The notes below the pieces were generated by a model. It was not told the DNA's origin. It saw only the letters and a list, made by a program, of their open reading frames with translations, and searched no databases. Made by a program: the position numbers and the translations under genes. This document shows, one piece after another, positions 1-64,000 of a DNA stretch of 64,000 nucleotides; the stretch's first letter is position 1, and every line of letters starts with the position of its first letter. This stretch comes from Gillisella vitis (lineage in GTDB: Bacteria; Pseudomonadota; Alphaproteobacteria; Rhizobiales; Rhizobiaceae), in NCBI RefSeq assembly GCF_021559775.1, contig NZ_CP056047.1:1674001-1738000 (forward strand), written 5' to 3'.

Positions 1-900
1 CCAGATGTCATGACCGGGAAAACTGGGCAGGGCTGGATGCAAGACCCGCGCAACATCGTCCCTCGTCTCCAGCCATCCGGCAACGGTACGAGCACTGCGA
101 TCGTGATGGGCAAGCCTGACCGCCATGGTTCTAAGACCACGCAGAACCATATAGCTATCCTCTGCCGAACCGCAGAGGCCCATGGCGCCATTGGCAGCCT
201 TGAGGCGCGGCCAGCAGGCCGCATTGGCCGAAACCGTCCCCATCAGGATGTCGGAATGGCCAGCCGGATATTTGGTTGCTGCCTGCATGGAGATATCAAC
301 ACCGAAATCCAATGGCCGGAAATAGAGCGGCGTTGCCCAGGTATTGTCCATGCTGACCACGGCGCCATGACTATGAGCGATGTCAGCCAGAAGGCGAATA
401 TCCTGCATTTCGAATGTGTTGCTGCCGGGAGCCTCGGCGTGAACCAGCTTTGTATTGGCGCGCATCAGCGATGCTAGTCCCGCACCGATGGCGGGGTCGT
501 AATACTCGACCTCCACCCCCATCCGCTTCAACATCGTATCGCAGAAATGTCGGGCCGGATCATAAACCGAATCAACGATCAGCGCATGATCGCCAGGCGA
601 CAGAAAGGCCAGGAAAGGGACGGTAATCGCAGCGAGGCCGGAGGGCAGTATAATCGTTCCAGCCGACCCTTCCAGCACGTCTATCGCATCGCAGAGCGCG
701 TCCGTCGTCGGCGTGCCGCGGGTGCCATAGGTATATTTCTGCGTCCGTGTTTCCATGCTTTCGGCAGTCGGAAACAACACCGTCGATGCCTTGACGATCG
801 GCGGATTGACAAAACCATGGTAGCTCGAGGGATCATGGCCGATATGGCACAATTTCGTATTGGTGCCGGCGCTCGTCAACCAGTCTTTTTTGTCGGACAT
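1..900 (-). CDS. metC: Cystathionine beta-lyase, 3' end cut by the window edge
   Basis: PLP-dependent lyase that converts cystathionine to homocysteine in methionine synthesis, a cytoplasmic Cys/Met-metabolism fold-type I enzyme. Reading leftward from ATG 900-898 gives 300 open codons running off the window, out of about 390-400 expected. Visible family features are an N-terminal NPPIVKASTV block, the YGTRGTPT segment that binds the neighbouring subunit's cofactor phosphate, the SVYDP substrate tyrosine region, the VSMDNTWATP block with the cofactor aspartate, and ATKYPAGHSD with the Schiff-base lysine. It is divergent from aapJ; a metC-like gene upstream of aapJ is also known in Rhizobium. 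A cystathionine gamma-synthase cannot be wholly excluded, but the motif set fits MetC. Confidence 0.9.
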   Translation of the reverse strand, partial: MSDKKDWLTSAGTNTKLCHIGHDPSSYHGFVNPPIVKASTVLFPTAESMETRTQKYTYGTRGTPTTDALCDAIDVLEGSAGTIILPSGLAAITVPFLAFLSPGDHALIVDSVYDPARHFCDTMLKRMGVEVEYYDPAIGAGLASLMRANTKLVHAEAPGSNTFEMQDIRLLADIAHSHGAVVSMDNTWATPLYFRPLDFGVDISMQAATKYPAGHSDILMGTVSANAACWPRLKAANGAMGLCGSAEDSYMVLRGLRTMAVRLAHHDRSARTVAGWLETRDDVARVLHPALPSFPGHDIW

Positions 901-1339
901 CCGCTATAACTGCCTTTTTCACGTGCTGGCCGCCTGCCCGATCGAGCAATTTGCCAAGAGTTATGACTATCGAAAATAGCGGCGCAATCTACCTTGTTAT
1001 CGGTTTATCGCCGCCGCTTCTCCACTTCTTTTTTTGAACAGGCCAGCCAAGCATGGTCAAGCCTTGCCGCGTCACCGGGACAATGAAATTCAATGGCGCC
1101 ATTTAGACTAAATTTTCATCATCAACTGCGGCTTTCCTGTGTTGTAGGCCTATTTTATGAGCAAAAAAATCGAATTGCCACTTTTCGACGCAATTTCCAC
1201 CCATCAACACTTGACCATGAACCCATTTATGAATGTGATGGGCTTGCTAGGGTCACAACCCGGGCACCGGTGCATGGAGAGGGGCAAGAGCCATGTCAGG
1301 CACCGGAGGGAAGACAAACAGAAAAAAAGGTTGGGAAAC
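901..1339. promoter_or_regulatory. Divergent metC/aapJ control region with two adjacent palindromes
   Basis: This 439-base spacer carries promoters for both flanking genes. Two adjoining perfect palindromes are visible: AATGGCGCCATT at 1092-1103 and TTTAGACTAAA at 1102-1112. A CTTGAC hexamer at 1210-1215 is a candidate -35 for aapJ, with a weak -10 about 17 bases later. Reading frames that cross this stretch show no coding character. The palindromes are plausible operators, but no regulator can be named from sequence alone. Confidence 0.4.
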
Positions 1340-2365
1340 ATGAAAAAGACGCTCCTGTCAGTTGCGCTTGGCGCTGCGGCATTTGGTTTTGGCGCATCGG
1401 CAGCCTCGGCCGACACGCTGAGCGATGTTAAGGCAAAAGGCTTTGTTCAATGCGGCGTCAGCCAGGGCATTCCGGGATTTTCCGCTCCGAATGACAAGGG
1501 CGACTGGTCGGGTCTGGATGTCGATTACTGCCGCGGCATTGCTGCCGCCGTCTTCGGCGACGCCTCCAAGGCCAAGTTTACGCCGCTGTCCAGCAAAGAC
1601 CGCTTCCCCGCATTGCAGTCGGGTGAAGTCGATGTGCTGACGCGTAACACCACCTGGACGATCAGCCGCGACACCTCGCTCGGCTTCAACTTCCGCACCG
1701 TCAACTATTATGACGGCCAGGGTTTTATGGCTAAAAAGAGCCTCAACGTGAAATCGGCTCTGGAACTGTCCGGCGCTGCTGTCTGCGTTCAGACCGGCAC
1801 CACGACCGAATTGAACCTGGCCGACTATTTCAAGGCCAACGGCCTGAAATACAACCCGGTCGTGTTCGAAAAGGAAGACGACGCAACTTCGGCTTACGAC
1901 GCTGGTCGTTGCGACGTTTACACCACCGACCAATCCGGCCTCTATGCCATCCGCTTGAAGCTGAAGAACCCCGATGACAACATGGTTCTGCCGGAAGTCA
2001 TTTCCAAGGAGCCGCTCGGACCGGCTGTGCGTCAGGGCGACGACAAGTGGTTCGACGTGGTCAGCTGGGTTCACTATGCCATGGTGAACGCTGAAGAAGC
2101 TGGCGTGACCTCGAAGAATGTCGATGACATGAAGAGCAGCGGCAGCCCTGACATCAAGCGTATGCTGGGTGCAGAATCCGGCAGCAAGCTGGGTACCGAT
2201 CTCGGCCTTAAGGAAGACTGGGCCTATAATGTCATCAAGCTTGTCGGCAATTACGGCGAAGTCTTCGATCGCAATGTCGGCGCCGGTAGCCCACTGAAAA
2301 TTGCCCGCGGTGGCAACGCTTTGTGGACCAAGGGCGGCCTGCAGTACGGCCCGCCGATCCGCTGA
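1340..2365 (+). CDS. aapJ: General L-amino acid ABC transporter, periplasmic binding protein AapJ
   Basis: Periplasmic receptor of the Aap system, a broad-range L-amino acid importer of the polar amino acid (PAAT) family. The 341-residue product matches the AapJ length. It begins with a clear Sec signal peptide (MKKTLLSVALGAAAFGFGASAASA, about 24 residues, cut after ASA), followed by the SBP_bac_3 fold (VKAKGFVQCGVSQGIPGFS, then GLDVDYCRGIAAAVFG). The ATG at 1340 is chosen because it yields the signal peptide and is preceded by a purine-rich AAAAGG. First gene of aapJQMP. A strong hairpin directly downstream probably sets its excess over the permease subunits. Confidence 0.95.
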   Translation: MKKTLLSVALGAAAFGFGASAASADTLSDVKAKGFVQCGVSQGIPGFSAPNDKGDWSGLDVDYCRGIAAAVFGDASKAKFTPLSSKDRFPALQSGEVDVLTRNTTWTISRDTSLGFNFRTVNYYDGQGFMAKKSLNVKSALELSGAAVCVQTGTTTELNLADYFKANGLKYNPVVFEKEDDATSAYDAGRCDVYTTDQSGLYAIRLKLKNPDDNMVLPEVISKEPLGPAVRQGDDKWFDVVSWVHYAMVNAEEAGVTSKNVDDMKSSGSPDIKRMLGAESGSKLGTDLGLKEDWAYNVIKLVGNYGEVFDRNVGAGSPLKIARGGNALWTKGGLQYGPPIR

Positions 2366-2407
2366 TCCGCAACCGGGTCCGATAACCAACCCAAACCAAG
2401 CCTTTCT

Positions 2408-2435
2408 GGGGAGGCGGTGTCCGCACCGCCTCCCC
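2408..2435 (+). promoter_or_regulatory. Intercistronic hairpin between aapJ and aapQ
   Basis: A perfect 12-bp stem (GGGGAGGCGGTG with CACCGCCTCCCC) closes a TCCG tetraloop of the stable UNCG type. No T-run follows, so full termination is unlikely. Hairpins in this position in ABC operons commonly protect the binding-protein message from 3' exonucleases or attenuate read-through; that role here is inferred from position. Confidence 0.75.
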
Positions 2436-2498
2436 ATTGCAAAAGGGCAAGGACATGCGCACCCAAAACCAAGGGTGAAAAAGGGGGAAAAAGCCTCA

Positions 2499-3695
2499 AT
2501 GGCAATACAGGATTCGAGCTCCTCTAAAACCGGATCGGTCAGCGCGGCATCGCTCATCTACGACCCGAAGGTCCGTGGCATATTTTATCAGGTGGTTACC
2601 TTAGTAATTTTGGTCGCCTTCATTTGGATGGTCGCCAACAATACCATTCACAATCTCCAAAAAGCCAATATCACATCTGGCTTCGGCTTCCTGCAAGGCC
2701 GCTCCGGTTTCGACATCGGCCAGCAATTGATCAGCTACAGCAGCGATTCGACCTATGGTCGCGCACTTCTCGTCGGCCTGCTCAATACGCTGCAAGTCGC
2801 CGTGGCTGGCATCATCACCGCCTCAATCATCGGCTTTGCCGTCGGTCTCGGCCGATTGTCGCACAACTGGTTGATCGCCAAGCTCTGCCAGGTCTATGTC
2901 GAGATTTTCCGCAATATTCCGCCGCTGCTGGTCATCTTCTTCTGGTACCGCGGTGTCATCGCCATTCTGCCGCAGGCGCGCGATTCCATCGCGCTGCCTT
3001 TCGATATCTATCTGAACAATCGCGGCGTCACCTTTCCAAAGGCGATTTTCGGCGACGAGGCCTGGCTGCTGTTGCCAGCCATCGCGATAGGGATCGTTCT
3101 TTCCATTCTCCTCAGGAAATGGGCCCGCAAGCGCCAGATGGCGACAGGCCAACAATTTCCAATCCTATGGTCGTCGCTGGCGCTGATCGTCGGCCTTCCA
3201 GTCCTGGTGTTTATGGCGATCGGCATGCCGCTGACCTTCGATCTTCCAATTGTCGGCCGGTTCAACATGCAGGGCGGTTCGGTCGTCGGACCCGAGTTCA
3301 CCTCGCTGTTTCTGGCGCTGTCCTTCTACACCGCCGCTTTCATAGCGGAAATCGTTCGCGGTGGCATCAAGGCTGTGTCCAAGGGGCAGACAGAAGCGGC
3401 CAGCGCGCTCGGCCTCAAGCATAGCCACACCTCACGGCTCATTGTCGTGCCGCAGGCAATGCGGATTATCATTCCGCCGCTGACCAGCCAGTATCTCAAC
3501 CTTGCGAAAAACTCATCCCTGGCTGTTGCCATCGGCTTTGCCGATATCGTCGCGGTTGGTGGTACGATTCTCAATCAGACCGGACAGGCCGTCGAAATCG
3601 TTGCCGTCTGGCTGGCCGTCTACCTGACGATCAGCATCAGCACTGCGCTCTTCATGAACTGGTTTAATGCCAAGATGGCGCTGGTCGAGAGGTAA
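2499..3695 (+). CDS. aapQ: General L-amino acid ABC transporter permease AapQ
   Basis: Inner-membrane permease that pairs with AapM to form the amino-acid channel. The 398-residue product has a hydrophobic segment near residues 29-47, a long periplasmic insertion typical of AapQ and absent from most PAAT permeases, and a His/Glu/Gln-type PAAT core. The EAA loop contacting the ATPase is [21 protein letters not shown]-like ([19 protein letters not shown] near residue 290). The ATG at 2499 gives the right length; upstream in-frame starts would add a hairpin-derived stretch. aapM starts five bases after its stop, pointing to coupled translation. Confidence 0.93.
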
Positions 3696-3699
3696 TATC

Positions 3700-4854
3700 A
3701 TGGCATTACACACCCCTGTATTCGTACGCACGGAGATGGTGTCCGCCTCTCCGGCCCCCGCTGGCCAGATCGGCACGACGGCCTGGGTCCGCAAGAATCT
3801 GATTGCGACCCCGAAAGACGTTGTGCTGACCTTGCTGGCATTGGCCTTTCTGGCCTATGTCCTGCCCGGCTTGATCAACTGGCTGTTCGTCCACGCTGTC
3901 TGGTCTGGAGCAGGCCGCATTGCCTGCCTTACCGTATCTCAGGGCGGGGCCTTGCCCGATGGCAGCGCTGGGGCCTGCTGGGCCTTTGTCGGCGCCAAAT
4001 TCCAGCAATTCATCTTCGGGCGCTATCCGAGCGAAGAGATCTGGCGGCCGTTGACCGTCATGGTCCTTTTCGCCGTCCTGCTGGCACCCATGCTGATCCC
4101 GAAGGCGCCGTTCAAGGGCACCAATGCCTTACTGCTGTTTCTGGTGCTGCCGGTGGTTTCCTTCTTTTTGCTCACCGGCGGCTTTGGCCTCGAGCATGTG
4201 GAAACGGCCCGCTGGGGCGGCCTGATGGTGACCCTGATCCTGTCCTTCTTTGGGATCGCGGTTTCGCTGCCGGTTGGCATCATGTTGGCGCTTGGCCGCC
4301 GGTCGACCATGCCGGTCATCAAGATGCTCTGCGTGATCTTCATCGAAGTGGTGCGCGGCGTCCCCTTGATCACCGTACTGTTCATGGCCAGCGTCATGCT
4401 GCCGTTATTCCTTCCCGATGGCTGGAGTTTCGATAAGTTGCTGCGCGCTTTGGTCGGTGTCTCGATCTTCTCATCGGCTTATATGGCTGAAGTCATTCGC
4501 GGCGGCCTGCAGGCGATTCCCAAGGGACAGTTCGAAGGTGCCGATTCTCTTGGCCTGAGCTACTGGCAGAAAATCCGGCTGATCGTCCTGCCGCAGGCGA
4601 TCAAGCTGGTCATTCCGGGTATCGTCAATACCTTTATCGGGCTGTTCAAGGATACGTCGCTGGTCTCGATCATTGGCATGTTCGACCTCCTGGGTATCGT
4701 CATCCTCAACCTGTCGGACTCCAACTGGGCAACGCCTGAGACAGCCGTAACCGGTCTGGTGTTTGCAGGCTTCATCTACTGGCTGTTCTGCTTCAGCATG
4801 TCGCGCTACTCGTATTTCATGGAACGGCACCTCGACACGGGCCACAAGCACTAG
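3700..4854 (+). CDS. aapM: General L-amino acid ABC transporter permease AapM
   Basis: Second inner-membrane permease of the Aap importer, 384 residues, matching AapM. It has several transmembrane segments (for example around residues 41-62, 120-135 and 145-165) and the C-terminal BPD_transp_1 core with the EAA motif [20 protein letters not shown]. The ATG at 3700 lies four bases after the aapQ stop with GAGAGG as ribosome site, which excludes the earlier in-frame start. It has no recognisable enzyme features. The aapM-aapP gap of 111 bases holds no gene. Confidence 0.93.
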
Positions 4855-4965
4855 CATCTGTCGGTTTCGACCTGATCCGGCAGTTGCTTCATTCTTTCGT
4901 TCGTTTGTCGGGACAAGATCGACGTCCGGCTTTCCTGACAAACTCCACTTCTAGGAAACTCAATT

Positions 4966-5736
4966 ATGGCTGAAGCTCAAACCTCCATCGAGAAAGCCCC
5001 GACCAAGACCGCAATCGAATTGATTGCCATGAACAAATGGTATGGCGAATTTCACGTCCTTCGTGACATCAACCTCAAGGTCGCGACCGGCGAGCGGATC
5101 GTCATCGCAGGTCCGTCGGGCTCCGGCAAGTCGACGATGATCCGCTGCATCAACCGGTTGGAGGAACACCAGACCGGACAGATTATCGTCGACGACATCG
5201 AGTTGACCAACGACCTCAAGAAGATCGATGAAGTCCGTCGCGAAGTCGGCATGGTGTTCCAGCACTTCAATCTGTTCCCGCATCTGACGATCCTCGAAAA
5301 TTGCACACTGGCACCGATCTGGGTCCGCAAGATGCCGAAGAAGGAAGCCGAAGAAGTTGCGATGCACTATCTGAAGCGCGTCAAGATCCCGGAACAGGCC
5401 AATAAATATCCAGGCCAGCTCTCCGGTGGCCAGCAGCAGCGCGTGGCTATTGCACGTGCGCTCTGCATGAAGCCGAAGATCATGCTATTCGACGAACCGA
5501 CCTCGGCACTTGACCCGGAAATGGTCAAGGAAGTGCTGGACACTATGGTGGGTCTGGCGGAAGAGGGCATGACCATGCTCTGCGTTACCCATGAAATGGG
5601 CTTCGCCCGCCAGGTTGCCGACCGGGTGATCTTCATGGACCAGGGCCAGATCGTCGAACAGAACGCGCCCGCCGAATTCTTCGACAACCCGCAGCACGAG
5701 CGCACCAAGCTGTTCCTCAGCCAGATCCTGCACTAA
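4966..5736 (+). CDS. aapP: General L-amino acid ABC transporter ATPase AapP
   Basis: Cytoplasmic ATPase that drives Aap import, 256 residues. The motifs are in canonical order: Walker [10 protein letters not shown] near residue 49, Q-loop [13 protein letters not shown] signature LSGGQQQR, Walker [14 protein letters not shown], and switch histidine [12 protein letters not shown] 4966 is preceded by AGGA nine bases upstream. It ends the aapJQMP operon. The convergent amidase and a set of palindromic repeats lie beyond its stop. Confidence 0.95.
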
Positions 5737-5745
5737 AGTTTGTTA

Positions 5746-5835
5746 GGGAAAACTGGAATCCGGTTTCCCGAAAAGACAAACGAAACCAAGAGAAGCGAGA
5801 GTCTGTCTGGTTCAATCTGGACCTGGCAGACTCTC
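5746..5835. repeat. RIME-like palindromic intergenic repeat
   Basis: The stretch after aapP reads GGGAAAACTGGAATCCGGTTTCCC, then AAAAGACAAACGAAAC, then a 9-bp perfect inverted repeat (GAGAGTCTG 5797-5805 with CAGACTCTC 5827-5835). The wording resembles the rhizobial intergenic mosaic elements I know from Rhizobiaceae genomes. No T-run follows, so it is not a standard terminator. Family assignment is from memory and needs a search. Confidence 0.5.
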
Positions 5836-5868
5836 GGATCTGACCGGTCTCGACCGTTTGCCTGAAAA

Positions 5869-5898
5869 GCCATGACGAATTGCAGAATTTGTCATGGC
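5869..5898. terminator. Hairpin between convergent aapP and amidase genes
   Basis: GCCATGACGAATT pairs over 13 positions (one G-T) with AATTTGTCATGGC around a GCAG tetraloop. It is followed by TGTATTTGATAG rather than a clean T-run. Its place between two convergent genes suggests a bidirectional transcription end, perhaps weak. Confidence 0.55.
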
Positions 5899-5911
5899 TG
5901 TATTTGATAGA

Positions 5912-5930
5912 GCGACATTGTTGATGTCGC
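5912..5930. repeat. Short inverted repeat GCGACAT/ATGTCGC
   Basis: A 7-bp perfect stem with a TGTTG loop, flanked by AGAG and CTCT that can extend the pairing. It is the third hairpin in the roughly 130 bases before the amidase 3' end. No independent function is evident. Confidence 0.45.
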
Positions 5931-5993
5931 CCTCTCCGCCAAGGCTTACCCCCGCTCCTACAGTGCTTCAAACGAATTTATAAACCGCGCATT

Positions 5994-7391
5994 TTATAAG
6001 GTTTTGGGGCGAGCGGGCGGCCCTTGCACGGCCTTTGCCAGTGAAAACAGCAGGGGCTCCTGGAATGGAAATGCCATTAAATCCAGCCCAACCGGTAGGC
6101 CTTCATATTGCCCTACCGGCACGTTTATGGCCGGCCATCCAAGCGCTGAAGCCAGTACGCCATTGCGTTCGGGTCTCGACTGTTCACCGATCAAAAGAGC
6201 CGCGCGCTGTTGAACAGGGTAGGCCAGCGCGTCAAGCCCATGCTCCAGCATAATCTGCTCGGTAAGCGTTCGTATCGTTTTCGCAGCAGCGATCTTACGG
6301 GCATAAACTAGCTTCGCGTCATCCCTATCCGATTCCAGGGCCGTTTTAAGCAACATATGCATGGTCGAATGCGGCCAGCGTCCGTCTTCGACATAGGCTC
6401 TGAAGCTACGGATCGGGGCATGGGTATTCAAGCCGCTTAACCAGCCATCGAATGCGCTTTCAAATTCGTGCGCATGTAACGCCAGATCATTATATAACGA
6501 TAGAGAATTGAACTGTGGTTCAGCGATATCGACAACAACGACATCGCTGTTGCTAAGCCGCTCAAAAGCAGCATCCAGGCATTGATTTATGCCGACATGC
6601 TCCTGACCTGTACCAAACAGCCCACACAGCACACCGATGCGCATACCCTCGACTTTCGGCCATCGTGAAACGTTAAGACCGTTCCTATCGAAATCTCGGG
6701 CCGCCAAACTCACGGCGTCATCCCTATCAAAGCCAATCATCATCCGAAATGCCAGTGCCAGATCTTCGAGCGTCCCCGCGAGCGGCCCCAGCACGTCCAT
6801 GGTCGGCGAGACGGGAATCGTGCCGCTTCGGGCGATCAGCCCCCGGCTTGGCCTCAATCCGAAAGCGCCGCAAACATGCGCGGGATTGCGGATCGAATTC
6901 ACCGTTTCCGTACCTAACGCAACCGTACAGGCCCCAATCGCCACAGCAATGGCCGAGCCGCCGGAAGATCCAGCTGGCGTACGGGACGGATCGTAGGGAT
7001 TGAGTGACTGGCCGCCAAGCGAGCTTAATGTGCTTCCCGCCCCGGCCAGTTCATCCAGATTGGTCTTGCCGATCACCACCGCGCCATGCTGCTTCAACTG
7101 GCGCAGCGCAAAGGCATCACGACGCGGAACATAGTCTTTAAGGGCGACGGCCCCGCCGGTCGTATTCAGCCCCGCGGTTTCAATATTGTCCTTGACGGCA
7201 ACAATCATGCCCCGTAGCGGAAGGTACTCACCCTCTTCATGCCGACGGTCCACCGATTTAGCCTCATCCAACACCAATGGATTGAGGCAGAGGAACGCAT
7301 TAAGCTGCCCGAAAATCCGGAGGTTCTCCAGGCAACGTTCCGCATGAGCGACAGACAAGCCGAGCGTTGCCCCTTGATCCTCCACAACCAT
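5994..7391 (-). CDS. Amidase signature family hydrolase
   Basis: Hydrolase of the amidase signature (AS) family, 465 residues, probably cytoplasmic; no signal peptide. The Ser-cisSer-Lys triad is visible: lysine in VAVKDNIETAG, the serine pair in TPAGSSGGSA, and the nucleophile serine in GTETVNSIRNPA, where many relatives have GTDTGGSIR. FGLRPSRG follows as usual. ATG 7391 is preferred over TTG 7400 because GGAG lies 12 bases upstream. Substrate cannot be told; GatA, AtzF-like and general acylamidases share these motifs, but there is no gatB or gatC beside it. Its start lies 66 bases beyond the alaS stop. Confidence 0.82.
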   Translation of the reverse strand: MVVEDQGATLGLSVAHAERCLENLRIFGQLNAFLCLNPLVLDEAKSVDRRHEEGEYLPLRGMIVAVKDNIETAGLNTTGGAVALKDYVPRRDAFALRQLKQHGAVVIGKTNLDELAGAGSTLSSLGGQSLNPYDPSRTPAGSSGGSAIAVAIGACTVALGTETVNSIRNPAHVCGAFGLRPSRGLIARSGTIPVSPTMDVLGPLAGTLEDLALAFRMMIGFDRDDAVSLAARDFDRNGLNVSRWPKVEGMRIGVLCGLFGTGQEHVGINQCLDAAFERLSNSDVVVVDIAEPQFNSLSLYNDLALHAHEFESAFDGWLSGLNTHAPIRSFRAYVEDGRWPHSTMHMLLKTALESDRDDAKLVYARKIAAAKTIRTLTEQIMLEHGLDALAYPVQQRAALLIGEQSRPERNGVLASALGWPAINVPVGQYEGLPVGLDLMAFPFQEPLLFSLAKAVQGPPARPKTL

Positions 7392-7457
7392 AAACCGCAA
7401 GCTCCGAGCGACAGTGTCGGACCGAAAAGAGGAAGCCGACCATCTTAAAGCCTAGGA

Positions 7458-10121
7458 TTAGGCCGCCTCAATGGCCTTGGCAACGGCTTCGATGGCATCG
7501 TCGGCCTTGGCACCATCAGGGCCACCTGCCTGGGCCATATCAGGCCGTCCACCGCCACCCTTACCACCAAGGGCGGACGAGGCAATACGGACCAAATCGA
7601 CGGCGGAAACCTTGCTGGTCAGATCACCCGTCACACTCGCGACAGCACTGGCTTTGCCATCCTCAGCAACTGCGATCAGCAGGACAACGCCAGACCCGAG
7701 TACAGATTTGGCCTCGTCGGCCATGCCCTTGAGATCCTTAGGATCAATCCCAGCGAGTTGCTTGCCGATGAACTTGATCCCACCTAACTCGCGCGGCACG
7801 TCGGCAGCGCCGGTTGAACCGCCGCCCATAGCAAGCTTCCGCTTGGCATCAGCCAATTCGCGTTCCAGCTTGCGGCGCTCGTCCACCAAAGCTTCGACGC
7901 GAGAAACGACATCGACGGGTTGGACCTTCAAGGCGGATGCCAGCGCTTTGACACGCTCATCCTGTTCGGCCAGATAGGCACGGGCGGATTCGCCAGTCAG
8001 TGCCTCGATCCGGCGGACGCCTGCACCAACAGCGCTTTCCGCCACCAGACGCACCAAGCCGATATCGCCTGTCGCCGAGACATGCGTTCCACCGCAAAGC
8101 TCAATGGAATAGGGCCTGCCCGCCTTGGGACCGCGCACCGCCGTCCCCATCGACACGACACGCACTTCATCGCCATACTTCTCGCCAAACAGCGCCATGG
8201 CACCCTCGGCAATCGCATCATCCACCGCCATCAAGCGGGTGGTGACAGCAGCATTCTGGACAATAATTTCATTGGCCATGTCTTCTACGATCTTCAACTC
8301 CTCCGCCGTCACAGGCTTTGGATGAGAAATATCGAAGCGAAGACGCTCCGGCGCAACCAGCGAGCCCTTCTGTGCCACATGGCTGCCCAGCACATCGCGC
8401 AACGCCTCATGCAGCAGATGTGTCGCGGAGTGGTTGGCCCGTAGCCTGGAGCGACGAGCATGATCAACATTGAGCGCGACGACCGTACCGGCGCGAACAG
8501 TCCCTTCACGAACAGTGGCAACGTGGACAAACAGCCCCTCGCCCTTCTTCAAGGTATCGCGCACCTCAAGAACGAACCCATCGCCAACGATCTCCCCTGT
8601 ATCGCCAACCTGGCCACCAGATTCGCCATAGAACGGCGTCTGGTTGACCACGACCTGAACATTCTCGCCCGCCGTAGCTTGCTCGATCACCGCACCATCA
8701 CGCACCAGCGCCTGAATTTCGCCCTCGGCGCTTTCGGCGGAATAACCGAGAAACTCGGTTGCGCCGTGCTTGTCCTTCAACTCGAACCAGACAGTTTCTG
8801 TCGCCTTGTCGCCGGAGCCGGACCAACTGGCACGGGCTTCGGCCTTCTGACGCTGCATGGCATCGTTAAAGCCGGTGATATCGACGCCAATGCCACGCGC
8901 GCGCAGCGCATCCTGCGTCAGATCCAGCGGAAAACCGTAGGTGTCGTAAAGCTTGAACGCGGTCTCGCCGTCAATACTATCGCCCTTGTTCAGAGTGGCG
9001 GTCGCGTCGGACAGCAGCGAAAGGCCACGCTCCAGCGTCTTGCGGAAACGGTTTTCCTCGAGCTTCAAGGTTTCGGAAATCAACGCCTCGGCGCGGACCA
9101 GTTCCGGGTAGGCGCGCCCCATCTGCTGCACAAGCACAGGCAGAAGCTTGTAAATCATCGGATCGCGAGAACCGAGCAGTTCCGCATGTCGCATGGCGCG
9201 GCGCATGATCCGGCGCAGAACATAGCCGCGGCCTTCGTTCGACGGCAACACACCGTCCGCAATCAGGAACGCAGAAGACCGCAGATGATCGGCAATCACC
9301 CGGTGGCTGGCCCGACGCTCACCTTCAGCCGGAACACCGGTGAGATCGACAGAAGCATCGATCAGGGCGCGGAACAGGTCGATATCGTAATTGTCATGCT
9401 TGCCCTGCAACAGGGCGGCAACCCGCTCCAGGCCCATGCCCGTATCAATGGACGGACGCGGCAGATCAACCCGTTGCTCCTTGGTCACCTGTTCATATTG
9501 CATGAAAACCAAGTTCCAGATCTCGATGAACCGGTCGCCATCCTCATCGGCGGAACCTGGAGGTCCGCCCCAGATATGGTCGCCGTGGTCATAAAAGATT
9601 TCGGAGCACGGACCGCAGGGACCGGTATCACCCATTGCCCAGAAATTGTCGCTGGTGCCAATCCGGATGATCTTCTCTTCCGGCAGACCCGCAATTTTCT
9701 TCCACAAGCCGAAGGCCTCATCATCGGTGTGATAGACGGTGACACAAAGCTTGTTGCGATCAATGCCGAATTCCCGGGTAATCAGGTTCCAGGCCAATTC
9801 GATGGCATTTTCCTTGAAATAATCGCCAAAGGAAAAATTGCCCAGCATTTCGAAAAACGTGTGATGGCGCGCCGTGTAACCGACATTGTCAAGATCGTTA
9901 TGCTTGCCCCCGGCCCGAACGCATTTTTGCGCCGTGGTCGCACGGGAATAAGGCCGATGCTCCAGTCCGGTGAAGACATTCTTGAATTGCACCATGCCGG
10001 CATTGGTGAACATCAACGTCGGGTCATTGCGGGGCACGAGCGGGCTCGACGCAACGACTTCATGACCATTGGTCTTGAAGTAATCGAGGAAGGTCGACCG
10101 AATGTCATTTACGCCGCTCAT
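7458..10121 (-). CDS. alaS: Alanyl-tRNA synthetase
   Basis: Essential cytoplasmic enzyme that charges tRNA-Ala, 887 residues, the usual length. The class II catalytic domain fills roughly the first 250 residues ([13 protein letters not shown], then [13 protein letters not shown] with zinc-like cysteines of alphaproteobacterial AlaRS). The editing domain shows the zinc ligands [11 protein letters not shown] and [10 protein letters not shown], which clear mischarged Ser and Gly. The DHHA1 C-terminal domain has the glycine-rich [22 protein letters not shown] 10121 is preceded by AAGGG. It lies 169 bases downstream of recA on the same strand, an order also familiar in other rhizobia. Confidence 0.97.
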
Positions 10122-10290
10122 GGGATGCCCTTGGAATAAGTGTCCGTTGCCGGACAGACGTCAGAAAACAACGGCTTTTATCGTCCGCCATGACGCCTGT
10201 CCAGCCTATCGAAAGAAAAGGGCCGGAGATGTAAATCCCCAGCCCGCAACAATGAACAGGTCCAACCGCCAGATAAACGGTCCCGATCGA

Positions 10291-11379
<1,089 letters not shown>

Positions 11380-11438
11380 TTGAACCACCTTTAGGTTATT
11401 GAAGCCGCGTAGGCAACGAAACAGCAGACACGAACTAT

Positions 11439-11453
11439 GTACATGGTTTGTTC
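11439..11453. promoter_or_regulatory. SOS (LexA) box in the recA promoter
   Basis: GTAC-N7-GTTC on the + strand (GAAC-N7-GTAC toward recA) matches seven of eight positions of the alphaproteobacterial LexA operator GTTC-N7-GTTC. It lies 59 bases upstream of the recA start. The consensus is established for this class; binding at this copy is inferred. Confidence 0.65.
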
Positions 11454-11625
11454 CATTTTTGCAAGTCTTGCCCAAGTGTTTGTGTTTATTTTTTAATCTG
11501 ACGGGTGTTCTCTTAATGTTTCCATGGCATTGGCCGTTAAGAGAAGTTGGTTTTCAGCCCATCGCACCCTTCGGAATGACCCCTTCGCGATTCGAATTTC
11601 CACTGTTTCCAGGAGGCTGGCAGGT

Positions 11626-12585
11626 ATGAGTCTCGACATTCTCGTTCTGGGCGGCGCGCATATCGATCGGCGCGGACGCATCGATGCGGAAACCATTCCT
11701 GGCGCCAGCAATCCGGGACGATGGCTGGAAGAACCCGGCGGTGGCGGCTTCAACGCTGCGCGCGCCCTGGCACGACTTGGATTGAATGTTGCCATGATCA
11801 GCCCCCGCGGCGGCGATGCGCTTGGCCAACGGGTGGCGGTCGCCGCCGAAGCGGCAGGCGTCGACGACCGACCTTTCACCTTTTTGGATCGGAGCACACC
11901 AAGCTACACTGCTATTTTGGAAAAAGACGGCAATCTGGTGATCGGCTTGGCCGATATGGAGCTCTACCGCTTGTTCTCGCCACGCCGGCTGAAAGTACGC
12001 GCCGTTCGCGAGGCTTTCGAAACCACACGCCTTGTGCTGGTTGATGCCAACCTGCCGCAAGAGACGCTGGAGGCGATTGCGGCCATGGCGCGTGAGCTTG
12101 CCAAACCTTTGGCCGGGATCGGCATTTCACCGGCCAAAGTGGTGCGATACGCCGACTGCCTCGATAGATTCGATATGCTGTTTCTCAACAGCGCTGAAGC
12201 AGCGGTTCTGGCGGGAACAAAACCGGATGACCCTTCTGATTGGCCGGATCTGCTTCGCGCCAAAGGCCTCCATGGCGGCGTTGTCACCAATGGTGCGGGG
12301 CCGGTCGTTGCCTTTGATCCAAGCGGTGACTATGCCTTGACCCCGCCGCCACTTGACGCACTGGCCGATGTGACCGGAGCTGGCGATTCGCTTTGTGCGG
12401 GGGTGCTTTCGCAAAGAGTGAATGACAGTTCCTTGCCGCTGGCGCTGCGCCACGGTGTTGCCTTGGCTGGCCTGACCCTGCTATCTGACAGGGCAACAGA
12501 CGAGGACCTCACCGCAGATCGCCTCGCCGCGCGCCTTGACCTTGTTGGCGAGCCGCGCGCCCTTTCCCGCCAAACGAGTTCCTGA
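11626..12585 (+). CDS. psuK: PfkB-family kinase, probable pseudouridine kinase
   Basis: Sugar/nucleoside kinase of the ribokinase (PfkB) family, 319 residues. N-terminal ILVLGGAHIDRRGR and the GGGGFNAARALARLG segment bind substrate; DVTGAGDSLCAGVL carries the anion hole and catalytic aspartate. ATG 11626 has a perfect AGGAGG nine bases upstream. Its stop is two bases from psuG, which cleaves pseudouridine 5'-phosphate, so the kinase most likely phosphorylates pseudouridine. The role is inferred from this pairing; the fold alone would allow another nucleoside or sugar. Confidence 0.85.
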   Translation: MSLDILVLGGAHIDRRGRIDAETIPGASNPGRWLEEPGGGGFNAARALARLGLNVAMISPRGGDALGQRVAVAAEAAGVDDRPFTFLDRSTPSYTAILEKDGNLVIGLADMELYRLFSPRRLKVRAVREAFETTRLVLVDANLPQETLEAIAAMARELAKPLAGIGISPAKVVRYADCLDRFDMLFLNSAEAAVLAGTKPDDPSDWPDLLRAKGLHGGVVTNGAGPVVAFDPSGDYALTPPPLDALADVTGAGDSLCAGVLSQRVNDSSLPLALRHGVALAGLTLLSDRATDEDLTADRLAARLDLVGEPRALSRQTSS

Positions 12586-12587
12586 TC

Positions 12588-13511
12588 ATGACCCGTTCGA
12601 TTTCTCCGCTCCTGCCTATCGTTTACTCCCGCGAAGTGGCTGCGGCCAAGACGCGCAACGCTCCCATTGTCGCGCTGGAATCCACCATTATCACCCATGG
12701 CATGCCCTATCCGAAAAATGTCGAGATGGCGCAAAGCGTGGAGGCAATCATTCGCGACGGTGGTGCTGTCCCGGCGACCATCGCTGTGATTGAAGGCGTT
12801 TTGCATATCGGGCTGGAAGAAGATCAGTTGCAAAAACTGGCGCAAATGACTGATGTCCTGAAGGTCTCTCGTGCCGATCTCGCCTACGCCATTGCCGAAC
12901 GCCGCACCGGCGCTACCACAGTGGCCGCGACGATGATCGCTGCCGCCCGCGCCAATATCTCGGTTTTTGCCACCGGCGGCATCGGCGGCGTGCATCGTGG
13001 TGCAGAAGAAAGCTTCGACATTTCAGCGGACCTGGAAGAACTGGCCCGTACTCCGGTCATCGTCGTCTGCGCCGGAGCAAAAGCTATTCTTGATATTCCC
13101 AAGACATTGGAAGTCCTGGAAACCCGTGGCGTACCTGTCGTGACTTACGACAGCGACGAATTTCCAGCCTTCTGGTCGCGGGAATCGGGCTTGAAAAGCC
13201 CACTTAAACTGGAAAGCCCGGCAGCAATTGCCAATTTCCAGAAGGTACGCGACCAATTGGGCATTGATGGCGGCATGTTGATCGCCAATCCCGTGCCGGA
13301 AGCAGAGGAAATCGCGCGCGAGGAGATGGAAATCTATATTGGCCGGGCGCTGGCCGCGGCTGAACGCGAGGAAATCACTGGCAAAGCCGTGACGCCTTTC
13401 CTGCTCGACGCAATCTATCACCTCACCGACGGCCGCAGCCTGACCACCAATATCGCGTTGGTGGAAAACAACGCGCGTCTTGCAGCGGAAATTGCCGTCG
13501 CGATGCTGTAA
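12588..13511 (+). CDS. psuG: Pseudouridine-5'-phosphate glycosidase
   Basis: Splits pseudouridine 5'-phosphate into uracil and ribose 5-phosphate, completing pseudouridine salvage begun by the upstream kinase. The 307-residue product belongs to the PsuG/IndA family, with VALESTIITHGMPYP near the start, a TVAATMIAAARANISVFATGGIGGVHRGAE core containing the catalytic lysine region, and SDEFPAFWSRESG. ATG 12588 follows the psuK stop in TGATCATG. The hairpin at 13530-13555 probably ends the transcript. Confidence 0.92.
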   Translation: MTRSISPLLPIVYSREVAAAKTRNAPIVALESTIITHGMPYPKNVEMAQSVEAIIRDGGAVPATIAVIEGVLHIGLEEDQLQKLAQMTDVLKVSRADLAYAIAERRTGATTVAATMIAAARANISVFATGGIGGVHRGAEESFDISADLEELARTPVIVVCAGAKAILDIPKTLEVLETRGVPVVTYDSDEFPAFWSRESGLKSPLKLESPAAIANFQKVRDQLGIDGGMLIANPVPEAEEIAREEMEIYIGRALAAAEREEITGKAVTPFLLDAIYHLTDGRSLTTNIALVENNARLAAEIAVAML

Positions 13512-13529
13512 GCCACTGATATCAAAATG

Positions 13530-13555
13530 GATCGGGGGCGATAATGTCCCCGATC
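13530..13555 (+). terminator. Hairpin after psuG
   Basis: GATCGGGG pairs perfectly with CCCCGATC over 8 bp with a 10-base loop. No T-run follows, so termination efficiency is uncertain. It lies 18 bases past the psuG stop. Confidence 0.55.
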
Positions 13556-13837
13556 AGACACTGCGGCAGATTATTGTTGTCGATTTATCGTTCGCCATCC
13601 GCACTGAAACAACTTGCTACCAACTTTCATTCCGCAATTTCACGTCTTCGATAGTATCGATTTTCTCTATCTTTCTGCCCATTCCCAACCGACAGTCGTC
13701 AGGACAAGAAAGCAAAGGCTTTCTGTTTTTATACGAGCCTCTCAGCCTCCCGTATTTAAAGGATGCTTCTCGTTCCTCTCCTCTTCAACGCCGTCTCTCA
13801 CTGCGTCATCGAAGGAAATTTGCAAGAAGGACTTGCG

Positions 13838-13852
13838 GAACACAACTGGAAC
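13838..13852. promoter_or_regulatory. SOS (LexA) box 1 upstream of lexA, perfect consensus
   Basis: GAAC-ACAACTG-GAAC matches every fixed position of the alphaproteobacterial operator GAAC-N7-GAAC. It lies 49 bases upstream of the lexA ATG and would allow autorepression. Confidence 0.8.
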
Positions 13853-13863
13853 AGATAGCGTAT

Positions 13864-13878
13864 GTTCTGTATTTGTTT
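13864..13878. promoter_or_regulatory. SOS (LexA) box 2 upstream of lexA, one mismatch
   Basis: GTTC-TGTATTT-GTTT matches seven of eight positions of GTTC-N7-GTTC and starts 11 bases after box 1, in the opposite orientation. It is the nearer of the two to the lexA start. Confidence 0.55.
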
Positions 13879-13901
13879 CATAATTCAAAGGGTAGGTCCC
13901 A

Positions 13902-14621
13902 ATGCTAACTCGCAAGCAACAGGAACTTTTGCTGTTTATACACGAGCGCATGAAGGAGTCTGGGGTGCCGCCCTCCTTCGATGAGATGAAGGATGCTCTG
14001 GACCTCGCCTCCAAATCCGGCATTCACCGGCTGATCACCGCTTTGGAAGAGCGCGGTTTCATTCGTCGCTTGCCAAATCGCGCACGAGCGCTGGAAGTGA
14101 TCAAGCTGCCGGAGGCCATGACCTCCAGCATACCGCCCCGACGCACAGGATTTTCGCCATCCGTCATCGAAGGCAGCCGAGGCAAGTTGCAGGCAGTGCC
14201 ATCCGCTCCGGCCAAACCGGTCGAGGAAGTGCGCAATTCCTCATCCATACCTGTCATGGGCCGTATCGCGGCAGGCGTGCCGATCTCCGCTATCCAGAAC
14301 AACACCCATGACATTTCCGTGCCGATGGAAATGCTGGGCAGCGGCGAACATTACGCCCTTGAGGTCAAAGGCGATTCTATGATCGAAGCTGGCATTCTCG
14401 ATGGCGACACGGTGATCATCCGCAACGCCACCACCGCCAATCCGGGCGATATCGTCGTTGCTCTGGTAGACGATGAGGAAGCCACCTTGAAACGCTTCCG
14501 CCGCCGTGGGGCGTCCATCGCGCTGGAAGCTGCCAATCCGGCCTATGAAACCCGGATTTTCGGACCGGACCGGGTAAAAATCCAGGGCAAGCTTGTCGGT
14601 CTTATTCGTCGCTATCACTAA
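13902..14621 (+). CDS. lexA: SOS repressor LexA
   Basis: Repressor of the DNA-damage regulon that cleaves itself when RecA filaments form. The 239-residue length is usual for rhizobia. An N-terminal winged helix ([20 protein letters not shown], then [23 protein letters not shown]) is joined by a long linker to the S24 peptidase domain. The scissile bond is Ala124-Gly125 in RIAAGVPI; catalytic Ser159 is in KGDSMIEAG and Lys197 in EATLKRF. Two SOS boxes precede it. Its last 20 bases overlap the end of the convergent comEC gene. Confidence 0.97.
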
Positions 14622-17600
14622 GCTCACTGACATCTCCAGCGCCTGACTGGACGTCGTCGCTGGCAGCAGATGGAACATTGTCGTGGACCGTACCATTCGG
14701 TCGATCATAGCGATTGCTGCGCCAGTCGAAATAACGATGGCGAGTCCAGGGCCGATACTGATTTTGAAATGCCGTAACGATATGCAGCGTTCGGGTGGCG
14801 GGATCACCAAGGGTGATTTCCATTGCACCGAACCGTCGCAGATCGTTACGGGTCAGGACTTTCGGGGGACGTGACAGCATCAGTCCAGCATTAGCGGCCT
14901 TCTTGGTTTGCGAGAAGGCCAGAGGTTCTCCCGATTCTATTAGGGACGGGGAATTCCGGTCTGAGTTTGAGGCGCCGCCTTTCACGTGGCTATCCGTGGG
15001 CACAGCAACACCCTGCCCCGGTACCTTCGTTGCACTGGCTGCAGAAATGTCTTCCGCTTGCGTTCGGCTGATCGTTTGGGAGCGAACGGACGGGCTGCTG
15101 TTGTCAGATGGCAGCATGTCACCATCGGCCATGATCCGTTCAATTTCAACGTCCGCCCCAGTCGCGTCTTCCGTTGGCTCCCGGGTAACGGTGGTTTCGT
15201 TTTTTTCTGAGGGAATAGTGGATGCTATCGGCGCCTTACATTCGGCATCACGGTCGGCCTCAGTCGAAACGATCAGGTCGGACAGGGCGCAAGCGGCCTG
15301 GTTGTAGTCGCGGTTCTGCACCAGGCTGACTGTCCAACCATTGCTGAGCTTCGCGAGACAAAAGGCATCGGTGCGGCAATGAAAGAGATCAGTTTTTTCA
15401 TCGGCCTTCTCCTTTGCCGTCGTCATTTCCGCCATCGCCTGTTGCGGCTCTACCGGCTCCCTTCCCTTGACTTTTTGGCCCCCCGTCTTTGTTTTTCCGG
15501 CCCGCGTTGTTTCCCGCGCCTTGTCCTCGCTTTTCCCCGCTCCCTGTTGGCCTGTCTCCATTTCAACAGCGGCAAGCTTGGGCAATATTTCAGGCGCAAT
15601 CGGATCGGCAATGTCGAGCACTGAGCGCCATTGGTTGAAAACGAAACTCGGCGGACGCTTCTTGTTGGTGGCAACGGTCAAAACATCGCGGTCGTCGGTC
15701 CGAAAGAGAGCGAATAGTTGGCCATCTTCGGTTATAGCGAGATCGGGCAGTGGCGGATCGGTTTTTATCGCCTCATAGCCAAACGCCGTCAGCATCATCG
15801 CCACGCCAATCAGCCTCAGCCGCGTCTTCATCAGGGTCAGTATCAGCAGGCCGGTTGCCGAGACCGGCAGAAACCACCACTCGAACCGGCCGAAGGTGAA
15901 GCCAGTCCCCCAGCTCGCGACCTTGCTGGCAATCATCAACACGCCCTCAAGGCCAAGCCCCATCAACTGGATCGGCCATTGGTCCAGACCGAAAGGCATG
16001 AGCAGCACGCCGATCATCGCCGCTGGCATGACAAGCATCGACATAAGGGGAGCCGCCAGGAGATTTGCCTCCAACCCATGCAATCCGACCCGGTGGAAAT
16101 GCGCCGCTGAAAACATCGCTGTGGAAAAACCGCCAAGTGCTGAGGTCATCAGAATGCCGCTGACCAGCGTCATCAACGGCTTCAACGCTGTCAGCACCGG
16201 GATCGCCGGCAGGATGGGAGGCATTCTTGGGCGTTGGCGCCAAAGGTCGAATCCGGCGATCAGGGCAAAGGTGGCTGCAAAAGACATTTGCAAGCTCGGT
16301 CCCATGACCTGGGACGGCGAGAGGAGAATCACAAGGACAGCCGCCAGCGCGGCATTGCGCAGGCTGAGCACAGGTCGGTCGAAGAAAGCCGCCGACAGCA
16401 TGATAACCATCATCAGATACGCGCGCTGGGCGGCAATGTCGTAGCCGGAAATGAGAAAATAGCCGGTCGTGGTGGCTATCGCCCCTGCTGCGGCAATCTT
16501 CTTGATCGAGCGGGCCTCCGCCATGCCAGGGACAAGGCTCAACAGGCGCCGGATCCCCACGAAGAACAGCCCACCGGCCAGTGCCATATGCAGACCGGAA
16601 ATCGAGATGATGTGGGCAAGGCCGGAAACGCGAAGATCGTTATTGGCCTCCTCCGAAAGGCCGCGCCGCTCGCCGGTCACAATCGCCACGGCAAACGCGC
16701 CCGCATCGCCCGGCACGATGGCCCTGATACGGTCGGAAATGCCGTTGCGCAATTCCTGTGTCGTTTCATCCAGCTTGATTCCGGCACGCTCCCAAAAATC
16801 CGGTGGCGCTATCTCTGGTCCCGGCAGAAATGGCTTGGGTGGCTGGTAAAAATAGCCGATTGCCCCGATGCCTGCAAAATAGGAGGCAAAGGCAAAATCG
16901 TTCAAGCCCGGCAAAGCCGGTCCGGACAGCGGGGAGAGCCGCGCCCTGCCCTCAATCCAGTCGCCGGGGTTGAAGGGAACATGCTTGCCGCGGGCCAGAA
17001 GCGCGACCTGCTGTGGCATACGCTTTAGACTAGGGTAGCGCGTTTGATGCAGTGCAATCACATATCTTTGATTGCCGTCCGCATTTGGTTCTACCGAAAC
17101 CACTTTGCCGCGCACCACCGTCGTCACTGCACTGTCGATGATGATCGTGTCCAGACGCGCGGTTTGCACATCGGCTAGCAACATGCCAGCAAGACCGAGA
17201 GTTGCAATGCCGCAGACGGCGGCCAGGACAGGATGACGGTAACGAACCCGCAGCCAGACCACTCCGGCTGCACAAAACGTCAGGAAGATCGGCAGACGGG
17301 GAAGGTCCTGCGGACGGGTAAACCACCAGATCGCACCGAGACCAAGCAGAACGGGTAAAAACAGAAATGTCCGACCATAGGCAAGCTCCTGTAGAGCATC
17401 CCGGTGGAGAGCACGCAGAAGGCGCTGCCAGCGGGAGACCAGAAGCGGCGATGCACCGAAGTGACCCTCGAAATCAGGGGCTTCCGCCTCGTCCTCCGGG
17501 TCTATGTGCGGACGCCGTAGAACCTCGTCAAACAGGGGTTTGGAAGAGCGACTATCCCATGGCAAGCCGCGCGCCGGACGCGCTTCTTTTTGCCTGACCA

Positions 17601-17625
17601 GTTCCCATTCCGCCGTATCCGGCAT
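14602..17625 (-). CDS. ComEC/Rec2-family membrane protein with a long charged C-terminal tail
   Basis: Polytopic inner-membrane protein of the DNA-uptake channel family, 1007 residues from ATG 17625 or 1019 from GTG 17661; both have weak ribosome sites. A DUF4131-like N-terminal region with several membrane segments leads to the Competence domain ([19 protein letters not shown], then [20 protein letters not shown], and SAQRAYLM-type [12 protein letters not shown]). After about residue 680 there is no metallo-beta-lactamase motif. Instead some 330 residues follow, with two Lys/Glu/Ser/Thr-rich inserts around short conserved patches ([18 protein letters not shown] and [17 protein letters not shown]). 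Natural transformation is not established for most rhizobia, so its role is open. Confidence 0.82.
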
Positions 17626-17970
17626 CGATCCTGCCGTCGCCCCGGTGCCCTGCAATGCCACACGCCTTCAAAGCGCTGAAAACGAGCGGCGAGGCCCCCT
17701 GAAAATTGCCTTTATGATAATTCGGCAACAAAACTTACCTTGCCGCTAACGGCAGACTATCAATCAAAAGCTGTAGGAGAAAGGGGGTGTAAACCAAGAA
17801 AAGCAGTTCTGGCAATAACGCATGCCTGCAATGCAAGTGCCGATTTATTGCAATGCACACTTTGTCCTTTGGATAGCTTGGCATTAACCTCTGGATCATA
17901 TAGCTAATTGCAACGCTTAACCTGGGACGAGGCGAAAGCTGCGTCTCCCGCCTATATCCGGAGGATCACC
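17626..17970. other. comEC/gltA divergent intergenic region
   Basis: This 345-base spacer must hold promoters for both comEC and gltA. I see an AT-rich patch near 17830-17910 and the gltA ribosome site GGAGGA at 17960-17965. No RNA gene or repeat is apparent. In other rhizobia I recall gltX in this position; it is absent here. Confidence 0.5.
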
Positions 17971-19260
17971 ATGACGGAACAAAGCGCAAACTTGAAGATT
18001 GAGGACAAGGCCGTCGATCTTGACGTGCGAAGCGGCACGATCGGCCCCGATGTTATCGACATCGGCGCTCTTTATAAGCATACCGGCAAGTTTACCTATG
18101 ATCCCGGATTTACCTCCACGGCATCATGCGAATCGAAAATCACCTATATCGATGGCGACGAAGGCGTGCTGCTGCACCGCGGCTACCCCATCGAACAGCT
18201 GGCTGAAAAAGGCGACTTCCTGGAAGTCTGCTACCTGCTGCTCTACGGCGAACTGCCGACAGTCGCTCAGAAAAAGGACTTCGATCACCGCGTCACGCAT
18301 CACACCATGGTGCATGAGCAGATGTCGAAATTCTTCTCAGGCTACCGTCGCGACGCCCATCCGATGGCGGTCATGGTCGGTACTGTCGGCGCTCTGTCGG
18401 CTTTCTATCACGACTCGACCGACATCACCGATCCGCACCAGCGCATGGTTGCCAGCCTGCGGATGATCGCCAAGATGCCGACCATCGCCGCCATGGCTTA
18501 TAAGTATCACATCGGCCAGCCCTTCGTTTATCCCAAGAACGATCTGGATTACGCCGCCAACTTCCTCAACATGTGCTTTGCCGTGCCTTGCGAGGAATAC
18601 AAGGTCAACCCGGTTCTGGCCCGCGCCATGGACCGGATTTTCATCCTGCATGCCGATCATGAGCAGAACGCCTCCACCTCCACGGTGCGCCTGGCTGGCT
18701 CTTCGGGTGCCAATCCGTTTGCCTGCATCGCAGCTGGCATCGCCTGCCTCTGGGGTCCTGCCCATGGCGGCGCCAACGAAGCGGCCCTGAACATGCTGCG
18801 CGAAATCGGTACGGTTGACCGGATTCCGGAATATATCGCCCGCGCCAAGGACAAGAACGATCCGTTCCGCCTGATGGGCTTCGGTCACCGGGTTTACAAG
18901 AACTACGATCCGCGTGCCAAGATCATGCAGAAGACCATGTATGAAGTGCTGGAAGCCACCGGCAATGCTGGCGATCCGCTGATGCAGGTGGCGCTCGAGC
19001 TGGAAAAGATCGCCTTGAGCGACGAATATTTCATCGAGAAGAAGCTCTATCCGAATGTCGATTTCTATTCCGGCATTACGCTTCGCGCCCTTGGATTCCC
19101 GACGGAAATGTTTACCGTTCTGTTCGCTCTCGCCCGCACCGTCGGCTGGATTGCTCAGTGGAACGAAATGATCGAGGATCCGCAGCAGCGCATCGGTCGT
19201 CCGCGCCAGCTTTACACCGGCGCACCCAAGCGCGACTACCTGCCCGTCGCCAAGCGCTGA
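17971..19260 (+). CDS. gltA: Citrate synthase
   Basis: Condenses acetyl-CoA and oxaloacetate at the entry of the TCA cycle. The product is 429 residues, a type II (hexameric, NADH-sensitive type) enzyme by length. Family blocks are [30 protein letters not shown], catalytic histidine regions [16 protein letters not shown] and [13 protein letters not shown], and [14 protein letters not shown]. The ATG at 17971 is preceded by GGAGGA. A strong terminator follows. Confidence 0.97.
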
Positions 19261-19283
19261 TCGGCAATACCCTGTCTTATACA

Positions 19284-19313
19284 AAGCCCGGCGATCAATT
19301 CGCCGGGCTTTTT
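19284..19313 (+). terminator. Rho-independent terminator after gltA
   Basis: AAGCCCGGCGA pairs perfectly with TCGCCGGGCTT over 11 bp with a TCAAT loop and runs straight into TTTTT. It starts 24 bases after the gltA stop. Confidence 0.92.
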
Positions 19314-19457
19314 CGTGGGCCTGCCTGCCAATGACAGGTTTCATGCCACGGCATTGGGGTTTTCCATCAAGAAAGCCTTCAATTTGTTCAGGGATTGCTT
19401 TAAGCAACGGCGACTGCTTCGCATCCGGCGAAGAATATTGATGAGGTTTTCGTTCCG

Positions 19458-21347
19458 ATGCTCGTGATCCTGAGAAAAGCTGCCGGCACCTGGGTGGCAA
19501 AAGGGCTTCTTCTTTTGCTTGTCGCGTCCTTCGCGATTTGGGGCATTTCCAGCTCGATCATGAGCGACACGTCGGACAAGGTCATCAAGGTCGGCAGCCA
19601 GAGCGTCAATTCCAACGAATTCCGCCTCGCCTATCAGCGGCAGATCTCCGATCTCAGCCGCCGTTTCGGCACGCAATTGACAAGCGAGCAGGCCCGTTCG
19701 CTTGGCATCGAATCGCAGGTCTACCAACAGTTAGTCGCGGGTGCAGCCCTCGATCAGTTGGCCTCGGACATGAATCTCGGCCTTTCCCAGGACCGGCTGG
19801 CCCAACTGATCGGTGACGATCCGGCCTTCAAGAACACCAATGGCCAGTTCGACCGGCAATTGTTCACCTCACGGCTGCGCAATTCCGGCATTCGCGAGCA
19901 GGATTATATCACCGAGCGCTCCAAGGTCGCGGTTCGCAGCCAGATCGTCGATGCGACGGCGGAAGGGTTCGTGCCTCCGAAAGTGCTGGTCGATGCGTTG
20001 AAACTCTATCGCCAGGAAAGCCGCAGCATTGACTACTTGCTGCTGACCACTGCCAATATCGACCCGATCAAGGCACCGGACGAAACGGTCCTTAAAACCT
20101 GGTTCAACACGATGAAATCGCGCTACCGCGCGCCGGAATATCGCAGCTTTTCCTATGTAAAACTGGAGCCTGCCGATATCGCCGATCCGAAAGCCGTGAC
20201 CGACGAGCAGGTGAAGCAGGAATACGACGCCAACCTCAAGAAATTCGAAGTGGCCGGCACCCGGACGCTGGAGCAATTGACCTTCCCGACCAAGGAACTG
20301 GCCGAAACCGCGGCTCAGTCGCTGAAGAATGGCAAGACCTTCGATCAGTTGGTGGCCGACCAGGGCAAGACGGCGACAGATGTGCTGCTGGGTGATTTCA
20401 CCCGGGCAGATATTCCCGATCAGAAACTGGCCGATGCCGCATTCGCCGTCGCCAAAGACAGCGATACAACACCTGTCGTTGAAGGCGCCTTCGGCCCGGT
20501 TATTCTGCGGGTCAGCAACATCAAGCCAAGCCACACGAAGACGCTGGACGAAGTCAAGGATCAGATTCGCGCTGATCTTGCTGCCAATGCCGCGGCCCAG
20601 CAGATCAATGACGTGCATGACCGGTTTGAGGATATGCGTGCCTCCGGCTCGAGCCTTGAGGAAGCCGCCACTAAGGCTGGTCTGAAAGCCATCAAGATTG
20701 ACGGTATCGATGCTCAGGGACAGGACAAGACAGGCAAGCAGGCAGAAAATCTGCCGGAAAAAGCCAATCTGTTAAAATCTGTCTTCGAAACCGAAGCGGG
20801 TGCAGAGCCCCTGCCCCTCAATATCGGCAGAAATGGCTATCTGTGGTTCGACGTGACGTCCATCGATGCGTCTCGTGAGAGAACGCTGGACGAGGTCAAG
20901 GACAAGGCCGTTTCCGACTGGACCACCGAGCAGCAGAAACAAGCGCTGGGCGCCAAGGTGGAGCAGTTGAAGGCCAAGGCCGATACCGGCGTGGCACTGG
21001 CCGATCTCGCGACTGAACTGGCCATCGGCGTCGAGACCAAAGCCGGTCTTCGCCGCGATACCGAAGATCCGGTGCTTGGCCCTGCCGCCGTCCAGGCCGC
21101 ATTCCGTGGACCGTCCGGCACGATTGGCTCGGCGGTTGGTGCCGATCCGATGACCCAGATCCTGTTGAAGGTTACGGATGTCAACACCCAGCCGACCGGC
21201 GATGTCGTAGACCAGCAGGAAAGCCAGATTACCGCGCTGGCGAAATCCGCCGGTGACGATATTCTCGATCAGATGGTCAACCAGCTCCAGACCAAATATG
21301 GCGTCACCATCAATCAGGCGCTGGCCCAGCAGGCCATCACACGCTGA
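19458..21347 (+). CDS. SurA/PpiD-like peptidylprolyl isomerase, membrane-anchored chaperone
   Basis: Likely periplasmic folding factor held by one N-terminal membrane helix (about residues 14-33, GTWVAKGLLLLLVASFAIWG). The 629 residues contain a SurA_N_3-type chaperone region (VIKVGSQSVNSNEFRLAYQRQ) and one parvulin-like PPIase domain around residues 250-380 (LEQLTFPTKELAETAAQSL, then GDFTRADIPDQKLADAAFA). Parvulin catalytic residues are hard to place, as in other alphaproteobacterial PpiD homologues, so isomerase activity is uncertain. The trpD start lies 21 bases past the stop, suggesting one transcript with the tryptophan genes. Confidence 0.85.
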   Translation: MLVILRKAAGTWVAKGLLLLLVASFAIWGISSSIMSDTSDKVIKVGSQSVNSNEFRLAYQRQISDLSRRFGTQLTSEQARSLGIESQVYQQLVAGAALDQLASDMNLGLSQDRLAQLIGDDPAFKNTNGQFDRQLFTSRLRNSGIREQDYITERSKVAVRSQIVDATAEGFVPPKVLVDALKLYRQESRSIDYLLLTTANIDPIKAPDETVLKTWFNTMKSRYRAPEYRSFSYVKLEPADIADPKAVTDEQVKQEYDANLKKFEVAGTRTLEQLTFPTKELAETAAQSLKNGKTFDQLVADQGKTATDVLLGDFTRADIPDQKLADAAFAVAKDSDTTPVVEGAFGPVILRVSNIKPSHTKTLDEVKDQIRADLAANAAAQQINDVHDRFEDMRASGSSLEEAATKAGLKAIKIDGIDAQGQDKTGKQAENLPEKANLLKSVFETEAGAEPLPLNIGRNGYLWFDVTSIDASRERTLDEVKDKAVSDWTTEQQKQALGAKVEQLKAKADTGVALADLATELAIGVETKAGLRRDTEDPVLGPAAVQAAFRGPSGTIGSAVGADPMTQILLKVTDVNTQPTGDVVDQQESQITALAKSAGDDILDQMVNQLQTKYGVTINQALAQQAITR

Positions 21348-21368
21348 ACCGCCGGGAGGGCGAAGCAT

Positions 21369-22391
21369 ATGAACGGGCTGAAGCCATTCATCGCAAAGGT
21401 CGCCAGCGGGCAAGCACTGACACGGGATGAGGCGGCGGACGCCTTCAACATCCTGATGTCGGGAGAGGCAACGCCTGCCCAGATTGGCGGCTTCCTGATT
21501 GCCCTGCGCATGCGCGGTGAAACCGTGCCGGAGATTGTTGGCGCCGTTACCGTCATGCGCCAAAAGATGCTGCCGGTCATCGCACCCACAGATTCCATCG
21601 ACATCGTCGGAACGGGCGGAGATGGAACCGGCACCTATAATATCTCGACGCTGGCCGCCCTGATTGTTGCAGGTGCCGGTGTTCCGGTCGCCAAGCACGG
21701 CAACAAGGCGCTGAGTTCAAAATCCGGTGCGGCTGATAGTCTGACTGCCCTCGGCGTCAAGTTGGATATCGATCCATCCGTCATAGGCCGCTGCATATCG
21801 GAGGCTGGCGTCGGCTTCATGTTTGCGCAGCTGCATCACTCTGCCATGCGCCATGTCGGCCCGGCGAGAGTGGAGCTTGGCACCCGCACCATTTTCAACC
21901 TTCTGGGACCGCTCGCCAATCCGGCTGGCGTTAAAAAACAGTTGCTCGGAGTCTATGCGCCTGAATGGGTGATACCGCTGGCCGAGACCCTGCGTGACCT
22001 GGGCAGTGAGAGCATCTGGGTTGTGCATGGCAATGGCCTTGATGAAATCACCACGACCGGAACGACGCAGGTGGCGGCGCTCGAACAGGGCAAGATCCGT
22101 AGCTTTGAGCTGACGCCCGGTGATTTTGGCGTGGCACAGGTTGAGCTAGCCGCCCTGAAGGGTGGCGACGGCGAATATAATGCCAAGGCCTTGCGCGCTG
22201 TTCTTGAAGGTGAGAAAAATGCCTATCGCGACGTGGCGCTCTGCAATGCCGCCGCGGCCCTGGTCATTGCCGGAAAAGCCAACACACTGGCAGACGGCAT
22301 GGCGCTCGGCGCGCAATCGCTGGACAGCGGCGCTGCCCTGAAACGGCTGGAGACATTGATTACCGTCTCCAATGGAGGACATTCGGCATGA
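21369..22391 (+). CDS. trpD: Anthranilate phosphoribosyltransferase
   Basis: Joins anthranilate to PRPP in tryptophan synthesis. The product is 340 residues, normal for stand-alone TrpD. The PRPP-binding [14 protein letters not shown] begins at residue 81. [15 protein letters not shown] and [18 protein letters not shown] (anthranilate tunnel) follow. GGGAGGGCGAAGCAT precedes ATG 21369. Its end overlaps trpC by four bases (ATGA), so the two are translationally coupled. Confidence 0.97.
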
Positions 22392-23203
22392 GTGACATCC
22401 TGAAGAAAATCGAAGCCTATAAGCGCGAGGAAATCGCGGCAGCCAAGAATGCCGTACCGCTGGACGAGATCAAGGCCCGCGCCGCCGACCAGCCACCGGC
22501 ACGTGGCTTCTACAAGGCATTGCGGGCAAAGCAGGCAGCTGGCAATTTCGGACTGATTGCCGAAATCAAGAAAGCCAGCCCGTCCAAAGGTCTGATCCGT
22601 CCCGATTTTGACCCACCGGCGCTGGCTAGCGCCTATGAAGCGGGCGGGGCTGCCTGTCTGTCCGTGCTGACCGACGCTCCAAGCTTTCAAGGTGCACCGG
22701 ATTTTCTGGTCGCAGCCCGCGCGGCCTGCACACTTCCAGCGCTGCGCAAGGATTTCATGTTCGAGGCCTATCAGGTGCATGAAGCGCGTGCCTGGGGCGC
22801 AGATTGCATCCTGCTGATCATGGCGTCCCTGTCAGATTCTGAGGCCGCCGATCTGGAAGGGGAAGCCCTGGCGCTTGGCATGGACGTGCTGATTGAGGTG
22901 CATGATGAAGAGGAAATGCTGCGGGCGCTGAAACTCGCCTCACCGCTCGTCGGCATCAACAATCGCAATCTGCGCACGTTCGAGGTCGATCTTGCCGTCA
23001 GCGAGAGGCTGGCCGCAATGGTGCCTGCTGACCGGTTGCTGGTCGGCGAAAGCGGAATTTTCACTCACGAAGACTGTCTTCGCCTGCAAAAATCCGGCAT
23101 CAACACCTTCCTGGTTGGTGAAAGCCTGATGCGCAAGGACGATGTGACTGGCGCAACCAAGGCCTTGTTGACCGGTGCGTCCGACCGCATAGCCGCCGAA
23201 TGA
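22388..23203 (+). CDS. trpC: Indole-3-glycerol phosphate synthase
   Basis: Forms indole-3-glycerol phosphate, the step after PRA isomerisation in tryptophan synthesis; a single-domain TIM barrel of 271 residues. Visible blocks are [16 protein letters not shown] (catalytic lysine and glutamate), [58 protein letters not shown] and [14 protein letters not shown] 22388 overlaps the trpD stop, and its own stop overlaps moaC by four bases. Confidence 0.97.
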
Positions 23204-23685
23204 GCGGCCTGACCCATATCGGTGCTGCGGGCGAAGCGCATATGGTCGATGTCGGCGACAAGGTCGAGACCGTGCGGGTCGCTATAGCCGAGGGTCATAT
23301 CCGCATGGCGCCGGCAACGCTGGTGTTGATCCGCGACGGCAATGCCAAGAAGGGCGACGTGATCGGCACGGCACGGCTGGCCGGTATCATGGCCGCCAAG
23401 CGCACGGCAGACCTGATCCCTCTCTGTCATCCATTGATGTTGACCAAGGTCAGTGTCGACATCACCGAGGACACCACCCTGCCCGGCCTGCGCGTCACAG
23501 CAACCGTCAAACTAACCGGTAAAACCGGCGTCGAGATGGAAGCGCTGACTGCCGTTTCGGTTGCCTGCCTGACGATTTACGACATGGCAAAAGCTGCCGA
23601 CAAGACCATGGAGATCGGCGGAATTCGGGTGGTTGAAAAGACCGGCGGAAAATCCGGCCCGTTTCGTCATCCGGAGGCCGGATAA
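23200..23685 (+). CDS. moaC: Cyclic pyranopterin monophosphate synthase MoaC
   Basis: Second step of molybdopterin synthesis, forming cPMP from the MoaA product. The product is 161 residues. It shows the MoaC signatures [42 protein letters not shown] and [22 protein letters not shown], the last with the substrate-site acid residues. Placed in a trpD-trpC-moaC-moeA run with one- to four-base overlaps, which implies co-translation with tryptophan genes. Confidence 0.97.
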
Positions 23686-24902
23686 TGGCGCTGCTACCCG
23701 TGGAAGAGGCTCAAGCCAGACTGCTGGCGTCTGCAACCCCGGTGCAGGACACCGAAATTCTGCCGCTCCGCCAGGCCCGCAATCGCATTCTCGCAGAGGA
23801 TATGGCAGCTCGGCTGACGCAGCCGCCTTTCGATGCCTCGGCCATGGACGGCTATGCGCTGCGGGCCGAAGATGCCCTCTCGCCGGGGAGTGAATTGTCC
23901 GTGGTCGGCCAATCGGCGGCAGGACACGGCTTTGATGGCAGGGTGGGCGCCGGTCAATGCGTGCGGATCTTTACCGGCGCCCCGGTGCCAGAGGGCGCCG
24001 ATAGCGTCCTCATTCAGGAAGATACGGAACCGGCGGAAAAGAGCCTTCGTATCCGCACCACATTCGCCGCTGTGCAAGGACGCCATATCCGGCCTCGCGG
24101 CCAGGATTTTGCTGAAGGCACGGTTTTGATTCCGGCAGGTAAGGCTTTGGATTTTGCCAAGCTGATGCTGGCCGCAAGCGGCAATCATGCAAATGCCCTG
24201 GTCTATCGCAAGCCGCTGATCGCCCTTCTCGCCACTGGCGACGAGCTGGTTACGCCTGGTACTGCGCCGGGGCCAACCCAGATCATTGCCTCGAATACAT
24301 TTGCCATTGCCGCCCTTGCCGAAAATCTGGGCGCCGATGTTCTGGATCTCGGCATCGTGCCTGATGATCATGACGCCATCGTCACTGCCATCCGCAAAGC
24401 AGAGGCGGCAGGCGCGGATGTGCTGGTGACGACCGGTGGCGCATCTGTCGGCGATCACGACCTGGTGCAGGCAGCGCTTACTGATGCGGGCATGGTGCTG
24501 GATTTCTGGAAAATCGCCATGCGTCCCGGCAAACCGCTGATGGTGGGCAAGCTCGGACCGATGCATGTGCTCGGCCTGCCCGGCAATCCCGTCTCCAGCA
24601 TGGTCTGTAGCCTGCTGTTTCTCGAACCGCTAATCGCCAAGCTTGGCCATCGCGCTTTGCCGCAGCGCCTCAGACACGCCCGCACGGCAACTGCACTTGC
24701 TGCCAACGATCAGCGACAGGACTACCTGCGCGCCCAATTGCGGGTCGATTCAGCGGATGGGCTTTGGGTGACGACCTTTCCGAAGCAAGATTCCTCGATG
24801 ATGCGGATTTTCGCCGAGGCCGGGGCCTTGATCGTGCGGCCACCGCATGCATCGGCCCTTCGGGAAGGCGGCCAATGCATGGTGTTGTTATTGCATCCGT
24901 AA
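23685..24902 (+). CDS. moeA: Molybdopterin molybdenumtransferase MoeA
   Basis: Inserts molybdate into adenylylated molybdopterin. The product is 405 residues with the usual four-domain order: N-terminal PPFDASAMDGYALRAED, GAPVPEGADSVLIQED, then the MoCF-binding domain LLATGDELVTPG and VLVTTGGASVGDHDLV, RPGKPLMVGKLG and LGLPGNPVSSMVC, and a C-terminal beta barrel. Start and moaC stop share one base (TAATG). It ends the tightly packed run; a 74-base gap separates the PAP2 gene. Confidence 0.97.
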   Translation: MALLPVEEAQARLLASATPVQDTEILPLRQARNRILAEDMAARLTQPPFDASAMDGYALRAEDALSPGSELSVVGQSAAGHGFDGRVGAGQCVRIFTGAPVPEGADSVLIQEDTEPAEKSLRIRTTFAAVQGRHIRPRGQDFAEGTVLIPAGKALDFAKLMLAASGNHANALVYRKPLIALLATGDELVTPGTAPGPTQIIASNTFAIAALAENLGADVLDLGIVPDDHDAIVTAIRKAEAAGADVLVTTGGASVGDHDLVQAALTDAGMVLDFWKIAMRPGKPLMVGKLGPMHVLGLPGNPVSSMVCSLLFLEPLIAKLGHRALPQRLRHARTATALAANDQRQDYLRAQLRVDSADGLWVTTFPKQDSSMMRIFAEAGALIVRPPHASALREGGQCMVLLLHP

Positions 24903-24976
24903 ACGCCTCTTGGTGAAAGGCATCTGCCGCATTATCTACTGAAACGAAAAGCGGACGACCAAACCCGGAGCACGCC

Positions 24977-25681
24977 TTGAAATTTCTGCCTGAACGTCTG
25001 CGCGACCGGATTGAGCCGCGCCTTCTCGCCAGTCTGACCGTATTGGCCGGTCTTGGGTTGCTGTTTGCAAAAATCGCAGAAGACGTTTTCGAGCAGGAGA
25101 GCCATGCCTTCGATCGCGCCATATTGCTGGCGCTCCGGATCAAGGACGATCCCGGCCTGACCATCGGCCCGCCCTGGCTGGTCAATTCAGTGCGCGACAT
25201 TACCAGCCTTGGCGGCTTCACGGTGATTACCCTCGTCACCGTGTTGACGATGTTCTATCTGCTTGCTGCGGGCAAAACCCGCAATGCCGTGATTGTCGGG
25301 CTGGCGATTTCGCTCGGAGCCTTAGCCGAATCTGGTCTGAAACTGCTGTTTTCGCGCGCCCGGCCCGATGTCGTGCCGCATCTGGTCACCGTGCAAACCA
25401 TGAGCTTTCCAAGCGGCCATGCCATGATGTCGGCCATTACCTATCTGACGCTTGGCGCCATGCTGGCCCGCGCTCAGCCGACATGGCAATTGCGCTATTT
25501 CACCTTTGGTGCTGGCCTGTTCCTGACGCTGCTGATCGGGGTTAGCCGGGTGTTTCTCGGCGTGCATTGGCCAACGGATATCATCGCGGGCTGGACGGTC
25601 GGCGGTGCCTGGGCGCTGTGCGTCTGGATGATAGCCGATGCGTTGAACCGCCGCCGCACACCACTTGAACCTGAACAGTGA
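24977..25681 (+). CDS. PAP2-superfamily membrane phosphatase
   Basis: Integral membrane phosphatase of the PAP2 type, 234 residues, acting on a lipid phosphate or undecaprenyl-pyrophosphate-like substrate at the inner membrane. The three motifs are present: KLLFSRARPD (C1), PSGHAMM (C2, catalytic histidine) and SRVFLGVHWPTDIIAG (C3). About five to six hydrophobic segments surround them. Its TGA abuts directly the TGA of the convergent cobQ, with no base between. Confidence 0.9.
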   Translation: MKFLPERLRDRIEPRLLASLTVLAGLGLLFAKIAEDVFEQESHAFDRAILLALRIKDDPGLTIGPPWLVNSVRDITSLGGFTVITLVTVLTMFYLLAAGKTRNAVIVGLAISLGALAESGLKLLFSRARPDVVPHLVTVQTMSFPSGHAMMSAITYLTLGAMLARAQPTWQLRYFTFGAGLFLTLLIGVSRVFLGVHWPTDIIAGWTVGGAWALCVWMIADALNRRRTPLEPEQ

Positions 25682-27136
25682 TCAGCCGATCAACTGGTCC
25701 AGCCAAGCCTTGTCCAGCACGCTTTCAAGCTCACGAGCCAGATCGTCCAACGCCTGTTCGACGCTTTGCCGGTAATTTACTGTACCATTGCTGATCCCGA
25801 AGCTTTGCAGCAGCGCAGCCCGGTATTCGTCATTGCCAAACAGCCCATGCAGATAGGTGCCCATCACCTTACCATCAGCAGAAATCGCCCCATCGGCGCG
25901 ACCACGGATCGTCAGGGCAGGACGCTGGCAATCCGGGCCATCGGTCTGGCCGAGGTGAATTTCATAGCCACTCAGGGCCGTGTCGTATTCCAGCGAATGG
26001 GCCGCACTATTGCGGACGGTCTTTTCTGGTGCCATCTCTGTGTCGATCTCAAGCAGACCAAGGCCTTCGACGCGGCAAGGCGCACCTTCCAGCCCCAGCG
26101 GATCGGCAACGCTGTTGCCCAGCATTTGATAGCCCCCGCAAATGCCAATGATCCGCCCGCCACGCCGACGATGCAGGGCAAGGTCCTTGTCCCATCCCTG
26201 CGCGCGCAGATCCGCCAGATCGCCAATCGTTGCCTTGGACCCCGGCAGAATCACCAGGGCCGCATCGGTGGGCAAGGGTTCGCCGGGACGCACATAGACC
26301 AGATCAACGGAAGGTTCCGAGGCCAGCGGATCGAAATCATCAAAATTGGCAATACGCGACAGAACCGGCACGGCGATCTTCAAAGCGCCCGTCGAACTGC
26401 GGCTCAGTCGCTCCAGCGCCACACTGTCTTCCGGCGGCAAGCGGCCAGCGGCCTTCAACCAGGGCACAATGCCGAAACTCGGCCAGCCGGTATATTGGGT
26501 AATGGCTCCGATTCCGTCGGCAAACAGGCTCTGGTCACCCCGGAACTTGTTGATGATATAGCCAGAAATCATCCGCCGGTCTTCCTCCGGCAGGATGGCA
26601 TGGGTGCCGACCAGCGAGGCGATTACCCCGCCGCGGTCAATATCGCCAACCAACACCACCGGCACATTGGCGCGCGTGGCAAAGCCCATATTGGCGATGT
26701 CTCCAGCCCTCAGATTGATCTCGGCTGGCGACCCCGCTCCCTCGACAATCACCAGATCGGCACCGGCCTTCATCTGCTCAAAACTATCAAGCACAGCACC
26801 CAGCAATTGCGGTTTCAGCCGCTGGTAATCGCGGCCCTTCGCTTGGCCGAAAACCCGGCCTTGTACGATGATCTGGCTGCCGGTCTCGCTTTGTGGTTTC
26901 AGCAAAACCGGGTTCATATGCACCGAAGATGGCACGCCACAGGCCAGCGCCTGGAGCCATTGCGCCCTGCCGATTTCCCCGCCATCATCAGCCACGGCGG
27001 CATTGTTGGACATGTTCTGCGGCTTGAACGGACGCACGACGCGTCCATGCAGCCTCGCCAAGCGGCAAAGGCCGGCCACCAGCACCGTCTTGCCGACATC
27101 CGAGCCGGTACCCTGGAGCATAACCATCCGTGTCAT
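25682..27136 (-). CDS. cobQ: Cobyric acid synthase
   Basis: Glutamine- and ATP-dependent amidation of four side chains of adenosyl-cobyrinate a,c-diamide in B12 synthesis. The product is 484 residues, the family length. An N-terminal dethiobiotin-synthetase-like P-loop (MLQGTGSDVGKTVLVAGLCRL, then VRPFKPQNMSNNA) is followed by a C-terminal glutaminase domain with GICGGYQMLG (nucleophile cysteine) and GTYLHGLFG. ATG 27136 is chosen over upstream in-frame codons because MTRMVMLQG matches CobQ. It stands alone here; no other cob gene and no convincing cobalamin riboswitch is seen upstream. B12 is needed by NrdJ in this window. Confidence 0.96.
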   Translation of the reverse strand: MTRMVMLQGTGSDVGKTVLVAGLCRLARLHGRVVRPFKPQNMSNNAAVADDGGEIGRAQWLQALACGVPSSVHMNPVLLKPQSETGSQIIVQGRVFGQAKGRDYQRLKPQLLGAVLDSFEQMKAGADLVIVEGAGSPAEINLRAGDIANMGFATRANVPVVLVGDIDRGGVIASLVGTHAILPEEDRRMISGYIINKFRGDQSLFADGIGAITQYTGWPSFGIVPWLKAAGRLPPEDSVALERLSRSSTGALKIAVPVLSRIANFDDFDPLASEPSVDLVYVRPGEPLPTDAALVILPGSKATIGDLADLRAQGWDKDLALHRRRGGRIIGICGGYQMLGNSVADPLGLEGAPCRVEGLGLLEIDTEMAPEKTVRNSAAHSLEYDTALSGYEIHLGQTDGPDCQRPALTIRGRADGAISADGKVMGTYLHGLFGNDEYRAALLQSFGISNGTVNYRQSVEQALDDLARELESVLDKAWLDQLIG

Positions 27137-27704
27137 GACGTTTGCCAGCTCCTGCAATTTGGTTCAAAGCGCAGCCATGTTCAGAATGGGCGGCGCGTCT
27201 TTCTACCAGATCTCATGTCGATGGTTTGTGGTATGGCCTGCGGCCCGCCGGAAGGCAATGGCGGTCAAAGATTGGCTTTTCCACAGTTTTTCCTGAAAAG
27301 GATACAAAGCCAGCGGGAACCGGTATGATTGACAGCGCCGGATTCCTGCCTTTTTTCAATCCATTGGGGGTTCATCAGGATGTGGGAGCGCTCGGATTTA
27401 CCCATGAAAGCATGTGCGTTTGCACGATGCTTAGTGGCTTTTATGCGACATTTATTCGAACAAAAAGCTGTAAGGTGGTTGATTTATACGGCCAAGACCC
27501 TACCCTTGTCGTTGTCGTAAACAGACAAGGACTGCCTTGGGACTGGACCGGACTTCATAATCCGCCAGGCTCGCCGACGAGCGGTCCTTCCATCCAATAT
27601 GCCCGACCCGGGTTGCGAAATATGCGGCCGGGATCGGCTGTCATGCGTGAAACAATCACGCCCATGCGCTAAACATGCGCCAATAAAACGGAGAACTCCA
27701 CGAT
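27137..27704. other. cobQ/proX divergent intergenic region
   Basis: This 568-base stretch separates cobQ from the betaine-type transporter. A possible weak hairpin is CTTGTC/GACAAG at about 27506-27530. A frame that stays open through most of it has unremarkable composition and no family features, so I do not call it a gene. GGAG at 27691-27694 serves proX. No cobalamin riboswitch boxes were recognised. Confidence 0.45.
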
Positions 27705-28703
27705 ATGAGGACATTGATCGTTTCCACGATACTCGCCGCCGGATTGTATGGCATGGCCGGTTCTGCCGAAGCTGCCGATTGCGGCTCGGTCTCCATTGCG
27801 GAAATGAACTGGGCCTCAGCCGGCGTCGCGGCCAATGTCGACAAGATCATTCTGGAAAGCGGTTATGGTTGTTCCGTCAATCTGGTGACTGGTGACACCA
27901 TGCCAACATTCACCTCAATGAATGAAAAGGGCGAGCCGGATCTGGCCCCTGAGCTTTGGGTCAATACGATTCAAAAGCCGCTGGCGGAAGCCGTCAAGGA
28001 CGGTCGCCTGCTCAAAGCCGCACGCATTCTGAAGGATGGCGGCGTTGAGGGTTGGTGGGTTCCGAAATATATCACCGATGAGCATCCCGACATCAAGACT
28101 GTCCAGGACGCGCTGAAACATCCCGAGCTTTTTCCCGCCCCGGAAGATCCGTCCAAGGGCGCTGTTACCAATTGCCCATCCGGTTGGGCCTGCCAGGTCA
28201 CCACGGAGAATATCTACAAGGCGCTAAAGGGTGACGATGCAGGCTTCCAGCTTGTCGACAGCGGCTCGTCTGCCGCGCTGGACGGCTCGATTGCCAATGC
28301 CATTGAAAAGAAGCAGGGATGGCTTGGCTATTATTGGGCGCCGACCGCCATTCTCGGCAAATATGATATGGTCAAGCTTGGCATGGATACTCCCTTCGAC
28401 AAGGCCGAATGGGACCGCTGCACCTCGGTTGTCGATTGTGCCGATCCCCGTGTCAACGATTATCCGGTCACGGATGTCTATAGTGTCGTCACCAAGAACT
28501 TTGCCGAGAAGGCAGGTGTGACGATGGACTATGTCGGCAAACGCCAGTGGGACAATGAAACCATTGGCAAGGTTCTGGCCTGGATGAGCGAAAACCAGGC
28601 GGACAATGCCGATGCGGCTGAATATTTCCTGAAGACCTATCCCGATGTCTGGACACAGTGGGTCTCACCTGACGTCGCTGAAAAGGTCAAGGCCGCTCTT
28701 TGA
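27705..28703 (+). CDS. Glycine betaine/proline-type ABC transporter binding protein
   Basis: Periplasmic receptor of the OpuAC/ProX family, 332 residues. A Sec signal peptide covers about residues 1-23 (ending GSAEA before ADCGSV). The mature part has IAEMNWASAGVAANVDKIILESGYGC, then EPDLAPELWVN and GWLGYYWAP. Quaternary-ammonium binding sites use aromatic residues, and several Trp/Tyr are present, but the exact ligand (betaine, proline betaine, choline) cannot be fixed. It begins a three-gene operon and is followed by a strong hairpin. Confidence 0.88.
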   Translation: MRTLIVSTILAAGLYGMAGSAEAADCGSVSIAEMNWASAGVAANVDKIILESGYGCSVNLVTGDTMPTFTSMNEKGEPDLAPELWVNTIQKPLAEAVKDGRLLKAARILKDGGVEGWWVPKYITDEHPDIKTVQDALKHPELFPAPEDPSKGAVTNCPSGWACQVTTENIYKALKGDDAGFQLVDSGSSAALDGSIANAIEKKQGWLGYYWAPTAILGKYDMVKLGMDTPFDKAEWDRCTSVVDCADPRVNDYPVTDVYSVVTKNFAEKAGVTMDYVGKRQWDNETIGKVLAWMSENQADNADAAEYFLKTYPDVWTQWVSPDVAEKVKAAL

Positions 28704-28759
28704 CACAGCCCGGAAGCCTGCCTTTCCGCGATCTCTCATCCGTGATGAATTCAATCACT

Positions 28760-28797
28760 CGCACATGACGATAGACATGTCTCTAACGTCATGTGCG
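28760..28797 (+). promoter_or_regulatory. Intercistronic hairpin after the betaine-binding protein gene
   Basis: CGCACATGACG pairs perfectly over 11 bp with CGTCATGTGCG. Its 16-base loop contains the palindrome AGACATGTCT. No T-run follows. It sits in the 200-base gap before the permease, in the same position as the aapJ-aapQ hairpin, and probably sets the binding-protein excess. Confidence 0.7.
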
Positions 28798-28903
28798 CAG
28801 CGGCTTGGCCATGCCACCGCCCCCCCGCAATACAATGATCAAGCCGCATCGATAAAGCCGAACACATCGGCATTGGCTTTGATCCGCACGATAAGGAGCA
28901 CAT

Positions 28904-29818
28904 ATGGCATCCGCTATCTGTAGCTATATCCCCACCCTCCTCTGCCAGTTTCCGGCGGTCGATGACACTCTGATGCGGAGTTTCAAGAAGACCGTCGATA
29001 CCGGCTTCAAGACGTTCGTCCGCTCCTATGGCGATTTCCTCGACGGATTGACCCTGCCGCTGCAATGGTTCCTGAACTGGCTTCAGGCGCTGTTCGTTGA
29101 TACGCCCTGGATCGTGATGATCATCGCACTGGCCGCTATTGTCTATGGCGTCAGCCGCAATTGGCGCATTACGCTCGGCACGGCTCTTGCCATGGTTTTG
29201 ATCGGCATGGCCGGTCTCTGGCAGGATACCATGATAACGCTTGCCATGGTGACCGTTTGCACGCTCTGCGCCGTCGTCATCGGCATTCCCTTGGGTATCT
29301 GGATGGCGCGGTCCGACCGCGCCCAATCGACCTTAAACCCGGTGCTCGACGTAATGCAGACGATGCCGAGTTTCGTCTATCTGATCCCTGTTGTGATGAT
29401 TTTCGGGATCGGCAAGGTGCCGGGCCTGATCGCAGTGGTGATCTATGCCATCGCGCCGATTATCCGGCTCACCAATCTCGGTATCCGCCTTGTCAGCCGC
29501 GAAGCCATCGAAGCGGCGGATGCTTTCGGGTCGTCGGAGCGCCAGAAACTGTTCAATGTGCAGATCCCGCTGGCGCTGCCCAACATCATGGCGGGCATCA
29601 ACCAGACGATCATGATGTCGCTGGCCATGGTGGTCATCGCCTCAATGATCGGTGTTGGCGGGCTCGGCAAGAATGTCCTGCAGGCCATCACCAACCAGTT
29701 CTTCACCATCGGCCTGCTCAACGGCTTTGCCCTTGTGGCAATCGCCATCATTTTCGACAGGGCAAGCCAAGCCTATGGCAAACGCCTCCAGAAACATACA
29801 CAGGTGCTGCATGGCTAG
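28904..29818 (+). CDS. Glycine betaine/proline-type ABC transporter permease
   Basis: ProW/OpuAB-type inner-membrane permease, 304 residues. Hydrophobic segments are near residues 61-80, 88-105, 108-130 and 146-175, and further C-terminal. The EAA loop is SREAIEAADAFGSSERQKLFNVQIPLALPNIMAGINQ. AAGGAG lies five bases before ATG 28904, which decides the start. Its 3' end overlaps the ATPase gene by eight bases. Confidence 0.92.
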   Translation: MASAICSYIPTLLCQFPAVDDTLMRSFKKTVDTGFKTFVRSYGDFLDGLTLPLQWFLNWLQALFVDTPWIVMIIALAAIVYGVSRNWRITLGTALAMVLIGMAGLWQDTMITLAMVTVCTLCAVVIGIPLGIWMARSDRAQSTLNPVLDVMQTMPSFVYLIPVVMIFGIGKVPGLIAVVIYAIAPIIRLTNLGIRLVSREAIEAADAFGSSERQKLFNVQIPLALPNIMAGINQTIMMSLAMVVIASMIGVGGLGKNVLQAITNQFFTIGLLNGFALVAIAIIFDRASQAYGKRLQKHTQVLHG

Positions 29819-30863
29819 TCACGGCATAGACATCCGCAATCTCTACAAGATTTTCGGCCCCGATGAGAAAACCCATATCGACGCCGTACGCCAGGGCATC
29901 ACCAAGGCCGAGTTGAATGACAGGCATCACCATGTGCTCGGCCTGCGCGACATCAGCATCGACATGCCCGGTGGTGAGATCACCGTGGTGATGGGGCTTT
30001 CCGGCTCCGGCAAATCCACGCTGATCCGCCATATCAACCGGTTGATCGAACCGACAGCGGGCGAAGTGCTCTATGATGGAACCGATATATGCGCCATGTC
30101 GCCTGCGCAACTGCGTGATTTCCGGCGCCGGAAAACCGCGATGGTCTTTCAGAAGTTCGGCCTGCTGCCACATCGAACCGTGATGGAAAACGTCCTCTAC
30201 GGCCTCGATATTCAGGGCATGCCACGGCAGGAAAGTCTTGCCAAGGGGCATTACTGGATCGAGCGGGTCGGGCTTTCCGGCTTTGAGAATCATTACCCGA
30301 ACCAACTTTCCGGTGGCATGCAGCAGCGTGTCGGCCTGGCGCGGGCCCTCGCAACTGATGCCGATATCCTCTTGATGGACGAGGCCTATTCCGCGCTGGA
30401 CCCGCTGATCCGGGTCGATATGCAAACCATGCTGATCGACTTGCAGCAGGAATTGCAAAAGACCGTGGTGTTCATCACCCACGATCTGGATGAGGCTTTG
30501 CGTCTGGGCGACAAGATCGCCATTCTGCGCGATGGCGAGGTGGTGCAGCAGGGCAGCGGTCAGGATATCGTGCTGCGTCCAGCGGACGATTACATCTCCG
30601 CCTTCGTGCGCGAGGTCAATCGTGGCCGGGTGATCCGCATCGGCACGGTTATGGTCCCGGCGGACAGCCAGTCCGGCCAGTTCAAGCTCACCGCCCGCAC
30701 GACTCTGGAGGCGGCGGCCCGGGCCATGGTCGAGCAAGGCGTCACAGAGGCGCAAGTGACCGATAAAGCGGGTCACCAGATCGGCACCATCGACCTCTCG
30801 ATCATCCTTTCGGCCATGGTCTCACCTGCGCACAGCGTCCAACCGGCGCTAGCAGCGGAATAA
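29811..30863 (+). CDS. Glycine betaine/proline-type ABC transporter ATPase
   Basis: ProV/OpuAA-type ATPase, 350 residues. Walker A is GLSGSGKST, Q-loop VFQKFGLLPHR, signature LSGGMQQR, Walker B ILLMDEAYSALDP, and switch FITHDLDEAL. A short C-terminal part (from about residue 275) resembles a degenerate CBS pair, which in OpuA senses ionic strength. ATG 29811 overlaps the permease end; the longer upstream frame lies inside the permease and is rejected. Confidence 0.93.
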   Translation: MASHGIDIRNLYKIFGPDEKTHIDAVRQGITKAELNDRHHHVLGLRDISIDMPGGEITVVMGLSGSGKSTLIRHINRLIEPTAGEVLYDGTDICAMSPAQLRDFRRRKTAMVFQKFGLLPHRTVMENVLYGLDIQGMPRQESLAKGHYWIERVGLSGFENHYPNQLSGGMQQRVGLARALATDADILLMDEAYSALDPLIRVDMQTMLIDLQQELQKTVVFITHDLDEALRLGDKIAILRDGEVVQQGSGQDIVLRPADDYISAFVREVNRGRVIRIGTVMVPADSQSGQFKLTARTTLEAAARAMVEQGVTEAQVTDKAGHQIGTIDLSIILSAMVSPAHSVQPALAAE

Positions 30864-30957
30864 GCAATCCTGGCGGCAAGCAAGACATCAACCCACTGCC
30901 TTGCCGCCATGTTCTTCAATTCAGAATCGCATGGGTCAGCATTGCTATCGCCAGCTA

Positions 30958-31980
30958 TTACGCTCCAGCAATAGAAGCTTGAATGAAGGCAACGTATTTG
31001 TCCTTGAGACCCGGTTGCAGCCGCTCGGCCATCAGCATGGCGATCTGGAATTGGGTGAAACTATCGGTTTCTTCCAGCGCCATTTCCGCCAGACCCGTGA
31101 CGCCTTCGGCATAAAGTTCAGGAGAATCAGCCACCTGCTGGATAAAGCTGCCCAGAAACCGGTTGACCGTGAATTTGCCCAGACGCTGGCGCTCATCGAT
31201 GGAAAGCGGCGAGCCGACCCGGTTGATCAGCACGAAAACATCGAGAAATAGCAGAAGCATTTCATAATGAACCGCACTCTCCGGCAGTCCGGCTTCAAGC
31301 AACATAACCTTGCGTTCCGCATCGATCTGCGCCTTTTCAGCCCATTTTGCGGCATTGTAACGATAGCGGATCGACGGATCATGCGCCATTTTTCCAGTCG
31401 CAAACAGGGATAGTGCAATGGCCCAATCGCATGTCGCTGCCTTGGTCGGATGGGAGCGCAGAAACAGATCCATTGTCGCAAGCCAGACTTCGCGGCGCAG
31501 GATGGAATAGAAACCGCCATTGTTGGTCGGGCTGTTCTGCAGATAGGCGAGCATTCTTTCGCCGGGGTCATACTCTTCCAGGGCAAAGGCCTGAACCGAA
31601 CCAGTTTCGGATCGCTGGAGGAAGCTTTCGGTTACCGGCAGCACGCCAACGTAATCGAAGGGCAGATCATCGAGATCGAAAGGTGCCTGATCCGCTTCCG
31701 CAAGGATCTCGTCATCATCGCCCATCGGCATGATGAAGGGCGTGGAGGCTGCCTCGACAGCGTTGAACATATTGGCGAAGGCCGTTTGTGCCTCGCTTGC
31801 CACATAGGTCAATCGGGGAGAAAGGTCTTGCAAATAGGCTTTTTTGGCGGCATCGCCGGAATTGTCGCTGACCACCAGCAGGGCGTCCCGCGCCTCGCAA
31901 AAAGCAAGCGCACTGTTGATAGCAGCGCGCGAACCGTCGAGCGGGCGATGGCTGGGCATGCAGATAGTCAGTTCGGCCAT
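30958..31980 (-). CDS. Family 2-like glycosyltransferase
   Basis: GT-A fold glycosyltransferase, 340 residues, probably cytoplasmic. Strand-1 motif LTICMPSHRPLDGSRAAINSA and VVSDNSGD give the nucleotide-sugar site. MPMGDDDEIL carries the DXD-like metal motif. About residues 190-340 form a helical tail of unknown role. ATG 31980 has CGGAG seven bases upstream. It is transcribed away from the GT41 pair at 32.4 kb; donor and acceptor are unknown. Confidence 0.8.
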   Translation of the reverse strand: MAELTICMPSHRPLDGSRAAINSALAFCEARDALLVVSDNSGDAAKKAYLQDLSPRLTYVASEAQTAFANMFNAVEAASTPFIMPMGDDDEILAEADQAPFDLDDLPFDYVGVLPVTESFLQRSETGSVQAFALEEYDPGERMLAYLQNSPTNNGGFYSILRREVWLATMDLFLRSHPTKAATCDWAIALSLFATGKMAHDPSIRYRYNAAKWAEKAQIDAERKVMLLEAGLPESAVHYEMLLLFLDVFVLINRVGSPLSIDERQRLGKFTVNRFLGSFIQQVADSPELYAEGVTGLAEMALEETDSFTQFQIAMLMAERLQPGLKDKYVAFIQASIAGA

Positions 31981-32387
31981 AGAAACACTCCGGAAAAATG
32001 CGGGCCCCATGACAAGCCCCCATTGCAGAAAATAGCATTCAGGCGGGATCAGCTCTCAGACAATTTTCCCAGCTCAGACTCGAAATGGGTAATTATACAA
32101 TATCCGCAAAGCTTTGCCGCATTTGGTTCGCCTTTGAAGAACAGCGATATCCTACCGTCAAACGTTGCGGCACCTGTGTCAACCAGCGGATGAAGCCGAC
32201 CGCAAGCCTCACGCAAGGCTCAACGGAGTCAAATGGTCGATCACCAAACAATGCCGCGAATTATTCGGTTGATAAAATCGCAAGCTCTGCTCCAGCGACG
32301 ATTGTTTAAGAACCAATGCAGATAATATTGGCAGAGACTCACAACAGACACGCCGGGCAAAAGCCAAGACAGCAGGAGACCTTCATC
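31981..32387. other. Intergenic region between divergent glycosyltransferase genes
   Basis: This 407-base stretch shows no convincing gene on either strand. Short frames in it lack ribosome sites. It must carry the promoters of the leftward glycosyltransferase and of the rightward small-protein/GT41 pair. Confidence 0.45.
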
Positions 32388-32735
32388 ATGTCCGCCACCG
32401 CCGTTACCGACCGAGACACCGTCGCCATGAAGCTGGGTGGATTCTCTGATGACGACAAGGCCTTCCTGGCCCTGATGCTGGAAAACCCCAAGCAGGACGA
32501 GACCTTTGCCGAAGGCCTGTTCGCCTATCTGGAACAATCCGCCGGTCAACGCTTCCTCAACTCCCTGAAGCTGGAGCGCTGTGGCGAATGGCTTGGCAAT
32601 AGCTGCCCGGCCCGGATGCAGATCCGCTTGATGGAAATTGCCAGGTCCAGCCAGCATGGCGCCTACCTAGCCTTTCGCCAGGGGCTGACACGCTCCGGCG
32701 GCCTGGAGCGTGCCTATCCGAAATCAGCGCTGTGA
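32388..32735 (+). CDS. Small protein of unknown function coupled to a GT41 gene
   Basis: 115 residues, acidic at the start (GFSDDDKAFLALMLENPKQDETF) and basic toward the end, mostly predicted helical, with no signal peptide or membrane segment. I do not recognise a family. ATG 32388 is preceded by AGGAG. Its stop overlaps the next gene's GTG start in GTGA, so the two are translated together; it may be a substrate, adaptor or regulator of the glycosyltransferase. That role is inference from coupling only. Confidence 0.75.
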   Translation: MSATAVTDRDTVAMKLGGFSDDDKAFLALMLENPKQDETFAEGLFAYLEQSAGQRFLNSLKLERCGEWLGNSCPARMQIRLMEIARSSQHGAYLAFRQGLTRSGGLERAYPKSAL

Positions 32736-34513
32736 GCGTGGGTCCGTCCCCGGCCTTCATCCAGGCTTTGCAGGCCTATAAGCAGGGCGATCTGCGCGCC
32801 TGCCTCGACCGCCTGCATCCGCTTTTGAAAAAACGTCCACCGGACGCCAATATGCTGCTGGTGGCGGCGCAATGCCATGCAAAGCTGGAGGAAAAACTCC
32901 AGGCCGCCGAGCTTTACGCCCGGGTGGCGGATGTGCAGCCGCAAAATCGCCGGATGTTTCTCCTGATGGCCGCGCGTTTGTATATGCAGATTGATCAGGG
33001 GGAGCAGGCGCTTTCCCTGATCCGCAAAGTGCCAGAATCCCAAAATCTCGAATCCCAAAATCTCGAATCCCAACACCTCGCATCGCTCGACCCGGAAGAG
33101 CAGAGAACCTATCGGCGGCTGCTGCGAGGACAATTGTGCCTCGAGGAAATCGAAGCCAGCGACCACGCGCTGCTGGCCGCGATGCGAGAGGGCACCAATC
33201 CGGCATTTTTCAACATCGACGATCCCTACCAGCACATGCTGTGGTGTGACGACGAGGCGATCAATGGCCGACAAACCCGGATGGCCAGCGGAAAGCCGTT
33301 TACGGAGCAATCGCGCCAGGCACGCCGCAGCCTACCCCATCGCTTCGGAGAAAAAATCCGGGTCGGCTACCTTTCGTCGGATTTTTCCGACCAGCATCCA
33401 ACCATGCGGCTGTTGCAAAGTGTTCTGCTCGGTCACGACGCCGCCCGCTTCGAGATCCACCTGTTCTGTCACACGCCAGAGGATATCAGAGGGCTGGATC
33501 GTGGCCTGCGGCAGACCTACCCCAATCTTCACGACATCCTGCGCATGGACGATGGTACGGCACGCGATTTCATCCGCAGCTTTGACCTTGATATTCTGGT
33601 CGATCTCAAAGGCCATACCAAAGATGTCCGCGCCGATCTGATCAATAGTGGCCTTGCCCGCTTGCAGGTCGCCTATCTCGGTTTTCCCGGCTCCGCCTAT
33701 GGGATCGATTGCGATTATGTCATCTCCGACCTGATCGTTACGCCGGACTCATCCAAACCCCATTATCACGAGAGGCTGTGTCGATTGCCGGAAACCTATC
33801 AGGCAAACGACAACCGCTATCGCCCGCACCCACCGGCCACATCCCGCTCCCTGCTCGATCTGCCGGAAGATGCCTTCGTGCTGGCCTCCTTCAATATGGT
33901 TCGCAAGATATCTCCGCAAACCGCGCGTCTCTGGGCAAGGATGCTGGACGCCATTCCCTCATCTATTCTGTGGGTTCTCTGCGCCGGGCGCGAACAGCGC
34001 GACCGCCTGACCGCATTCATGACCGGGTGCGGAATCGAACGTTCACGCCTTTATTTCACTGGCGCCGAAAGTTACGCGCCGCATATTGCCCGAATGCAGG
34101 CGGCTGATCTCGGTCTCGATACCTATCCCTATAACGGCCACACCACGACCTCGGACAAGCTATGGGCGGGCCTGCCGGTCATCACCTTCAAGGGCAACAA
34201 TTTCGCCTCAAGGGTGTCAGAAAGCCTGCTGACCGCGCTCGGCGTTCGGCAACTGGTGGCGGAGACGCCAGACGACATGGTGCGCCTAGCCGCAGACCTG
34301 GCGCAGGACCGGCCCCGGCTTGCCGCACTCAGGCAGACGATTGCTAACAACCGGCTGCGCGCACCGCTCTTCGACACGCGACGGTTCACCCGCCATCTGG
34401 AACATGCTTTCGAACTGATGGTAGAACGGGAAAAGGCTGGCTTGGAACCAGATCACATCGATGTACCAGCCCTGCCGATACGACAGGGCTCGTTCAAGCA
34501 GGATATGGACTGA
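32732..34513 (+). CDS. SPINDLY/O-GlcNAc-transferase-like glycosyltransferase (GT41)
   Basis: 593 residues. N-terminal TPR-like helices (about 1-130: ALQAYKQGDLRACLDRLHPL, AAQCHAKLEEKLQAAELYARVADVQP) are followed by the bipartite catalytic region of Glyco_transf_41 (IRVGYLSSDFSDQHPTMRLL near 205, YLGFPGSAYGIDCDYVISD near 310, FNMVRKISPQTARLWARML near 385, and LDTYPYNGHTTTSDKLWAGLPV near 465). Such enzymes transfer sugars to Ser/Thr of cytoplasmic proteins; flagellin or others are possible targets. The GTG start overlaps the previous stop. A 15-bp triplicate repeat lies between the TPR and catalytic parts. Confidence 0.88.
   Translation: MSVGPSPAFIQALQAYKQGDLRACLDRLHPLLKKRPPDANMLLVAAQCHAKLEEKLQAAELYARVADVQPQNRRMFLLMAARLYMQIDQGEQALSLIRKVPESQNLESQNLESQHLASLDPEEQRTYRRLLRGQLCLEEIEASDHALLAAMREGTNPAFFNIDDPYQHMLWCDDEAINGRQTRMASGKPFTEQSRQARRSLPHRFGEKIRVGYLSSDFSDQHPTMRLLQSVLLGHDAARFEIHLFCHTPEDIRGLDRGLRQTYPNLHDILRMDDGTARDFIRSFDLDILVDLKGHTKDVRADLINSGLARLQVAYLGFPGSAYGIDCDYVISDLIVTPDSSKPHYHERLCRLPETYQANDNRYRPHPPATSRSLLDLPEDAFVLASFNMVRKISPQTARLWARMLDAIPSSILWVLCAGREQRDRLTAFMTGCGIERSRLYFTGAESYAPHIARMQAADLGLDTYPYNGHTTTSDKLWAGLPVITFKGNNFASRVSESLLTALGVRQLVAETPDDMVRLAADLAQDRPRLAALRQTIANNRLRAPLFDTRRFTRHLEHAFELMVEREKAGLEPDHIDVPALPIRQGSFKQDMD
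33035..33079 (+). repeat. Three tandem 15-bp repeats inside the GT41 gene
   Basis: GAATCCCAAAATCTC occurs at 33035-33049 and 33050-33064, and a two-mismatch copy (GAATCCCAACACCTC) at 33065-33079. They encode ESQNL, ESQNL and ESQHL in the linker after the TPR-like part. Copy number may vary by slippage without a frameshift. Confidence 0.9.
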
Positions 34514-34535
34514 CGAGTCACAACATCCAGATGCC

Positions 34536-35321
34536 TCAGTTGGGGCGCTGCTCTACCACCGCAATGATCGGCCCAAGCGGATAGGACCGGTCGATCCGGC
34601 CACCCATAGGCTCGGCAAGGCTTGAAATCGTCCCGTCCAGATAAAGCGCATTGGCCGCGCCCAACCGGTCGCGAAAGAACGCGGCCATATCGTAGAAACG
34701 CACAGGGTCTTTGCTCAAAACAAACACCACCTGTCCGCTGGCGTCGATACCGACACCATTGCGGATTTTCAAACTGTCGCTGGTGGGGAGAAACTTCGGG
34801 TGCAGAACACCATCGATGACCAGCATCGGGCCGGATTGAGTGGCGAAATCCGCTTCAATATTCTGGGTTTCGAATTGCCCGGTCTCAAGCACACCAGCAT
34901 GACCGTCTTTAAGAAAAAACACGCCATTCGGCTTCAGGTAAAAATTGCCCCAGCCATCGGCGGTTTCGGTTGGCTTGCGCGTCACGCCATAGTCTACGAA
35001 CAGGCCAACGGGACTGAGATCGGAGTGATACATACCGCCATTGACGGCAAATGTGAGGATCAGTCTTTGCTGCCAAAGCTGGCTTCGCAATGCCTCGAAC
35101 CCACCATAGACATCTCCGTCAGCATTGCGGTTGAAGATGCGAATTGTGCGCGTGGCGGGATCAAATCGACAGACACGATAAGAAAAGCCGTTTTCCGTCT
35201 GGTCACGACAATTCTGTTCTTCTGCCTCAGCACGCTCTGGAGAAATAACAAGCGGGGACAGGATCGCAAAAAGCCAAACGACTATTTTCAAACGGAGTGC
35301 GTTTTCCGAGCAAAATCTCAA
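34536..35321 (-). CDS. Exported phosphodiester glycosidase-family (DUF2233) protein
   Basis: 261 residues with an N-terminal hydrophobic signal (LKIVVWLFAILSPLVISPERAEAE), so probably periplasmic. The body fits the NAGPA/YigE DUF2233 family: LTFAVNGGMYHSDLSPVGLFVD, YLKPNGVFFLKDGHAGV, RNGVGIDASGQVVFVLS and ALYLDGTISSLAEP. Relatives act on GlcNAc phosphodiesters or have no known substrate. The start is uncertain: TTG 35321 or TTG 35291, since no in-frame ATG gives the signal peptide. It is convergent with the GT41 gene. Confidence 0.8.
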   Translation of the reverse strand: MRFCSENALRLKIVVWLFAILSPLVISPERAEAEEQNCRDQTENGFSYRVCRFDPATRTIRIFNRNADGDVYGGFEALRSQLWQQRLILTFAVNGGMYHSDLSPVGLFVDYGVTRKPTETADGWGNFYLKPNGVFFLKDGHAGVLETGQFETQNIEADFATQSGPMLVIDGVLHPKFLPTSDSLKIRNGVGIDASGQVVFVLSKDPVRFYDMAAFFRDRLGAANALYLDGTISSLAEPMGGRIDRSYPLGPIIAVVEQRPN

Positions 35322-35452
35322 AAGTGAACTCTCACATCAAATATTTGAAAGCGCGACCCTTCTGGTCCGTCTTCTGGCACGGACGCCAATACGCAAGGTT
35401 CACGAGGGAATAGAGCAAAAAAGCTAGCTGTATCCCGCCGTTGACGCCACTC

Positions 35453-35605
35453 TTACTGCTGGGCGGAAGCGGTCAGAATGCCCACTTCCTGAGTTTGGCC
35501 CGCAAATTGAATCGGCGGACCCTGGAAGGCGACATGCCCAGCGGCCGAAACGACAACCGCCAGAATATAAGCAGCACTCACTTTGGCAACCAGATGCATG
35601 GACAT
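35453..35605 (-). CDS. Small secreted-peptide-like ORF (50 residues)
   Basis: Reading leftward from ATG 35605 gives 50 residues with AGGAG eight bases upstream. The N-terminal half is a basic start followed by a hydrophobic stretch (MSMHLVAKVSAAYILAVVVSAAG) like a signal peptide or single membrane helix. The rest (about 25 residues, rich in Q, A and G) has no known motif. It lies between the DUF2233 gene and the entericidin on the same strand. I do not recognise it; the good ribosome site and signal-like start are the grounds for calling it. Confidence 0.55.
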   Translation of the reverse strand: MSMHLVAKVSAAYILAVVVSAAGHVAFQGPPIQFAGQTQEVGILTASAQQ

Positions 35606-35687
35606 GGACCTAACTCCTCTTCCCTTTCCCGAAGCAGCTTTGCTTCATCCCTTGAAGGGCGTGAAGCAAAACTGCTGTTAGGTTGCG

Positions 35688-35846
35688 TTATTTAGCAGCC
35701 TTGGCGACATTATTGCCCGCCGACTGCGTGGCATTCACGGTATTGGCTGTATCTTTGCCCATACCACGGATCGTGTTACCGCATGACGACAATGCGGCAG
35801 CGGCAACAAAGAGAGCAGCAACGGCAGCGAGCTTTTTCGTGTTCAT
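35688..35846 (-). CDS. Entericidin A/B-family small lipoprotein
   Basis: 52 residues: basic start MNTKK, hydrophobic LAAVAALFVAAAA, lipobox LSSC with the lipidated cysteine, then the short entericidin tail GNTIRGMGKDTANTVNAT. In enterobacteria ecnA/ecnB form an antidote/toxin pair; alphaproteobacteria usually have single copies with an unclear envelope role. ATG 35846 is chosen because the longer frame has no signal peptide. GGGG(T)TTATCC upstream is a poor ribosome site. Confidence 0.88.
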   Translation of the reverse strand: MNTKKLAAVAALFVAAAALSSCGNTIRGMGKDTANTVNATQSAGNNVAKAAK

Positions 35847-36061
35847 ATTGGATAAACCCCTATTATGATAATCGGGCACCACAGGTGCCTCGCATTGGCA
35901 TGAACGCGGCAACTCGAAAAAAGTTCATTCGCACCCAAAGATTTCAGCGTTTTTAACCAAACATTTACGCCGCATGATATCCGCACTTATGAAAGTTTGG
36001 TTCAGATTGCTCGCGAGCACATAAATAACATGGGCTAAAGCAGCGCTTGAGGGGATTGATC

Positions 36062-36841
36062 ATGGGGCAGCAGCAGGGCAAAGGCGCAATTCTGGTGATG
36101 ACCGCCGGGGGGCCGAACCCGTGGATGGTGGTCAACGCGCTGCACGCCCGTTTCGGCGACGTGCAGGTCCTCTTGGAAGAACAGGAAAGCAAGGCGGAGA
36201 TTTTTCGACGCCGTCAACGGCGGGTTGGAACCGTGGCTGCGCTTGGCCAGCTCGCCACCATGGCCGCAGGCAAATTCATGCGCCGAGCAGCCCAAAAACG
36301 CACAGAAACAATCTGTCAGGATTTTGCAGCCGATCCCCATTTCAATCCGCAGATCCCAGTGACCACGGTGCGCAGCATCAACAGTCCCGAGGCGCAGGAG
36401 GCGATCCAACAGCTCTCTCCCGGTGTGATCCTGTTGGTCAGCACCCGGCTGATGACGGCAAAAGTTCTGGCCAGCATGCCCTGCCCCGTGCTTAATCTTC
36501 ATGCTGGCATCAATCCCGCCTATCGCGGTCAGATGGGCGGCTACTGGGCGCTGGCAAAAGGCGATCGCGGCAGTTTCGGCGCAACGGTGCATCTGGTCGA
36601 TCAGGGCACCGATACAGGCGCGGTCCTCTACCAGGTGCGTGCGCAGCCTAGCTCCGGCGATTTCATCTCCACCTATCCGATGCTGTTGACGGCAGCAGCC
36701 CTTCCCATCACCTGCCAGGCGGTTGGCGATGCTCTGGAAGGCAAGCTGAGCCCTATCACGCCGACCGGGCCGTCGGCGCTCTATTTTCCGCCGACCCTCT
36801 GGCGCTGGCTGTGGACGGGCCTCACCAAAGGCATCTGGTAG
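36062..36841 (+). CDS. Formyltransferase-domain protein
   Basis: 259 residues with a Formyl_trans_N fold. The catalytic triad Asn-His-Asp is visible as NLHAGINPAYRG and, downstream, GATVHLVDQGTDTGAV. It has neither the C-terminal domain of methionyl-tRNA formyltransferase nor the typical PurN glycine-rich start, so it may formylate a sugar amine or another small amine with 10-formyl-THF. ATG 36062 is preceded by GAGGGGA. Ends 16 bases from the convergent P450 gene. Confidence 0.8.
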   Translation: MGQQQGKGAILVMTAGGPNPWMVVNALHARFGDVQVLLEEQESKAEIFRRRQRRVGTVAALGQLATMAAGKFMRRAAQKRTETICQDFAADPHFNPQIPVTTVRSINSPEAQEAIQQLSPGVILLVSTRLMTAKVLASMPCPVLNLHAGINPAYRGQMGGYWALAKGDRGSFGATVHLVDQGTDTGAVLYQVRAQPSSGDFISTYPMLLTAAALPITCQAVGDALEGKLSPITPTGPSALYFPPTLWRWLWTGLTKGIW

Positions 36842-36857
36842 CAAAGAGAACTCTGGT

Positions 36858-38237
36858 TCAGCCTGAAACCGGCACGTCCTCCCGCCGGTTCTCAATCTCC
36901 ATGATCAGTTTTTTCTTCGGTCGCAGGGTAATGCGCATCGTCGGCTCCGGGGTCGCCTCGCTCTTGTTGCGCAGACGAAAAGTCTTGGCCAGCACCGCCA
37001 GAATGGCAACGGCCTCCATGGTTGCAAAAGCACTGCCGATACAGATGCGCGGCCCTGCCCCAAACGGCATGAAGGCGTAGCGATGCCGTGCCTTAACCGC
37101 TTCGGGCGCAAAACGGTCTGGATCGAACACCTCCGGCCTGTCCCAGATCAGGCTATGGCGATGAACGGCATGGATTGGCACCAGCAATATCGTACCCGCC
37201 TGGATATGGTGTTGGCCCAACGTAAACGCCTCGTTCGCGGTCCGGGTGATGACCGGCGCTGGCGGATAGAGCCGCATGGCTTCGTTGAAAACCTGTTTGG
37301 TATAGGTCAATTTCTCGACATGCTCGGCCAGAACCGGACCATCTCCCACCACACGGTCCAACTCGTCCAGTAGCTTTTGCTCGATAGCCGGATGCTTAGC
37401 CAGCAGATGGAATGTCCAGGCAAGCCCAAGGGCGGTGGTTTCATGCCCCGCGGAAATAAAGGTCAGCAGGTTGTCGATGATCTGCTCATCGTTCATTTCG
37501 CGGTCTGTTTCCGGATCGTGAGCCGATAGCAACATCGAGATCAGGTCGGCACGTTCCACGCCTTCAGCGCGCCGCTCGGCAATCATCGTGGCCATGGCGG
37601 ACCGCAAATAGTCCACGGCGCGGCTTGCCTTTCCCTTGCCGGGATAGGGTACCCATTCCGGCGCCTTCAGCATACCAAGTGCAAACATCCAGCCCGTCGG
37701 TTCGAGATAATCGGTAACGCTCTGCTCGACCCGAGCGACATCAATCCGGTCGCGCCCTGTCATCATCGTCTCGACAATGATGTCGAATGTGGTCTGCATC
37801 ATCTCATGACCGATATCGACGGTCTCGCCAGCCTGCCAGGAATCACGGCGGCGTTCGGCTGCGGCAACCATCGCCGGCAGGAAGCCTCTCAGCTTTTCCC
37901 ATTGAAAACCGGCGGCAACCGATTGGCGCTGCCATTTCCAATGGGCGCCATCAGCCGTCAACAACCCCTGCCCTAAGGCCGGACCCAGCGCACGGCGAAC
38001 GTCTTCACCCTTGCCAAGCACCGCTGCATTTTTGACCAGAGCCTCATGGATCAGTTCAGGGTCCATCACATGCAGCCGCACCTCATCGCCAAACTGCGAA
38101 TAGACCAGCTTATGATCATAAATCTGCGGCGGCAGGGCATCCAGCGGATTGCGGATCAGATCAGCAATCACCCGCACCGGCGAACGACGGCTGGCAACGA
38201 CACCTTCACTCGTAGCGGACAAGACCGGCATATTCAT
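36858..38237 (-). CDS. Cytochrome P450
   Basis: Heme monooxygenase, 459 residues, soluble. Motifs are in order: I-helix oxygen site AGHETTA, K-helix EAMRLYPP (E-x-x-R), and heme-binding loop FMPFGAGPRICIGSAFA with the thiolate cysteine. ATG 38237 is chosen over longer frames because AGGAG lies eight bases upstream. No ferredoxin or reductase gene is adjacent, so its redox partner is encoded elsewhere. A LysR gene lies just upstream on the same strand. The substrate is unknown. Confidence 0.93.
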   Translation of the reverse strand: MNMPVLSATSEGVVASRRSPVRVIADLIRNPLDALPPQIYDHKLVYSQFGDEVRLHVMDPELIHEALVKNAAVLGKGEDVRRALGPALGQGLLTADGAHWKWQRQSVAAGFQWEKLRGFLPAMVAAAERRRDSWQAGETVDIGHEMMQTTFDIIVETMMTGRDRIDVARVEQSVTDYLEPTGWMFALGMLKAPEWVPYPGKGKASRAVDYLRSAMATMIAERRAEGVERADLISMLLSAHDPETDREMNDEQIIDNLLTFISAGHETTALGLAWTFHLLAKHPAIEQKLLDELDRVVGDGPVLAEHVEKLTYTKQVFNEAMRLYPPAPVITRTANEAFTLGQHHIQAGTILLVPIHAVHRHSLIWDRPEVFDPDRFAPEAVKARHRYAFMPFGAGPRICIGSAFATMEAVAILAVLAKTFRLRNKSEATPEPTMRITLRPKKKLIMEIENRREDVPVSG

Positions 38238-38336
38238 CTGCCATCTCCTTTGCATAGACCCTTTTTGGGCGGCATCCAGGATGTAGAGATCGGACAAGGC
38301 GGTTCCAAGCCCCGTCGCCAAATTGCCTTTATCCGG

Positions 38337-39275
38337 TCAGGCGGCCACCGCTGTGTCGACACAGCCGCGATTTCCCAGCACGCAACGCACGTAATCGGCA
38401 ACAGCCTTGACCGGCGGCGAGGCATCTTCACACAAGGCAAGACCGACCTCGTAACTGCCAAGATCCGGCAATCCATCACGCTCGGTCAGTTCCACCATAT
38501 CCTCCTGCAACAGGAAGCGGGCAAGCGGCGCGACGGCGATATCGGCACGGATCGCCGCATATTGCCCGACGTGGTGACCGCAGAAATAGGCGATGCGGAA
38601 TTCCTTGCCCCGGCGGGTCAATTCGGTCATGGCGCGCTTGCGCCACACACAGCTCTCATCCCAGACAGACAGCGGCAGCGGCGTTTTCAGATGGGCCTGA
38701 CCGTGTTTTTTTCCAGCCCAGACCAGCTTTTCGCTCATCACTGTCATGGTGGGATCGGCGGCGATGCCGTTTAAGAAATTGAACAGTGTTACGTCCAGCC
38801 GCTTCTCATTCACCGCCTTGCGCAGCTCCACAGAACCGGCAATCGTCACCTCGATGGCCAGATGCGGCCATGTGCGCGCCAGATGAGTGAGAATACCGGG
38901 CAGGACCAGTTCGCCGATATCATCAGGTGATCCCAGCCGCACCACACCATTCATCTCGGGCGCCAAAAACCGTGCCACCGCCTCATTGTTCAGGGCGAGG
39001 ATGCGCTTGGCATAGCTGAGCAGCAAAGCCCCATGCGGCGTCAACGTGACGGAACGGGCATCACGGCGAAACAGCGAGACGCCCAGTTGATCCTCCAGCT
39101 TCTTGATCTGCATCGATACCGCCGAGGGGGTGCGAAACACCATGTCTGCGGCAGCCGTAAAACTGCCGACCTCGGAAATCGCCACGAAGGTGCGCAGCAC
39201 GTCATTATCCAGAAGCGGCAAACTGGCCGCTGCCAGAACGGTGGAAGGCATGGAGGGAGACTGGGAAAGGGTCAT
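38337..39275 (-). CDS. LysR-family transcriptional regulator
   Basis: 312 residues. The N-terminal winged helix reads LLDNDVLRTFVAISEVGSFTAAADMVFRTPSAVSMQIKKLEDQLGVSLFRRDARSVTLT, classic for LysR; a periplasmic-binding-like effector domain follows (residues about 100-300). ATG 39275 is the first with a plausible N-terminus. It is co-directional with and 99 bases upstream of the P450 gene, so the two may be linked, though LysR genes are more often divergent from their targets. Confidence 0.92.
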   Translation of the reverse strand: MTLSQSPSMPSTVLAAASLPLLDNDVLRTFVAISEVGSFTAAADMVFRTPSAVSMQIKKLEDQLGVSLFRRDARSVTLTPHGALLLSYAKRILALNNEAVARFLAPEMNGVVRLGSPDDIGELVLPGILTHLARTWPHLAIEVTIAGSVELRKAVNEKRLDVTLFNFLNGIAADPTMTVMSEKLVWAGKKHGQAHLKTPLPLSVWDESCVWRKRAMTELTRRGKEFRIAYFCGHHVGQYAAIRADIAVAPLARFLLQEDMVELTERDGLPDLGSYEVGLALCEDASPPVKAVADYVRCVLGNRGCVDTAVAA

Positions 39276-39391
39276 TGGACAACCATCAATTTTTCTCAAC
39301 ATAAAGATCATATCGTTTCGTTTGATTGAATGTCAATTCCACCTGACACTGTTTGCAACAAAGCCGTTCGGCATCAGGAGGAGTGAAAAGC

Positions 39392-39625
39392 ATGGTCTTC
39401 GAAACAACACCCCGCCGCGTTCCACCCATGTTGCGGCTCTGGCTGGCCTTTCATCGCTGGCGGGAGAGACGCCATCTACGCCAGGCACGTGAAAAGGCGA
39501 TGGCTCATCTTAATGGCTTGCCTGAATACCTGCGGGCGGATGTGGGCATCGTCGTGCCGGAACGGCCGGACAGCAAACCGATCACAATATGCGATGCGAT
39601 AGATCACAAACATTCGCTTTATTGA
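39392..39625 (+). CDS. DUF1127-like small basic protein
   Basis: 77 residues, Arg-rich. The segment FHRWRERRHLRQAREKAMAHLNGLPEYLRADVGI resembles the DUF1127 helix (W-x2-R-R, leucine-rich, then L-x-D-I/V-G). AGGAGGAG precedes ATG 39392. Members are often RNA- or stress-related in rhizobia; the role here is unknown. It is divergent from the LysR gene and followed by a second member. Confidence 0.65.
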   Translation: MVFETTPRRVPPMLRLWLAFHRWRERRHLRQAREKAMAHLNGLPEYLRADVGIVVPERPDSKPITICDAIDHKHSLY

Positions 39626-39704
39626 TCAATGAATACGGCAGATGATGTCTCTGCCGCCTCAGGACCAGAAAGTTCTTAGGCGAGATCAACGAAAGGAACT
39701 TTCC

Positions 39705-39926
39705 ATGGCCTACATTTCTCATTCCAGCCCTTCGCGGCTGTTTACCAGCAGTATTATCCTCGCCGAGTCGGCTTTTCATGCCATTGCCACGTGGTTCAGT
39801 CAGCTAGAATCCTGGCGGCAACACCGCGCCATGGAAAAGGCGCTGGCAGAAGCCCCTTTCGATATGCGCAAGGATCTTGGCTGGCCTGCACACGACACGT
39901 GGCAGACCCGTCGCGACATGGTTTAA
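39705..39926 (+). CDS. DUF1127-like small protein, second copy
   Basis: 73 residues. The C-terminal half SWRQHRAMEKALAEAPFDMRKDLGWPA has the DUF1127-type pattern (arginine cluster, then L/M-x-D-L-G-W). The N-terminal half is hydrophobic and mildly amphipathic. GAAAGGAAC precedes ATG 39705. It follows the first member by 79 bases on the same strand and may share its transcript. Confidence 0.65.
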   Translation: MAYISHSSPSRLFTSSIILAESAFHAIATWFSQLESWRQHRAMEKALAEAPFDMRKDLGWPAHDTWQTRRDMV

Positions 39927-40179
39927 ACGGCTTAAAACAGCTGTTTCATGCCTTGTTTCCGAGGGCCGTTAATCAAAATATCGTGTTTTTTCAATCGGCT
40001 GATGCTTTCGCATGCTCGTCATGCCCAATGATACTCTGCTGATGAAACACCCACAAATGGTCCGGCAATAATGATGTCAAATTGTTGTCGTCGGTTTCTA
40101 TCGTGCTATTGTCGTTTTTGAGCTATTGGCGGAATTAAAAACTGTCAATTCTAGCAGATCTCCTCAGCACGGTGGCATC

Positions 40180-41193
40180 ATGAGCAAAACGCCTGTTAAA
40201 AAACGCAATATCGTCTTTTTTCTTGTCCCGAATTTCACGCTATTGCCGTTTGCGGGCGCCATCGAAACATTGCGCATTGCCAACAGGATGCTGGGCTATG
40301 CGGCTTATGAGTGGCGGCTCTGTTCAGTCGACGGCAACAAGGTGTCGTCTTCGTCGGGCATCAGCATCGAGGTCGATTCGTCGCTTGCCGATGAGCGCCG
40401 TTTCCTGGCCGGTGAAAACCGGCCCAATATGGCGATTGTCTGTTCCGGCGTGTTTGTCGAGGAGTTCAACAACAAATCCGTCAACGCCTGGCTGCGGGAA
40501 GCCTATAACCGCAACGTCGCGGTCGGCAGCCTTTGCACGGGCGCCCACGTGCTGGCCCAGGCCGGACTTTTGAACGGCAAGCGCTGCGCGATCCACTGGG
40601 AAAACCTGCCGGGCTTTTCGGAAGCCTTTCCCCAGGCCGAGGTCTATGCCGATCTCTATGAAGTCGACAGCAATCTCTATACCTGCGCGGGCGGTACCGC
40701 TTCGCTCGACATGATGCTCAACCTGATCGGTCAGGATTTTGGCGAGGGCCTCGTCAACCGGGTCTGTGAACAACATCTGACCGACCGGGTCCGGGCTGCC
40801 GGAGACCGCCAGCGCCTGCCGCTGCGCGCCCGCCTTGGCGTGCAGAACAACAAGGTCTTGCAGATCATCGAATTGATGGAGGCAAGTCTGGCCGAGCCCT
40901 TGTCCCTGCTTGATATCGCCGACAAGGTGGATCTGTCACGCCGCCAGATCGAACGGCTGTTCCGCCAGGAAATGGGCCGCTCACCGGCGCGCTATTATCT
41001 GGAAATCCGCCTTGACCGTGCCCGGCATCTGCTGGTGCAATCCTCGATGCCAGTGGTGGAAGTCGCCGTCGCCTGCGGCTTTGTCTCCGCCTCGCATTTT
41101 TCCAAATGCTACCGCGAATTCTACAATCGCTCGCCCCAGCAGGAACGCGCCGAACGCAAACTGGCAACGGCAAAAGCGGCGGTTGCCGCATAA
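40180..41193 (+). CDS. GlxA-family transcriptional regulator (DJ-1/PfpI plus AraC)
   Basis: 337 residues. An N-terminal DJ-1/PfpI-like domain (about 10-190) has the nucleophile-elbow sequence VGSLCTGAHVLAQAGLL, but is usually a sensor rather than an enzyme in this family. A C-terminal AraC domain follows with two helix-turn-helices (LLDIADKVDLSRRQIERLFRQEMG and VVEVAVACGFVSASHFSKCYREFYN). Such regulators often govern arginine, betaine or carnitine metabolism. ATG 40180 is chosen; the earlier in-frame start lacks a ribosome site. Confidence 0.9.
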   Translation: MSKTPVKKRNIVFFLVPNFTLLPFAGAIETLRIANRMLGYAAYEWRLCSVDGNKVSSSSGISIEVDSSLADERRFLAGENRPNMAIVCSGVFVEEFNNKSVNAWLREAYNRNVAVGSLCTGAHVLAQAGLLNGKRCAIHWENLPGFSEAFPQAEVYADLYEVDSNLYTCAGGTASLDMMLNLIGQDFGEGLVNRVCEQHLTDRVRAAGDRQRLPLRARLGVQNNKVLQIIELMEASLAEPLSLLDIADKVDLSRRQIERLFRQEMGRSPARYYLEIRLDRARHLLVQSSMPVVEVAVACGFVSASHFSKCYREFYNRSPQQERAERKLATAKAAVAA

Positions 41194-41501
41194 ATATAAT
41201 TCGCCACAGCCTACCGGTTTTTACAACACGCCCTCGTGCACCATATTTGGTACACGAGGGCGTTTCTGATTTTCATGGAATCGCAGCAACGCTCTTTGTT
41301 TTTGCCCATTTCCGGGTGCCAAAACCAGTTTCCAATTTTCCTGGAAATGCTCAAAGGTAAGCTGTAGCTCGCTATTGGTTGCATACGGTCCCGCATAAAC
41401 CTTCTCGGTTTCAACCGCACAGGCAAGTGAAACGAAGACCGACAGCTTCATACAAGTTTGCCTTCCTACCGTGCCTTGTAACTGCGGATAGGAGTGCAAC
41501 A
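41194..41501. other. glxA to glycosyltransferase gap
   Basis: This 308-base gap begins with the terminator described separately. The rest (41264-41501) shows no gene; it must carry the promoter of the 41.5-46.2 kb cassette. AGGAG lies near 41490, just before the first gene. Confidence 0.5.
41228..41263 (+). terminator. Terminator hairpin after the GlxA-type gene
   Basis: ACGCCCTCGTG pairs perfectly over 11 bp with CACGAGGGCGT; inner ACCA/TGGT extends the stem. TTTCTG follows. It separates the regulator from the cassette that starts at 41502. Confidence 0.75.
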
Positions 41502-42698
41502 ATGACGATCGGCCTTGATGATTTGTCGCTTGAGCGACTGATGAAGGAGCGTGTGTGGACCTTCGGTAAAGCTGGCGCCGAACAGGTTTTTGCATCGCAG
41601 ATATCCTTCGAGAGCGGCGGTTGGCTGCGCGGATATTCCCATACCAATGAAAACTCCTGGCGCGTGAAAGGCGGGGCGGTCGAGTTTCTGAGCCAGAACG
41701 CTGCTGTCACCACGCGATTCGATACCGTACGGTCTGTCGACGGACGCATCGAAATGGAGGGACAGTTCCGTCTGCCGGGAGAGCGTGGCGTTCATCTCTT
41801 GACGGAATGCGGCGAGGCACGGAAGCCGCAGAACAGAACCGCTCTTATCGTGCCCATTCACGACGCCTATTTCATCTATGGTATCAACCTGCTGTTTCAG
41901 AGCATCGGCGCCGACTACGACATCATTTTCGTCTTTTCCACCGATGCCGATCGCCTGCAGTTCAGAGAGATGCATCAGGCGTCCCCTTACCTGAACTACT
42001 CGTCCATCGTGCTGTCGGATTATTTCTCAGGCAGTGCGCTGTCGGTCGTGGCTGAGGGTAGAACCTGGCCGACGGTCAAGAAATTCCTGGCGCTTTCTCT
42101 CGCCCATAAGCTTTACGACTATCTCCTGTGCGTCGATGCCGAGACCTTCATTCTCAATAAAACGGGCTGGACCGAGGCCGCCGCAAGCGTTGTTTCCGCA
42201 GCACGCTGGTACGGCGGTACTCTGACTGCAAACCACTCGGCCGAAAGGCAGATCATGCACGCCTCGTCCATAAAGCTGGCACCGGCGGTCGATCATGAAA
42301 AAATTCAGGCCATTTCCGGCAATTGGGGCATCTATACCTGGTGGTGGGATATTCCGGTCTATTCGGCCAAGAGCATCCCGGGCTTTCTGGAGTGGATTGG
42401 CTGGGACGCCAGCCTCCAATTTGTGGAAAGGCTCGTCCACAGCGTATTCGACCATATCACCTACCAGTTCTACATGGCTCTTTACGGTGGTTTCTCGTTC
42501 ACGATGGTCGAAGGCATCGCCCATGCGATGGAATTCTGCAACGCCGGGATTGTCTCCAAGGTGCATCAACAGATCCATCCAATGAGATGGACGAATGCCT
42601 TTGCCTACTCGCAGGACCCGAACTTTTTCCGAGAGAACAACTATCTTGCCGTCTATCACATCGACAGGAAGAGCTTTCCTCAGTTCAACCCCGGCTAG
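41502..42698 (+). CDS. Putative glycosyltransferase heading a five-gene cassette
   Basis: 398 residues, no signal peptide. An N-terminal beta-rich part (about 1-105: ERVWTFGKAGAEQVFASQI, GWLRGYSHTNENSWRVKG) is followed by a GT-A-like core: TALIVPIHDAYFIYGINLLFQ (nucleotide strand), DYDIIFVFSTDAD, YDYLLCVDAETFI (DXE in place of DXD), then an aromatic-rich acceptor region (WGIYTWWWDIPVYS). I do not recognise a named family. AGGAG precedes ATG 41502. Downstream enzymes suggest it may transfer the product they activate. Confidence 0.72.
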   Translation: MTIGLDDLSLERLMKERVWTFGKAGAEQVFASQISFESGGWLRGYSHTNENSWRVKGGAVEFLSQNAAVTTRFDTVRSVDGRIEMEGQFRLPGERGVHLLTECGEARKPQNRTALIVPIHDAYFIYGINLLFQSIGADYDIIFVFSTDADRLQFREMHQASPYLNYSSIVLSDYFSGSALSVVAEGRTWPTVKKFLALSLAHKLYDYLLCVDAETFILNKTGWTEAAASVVSAARWYGGTLTANHSAERQIMHASSIKLAPAVDHEKIQAISGNWGIYTWWWDIPVYSAKSIPGFLEWIGWDASLQFVERLVHSVFDHITYQFYMALYGGFSFTMVEGIAHAMEFCNAGIVSKVHQQIHPMRWTNAFAYSQDPNFFRENNYLAVYHIDRKSFPQFNPG

Positions 42699-42761
42699 TT
42701 TCCGGGGAATTTGCAGTGGCCGGTGAAGCACCTATTTCGCAACGTTAGAATGGAAAGAGCG

Positions 42762-43382
42762 ATGAAAATTCTCGCGCACAGGGGCTGGTGGCTGGAACCT
42801 GTCGAAAAAAACAGTGAAACGGCTTTCAGGCGCGCCTTTGAAAATGGATTCGGGGTCGAGACGGACACGCGCGACCAAAATGGCGTGCTGAAAATCGCGC
42901 ATGACATGCCCATCGGCGACCAAGTGATGGATCTCGACTATTTTCTGGATCTGCACAAGAGCTATGCCGGATCAGGCACGATTGCCATGAACATCAAGGC
43001 AGACGGCCTGCACAAGGCGCTCCGCGCCTCGTTGGAGGGTGCCGGGATAACCGATCTGTTCTGCTTCGATATGGCTGTTCCAGATGCCATCGGCTATCTC
43101 AACAACGGCTTTATAACCTATACCCGCCATTCCGAACTCGAACCGCTGCCTCCCTTTTATGACAAGGCTCAAGGCGTGTGGTTGGATGCCTTCTATTCCG
43201 ACTGGATCACTCCTGATGTCATCCAGAAGCATCTCGATGCCGGCAAGAAGGTGGCGCTCGTCTCTCCAGAACTGCACGGGCGTGATCATACCGCCGCCTG
43301 GGATGTTTGGGGTGATCTGACAGGTGACGACATCTCAATCTGCACCGACTTGCCGCACCTCGCCGCCGAGAAATGGGGATAA
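42762..43382 (+). CDS. GDPD-like phosphodiesterase
   Basis: 206 residues, shorter than the usual 240-250. TIM-barrel phosphodiesterase of the glycerophosphodiester phosphodiesterase family: catalytic histidines in LAHRGWW and KIAHDMP, metal ligands in VETDTRDQNG. The usual PEN motif reads KNSETAFRRAFENGFG. No signal peptide, so cytoplasmic, unlike periplasmic GlpQ. ATG 42762 follows GGAAAGAG. In this cassette it may process a phosphodiester intermediate rather than salvage lipids; that is inference. Confidence 0.78.
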   Translation: MKILAHRGWWLEPVEKNSETAFRRAFENGFGVETDTRDQNGVLKIAHDMPIGDQVMDLDYFLDLHKSYAGSGTIAMNIKADGLHKALRASLEGAGITDLFCFDMAVPDAIGYLNNGFITYTRHSELEPLPPFYDKAQGVWLDAFYSDWITPDVIQKHLDAGKKVALVSPELHGRDHTAAWDVWGDLTGDDISICTDLPHLAAEKWG

Positions 43383-43412
43383 GCCAGCCATGAACCAGAC
43401 GGACAGGACATT

Positions 43413-44042
43413 ATGATCAAGGCAGTGCTTTTCGACATGGACGGCGTTCTGATCGATGCCAAGGAATGGCATTACGAGACGCTGAATGACGCGCTGGCGC
43501 TTCTCGGGCTCAATATCAGCCGCACCGAACATCTCGCCGTCTATGACGGCCTGCCAACACGCAAAAAACTGGAAATGCTGACCAAGACGCGGGGATTGCC
43601 GCCAAGGCTGCACGATTTCCTCAACACGCTCAAACAGAAGATGACCTATCAGGTCATCGTCGAAAAATGCCAACCGGTTTTTCATCACGAATACGCCCTC
43701 GCGCGCCTGAAGCGGGAGGGCAAGCATATCGTGGTCTGCTCAAACTCCGTCAGGTCGAGCGTCGAGGCGATGATGCGCCAGGCTGACCTGTTGAAATACC
43801 TGGATTTCTTTCTATCCAATCAGGATGTCGGCAAGGCGAAGCCCGATCCCGAAATCTACACGACGGCAATCGACCGGCTGCAATTGCAGCCAGAGGAATG
43901 CCTGATCCTGGAAGATAACGATCACGGCATACAGGCCGCCCGCTCCTCAGGCGCCCATGTGCTGGTGGTGGGATCGACCAACGACGTCACCTATGAGCGT
44001 ATCATGAACGAAATCACCAAGATCGAATCGGCCCTCACATGA
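43413..44042 (+). CDS. HAD-superfamily hydrolase
   Basis: 209 residues. Motif I FDMDGVLID carries the nucleophile and general-acid aspartates; motif II is VVCSNS; motif III lysine is in GKAKPDPEIY; motif IV is LEDNDHG. A helical C1 cap as in beta-phosphoglucomutase/phosphoglycolate phosphatases follows motif I. Such enzymes in activation clusters remove a phosphate before or after nucleotidyl transfer. Its stop overlaps the next ATG by four bases. Confidence 0.85.
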   Translation: MIKAVLFDMDGVLIDAKEWHYETLNDALALLGLNISRTEHLAVYDGLPTRKKLEMLTKTRGLPPRLHDFLNTLKQKMTYQVIVEKCQPVFHHEYALARLKREGKHIVVCSNSVRSSVEAMMRQADLLKYLDFFLSNQDVGKAKPDPEIYTTAIDRLQLQPEECLILEDNDHGIQAARSSGAHVLVVGSTNDVTYERIMNEITKIESALT

Positions 44043-45523
44043 GATATCTTATCCCCATCGCGTCGAAGGATGATCTTTTCCCAAAGGATGAGTTTCATTT
44101 CCCCAAGCCTCTGATCGAAATCGACGGTTCGCCGATGATCTCGCTCGTCGTCAACAGTATCCGCAACCGCGATGCCTCCGCGAAGTTCATCTTTATCGTT
44201 CTTAATCAGGATGCGCTTGAATACAGTCTCGATTCGATTTTGAAATTGCTGGCTGGCGAAAGCACCGTTGTCATCAAACTGAACAATCCGACCATGGGCG
44301 CTGTGTGCTCGGCGCTGATGGCCGTCGATCATATTGTGGACGACGATCCTCTGGTGATCTGCAATGGCGACCAGATCATCGACGCGGATCTGGCAGGCAT
44401 TGCACGAGATTTTATGCGCTCGGGAGCCGATGCCGGTGTCGTGACCTTCAATTCCGTACACCCCCGCTGGTCCTATATCCGTGAGGATCAGTCTGGATAT
44501 GTCATAGAAACGGCGGAAAAGCGCGTTCTGAGCCGCAAGGCGATTGCTGGATATTATTATTTTAGAAGCGGCAGCCTATTTGTGGAATTTGCCCAGAATT
44601 ATTTGCTGAAAGCCGACCCGTTTGGTGGAAAATACTATCTTTCCCCGGTTCTGAACGAGGTTATTCTCGCCGGTGGCAAGATCGTGCAGCACGAGATTCC
44701 ATCCGACAGCTATATCTCGTTCTATTCGCCCAAGCGCATCGAATTCTATCAGAACGAGATCCGGGACAAGGTTGCCGCGATGACCAAGCCCGCCCGTCAG
44801 GTTCAGGTCGTCATTCCGATGGCGGGCCTCGGCAGTCGGTTTGCGCAAGTCGGTTACCTCAAACCAAAGCCATTCATCGACGTGAAAGGCAAGACGATGA
44901 TCGAGCGCGTCATGGACAATCTGCGCCTCGATCATGCGCGCTTCGTCCTGATCGCCCGACAAGAACATCTGGATGCGGAACCCGACGTCGTCAGTGGCTT
45001 GAAGGCCCATGGCGATCTCGCATTTTCGCCGATCAACTTCGTAACCGAGGGTGCGGCTTGCACCGTCTTGACGGCGCGGACACATCTTGATCCCGATGCC
45101 CCATTATTGATTGCCAATTGCGACCAGATCGTCGATTTCGATTGCGCCGATTACATTCAAGATGCACTGGAGCGCGATCTGGATGGCTCAATTCTCTGCT
45201 TCAAGGACAAGGATCGAGACCCGAAATGGTCGTTCGCTCATGTGAACGATGATGGCCTGGTCGATGAGGTGAAAGAAAAGGTGGCGATTTCCGACAACGC
45301 GACCGTTGGCATCTATTATTTCAGACGCGCCCGCGATTTCATCGATGCCGCGACCGATATGATCGCCCACAACGATCGCTCCAACAACGAGTTCTATGTT
45401 TGCCCGGTCTACAACTACCTGATCAAGCAGGGAGCCAGGGTCGGCGTCTATCATGTCGCTCCCGACGCCATGCACGGTATAGGCACGCCTCCCGATCTGG
45501 AGGCCTATCTTAGGCTGATTTGA
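44039..45523 (+). CDS. Tandem double nucleotidyltransferase
   Basis: 494 residues made of two homologous sugar-nucleotidyltransferase-like domains. Domain A (1-250) starts YLIPIASKDDLFP and lacks the GxGxR loop, but keeps PKPLIEIDG and CNGDQIID. Domain B (about 258-494) has the complete VVIPMAGLGSRF and KPKPFIDVKG, and NCDQIVD. Both share a W-S-Y/F block then EK-V-S/I...A-x-G-Y-Y-F-R. Only B looks able to bind nucleotide normally. It overlaps the HAD gene by four bases and is coupled to a third homologue. Confidence 0.85.
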   Translation: MRYLIPIASKDDLFPKDEFHFPKPLIEIDGSPMISLVVNSIRNRDASAKFIFIVLNQDALEYSLDSILKLLAGESTVVIKLNNPTMGAVCSALMAVDHIVDDDPLVICNGDQIIDADLAGIARDFMRSGADAGVVTFNSVHPRWSYIREDQSGYVIETAEKRVLSRKAIAGYYYFRSGSLFVEFAQNYLLKADPFGGKYYLSPVLNEVILAGGKIVQHEIPSDSYISFYSPKRIEFYQNEIRDKVAAMTKPARQVQVVIPMAGLGSRFAQVGYLKPKPFIDVKGKTMIERVMDNLRLDHARFVLIARQEHLDAEPDVVSGLKAHGDLAFSPINFVTEGAACTVLTARTHLDPDAPLLIANCDQIVDFDCADYIQDALERDLDGSILCFKDKDRDPKWSFAHVNDDGLVDEVKEKVAISDNATVGIYYFRRARDFIDAATDMIAHNDRSNNEFYVCPVYNYLIKQGARVGVYHVAPDAMHGIGTPPDLEAYLRLI

Positions 45524-45528
45524 TAAGC

Positions 45529-46224
45529 ATGAAATGTATCGTACCACTTGCCGGGCCTGATTTGTGGACCCCGAAATATGGCTTTAGACCGCTGGTGGAT
45601 ATCAGCGGAAAACCGCTGATCGACGCTGCCTTGGGTGACAGGGCGTGGTCGAACCGGCTTCGGCCAGAGGATTACATCTTCGTCATCCGCGAGGTTCCAA
45701 ACCTCGCGGAGCTTGTTGAATATCTGCGCCTGAAATGGCCCGGCTGCCGCATCGTGACACTCTCCGACCTGACCGGAGGCGCTTTGTTCTCTGTGCTCGC
45801 AGCAATGGCGCTCGTCACGCCAGACGAGCCCATCATCATCGATCTGGCCGACATCCTGTTCACGAGCGGACCAGACGACCCGGAGACACTGTTTTCGACG
45901 GAAGGATGCGGCGCAGTCGTGCCGGTCTTTGCCTCAAGCGAAAACTGCTACAGCTATTTGAAGATGACCGACGGCGTGGTGGTTGAAGCGAGGGAAAAAC
46001 AGGTGATCTCGGAAAACGCCTCCGCAGGCGTATACATGTTCCGAAACATCCAGATATTCCTCAGTGCAGCCGTTCATATTATCAACAACCGCCAGACCAT
46101 GAGCTATAAAGGCGTGCTTTTCATCTGCCCCATGGTCAACGGCGTCATCGCTGACGGCCACACCGTGCTGGCGCCCACTATTGAAAACTGCCAGCCGGTG
46201 GGAAAGATTTTTCACGAACGATAG
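45529..46224 (+). CDS. Single nucleotidyltransferase-like protein, divergent paralogue
   Basis: 231 residues homologous to each half of the previous protein: CIVPLAGPDLWTPKYGFRPLVDISGKPL at the start, then YSYLKMTDG, EAREKQVISENASAGVYMFR and ICPMVNGVIADG. The GxGxR loop is lost, and the usual metal aspartate pair reads DLADIL. It may be a non-catalytic partner of the double protein. Starts six bases after that gene's stop at ATG 45529. Confidence 0.78.
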   Translation: MKCIVPLAGPDLWTPKYGFRPLVDISGKPLIDAALGDRAWSNRLRPEDYIFVIREVPNLAELVEYLRLKWPGCRIVTLSDLTGGALFSVLAAMALVTPDEPIIIDLADILFTSGPDDPETLFSTEGCGAVVPVFASSENCYSYLKMTDGVVVEAREKQVISENASAGVYMFRNIQIFLSAAVHIINNRQTMSYKGVLFICPMVNGVIADGHTVLAPTIENCQPVGKIFHER

Positions 46225-46329
46225 AGCACGTCCATCTCCCAGCGTATCGGGCTTAACTTGCGATCGCGCAGCCTTTAGGCCTGACCACACTCATGCTAGG
46301 CAGCACTCGGAAAGCGCATATTGAGTAGC

Positions 46330-47070
46330 TTATGTTGACATGCCTAGAATTTTAGAGGCTTCCAAATTAGAAACTTCCACATATGCCGGAAATTGGCCGT
46401 TCGGTCGCATGAAATTCTTGTCAGCTTCATTATGAGTAAAGAATGCGAATTCGGTTCGGAAGTAGTGACCAAATATATCCTTGTAGATGATGATGCCAGT
46501 GATCAAGAGTCGCTCCTCTGGGTTAAAAGAACCTTCGCCGAACTCCCTGACCGCTTGGCTTCCGGTGGGCGGCGTGACTTTAGCGCGCCAATCGGATCCC
46601 TTTCCCAATGCTGTCCAACTTTTACTTGGATCCACACGTAACTTCACGCACAGCAAACGGTACATTTCGCTCTTTGGAACTCGCCGCGCTTCGACGCCGA
46701 CAGCAAAAAATGGCGCAGGCGTCTCGCCAGAGTTTCGGCATATTACGACCAAATCACCTTTGTCGATACTGAGTTCCAATCCTGCGGCTTCGACATAAGC
46801 TCGGGTTTGACGATGGCCAAGTTCACGAGTAACCGCAAGGGTCTGTCGAGTTAGGCGCAAACTGAAAAACAGCCCGATCAAAGCCGCGACGCTTGCCAAA
46901 AGAGAGGCGACAGTAACCCAGAACGTGGCGGAAGCCCAGAATGCCTGCGACTCGGCCGCAATAGTGCCTCGAAGCTCAGCACTATCGGCAAACGTCAAGG
47001 ATGCGGACAAGTGCCATAGGACTATAGGCAAACATAGTAAGTTCACATCTTCCTCCAAGGGCGCTCGCAT
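46330..47070 (-). CDS. Orphan single-helix membrane protein
   Basis: 246 residues. A weak N-terminal hydrophobic stretch is followed by a strong membrane segment near residues 46-70 (FWVTVASLLASVAALIGLFF), a short basic/coiled region (RLTRQTLAVTRELGHRQTR), and a soluble part from about 85 that looks beta-rich. I do not recognise the family. Codon use is AT-richer than the neighbours, suggesting a recent arrival. ATG 47070 has weak ribosome site GGAAGA upstream. Confidence 0.65.
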   Translation of the reverse strand: MRAPLEEDVNLLCLPIVLWHLSASLTFADSAELRGTIAAESQAFWASATFWVTVASLLASVAALIGLFFSLRLTRQTLAVTRELGHRQTRAYVEAAGLELSIDKGDLVVICRNSGETPAPFFAVGVEARRVPKSEMYRLLCVKLRVDPSKSWTALGKGSDWRAKVTPPTGSQAVREFGEGSFNPEERLLITGIIIYKDIFGHYFRTEFAFFTHNEADKNFMRPNGQFPAYVEVSNLEASKILGMST

Positions 47071-47166
47071 TGTCGACTAGGACCTATCTAGTTAATGCGT
47101 ATGCGCATGAAATGAGGACTAAATAACAACCTTAAATTTTTTCATGACTTGTTTTAAGAGGCATTT

Positions 47167-47190
47167 TCCGGGCACTTTTCAGTGCCCGGA
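47167..47190. terminator. Hairpin downstream of nrdJ
   Basis: TCCGGGCAC pairs perfectly over 9 bp with GTGCCCGGA around TTTTCA, 64 bases past the nrdJ stop. No good T-run follows on either strand (AAAATGCC toward nrdJ reading). Probable transcript end or 3' protector. Confidence 0.55.
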
Positions 47191-47253
47191 GTCGATGATT
47201 AGAGTTCATTGCTTGGCTGGTTTCTCAGAAACAGGCTATTTACGAGCCGATAA

Positions 47254-50200
47254 TCAGCTGCACCCACTCGTGCTGCCACACGTATCGCACTTTTCACACG
47301 TCCCATTCCGTACCATCGTAAAGTTCTGGCACTCGGAGCACATGTTGCCGGTATAGCCTTGGGCGATGGAGCGCATGCGGCGGGCGGCTTCGACTTTCTT
47401 GGCTTCGGCCTTGGCGGCTTCGGCTTCGTCGGTGGCGGCGTCGGAGAACAAGGTTTCCGTGACCATGTCTTCCACCAGTTCGGCGGCCCGTTCCTCGTAA
47501 TCGCGCTTGAAGGACACGACTTCGGAGGTGGAAATGGCTGTCGTCACTTCCAGCTTGCGGGCGGCATTGCCGGAAAACGACGTGACATTCGCGGATGCCT
47601 TGGCCGGAGTGCCGGTTACGGCCCCACGGGGTTCGGCGGTTCCGGCCTGGCTGCTGGAGACCAGGGTCGGCTTGTAGCCACGGGTCAAGCCCTTGGAGAC
47701 CACGTCGGCCTTGCCTTCCTTCACGCCGCGGCCAAGTGCCGTGGTGGAGAAGTCGGACGTGTCGACATGAGCCAGATCGTTGCGGCCGAGGTAGGAGATC
47801 GCCAGTTCGCGGAACACATAGTCGAGGATCGACGTGGCGTTCTTGATGGCGTCGTTGCCGGTTACCATGCCCGCCGGTTCGAACTTGGTGAAGGTGAAGG
47901 CATCGACATATTCTTCCAGCGGCACGCCATATTGCAGGCCGAGCGATACCGAAATCGCGAAGTTGTTGATGAAGGCGCGCAGAGCCGAGCCTTCCTTGTT
48001 CATGTCAAGGAAGATTTCGCCGAGACGGCCATCGTCATATTCGCCGGTGCGCAGGAAGATGGTGTGACCACCGATCTTGGCCTTCTGGGTATAGCCCTTG
48101 CGGCGGGTCGGCAGCTTTTCCTGTTCGCGGACGATCCGCTCGACAATGCGCTCAACGATCCGTTCGGTAATGGTCACGGCCTGGGCAGCCTGCGGCTGGG
48201 CCAACAGTTCCTCAACCGCGTCCTCATCATCCTCATCCTCGATCAGCGAGGAATTCAGTGGCTGGCTGAGCTTGGAGCCATCGCGGTACAGCGCATTGGC
48301 CTTCAGCGCCAGTTTCCAGGACAGCATGTAAGCTGCGCCGCAATCTTCCACCGTTGCCTCGTTTGGCATGTTGATGGTCTTGGAAATCGCGCCGGAGATG
48401 AACGGCTGGGCTGCTGCCATCATGCGGATATGGCTTTCGACAGACAGATACCGCTTGCCGATCTTGCCGCAAGGATTGGCGCAATCGAAGACCGCCAGAT
48501 GTTCCTTCTTCAGGAACGGCGCGCCTTCCAGCGTCATCGCCCCGCAGACATGGATATTGGCAGCCTCGATATCCTTCTTGGCAAAGCCCAGATGCTCCAG
48601 CAAGTTGAAGCTCATGTCGGTCAGCTGTTCAGCACTGACGCCAAGCGTTTCCTTCAGGAAATCAGCGCCCAAGGTCCATTGGTTAAAGACGAACTTGATG
48701 TCAAAGGCAGCGCCCAGGGCCGCATTGACAGCCTCGATCTTCTCGTCGGTAAAGCCCTTGGCCTTCAACGAACCGGGGTTGACGCCCGGCGCCTGGTTGA
48801 GATTGCCATGGCCGACCGCATAGGCTTCGATCTCGGCAAGCTGGCTTTCCGTGTAGCCAAGCGTGCGCAGGGCTTCGGGAACGGCGCGGTTGATGATTTT
48901 GAAATAGCCGCCACCGGCCAGCTTCTTGAACTTCACCAACGCGAAATCCGGCTCAATGCCTGTCGTGTCGCAATCCATAACCAGGCCGATCGTGCCGGTC
49001 GGGGCAACGACGGAGACCTGAGCATTGCGGTAGCCATGCTGTTCGCCCAGTTCCAGCGCCTTGTCCCAGGCCGCCTTGGCATGGGCAATCAGCGCCGGAT
49101 CGGAGCATTCAGCATGGACCAGCGGCACGGGATCGACGGCAAGACCCTCATAGCCTTCAGACAGGCCATGGGCGGCGCGGCGATGGTTGCGGATGACGCG
49201 CAGCATGTTGTCGCGGTTTGGTGCATAGCCCGGGAACGGACCAAGCTCGGAGGCGATTTCAGCAGACGTAGCATAGGAAACGCCGGTCATGATGGCGCTC
49301 AGCGCACCGCAGATGGCGCGGCCTTCAGCCGAGTCATAGGGAATGCCAGTCGACATCAGCAGGCCACCAATATTGGCATAGCCGAGGCCGAGCGTGCGGT
49401 ATTCGTAGGACAGTTCGGCAATCTGGCGGGACGGGAACTGCGCCATCATCACGGAGACTTCGAGCACGACAGTCCAGAGGCGAACGGCGTGTTCGTAATC
49501 GGCAATGTCGATCTTCTTTGTATCGGCATCCTTGAACTGCAACAGGTTCAGCGAGGCCAGATTGCAGGCGGTGTCGTCCAGGAACATATATTCCGAGCAC
49601 GGATTGGAAGCGCGGATCGGGCCAGCCGCCGGGCAGGTGTGCCAGTCGTTCATGGTGGTGTTGAAATGCAGGCCCGGATCGGCGGAGGCCCAGGCAGCGT
49701 AGGAAATCTTTTCCCAGAGATCGCGGGCCTTCAGGGTCTTCATCACCCGGCCATCGCGGCGGGCGGTCAGGTTCCAGTTGCCATCTTCTTCGACAGCCCG
49801 CAGGAAGTCATCCCGCAGCGAAACGGAATTGTTGGAATTCTGGCCCGAGACGGTCAGATAGGCTTCCGAATCCCAATCCGTATCATAGGTCTTGAATTCG
49901 AGATCCTTATAGCCCTGCTGGGCGAACTGGATGACGCGCTTGACGTAGTTTTCCGGCACCATATCCTTCTTGGCAGCGCGGATTTCGCGCTTCAGGGCCG
50001 GGTTTTCATTGGGGTCGAAGCAGGCGTCGTTATCGGCTGAGCAATTGACGCAGGCCTTCATGATCGCCTTCAGATGCTTGGCGACGATCTTGGAGCCGGT
50101 GACGAGAGCAGCAACCTTCTGCTCTTCTTTCACCTTCCAGTCGATGTAGTTCTCAATATCAGGATGGTCGATGTCGACAACCACCATCTTGGCGGCGCGG

Positions 50201-51024
50201 CGCGTGGTGCCGCCAGACTTGATGGCACCAGCGGCGCGGTCACCGATCTTCAGGAAGCTCATCAGGCCGGACGATTTACCGCCGCCCGACAGCTTTTCGC
50301 CCTCGCCGCGCAGATGGGAGAAGTTGGAGCCGGTGCCGGAACCGTATTTGAACAGGCGCGCTTCACGCACCCACAGATCCATGATGCCGCCTTCGTTGAC
50401 CAGATCGTCTTCAACCGACTGGATGAAGCAGGCATGCGGCTGCGGATGCTCATAGGCCGACTTGGACTTGGTGAGCTTGCCGGTGAAAGGATCGATATAG
50501 AAATGGCCCTGGCCGGGACCATCGATGCCATAGGCCCAATGCAGGCCAGTGTTGAACCATTGCGGGGAATTCGGCGCGACGCGCTGGGTGGCGAGCATAT
50601 AGGCCAGCTCGTCGCGGAAGGCGAGTACGTCTTCTTCTGTAGTGAAATATTTGCCCTTCCAGCCCCAATAGGCCCAGGTGCCGGCCAGACGCGAAAAGAC
50701 CTGACGCGCATCGGTCTCCGAACCGTAGCGCTCGTCTTCAGGCAGATCCTTCATGGCCTTTTCATCGGCAACCGACCGCCACAGGAAAGACGGAACATCG
50801 TTTTCCTCGACCTTTTTCAAGATCTTCGGCACGCCAGCCTTGCGGAAATATTTCTGGGCCAGAATATCGGCCGCCACCTGGCTGAACTGCGCGGGCACAT
50901 CGATATCGGCCAGCCGGAAGACGACAGAGCCATCCGGGTTCTTGATTTCGCTTACCGCCTTGCGGAATTCAATTTCCGCATAGGGCGACTGGCCGGGCTT
51001 GGTGAAACGGCGTTCGATGCGCAT
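47254..51024 (-). CDS. nrdJ: Class II (B12-dependent) ribonucleotide reductase NrdJ
   Basis: Makes deoxyribonucleotides with adenosylcobalamin as radical source, so does not need oxygen. The product is 1256 residues, normal for the long alphaproteobacterial form. PHACFIQSV carries the first redox cysteine, [21 protein letters not shown] the radical cysteine and catalytic NPCSE loop; a TSCPD domain lies near residues 1000-1100, and the C-terminal CSECQNF...CEKCDTCG is a zinc/redox tail. [18 protein letters not shown] is a short repeat near residue 970. ATG 51024 is chosen for [10 protein letters not shown] candidate NrdR box lies upstream; cobQ is elsewhere in this window. Confidence 0.97.
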
Positions 51025-51826
51025 CTGGCTAGTCCTCGTTGGTCCAAGCACCCGGAAAAGGGCGCAGAATAGGTTTCACGGCACCACGTTCAAGCGGCTT
51101 GCCGTTGGTTCGCTCTCTTCGGAGCGAGGCCGATCATAATGATGGTCCGCTCTTTATTTTGCGCCAGCCTTATCCGCTAGATACTAAATATAGTATCAAC
51201 AGCGTTTTCATGCCAGAACAAATGGCCGCAGCGCGCCAGAAAAATTCACAAGGATATCCGTGCGGTCAAAGCGTGGAAGCCATGACCGTTTCAAACCTGA
51301 TGATGTTCGCTGATTTGAACCGACCTCGTAGACATCTCGGTTCAGCCGCCGCCGCAACAATCAATTCATTAACCCTGCCTGCGGGCAAGCGCAAGAGCTG
51401 GTCTGTATCGAAAATATGAACCCTATATGTTGTGGTCAGCATCTGTGGAAAACGGGGAAAGAGGCTAGCCTAGAGAATTCATAGGCTTGGCGGAAAAGCT
51501 TCATGATTAACGCTGGGTGAAGGTTTTTTTATCCACCGTCACATCGTGGCACGCAAGCAAGACGACAGAGGCCTGCCGCCGCATGTCTGCCTCTATCCCG
51601 AAACGAATCGGAGGTTTTTTGTGCCCAAGAACGCCCTGACCGTGCTCGCCTCCATCAGGAAACCCTTTAATACACAGGGAATATGTCTTGCTAATTACCA
51701 AACGAACTAAAGGGATATTAATGTTTGTGGACAACTATATCGGGACCAGGGTCTGGAATGATGTCCATGCCTAGATATGCTGCGCCAGTCGCCATGAGAG
51801 CGCCGGGCTGCGCTTAAGGTTTGGTC
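51025..51826. other. nrdJ/MCP divergent intergenic region
   Basis: This 802-base stretch holds the nrdJ promoter with the NrdR-like box, a small TCGCTC/GAGCGA inverted repeat at 51110-51127, and the MCP promoter. Three sites differ by one base from a DnaA box (51444-51452, 51529-51537, 51726-51734) but are too scattered to claim. No protein or RNA gene is convincing. Confidence 0.5.
51181..51196. promoter_or_regulatory. Candidate NrdR box upstream of nrdJ
   Basis: ATACTAAATATAGTAT (ATACTATATTTAGTAT on the nrdJ strand) matches 13 of 16 positions of the NrdR consensus acaCwAtATaTwGtgt and is a near-perfect palindrome. It lies 156 bases upstream of the nrdJ start. NrdR boxes usually come in pairs; I see no clear second copy, which lowers confidence. 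Confidence 0.55.
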
Positions 51827-53728
51827 ATGACCATCAGTAATCTGTCTATCCTGAAGAAGGTCAGCCTTCTTGTGGTGCTGATGGGCGTTGCGGCAGGCGC
51901 TATTGCCGCTGCTGGCGCCTTCGGCCTGTCTTCGCTTGGTGCCTCGCTTCAAAACACCGGACAACGTGAAGAAGTGGCCCGCGAGGCCATGGACCTGCGC
52001 GTCGACATTATCGCCATCAGCCGCATGACCTACCAGCTGGCTTTCGCGCCGGAAAAGGCCGCTGATTTCGCCAAGGAAACCGAAACGCGCTCCAGCGAAA
52101 TGCTGGCGCGCCTGCCAAAAATCGCGGCCACCGCCGATGAGAACGAGCAGAAGCAACTGCAGGATGTTCGCACGACACTCAACACCTATTTCGACCAGAT
52201 CCGCCAGATGGTGAAAGTGGCCGGTACCGACGCCGCCAAGGAACCTGGCGTGATGGCCAAGGAGCTTTCCAAGGCACTTGATGGACAAAAAGCGGTGACG
52301 GCAGCGGTCAAGGTCTACAGCACCTATTCCGCCAAAACCCTGTCTGCGGCCCGCAGCAATGCCATTGCCGACTCGCAGCTGACGATGATCGCGCTGTTGT
52401 CGACCGCTGCGATCAGCATCGTTCTCGGCGTTGCGGTCAGCACGCTGATTGCCCGTCGCGGCATCGTCAATCCGATCCGCCTTTTGACCGATAACATGAA
52501 CCGGATTGCCAAAGGCGCCCTGGGTGACGCCATTCCGGGCACAGAGCGCGGCGACGAAATCGGTGAGATGGCCCGCGCCCTGGAAATCTTCCGGGCCAAC
52601 AGATTGCAGATGCAGGAAATGGAAGCGCAGGAAGCCGCGCTCAACAGTCAGAGCAAGGATCTGCAATCCAGCATCAGCAGCATTGTCGCCTCGGCAGCCG
52701 CAGGTAATTTCTCGCAGCGCATCACCAAATCCTACGAGGATGCCGACCTGCAACGCTTCGCCTCCAGCGTCAACGAGTTGGTGGCCAATGTCGATCTCGG
52801 TGTTACCGAAGTGCGGCGGGTGATTGCCGCCCTCTCCTCTTCCGATCTCACCCAGGATATGCGCGGCAATTTCCAGGGCGCCTTCGCCGAATTGCAGAGC
52901 AACGTCAACCACGCGATGGCAACGCTTCGCGAAGCCATGCAAAGCATTCGCGGCGCTTCGGGTACGATTACCGACAATTCCGGCGAACTGAGTTCAGCCG
53001 CCAACCAATTGGCCCGCCGGACCGAACAGCAGGCTGCGGCCCTGGAAGAGACAGCAGCAGCGCTTGAAGAAATCACCACGACGGTCCGCACCTCCACTGA
53101 ACGCGCCCATGAAGCCAACCAGATGGTGGAGCAGACCCGCAACAGTGCCGGAAAATCCGGCGAAATCGTCCGTAGCGCCATTGATGCGATGGGCCGGATC
53201 GAGCAATCCTCGCAAAAGATCAGCCAGATCATTTCGGTGATCGACGAAATCGCCTTCCAGACCAATCTCTTGGCGCTGAATGCCGGTGTTGAAGCCGCCC
53301 GCGCCGGAGAGGCCGGACGCGGCTTTGCGGTCGTTGCCCAGGAAGTCCGCGAACTGGCCCAGCGCTCCGCCAATGCGGCCCGCGAAATCAAGGCGCTGAT
53401 CAACACCTCCGCCGATGAAGTCAAGGGCGGCGTCTCACTGGTTCTGTCCACCGGCGAAGCTCTCAACGAAATCGTCGGCCTGGTTGATCATGTCAATGGC
53501 CATGTGGCGAGCATCGCCCGCGCCGCTCAAGAACAGTCGGCAGCGCTCGCTGAAATCAACACATCCGTCAACCACATGGACCAGATGACCCAGCAGAACG
53601 CCGCCATGGTCGAAGAAACGACGGCTGCCAGCCAGGTCCTGGCCAGTGAATCCCGACAGCTGCTGGTGCAGCTTGAACGGTTCCGGCTGGAGGATAACAG
53701 ACGGGGTGAGTATCGCGCGGTGGCGTAA
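51827..53728 (+). CDS. Methyl-accepting chemotaxis protein (no WEEF tail)
   Basis: 633 residues. Membrane helices near residues 9-32 and 185-207 bracket a helical periplasmic domain of about 150 residues (EVAREAMDLRVDIIAISRMTY), a small four-helix type. HAMP domains follow (ARRGIVNPIRLLTDNMNRIAKG), then the signalling hairpin with [37 protein letters not shown] near residue 485. The C-terminus ends GEYRAVA, without a CheR/CheB tether. ATG 51827 is preceded by AAGG. A bidirectional terminator follows. Ligand unknown. Confidence 0.94.
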   Translation: MTISNLSILKKVSLLVVLMGVAAGAIAAAGAFGLSSLGASLQNTGQREEVAREAMDLRVDIIAISRMTYQLAFAPEKAADFAKETETRSSEMLARLPKIAATADENEQKQLQDVRTTLNTYFDQIRQMVKVAGTDAAKEPGVMAKELSKALDGQKAVTAAVKVYSTYSAKTLSAARSNAIADSQLTMIALLSTAAISIVLGVAVSTLIARRGIVNPIRLLTDNMNRIAKGALGDAIPGTERGDEIGEMARALEIFRANRLQMQEMEAQEAALNSQSKDLQSSISSIVASAAAGNFSQRITKSYEDADLQRFASSVNELVANVDLGVTEVRRVIAALSSSDLTQDMRGNFQGAFAELQSNVNHAMATLREAMQSIRGASGTITDNSGELSSAANQLARRTEQQAAALEETAAALEEITTTVRTSTERAHEANQMVEQTRNSAGKSGEIVRSAIDAMGRIEQSSQKISQIISVIDEIAFQTNLLALNAGVEAARAGEAGRGFAVVAQEVRELAQRSANAAREIKALINTSADEVKGGVSLVLSTGEALNEIVGLVDHVNGHVASIARAAQEQSAALAEINTSVNHMDQMTQQNAAMVEETTAASQVLASESRQLLVQLERFRLEDNRRGEYRAVA

Positions 53729-53770
53729 TCAGACCGAAGAGGGTGTTCCTCTTCCAAAAGCTAAAAATCC

Positions 53771-53806
53771 AAAAGCCCCTGTGCTTGAAAAAGCGCAGGG
53801 GCTTTT
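53771..53806. terminator. Bidirectional terminator between MCP and LysE genes
   Basis: AAAAGCCCCTGTGCTT pairs with AAGCGCAGGGGCTTTT over 16 positions (one T-G) around a GAAA tetraloop. T-runs lie on the 3' side of both strands, fitting its place between convergent genes. Confidence 0.92.
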
Positions 53807-53844
53807 TAATTCAGGGATGGAATGGAAGGGCGCTGACCGGCGGA

Positions 53845-54423
53845 CTAAACCGCCGTCACAACGCCAACGATAAGAGAAACCGAGACGAAAGTGAGCCAGA
53901 CAGCGGCGACACGCTGGAGGATATGCAATCTGCCCTGGCCGCCATGCCCTGCCTGGGTCAATCGCCCGGCAGAGCCCCAAAGCAAAGCCACTGCGCTGAC
54001 CAGCAGGCAGAACAGGCCAAGACAAGGCAGGAAATTCGGATTGCCAGGAGCGGGAAGAAGAACGAGACCGAACACCAATGCCTTGGGATTGAGCGCGGTC
54101 GTCAGATAGATCCGGCCCGCTGTGATGGGATTGAGCGCATTGCCCTGCCCCGGCATCTGCCAAAGGTTGAAGGCGATGACCATCACCCAGATCGCCGCCG
54201 CGATTTTCAGCAGGACGGCAACGGCAGGCCAGCGCGTCATCAGCTGATCTCCCAGATAAACCAGCGGCAGGATGGTCGTCAGATAGCCCGCCAGTTCCGC
54301 TGGCACAATACGCGACACGCGCGCCAAACCGCCTTGAGCACCGGCAACGCCCATCAAGGTATTGGTCGGCCCTGGCGCCAGAAGCAGCACCAGGACGGCG
54401 GGAAGAAAAGTTGCAATCATCAT
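53845..54423 (-). CDS. LysE/RhtB-family exporter
   Basis: Inner-membrane exporter of amino acids or similar compounds, 192 residues with about six hydrophobic segments. The family motif in the first helix pair is APGPTNTLMGVAGAQGG. TTALNPKALVFG is the second conserved block. Substrate unknown. ATG 54423 gives the expected N-terminus. Ends near the bidirectional terminator. Confidence 0.88.
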   Translation of the reverse strand: MMIATFLPAVLVLLLAPGPTNTLMGVAGAQGGLARVSRIVPAELAGYLTTILPLVYLGDQLMTRWPAVAVLLKIAAAIWVMVIAFNLWQMPGQGNALNPITAGRIYLTTALNPKALVFGLVLLPAPGNPNFLPCLGLFCLLVSAVALLWGSAGRLTQAGHGGQGRLHILQRVAAVWLTFVSVSLIVGVVTAV

Positions 54424-54522
54424 CAGTCAATCCATTATCAACAACAGATTGCCTTTTGCATGGGAACCATGGCCGACGCATTGACAGCGATCAATTGCGC
54501 CGATCCATAGATTGCAAGGCTT

Positions 54523-55020
54523 TTAGCCCTTGGATCCCTTGGCAATCGGTTCCTGATAGGTAAAGCCCATATCCCACGGGAAATAGATCCAGGTATCCTG
54601 GCTGACCTCGGTCACGAATGTATCGACCGTCGGCACGCCTTTCGGCTTGGCATAGACGCAGGCAAAATGCGCCTTCGGGATGATAGACCGCACTTCTGTG
54701 GCAGTCTTGCCGGTATCGGTGAGGTCGTCGATAACAAGCACGCCTTCGCCGCCATTGGTCAGCAATTCCGGCGTAATGCCCTTCAACAGGTTGAATTCGC
54801 CCTGGTTGACATAGTCGTGATAGGAGGCGACGCAAACCGTCTCGATCAAGCGGATATTCAGCTCACGCGAAATGATCGCCGCCGGAACCAGTCCGCCCCG
54901 GGTGATGCAGACAATGGCGCGAAACTCCTGCCCAAGCCCGGCCAGGCGCCAGGCAAGCGCCCTGGCATCACGGTGGAATTGATCCCAGGCAACGGGAAAG
55001 GCTTTATCGGGAAGAGACAT
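54523..55020 (-). CDS. gpt: Xanthine-guanine phosphoribosyltransferase
   Basis: Salvages xanthine and guanine with PRPP, 165 residues as in proteobacterial XGPRT; peripheral cytoplasmic enzyme. PRPP-binding motif [18 protein letters not shown] is near residue 91; the base-binding tail includes [12 protein letters not shown] 55020 is preceded by GGAG seven bases upstream, and the N-terminus [18 protein letters not shown] fits rhizobial copies. Stands alone on this strand. Confidence 0.94.
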
Positions 55021-55342
55021 GCAAGGGCTCCGCGCATCAAGAAAAGACAGAAGGAAAGGCAACCGAAGCGCTTCGCGTTTCAACCGCCCGCCGCGTCATC
55101 GCAGCAAAAACGAAGACAGTGACGCCATTCAGCTTGCGCATCGGCCCGGAAACCGCCCGGCTAGAAGAGCCATGGGCGCAGCAGACCTTGCGCAAAAGCC
55201 CTTTCGGCTCCTTGTCTTTCTCGGTGCTATAGCGGCAATCTGCCCATGAAGGCAAGAGACGGAAAGAGGATGCCGGAAACAGTAAGGCATCCGGTTAGAA
55301 ACCGAATGCCTTACGTCAACACATTTTTCAATTCAGTTCTTA
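55021..55342. other. Intergenic region between gpt and uspA
   Basis: This 322-base stretch contains the uspA 3' hairpin described separately and presumably the gpt promoter. Frames within it have no ribosome sites or family features. Nothing else is seen. Confidence 0.45.
55283..55313 (-). terminator. Hairpin after the UspA gene
   Basis: TAAGGCAT and CGGTT pair with AACCG/ATGCCTTA, separated by one unpaired base each side, with an inner loop of about 3-4 bases. It lies 30 bases past the leftward UspA stop. No clear T-run. Confidence 0.55.
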
Positions 55343-56182
55343 TCAGCGCGAAAGCAATGTCAGGGCCGTCATGGAATCCAGGACGGTGCGGGTCACGCCA
55401 CCGAACAGCACTTCCCACCAGCGTTTATGGGAATAGGCTCCCATCACCAACAGATCGATGCTCTGGTCGGACAAGCGGTTTTCGATATGCGCCGCCGCCT
55501 TCAATTGCTCCTGATCCTGCTGGGTCACGGTGACATTGATATCGTGGCGGCTCAGCGTCGCGGCGATTTCGGCGCCGGGCAGGCTGCGTGAAAGATCGTC
55601 ACCGCTGCTATCGACCACCGAGAAGATTTCAACGCTTTCAGCCTGTTTCAGGAAAGGGAGGGCATCGAATGTGGCGCGTGCCACTTCGCGTGATCCGTTC
55701 CAGGCAATCAGCACCCGCTTGATCGGCCGCGGCGTCTTCAGGATGTAAGGCACGAGAAGCACGGGCCTGCCGCTATCAAACAACGCCGTTTCCAATTCGC
55801 TGCGGTTATCCGAAAGCGAACCGCTTTCTCCCTGGGCCGCCACGACCAGATCGGCGCAGCGGGCGCTGTCGACAAACGAACCTGTCGAGCCGACGGAGGT
55901 CACGAAATTGCGCCATTCGGTCGACACGCCTTCGCGCCGCGCCACCTCGGCGAAGATCGCCTCTATGGCCCCGGTTTCCTTATGGGCCAGATCCTGCATG
56001 GCCTGTACCGCGACCGGATCGGGTATTTCCATCGGCGCGATCAGGGGCATGCCGGCGACCGCTTCGCAATGAACGCCGATGACATGGGACCCGAACTGTT
56101 CGGCCAACGCAATGGAAAAATCAGAAACCTGCGCTGCCGTACGGCGGTTGTCGAGAACGCTCAGAATTGTCTTGTAAGCCAT
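55343..56182 (-). CDS. Universal stress protein, two Usp domains
   Basis: 279 residues made of two tandem Usp folds of about 140 each. Domain 2 ends with the ATP-type loop MGAYSHKRWWEVLFGGVTRTVLDSM, as in rhizobial tandem Usp proteins; domain 1 has a degenerate loop (VVAAQGESGSLSDNRSELE). Role is a cytoplasmic stress factor, mechanism unknown. ATG 56182 is preferred over 56188 because GGGGAG lies six bases upstream of it. Confidence 0.9.
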   Translation of the reverse strand: MAYKTILSVLDNRRTAAQVSDFSIALAEQFGSHVIGVHCEAVAGMPLIAPMEIPDPVAVQAMQDLAHKETGAIEAIFAEVARREGVSTEWRNFVTSVGSTGSFVDSARCADLVVAAQGESGSLSDNRSELETALFDSGRPVLLVPYILKTPRPIKRVLIAWNGSREVARATFDALPFLKQAESVEIFSVVDSSGDDLSRSLPGAEIAATLSRHDINVTVTQQDQEQLKAAAHIENRLSDQSIDLLVMGAYSHKRWWEVLFGGVTRTVLDSMTALTLLSR

Positions 56183-56326
56183 TGTCATCTCCCCGCAAAT
56201 TGCTCCGACCGAACATCGTCCGAGCAAAAGCATACTGCATCGTGGTCTGGGCGACAGGAAGACACGCTTGCGTCATCCCGCCCAACCACCGAAAAAGATA
56301 ATGCGCCGAAACCACGCCGGTTCCTT

Positions 56327-56367
56327 GATTTCGCTCAAGGCTGAATTGGGATTTCGCTCAAGGCTGA
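56327..56367. repeat. Short tandem direct repeat
   Basis: GATTTCGCTCAAGGCTGA occurs at 56327-56344 and again at 56350-56367, a 23-base period with 5-base spacer. A degraded third copy (CCCACTCAAG) follows. It lies between UspA and the CinA-type gene. Function unknown. Confidence 0.8.
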
Positions 56368-56406
56368 TCTGGAGTCCCACTCAAGTCTCAGCCACGCGGG
56401 ACATTC

Positions 56407-57189
56407 TCAGGCCTCCAGCACGGTCTTGCCGCCGGTAATTGCCGCAATCATCTCCTCGACATCAAGAACAGCGGCATTCAGAACATCTTCGGCCCTCGCC
56501 CGCACCACGAGTTCGGTGTGAAAACCCTTGGAGCCGTCATAGCGCGGATAAGAACCGATGCTGGTCTGCGGATGCGCCTTCTGAACGGCGGCCAGCGCCG
56601 TGCCGATCTCGCCTTCGCCATAGGGACAGGCAATTGCCCGCGACAGAACACGGACGCCACCGGGCAATGTCTTGACGACATTTTCGAGCATGGCCTGAAA
56701 AACCTGCGGGACTCCGGCCATGACATAGACATTCTCCACCCGGAATCCCGGCGCGGTGGAAACCGGATTGGCAATATGCTCCGCGCCTTGCGGCATGCGG
56801 GCCATCCGTTGGCGCGCCTCGGTAAATTCCAGGCCACGGCGAGCATACATTTCCGCCATCAGCGCCATGGCCTTTTCGTCATGCAGACAAGGCAGGCCGA
56901 AAGCTTTTGAGATGGCATCGGCGGTAATATCGTCATGGGTCGGGCCAATGCCACCCGAGGTGAACACATGGTTATAGCGGCTGCGCAGCGCATTCAGCGC
57001 CTCGACGATTGCCTCTTCCTCATCAGCGACAATCCGCACTTCCTTGAGGTCGATACCGGCGAGGGTCAGCACATCGGCCAGATGGCCGATATTCTTGTCC
57101 TTGGTGCGGCCGGACAGCAATTCATCACCTATGGCAAGCATGGCGGCGGTGACGACCTGAGACGGGGAAACGGAGGTGGAATCGGACAT
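56407..57189 (-). CDS. CinA-type molybdopterin-binding domain protein
   Basis: 260 residues homologous to the N-terminal (COG1058) domain of CinA: MLAIGDELLSGRTKDKNIGHLADVL, then VFTSGGIGPTHDDITADAISKAFG, and VMAGVPQVFQAMLENV. The C-terminal deamidase domain is absent, which is common in alphaproteobacteria. COG1058 enzymes hydrolyse ADP-ribose-type or NMN-related nucleotides in some species; molybdopterin binding is by fold. ATG 57189 is the likely start. Confidence 0.88.
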   Translation of the reverse strand: MSDSTSVSPSQVVTAAMLAIGDELLSGRTKDKNIGHLADVLTLAGIDLKEVRIVADEEEAIVEALNALRSRYNHVFTSGGIGPTHDDITADAISKAFGLPCLHDEKAMALMAEMYARRGLEFTEARQRMARMPQGAEHIANPVSTAPGFRVENVYVMAGVPQVFQAMLENVVKTLPGGVRVLSRAIACPYGEGEIGTALAAVQKAHPQTSIGSYPRYDGSKGFHTELVVRARAEDVLNAAVLDVEEMIAAITGGKTVLEA

Positions 57190-57460
57190 GGCAGGGCCTT
57201 CTAACGGACTTTGACGAGCTGGGACGAACTGGAACTATCTTTGGCTAACCGCATAATTCCCTCAATCGGGTCCGATTTAAGGTGACGACCAGGCAACGGA
57301 TCGGAAATCTTGCGGCGGCTTTCGTGCATTTACTCGATGCATATCGATGTAACGTCATTTTTGCGAGACTGGACCAAACAGAGAGATGAAATTATCGGCT
57401 ACGCCATTTTTTCGTCCTTGCCCCTCGCCCGGATTCTTGTCCATCCATCCGCCAAACAGC

Positions 57461-57496
57461 AAGCCGCCCTGCGTGAGGGAAAACGCAGGGCGGCTT
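57461..57496. terminator. Strong 14-bp hairpin beyond the MCP2 3' end
   Basis: AAGCCGCCCTGCGT pairs perfectly with ACGCAGGGCGGCTT with an 8-base loop. It lies 69 bases past the leftward MCP2 stop; no long T-run on either strand. Probable bidirectional transcript end. Confidence 0.7.
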
Positions 57497-57509
57497 GAGC
57501 AACAAGACG

Positions 57510-57557
57510 ATAGAGCAGAAAAGTGAGCACCGGTTTTCGGAAAATCCGATGCTGTCA
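57510..57557. repeat. RIME-like repeat fragment
   Basis: The stretch around TAGAGCAGAAAAGTGAGCACC followed by GGTTTTCGGAAAATCCGATGC resembles rhizobial interspersed palindromes. Two related stretches occur at 59801-59855 and 60268-60454. Assignment is from memory. Confidence 0.4.
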
Positions 57558-57564
57558 CATGGTC

Positions 57565-59532
57565 TTAAAACTCTTCCCAGCTTTCCTGCTTGGCTGCGGT
57601 ATTCATGCCGAGTGCCTTGGCGACCTGACCGACCATGCGGCGGGCGGGTGACGCGACAGGCCTTTGCCCGGCGCTGGCTGGAACAGGACCAGAGGATCTG
57701 CCTCCAGAAGGGGCGGCATTGGCCACTAAGCCTGAAGAACCAGAACCAATCTGGAACTGGCCGACCAGATGGCGCAGCTTTTCCGCTTCATTGGCCAGCG
57801 ACGAGCTAGCGGCGGTGGCTTCTTCCACCATGGCGGCATTCTGCTGGGTAACCTGGTCCATCTGGTTGACGGCGATATTGACCTCAGACAGGCCGACGGA
57901 CTGTTCTCGGGCCGAAATGGCGATGGCATCGAGCTGGCCATTGATGGCGACGACATGGCCTTCGATCACCTTCAGAACTTCACCGGTTGCCGTCACTAGC
58001 TTGACGCCGTTTTCAACTTCGCTGGCGGAATTGCGGATCAGGTCCTTGATTTCCTTGGCAGCCTGGGCAGAGCGCTGGGCAAGTTCGCGCACTTCCTGGG
58101 CGACCACGGCAAAGCCCTTACCAGCCTCACCTGCTCGCGCCGCTTCCACACCAGCATTCAGCGCCAGAAGATTGGTCTGGAAGGCGATTTCATCGATCAC
58201 GCCGATAATGTTGGAGATCTGGCTGGACGACTGCTCGATTCGCTGCATGGCGTTGACGGCATTCGAGACCACTTCGCCGGACTGCCGGGCCGACTGGTTG
58301 GCCTGAACGGCCATAGCCCGGGCCTCTTCCGCACGCTTGGAGGAATTGGAGACATTGGTGGTGATCTGATCCAGTGCCGCTGCGGTTTCTTCCAGCGAGG
58401 CTGCCTGTTGTTCGGTACGCTTCGACAGGTCGTTAGCGCTCTGGCTCACTTCTCGCGAACCGCTGTCAATCGAGCTGGTCGAGATGGCAACGGACGACAT
58501 CGTGTCACGCAATTGCTCAACCGTGCTGTTAAAGTCAGTCCGCAAACCTTCGAATTCACTGGCAAAATTCTGGGTAAGCTGGAACGTGAGATCCCCAGCC
58601 GAAAGCCGCTTCAAGCCTTCCGCAAGACCAGACGTTGCCTGGGCCATTTCAGCGGCGCGCTTGGCATCGGCCTCGGCAACGCGCTGACGTTCCACTTCGC
58701 TCATGTCGCGGGCCGCCGCAGCCTGCTTTTCCAGTTCACGCGCCGCAAGACCGTTATCCTTGAAGATCTGCACGGCACGCGCCATGGTGCCAATTTCGTC
58801 ACGACGGTCTGTGCCGTCTACCACTGCCGAAAGATCACCACCGGACAGGATGCCCATCTTGGCGGCCAGATCGCGGATCGGGACCACCAACCAGGCACGA
58901 ATGGCAAAAAAGCCAATCGTCAGAACAACAATGAGGCCACCAATCACCCCAGCCACAGTCATCAACACCGTGCTATTGGTCAGATCAGTAAGGTCATTGC
59001 TTTCAGTATCGACCGCCTTGCCAATTTCCGTCACTGCTGCCGTGAAACGCGGGGAAAGCTTTGCAAATTCCGGCTGGCATTCCTTCAGGAAGACAGCCTG
59101 GGATTTCTTCACATCCTCATCGGTTGTCGCGGCTTTGCCGACCTGCAAGGCATTGGCGCAGGCCTGATCGAAAATTTTCAATCCCTCAGCTTTCAGGGCG
59201 GGGATTTGGCTATTGGTGGGCATTGCCGTTGCCGCCGTGTCCATAAAGCTGATGAAAGAGGTTCGGTTCGCCTCAAATTCCTTTGTCGCGGATTGATTAA
59301 GCTCATCGGTGCGCGACAGCATGACATCCGCCAAGGACGCTCGGACCGCCTGCAAAGACCTGTTGGCACGGGCCATGCTCAGCGAGGCCTTAGCCTCCTC
59401 ATTCAAAAGGCCGCTATAAGCGGAGTCAATCGTTTGCAACTTCAGCCCGGAATAGCCAGCTACGCCAAGCGCAAACAGGCCGAAGATGGCCATGATGGAT
59501 AGAAATTTCCCGATGATTGGCAGATGTTTCAT
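57565..59532 (-). CDS. Methyl-accepting chemotaxis protein with C-terminal WEEF tether
   Basis: 655 residues. Membrane helices near residues 8-28 and 188-212 enclose a four-helix-type periplasmic domain; HAMP ([14 protein letters not shown]) and a signalling hairpin ([23 protein letters not shown]) follow. The final residues are QESWEEF, matching the xWxxF pentapeptide that tethers CheR and CheB; DWEEF-type tails are known in Sinorhizobium receptors. It should thus assist adaptation of receptors that lack the tail, such as the other MCP here. Ligand unknown. Confidence 0.95.
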
Positions 59533-60119
59533 CTCGTTTCCTCGTCACTCCAGGCAGGTCCGCCTTCGAGCTGATAGTGTGTGTAGTTCTCGATGTGCCG
59601 GGCCGGCTAAAATCCTCCCGCCGGTCACACAACGACCTCTTGCCGCAGCACAGATTGCCGCAGCCGTTCCCATAAATGTAGGGGGGAAGCACTAACATTT
59701 AGTTACGTCTAAATTTCAGATATCTCATATCAATGCAATCGGCAGCGCATCGTGGCCTGTCAGCCCGCTGCCGAAAATGACACTTGAGCGAATCGCGGAT
59801 AGAGCATCGGACTGGGAACGGGCATCAGCTTTCGGAAAAGCCGACGCAAAACAAAATTATGCAGCAGATATAACGCGCTACAGCGGATCTTTCTGCACCA
59901 TTTATGGCTCACGGCACTGTAAAGCAGCGCATCGGATCCAGTTTTCTGCACGATGCAGTTGCAGCAAGGCAAAAACCCCTCGTCACGAGATTGGGTGTTC
60001 AGGCCACGGCACAGCGTAAAGGTCTCGAAACAGAGAGGCTGGCTTCGCCTCACGACCCAAAGGAATATCTGAAACACCCTCTTGCAATTCCGCGTCAGGT
60101 CGTTGAAAACGCTCTTCGC
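59533..60119. other. MCP2 to tRNA-Leu intergenic region
   Basis: This 587-base stretch has the MCP2 promoter on the left and the tRNA promoter on the right. A RIME-like stretch lies at 59801-59855 (GAGCATCGG and GGCATCAGCTTTCGGAAAAG wording). A frame running toward the tRNA is not supported by any motif. No other gene seen. Confidence 0.45.
59801..59855. repeat. RIME-like repeat fragment upstream of tRNA-Leu
   Basis: AGAGCATCGGACTGGGAACG, then GGCATCAGCTTTCGGAAAAG and CCGACGCAAAACAAA resemble the same palindromic family as at 57510. The ends can form an imperfect hairpin (GCATCGG with CCGACGC). Assignment from memory. Confidence 0.4.
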
Positions 60120-60204
60120 GCGGACGTGGCGAAACTGGTAGACGCAAGGGACTTAAAATCCCTCGGAGCAATCTGTACGGGTTCGACCCCCGTCGTCCGC
60201 ACCA
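60120..60204 (+). tRNA. tRNA-Leu (anticodon UAA), CCA encoded
   Basis: An 85-base class II tRNA. The acceptor stem GCGGACG pairs with CGTCCGC and is followed by ACCA. The anticodon stem AGGGA/TCCCT closes the loop CTTAAAA with anticodon TAA. The long variable arm (CGGAGCAATCTGTACG region) and T-loop GGTTCGACCCC are typical of tRNA-Leu. It reads UUA and UUG codons. Confidence 0.95.
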
Positions 60205-60267
60205 GACACGAAAAACCCGTGGCCTCACATCCAAAACAAGCTGCACGAGAAATCGAACTCGACTGCT

Positions 60268-60454
60268 AGAGCATGTCGCGCAAAAGTGTGCAGCGGTTTT
60301 GCGGTAACGACATGCGTAAAAACAAAAACTTAAAGCGTGTTGCTTGAGGCTGATAAGCCGCAACACGCTTTAAAAACATTAATCTGAAGTGCTCTTACTT
60401 GTTTTATGCATGTCCGGATGGAAAACCGCTTCACACTTTTCCTGGAAATGCTCC
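60268..60454. repeat. MITE-like element with long imperfect terminal inverted repeats
   Basis: The left end (GAGCATGTCGCGCAAAAGTG, AGCGGTTTTGCGG, GACATGCGTAAAAAC) recurs inverted at the right end (GTTTTATGCATGTCC, AAAACCGCTTCACACTTTTC, GGAAATGCTCC). Between them is a perfect 14-bp hairpin at 60330-60373. There is no open frame, so any movement would need enzyme in trans. It resembles the rhizobial RIME family in wording. Confidence 0.7.
60330..60373. terminator. Central hairpin of the MITE-like element
   Basis: TTAAAGCGTGTTGC pairs perfectly with GCAACACGCTTTAA around a 16-base loop holding GGC/GCC. It may also terminate tRNA-Leu transcripts, since it is the first strong structure downstream of the tRNA. 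Confidence 0.55.
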
Positions 60455-60578
60455 GGTATCAAACCAGACAGTCTCAAAGGCCATCTATGCAAAACGCCCC
60501 GGACCGGGGTCGGTCCAGAGCGTCAAAATAAACAGGCAAAGCGCGCAATGCCACGCTTCAGATAAAGCGCAAAACTCT

Positions 60579-61052
60579 TTATACCGCCATGCCCCAGTCG
60601 TCTGCGTCATTAACGCCAAACATGCGCTCAAGGTTGAGGAAGCAAATCATGCTTTCACCCTGGGCAATGATACCGTCGGAAAAGGCGGCGCTTGGTCCGG
60701 CTGCCTGCGGCAAGGGCTGCAAGCGGTCGGCCGGGATGGTCAGGATGTCGGAAACGCCATCCACCAGCAGACCAACGGTCACGCCATTGACATCAGCGAC
60801 GACCACGGCGCTGCGCTGGTTGACCTCGGAATTGGCCATGCCAAGCTTGACCGCAAGATCGACAATCGGGATGACCGTGCCGCGCAGGTTCATCACGCCC
60901 AGCACTTCGTAAGGCGCATGGGGGAGCGGGGTGACAGTGGCCCAACCGCGAATTTCACGAATGGACGTGGTTTTAACGCAAAATTCCTGCGCATGAAGCC
61001 GGAAAGCAATGATCTCCAGAGAGCCCGCTTGCACCAGATGCGATGTGGTCAT
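60579..61052 (-). CDS. cheW: Chemotaxis coupling protein CheW
   Basis: Scaffold linking MCPs to the CheA kinase, 157 residues. One CheW-type SH3-like domain fills it: IIAFRLHAQEFCVKTTSIREI at the start, then VLGVMNLRGTVIPIVDLAVKLGM, which is the receptor-binding NLRG/V-P-I/V-D-L block, and VGLLVDGVSDIL. It lies upstream of tRNA-Leu in the opposite sense, and about 1 kb from MCP2. ATG 61052 is chosen because GGGAG lies eight bases upstream. Confidence 0.95.
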   Translation of the reverse strand: MTTSHLVQAGSLEIIAFRLHAQEFCVKTTSIREIRGWATVTPLPHAPYEVLGVMNLRGTVIPIVDLAVKLGMANSEVNQRSAVVVADVNGVTVGLLVDGVSDILTIPADRLQPLPQAAGPSAAFSDGIIAQGESMICFLNLERMFGVNDADDWGMAV

Positions 61053-61568
61053 CAAATTTTCTCCCAGCTTTCATAGGTTTGGGACAGTATTTTAGCATAT
61101 ACGTCCTTAAATCGCTGCCGATCCAGACAATCACGTGCAATGCAAGCCTCTGCACCGTGAACCGCCCGACTTGCAATCTATGCCGTAATCCTGCCAGCCT
61201 TCGATTGTGCCTCTGCTAGCCACACGTGGCCACTTTGCATTCCTTGATCAGAAACATAGTTGATGCGTCTTAACCGTTAGTGAATTCAAATATAAATTCT
61301 GAAAGGACCGTACAGCATACCGCAATCAAAACATAGAAATGCAACCTAACCGATTGAACGGCCTTATCTATTTCAAAAAAATCGATTTCGGATGAAAGAA
61401 TTATCCATTTAAAAAATGGTCCATATGCCAGTGCATCGCGCTGGAAAATACAAAGGCTCGAAATAGGGGGACCGTCCACGCCTCAGCGAAATCTCAAACA
61501 CATCAATGCCTTAAGGCATTCGAAGATGGAATACGCCGAATCGTTTTTAATGGCTGTTCGGATAAGGC
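61053..61568. other. CheW to DUF1489 gap, partly AT-rich
   Basis: A 516-base gap. The part at 61260-61410 is strikingly AT-rich. Frames there use no good start; I call no gene. A CCATTT/AAATGG hairpin near 61407 is minor. It must hold the cheW promoter. It could be a decayed insertion, but I see no ends or transposase remnants. Confidence 0.45.
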
Positions 61569-62006
61569 CTATAGCAGTCCGAGTTCGGCCAGTTCCCGCT
61601 TCAAGTCGTCGGGCATGTCATCCAGGCCGGCACCGCCGGCGGAAAGATCACGCGGGGCATCTTTCGGGTCCAGATAGCGCCAGCCCTGAAACGGGCGGCG
61701 TGGCGCTGGCGTGGTTTCAATGACCTCAGGGCCAAGCACCAGTTCGCAGCGGTTGATACCATCAGCACCAGTGACGCTGACAATATCCAGCAGAGGCTGG
61801 CGGGCTGCAACCTGACCCTTGATGATCCAATAAAGCGAGCCGCCGTCCAGCAATTCCTCAACCCGTTTGGGCATCATCCGGGTGACATGCGAACTTTGCG
61901 GTGCCAAGCCAGCCGACACCGCCACCAGGGCGCGTTCCGCGACCCAGTGCTTGAGATCGTCGATGCTATCGGCACCGACACAGAGTTTGATGAGATTGAG
62001 CGCCAT
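61569..62006 (-). CDS. DUF1489-family protein
   Basis: 145 residues, the usual length. Start MALNLIKLCVGADSIDDLKHWV matches the DUF1489 pattern; the family core SLYWIIKGQVAARQPLLDI and ...RPFQGWRYLDPKDAP follows. Cytoplasmic, of unknown function and widespread in alphaproteobacteria. ATG 62006 is chosen over in-frame starts 8-12 codons upstream. It follows sdaA by 45 bases on the same strand, so they may be one transcript. Confidence 0.85.
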   Translation of the reverse strand: MALNLIKLCVGADSIDDLKHWVAERALVAVSAGLAPQSSHVTRMMPKRVEELLDGGSLYWIIKGQVAARQPLLDIVSVTGADGINRCELVLGPEVIETTPAPRRPFQGWRYLDPKDAPRDLSAGGAGLDDMPDDLKRELAELGLL

Positions 62007-62051
62007 GGGTTTTGCAGATAGACCTTTCATGCCGCAGGTCAAGCAGTAGCG

Positions 62052-63455
62052 TTAACATTCCACGACATTGACGGCCAGGCCACCAAGCGAGGTCTCTTTA
62101 TATTTCTCACTCATGTCATTGCCTGTCTGGCGCATCGTCTCGATACAGGCATCTAGCGGTACGAAATGGCTACCATCCCCCTTGATGGCCAGCGAGGCCG
62201 CCGTCACCGCTTTGACGGCACCCAGCGCATTGCGCTCGATACAGGGTACCTGTACCAGACCCGCCACGGGATCGCAGGTCATGCCGAGATGATGTTCGAG
62301 CGCAATCTCGGCGGCATTTTCGATCTGCTCCGGGCTGCCGCCCATCACCGCTGCCAATCCTGCCGCAGCCATGGCCGCTGCCGAACCCACCTCGCCCTGG
62401 CAGCCGACTTCGGCACCGGAAATCGAGGCATTGTGCTTGATAATGCCGCCAATGGCCGCAGCCGTCAGCAGATAATCACGCACCCCCTCCTGATCGGCAT
62501 CGGGATGAAAATGCAGGTAATAGCGGATCGTTGCAGGCACGACGCCTGCTGCCCCATTGGTCGGCGCCGTCACCACCCTGCCGCCAGCGGCATTTTCCTC
62601 GTTGACAGCCATGGCATAGACTGAGAGCCAGTCATTGGCCAGCAGGGGGTTTTGGCGGTTGGAGCGCCATTCTTCCTGGAGCTTGTCATGGATGTAACGG
62701 GCGCGGCGCTTGACTTTCAACCCGCCGGGCAGTTCGCCCTCACCCCGCAAACCGCGATCAATACAGCCGCTCATCGCCGTCCAAAGCCGGTCGAGGCCTT
62801 CGTCCAACGCCTCGCGGCTCAGGGACACCTCCTCATTGGCGCGCTTCATCTGGGCAATCGTCAGCCCGGATGATTCCGCCATAGCCAGCATCTGCCGGGC
62901 GGAGGCGAAAGGATAAGGCACTTTGACGGCGTGAGTTTCTGTCTTCTTCGTCTTCTGCACGGCAGCAAGCTCGATATCGGTCACCACGAAACCGCCACCG
63001 ATGGAATAATAGACCGTCGTCAGCAGCAAGCGACCCTGTTTGTCAAAGGCCGAAAACCGCATGCCGTTGGCGTGACCTGCCAGAGGCGTCTTCTTGTCCA
63101 GCACCAAATCGCTGGCCGGATTGAACTGATAGGCCGGATGCCCGGTGGGACAGACCTTGCCGCTGCGCTGCACCTCGGCGACAAGCTCCGCCATCCGGTC
63201 CGGATCGACCCTGTCGGGCATCTCGCCGGTCAGGCCGATGATAACGGCGCGGTCGGTGCCATGACCAACGCCTGTATAGGCCAGCGAACCGTGCAGGCTG
63301 ACCTTCAGTGCTGCGACCTCGGCGCCAGCCGGGCGCGGCCAGTCATTGGAGAGGATCAGATCAAGAAACCGGCCTGCTGCCGACATCGGCCCCATCGTGT
63401 GCGAGCTGGATGGCCCGATGCCGATCTTGAAAACGTCGAAGACGGAAAGAAACAT
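62052..63455 (-). CDS. sdaA: L-serine ammonia-lyase (iron-sulfur)
   Basis: Deaminates L-serine to pyruvate and ammonia using a [4Fe-4S] cluster. The 467-residue product fuses the beta (N-terminal [20 protein letters not shown]) and alpha domains, as in single-chain SdaA. Cluster cysteines are in the [26 protein letters not shown] region (three conserved cysteines). [17 protein letters not shown] is another core block. ATG 63455 gives the standard start. A hairpin with T-run lies upstream and reads leftward. Confidence 0.95.
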
Positions 63456-63569
63456 GCAAGGACCCTACCCGTGAAGCCGTAGCCAATAGCCTAAACTCTA
63501 GCCTTATCCTCGGCAAATTCGTGATGAAGGATCGACATTCAGTGAAACCGCAGCGACAAAAACCGCAAA

Positions 63570-63800
63570 ACAAAAACAGCGCGGCTCGTCTCCAGCCGCG
63601 CTGTCGTCCCCCGCCGTAAAGCGGATTTCTACCGCAACAAAGCGGCAGGCACGAGGCCAATCCCCCGAAAGCCCCCGAGCACAGCATGGATAGACGATTT
63701 GGCGGCCTTGCTCAATCGCTGACAGGCTGGGAGCCGCATATTTCTTAAATCGCGCCGCAAGCGCGTGGGTATGAGCGATTCACGTCCTCAGTTGACAAAG
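63570..63800 (-). ncRNA. Candidate leftward small RNA ending at a terminator upstream of sdaA
   Basis: A leftward transcript would end at the hairpin with TTTTTGTTTTG, 115 bases before sdaA. The upstream 150-200 bases contain several G- and C-rich blocks able to pair and no frame worth calling. The start and identity are unknown. An alternative is a 5' leader attenuator of sdaA, with the hairpin in the untranslated leader. Confidence 0.35.
63576..63604 (-). terminator. Leftward intrinsic terminator upstream of sdaA
   Basis: ACAGCGCGGCT pairs perfectly over 11 bp with AGCCGCGCTGT with a 7-base loop. On the minus strand the stem runs into TTTTTGTTTTG; on the plus strand no T-run follows. It therefore ends leftward transcription before sdaA. 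Confidence 0.8.
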
Positions 63801-63932
63801 ATAATTGATATTGGCGCTTTGCGAATGGACCTTAGACCATCATGATAAAACAGGATGAAAAGCACAGATTCGCAATTGTCATCCACCTGTCCCTCTCCTA
63901 GATCTGCCCATTACCCCAAGATTTGAAAGACA

Positions 63933-64000
63933 ATGTCGGACATGACCCTTCTGGATTGGCTTGCTCTGCTGCTGTTTTTCTGCGGCTGGTTCGGCCTGGC
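63933..64000 (+). CDS. DUF599-like membrane protein, 3' end beyond the window
   Basis: Only 22 codons are visible: MSDMTLLDWLALLLFFCGWF, a hydrophobic first helix. DUF599 proteins are small polytopic membrane proteins of unknown function with just such a start. The assignment rests on this short stretch alone. Confidence 0.5.
   Translation, partial: MSDMTLLDWLALLLFFCGWFGL

Follow-up and report, generated by a model that had tools for sequence, protein, structure and literature searches.

A conserved four-gene unit of Gillisella vitis and other bacteria that may make a nucleotide-activated surface-glycan building block

Introduction

Pathways that supply activated sugars and polyols to bacterial surfaces offer several points of comparison for the genes described here. 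The pathway to GDP-D-glycero-manno-heptose is an example of a route with both a HAD enzyme and an NTP transferase, and in CDP-polyol pathways (TarIJ, pneumococcal CDP-2-glycerol) a polyol-forming reductase stands beside the nucleotidyltransferase. The pcg genes of Pasteurella bring a GDPD together with an NTP transferase, and a decoration fed by glycerophosphocholine has been proposed for them. A GDPD-fold enzyme can also act on an NDP-linked compound, a precedent set by AvrBs2, which, in the part of the source available to us, converts UDP-galactose into a sugar phosphodiester and UMP (PMC12807533).

Here we describe a gene block of Gillisella vitis, a soil bacterium associated with grapevine, in the 64,000-nt stretch of its DNA that we analysed (the window), in which an enzyme of the GDPD kind lies beside a HAD enzyme and nucleotidyltransferase (NT) domains. 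The first-pass annotation of this DNA knew of no named pathway with this gene set, and none was found in the literature searched, which was seen in part and with some queries poorly targeted; the sugar-activating pathway is apparently undescribed. We propose, with a probability of about one half, that positions 42762-46224 encode a horizontally mobile cytosolic module making a nucleotide-activated surface-glycan building block, and that the substrate of its GDPD-fold enzyme is a phosphodiester produced by the pathway itself.

Results

The block comprises five intact ORFs, all on the + strand and tightly packed as first described, with a largest gap of 63 bases. They encode an orphan protein of 398 aa (41502..42698), a possible transferase and lineage-specific partner of the cassette; a GDPD-fold, phosphodiesterase-like enzyme of 206 aa (42762..43382), whose gene starts at the ATG at 42762, the 42711 given in the ORF list being an upstream TTG; a HAD enzyme of the beta-phosphoglucomutase/carbohydrate phosphatase kind (43413..44042; PF13419, E 2e-32); a fused nucleotidyltransferase, NT1+NT2 (44039..45523; PF00483, E 9.7e-18, in two stretches); and a nucleotidyltransferase-like protein, NT3 (45529..46224 from its ATG, a TTG at 45520 being also possible). 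The first two junctions are gaps of 63 and 30 bases and the third is a 4-base overlap; at the fourth, the TTG start of NT3 gives a 4-base overlap and the ATG a 5-base gap. A crude hydropathy scan of the five ORFs gave neither a clear signal peptide nor a clear membrane helix, and the G+C content of the cassette (~0.53-0.56) does not contrast with all of its surroundings (0.51-0.60).

The conserved unit is made of four genes (42762-46224): GDPD, HAD, NT1+NT2 and NT3. Its linkage was followed in 94 loci, namely the best 80 of 390 GDPD relatives in a genome collection, 13 plasmid records chosen from 27 matches, and the window; the counts in the 80 loci are not those of a random sample, because these loci were picked as the best of the 390 by GDPD similarity. 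HAD was present in 89/94 GDPD loci, within 300 bases in 85 (median distance between GDPD and HAD profile matches, 9 bases), NT1 in 84/94 and NT2 in 85/94, with all four of GDPD, HAD, NT1 and NT2 found together in 80/94. The five loci counted without HAD were the two sister-cassette loci discussed below (L017 and L021) and three others (L043, L055 and L101), in which the GDPD scores are of cassette type and the sequence continues for at least 3.7 kb downstream, yet HAD is missing. Among 385 genomes drawn from the window's class (the window genome included), NT genes occurred within ~2 kb of the cassette-type GDPD in 6/6 full-length copies, of which the window genome has two and four other genomes have one each; matches of ~19-32 bits were counted as other GDPDs, and six of 83-92 bits, partial or of the sister clade, were excluded. 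Chance adjacency of the cassette genes is rejected by the linkage in the 94 loci and in the class genomes. Pairwise distances of the four core families, compared over the 80 loci in which all four scored above 120 bits, were correlated (r 0.61-0.80, against at most 0.11 in 500 permutations), although shared descent could also cause such a correlation.

The best 80 of the 390 relatives fall into 14 phylum-level groups, cyanobacteria and Bacteroidota included. Searches of E. coli genomes at the DNA level with one Scandinavium GDPD-HAD query, and of phages at the protein level, gave no match. A fixed chromosomal place for the cassette was rejected: in A. taibaishanense the genes that flank it in the window enclose other DNA, and the window-type cassette lies on another contig. 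The same species also has a second cassette (L127).

The first gene of the block stands apart from this pattern. The orphan (41502-42698), initially called an unusual glycosyltransferase, matched no family in Pfam or NCBIfam and gave only a chance-level match to PDB sequences, its AF2 model (pLDDT 38.5, from five similar sequences) was too poor for a fold search, and a profile comparison found no likeness to WavE (probability 0.2). Outside the window it was found only in a few Allorhizobium/Agrobacterium genomes (L028-L031, G015, G033), L028 and L029 being of the same or nearly the same species as the window; the 385 class genomes gave the window's own copy and one marginal partial match, and 72,556 plasmids gave none. 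Where both occur, in L028-L031 and L109-L112, the orphan adjoins the GDPD gene directly upstream (L111 and L112 are apparently the same genomes as L029 and L031). The five-gene order was the same in all four relatives fetched with a window-type GDPD (L109-L112); a fifth relative (G010, whose match has the coordinates of plasmid record L027) has the four-gene unit. Because this gene is confined to few genomes, the earlier view of it as a member of the conserved unit was dropped, and five genes as a natural unit were rejected.

The HAD enzyme scored above the cut-off of TIGR01509 (NCBIfam) and below those of the beta-phosphoglucomutase equivalogs (88.3/189.4 bits for TIGR01990; 115.6/153.35 bits for TIGR02009), and its nearest solved structures by sequence alignment were 3kbb and beta-phosphoglucomutases. 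The DxDGV nucleophile loop is present, as DMDGVL, at 95% or more per column (88 proteins). In the fused protein of the window, NT1 spans about residues 1-235 and NT2 about 255-494. NT2 carries the canonical GxGxR...PKP motifs (GLGSRF and PKPF in the window; GxG[STA]R in 73/85 NT2 domains, PKP in 81/85), and its nearest solved structure is 4evw (E 7.8e-28 over NT2). GxGxR was found in 0/84 NT1 domains, which keep PKP in 44/84, and NT3 has neither motif (0/25 for each) and matches 4evw by profile (E 5e-9). Judged by these motifs, NT2 is the only NT domain with the full nucleotide-binding signature. Three active nucleotidyltransferases were accordingly rejected, GxGxR being missing from NT1 and NT3; of the nucleotidyltransferase triplet first reported, three NT-type domains remain, encoded by only two genes and with GxGxR kept in one domain. 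Pfam recognised no kinase family in the window block and no dehydrogenase or reductase family among its five genes, three of which match no family, and no isomerase family was recognised in the block.

In loci outside a branch that is mainly alphaproteobacterial, separate genes encode NT1 and NT2, and a small cupin accompanies them. NT3 and the cupin never occurred together in the 94 loci: 25 had NT3 only, 59 the cupin only, none both, and 10 neither, several of these 10 being cut by contig ends. In the majority of cases (40/59) the cupin lay between NT1 and NT2, with 15 placed elsewhere and 4 in loci missing one NT; in the 94 loci every cupin lay within 3 kb of the core genes. All four strong cupin matches (>150 bits) in the 385 class genomes were inside the cassettes of the four non-window carriers, and six further matches, at 21-24 bits, fell outside cassettes. 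Compared with PDB sequences, the cupin found chance-level relatives only. In this alternation two unrelated folds fill one place, a clean case that lends itself to testing.

The AF2 model of the GDPD-fold enzyme (pLDDT 96.3) aligned over 193 residues to the solved GDPD 3no3 (VIA-align Z 21.2, rmsd 2.5; Foldseek E 7.9e-9), and VIA-align scores to chains titled GDPD ranged from this value down to Z 14.8 (3mz2), with rmsd 2.3-3.7. Its sequence profile matched the PDB GDPD 1o1z (E 6.5e-6, covering the first 50 residues). The top two VIA-align rows for the model, 7ww4 and 7wwc (Z 21.3), are titled multidomain glucanase, not GDPD. The model thus confidently predicts a GDPD TIM-barrel fold, and this comparison, together with the hydropathy scan, upholds the first description of a GDPD-like enzyme without an obvious signal peptide. 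H6, R7, E33, D35 and H47 are invariant in the cassette GDPDs (55 rows aligned, of 92 sequences), and HR(G/R) and an HD motif occur in 90/92 and 89/92; we take these HR, ExD and H residues to be the catalytic residues of the GDPD superfamily. All 92 cassette GDPDs have NxK, with Asn at the acidic position of the ExK motif, where the acid is presumably a metal-binding residue in GDPDs. They also share a private signature, RxS(E/D)xE in 92/92 and VSP(E/D)Lxx(R/H) in 86/92 (the patterns accept D in place of E, and H in place of the final R), which is found in 2/2 sister-cassette GDPDs and in 0/5 of the Pfam-recognised GDPDs of the window genome. The window GDPD itself matched no Pfam family; it is missed by the PF03009 GDPD model and by NCBIfam, and a PF03009 search of the window genome returned five other loci and neither of the two cassette GDPD copies.

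These observations bear on an alternative explanation, close to the idea of the first-pass annotation, in which the GDPD is an ordinary hydrolase freeing from glycerophosphodiesters glycerol-3-phosphate or another phosphomonoester, from which NT2 would make a CDP-glycerol-like donor for phosphoglycerol decoration. The GDPD fold and the retained H, R, E, D and H residues fit such an enzyme, but the five Pfam GDPDs of the genome suggest that the cell already has enzymes for ordinary glycerophosphodiester breakdown, glycerol-3-phosphate is present in every cell anyway, and the cassette enzyme has Asn for the ExK acid and a signature of its own. We consider this explanation unlikely, and the glycerol-type polyol product once suggested for the cassette found no support.

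The neighbourhood of the unit points in many loci to surface glycans. A WavE-type transferase lay within 6 kb of the GDPD in 26/94 loci and within the fetched stretches in 38; it found chance-level relatives only among PDB sequences. ABC ATPases (23), ABC permeases (11) and sugar-nucleotide SDRs (29) were also found in the fetched stretches of the 94 loci, counted as families obtained by greedy ORF choice and graph clustering, with each cluster named from one representative. A further comparison of neighbours by the same method missed five loci, in which a long ORF hid the GDPD. Next to the cassette, named plasmid loci had genes for an O-antigen ligase, a flippase or an ABC transporter; the cassette genes themselves are annotated in the plasmid records seen as 'hypothetical protein' or 'phosphodiesterase', 'HAD family phosphatase' and 'glycosyltransferase family 2'.

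The 32 other ORFs scanned in the window gave no recognisable flippase, polymerase or polysaccharide exporter. The glycan-type genes closest to the cassette there, a GT41 (32732-34513) and a weak GT2 (30958-32010), lie 7-10 kb upstream with unrelated genes between, and by annotation the 9 kb on either side of the cassette hold no polysaccharide-assembly genes in R. rosettiformans (L027) or R. tumorigenes (L026). The cassette may therefore make something other than a polysaccharide unit. One such product would be a small sugar phosphodiester, secreted or stored, of the kind made by AvrBs2 and agrocinopine synthase; the AvrBs2 precedent, as far as the available part of the source describes it (PMC12807533), and the several Rhizobiaceae cassettes lacking nearby polysaccharide-assembly genes speak for it, but many loci outside Rhizobiaceae sit among polysaccharide genes, and we hold it decidedly unlikely. 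Less likely again is a role in protein glycosylation, with the product serving as donor to, for example, GT41-type transferases. In R. rhizoryzae (L019, by Pfam) the unit has GT41/TPR genes ~1 kb upstream, as it has further GT41/TPR genes upstream in L037 (by clustering), a GT41 lies 8 kb upstream in the window, and flagellin had been raised as a target by the first-pass annotation; against this, unrelated genes separate the GT41 from the cassette in the window, and the GT41/TPR neighbour cluster is mixed with GT2.

Discussion

The linkage and the surface-glycan context fit a co-inherited set that makes an activated glycan precursor, which makes this part of the original suggestion plausible. 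The observations cover gene content and linkage, co-divergence, the fold of the GDPD, the gain and loss of motifs, and NT3/cupin exclusivity; every reaction of the scheme below is inferred. The beta-phosphoglucomutase-like HAD enzyme would prepare a phosphorylated sugar or alcohol, by isomerising or trimming it, and NT2 would activate this compound to an NDP-linked donor. The GDPD-fold enzyme may then act on a phosphodiester made by the pathway, either the NDP-linked compound or a derivative, rather than on membrane-derived glycerophosphodiesters, and could cleave it or transfer its phosphoryl-sugar part. NT1 and NT3 would be catalytically altered partners of NT fold, NT3 taking the place of the small cupin found elsewhere, and the product might be used by a transferase: WavE in many loci, and in the window perhaps the GT41 or the orphan at 41502-42698.

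Two further explanations can be set aside briefly. That GDPD and HAD, both of hydrolase families by fold, serve as housecleaners destroying wrong or surplus nucleotide-linked products of the NTs is very unlikely, as HAD is the most constant partner (89/94 loci) and more frequent loss would be expected of a housecleaner. A phosphocholine- or phosphoethanolamine-type decoration fed by glycerophosphocholine breakdown, as for the pcg genes, is hardly credible for a block with no recognised kinase family and carriers that include cyanobacteria and Bacteroidota, which generally lack phosphatidylcholine.

If the module does make an activated glycan building block, a recurrent unit of surface-glycan loci would be a single pathway with an unusual enzyme; it could be given one name in the many capsule and O-antigen loci that carry it, and would point to an unrecognised glycan component. 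A bolder version, which we hold to be doubtful, is that the GDPD-fold enzyme is a nucleotide-sugar-dependent phosphodiester synthase in a pathway of four proteins, whose product would be a new class of activated surface-glycan donor in at least 14 phylum-level groups, with the signature-less NT3 and the cupin interchangeable.

Among known systems, GlpQ/UgpQ-type GDPDs (PF03009) share with the cassette enzyme the whole-chain TIM barrel and the HR...ExD...H catalytic residues, but the cassette enzyme is missed by Pfam and NCBIfam, has Asn for the ExK acid and private signatures, lacks an obvious signal peptide in the window copy, and is tied to nucleotidyltransferases. Nucleotide-sugar pathways with HAD and NTP transferase likewise have HAD beside a PF00483 nucleotidyltransferase, often among surface-glycan genes; the window block differs in having no recognised kinase or isomerase, and in having the GDPD, a second NT without the signature, and NT3 in the position of the cupin of other loci. 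The sister cassette (L017, L021), for which we found no description in the literature searched, encodes a double NT, GtrA, GT2, GDPD, a PRK-type kinase, HAD and a class II aldolase: it has in common a GDPD of the cassette signature clade, the double NT and HAD, and differs by its further enzymes, kinase and aldolase included. Finally, AvrBs2 and agrocinopine synthase, in the part of the source available (PMC12807533), also have a fold derived from that of GDPDs, which in AvrBs2 is tied to nucleotide-sugar chemistry; they act in plant cells, whereas the cassette enzyme is a minimal barrel of 206 aa with NT and HAD partners. If our reading is correct, the cassette would be a second biological setting tying the GDPD fold to nucleotide-sugar chemistry.

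A compact gene block with an orphan first gene

The cassette comprises five forward-strand genes at 41502-46224, encoding, in order, an orphan protein of 398 aa (41502-42698), a GDPD-like protein (from the ATG at 42762), a HAD protein, a protein of 494 aa carrying two nucleotidyltransferase-type domains (NT1+NT2), and a shorter nucleotidyltransferase-like protein (NT3). The tight, co-directional packing described in the first-pass annotation is borne out by the ORFs, which are spaced by 63 and 30 bases and then overlap by 4 bases (a 5-base gap replaces the last overlap if NT3 begins at its ATG). Its "nucleotidyltransferase triplet" holds for the domains, of which there are three, but these lie in two genes, and only NT2 keeps the GxGxR motif. 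Pfam recognised only the HAD and double NT proteins among the five, and among the NCBIfam matches listed only general HAD models passed their own cut-off.

The orphan, previously called a glycosyltransferase, matched no family in Pfam or NCBIfam, gave only a chance-level match to PDB sequences and showed no likeness to WavE-type transferases when profiles were compared; the name is still a guess. It was absent from the plasmids searched and, among 385 genomes drawn from the class independently of the gene (the window's own included), was found in its own genome plus one marginal partial match.

The downstream four genes form a widespread linked unit

Scanning 84,980 species genomes with the GDPD alignment yielded 390 encoded relatives. 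The best 80 of these, 13 plasmid loci (taken from 27 plasmid matches) and the window made up 94 loci, which were searched with a profile for each gene. HAD was present in 89/94, in 85 of these within 300 bases of the GDPD (median distance of profile matches, 9 bases), and NT1 and NT2 were present in 84 and 85, respectively. In the 80 loci where all four families scored >120 bits, their pairwise distances correlated (r 0.61 to 0.80; maximum of 500 permutations, 0.11), part of which could stem from shared host ancestry. The 385-genome sample contained six full-length cassette-type GDPDs (>250 bits) in five genomes, all six with NT genes within ~2 kb.

Among the best 80 of the 390 relatives we counted 14 phylum-level labels, including Pseudomonadota, Bacteroidota, Cyanobacteriota, Verrucomicrobiota, Myxococcota, Campylobacterota, Spirochaetota, Bacillota and Planctomycetota. 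Phyla are intermingled in the GDPD tree, and Asticcacaulis (Caulobacteraceae) falls inside Rhizobiaceae (local support 92; 99 for the enclosing 13 rows), which suggests, without proving it, horizontal transfer.

The window's GDPD and its counterpart in Agrobacterium (Allorhizobium) vitis CG118 share 97% identity. Among 60 genomes searched as relatives, 6 (the window's own counted) carried a GDPD relative. The proposed check for the same five-gene order in relatives came out positive in all four fetched around a window-type GDPD (L109-L112). In the window the cassette is flanked by an AraC-type regulator and a ribonucleotide reductase gene; in A. taibaishanense (stretch L126) these flanks, 74.8% and 89.3% identical in DNA to 39031-41177 and 47252-51097, enclose different genes, and the window-type cassette lies on another contig, so the cassette has probably moved. 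In G+C content it is not distinct from all of its surroundings. The 6.0-Mb host genome carries a second full four-gene unit (~C1:1205394-1208911, = L108:5395-8912), whose GDPD is 44% identical to the window's, and five further Pfam-recognised GDPDs. Directly upstream of this second unit lies a gene for a 709-aa protein without a Pfam family; close by are genes of the GT2 and HAD families and possible sulfotransferases.

NT3 and a cupin alternate

The common form elsewhere has NT1 and NT2 as separate genes plus a ~110-aa cupin (53/94 loci), which sits between them in 40 of the 59 cupin loci; in one mainly alphaproteobacterial branch NT1 and NT2 are fused and NT3 is present, without cupin (25/94). 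Ten further loci are partial without cupin or NT3, four partial with cupin, and none of the 94 has both. Two loci (L051, L088) are fused yet have the cupin and lack NT3, so the alternation is more than mere fusion. Four strong cupin matches (>150 bits) in the 385 class genomes all lay within cassettes, in the four carrier genomes other than the window's; six weak ones (21-24 bits) lay outside cassettes, and the window's genome had none. All 33 aligned cupin rows keep the HxH and E that belong to the usual cupin metal motif.

A distinct GDPD and one motif-keeping NT domain

By sequence, the GDPD profile matched solved GDPDs over the first 50 residues only (1o1z, E 6.5e-6). Its AF2 model (47 sequences, pLDDT 96.3) matched GDPDs over the full length (3no3; Foldseek E 7.9e-9; VIA-align Z 21.2, 193 residues, rmsd 2.5), and H6, R7, E33, D35 and H47 are invariant across 55 aligned rows. 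Cassette GDPDs carry NxK (92/92), RxS(E/D)xE (92/92) and VSP(E/D)Lxx(R/H) (86/92), whereas each signature is found in 0/5 of the host's Pfam-recognised GDPDs.

NT2 keeps GxG[STA]R in 73/85 and PKP in 81/85, whereas GxGxR occurs in 0/84 NT1 and 0/25 NT3 domains; judged by these motifs, NT2 is a plausible nucleotidyltransferase and NT1 and NT3 would be altered copies. Both NT2 (E 7.8e-28) and NT3 (E 5e-9) matched the solved nucleotidyltransferase 4evw. The HAD protein is of the beta-phosphoglucomutase/carbohydrate phosphatase kind, without reaching the cut-offs set for the mutase proper, and can be read as either mutase or phosphatase.

Glycan genes surround many copies

In 26/94 loci, WavE and the GDPD were no more than 6 kb apart. 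Neighbour clusters, drawn from up to 10 kb on each side and each named from one representative, included WavE (38 loci), sugar-nucleotide SDRs (29), a mixed GT41/TPR/GT2 group (29), ABC ATPases (23), GT4 (22) and ABC permeases (11). Some Bacteroidota copies adjoin dTDP-rhamnose genes, the Scandinavium copy an O-antigen ligase, and the Ruegeria copy a flippase and ligase. ABC transporter and WavE genes accompany the copy found on a conjugative plasmid of P. aeruginosa. On this plasmid (L015:7529-16683) the unit sits in a polysaccharide-type cluster with GMC oxidoreductase and WavE genes, an IS30-type transposase gene lies just upstream, and several Pseudomonas contigs have a similar gene order. 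In Asticcacaulis (L032:8790-9971) an N-acylglucosamine 2-epimerase family gene lies directly upstream and may point to the identity of the sugar.

In the window, a weak GT2 match (30958-32010), a GT41 (TPR-type) gene (32732-34513) and a phosphodiester glycosidase-type (NAGPA) gene (34536-35321), all from Pfam, form a group 6-10 kb upstream, separated from the cassette by P450, LysR and AraC genes. Two small ORFs at 39353-39926, the first without a Pfam match at E 0.001, have ends that may resemble DUF1127 proteins. Pfam scans of 32 other window ORFs turned up no flippase, polymerase or exporter for polysaccharides. In R. rhizoryzae the unit is preceded, at ~1 kb, by a GT41/TPR gene, whereas in R. 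rosettiformans and R. tumorigenes no glycan genes could be recognised up to 9 kb away.

Proposed role and relation to known systems

The likeliest role of the module is synthesis of a nucleotide-activated glycan precursor, through reactions that we infer throughout. In it the GDPD would act on a substrate made within the pathway; this is more likely than mere release of glycerol-3-phosphate, which cells do not lack, and the host has five other GDPDs. AvrBs2 offers a precedent: it converts UDP-galactose to a sugar phosphodiester and UMP (PMC12807533).

Searches of the open-access literature, not all of them well targeted, gave us no published description of the gene set, and an account may exist in subscription papers. 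A sister cassette, on an E. coli IncR plasmid (L017:6022-14984; annotation and Pfam) and in Azospirillum brasilense (L021:5205-12589; annotation), combines a double NT, GtrA, GT2, GDPD, PRK-type kinase, HAD and class II aldolase. It shares with the window unit the double NT, the HAD and a GDPD carrying, in both copies, all three signatures. Among known kinds, we rate the module as related to nucleotide-sugar pathways.
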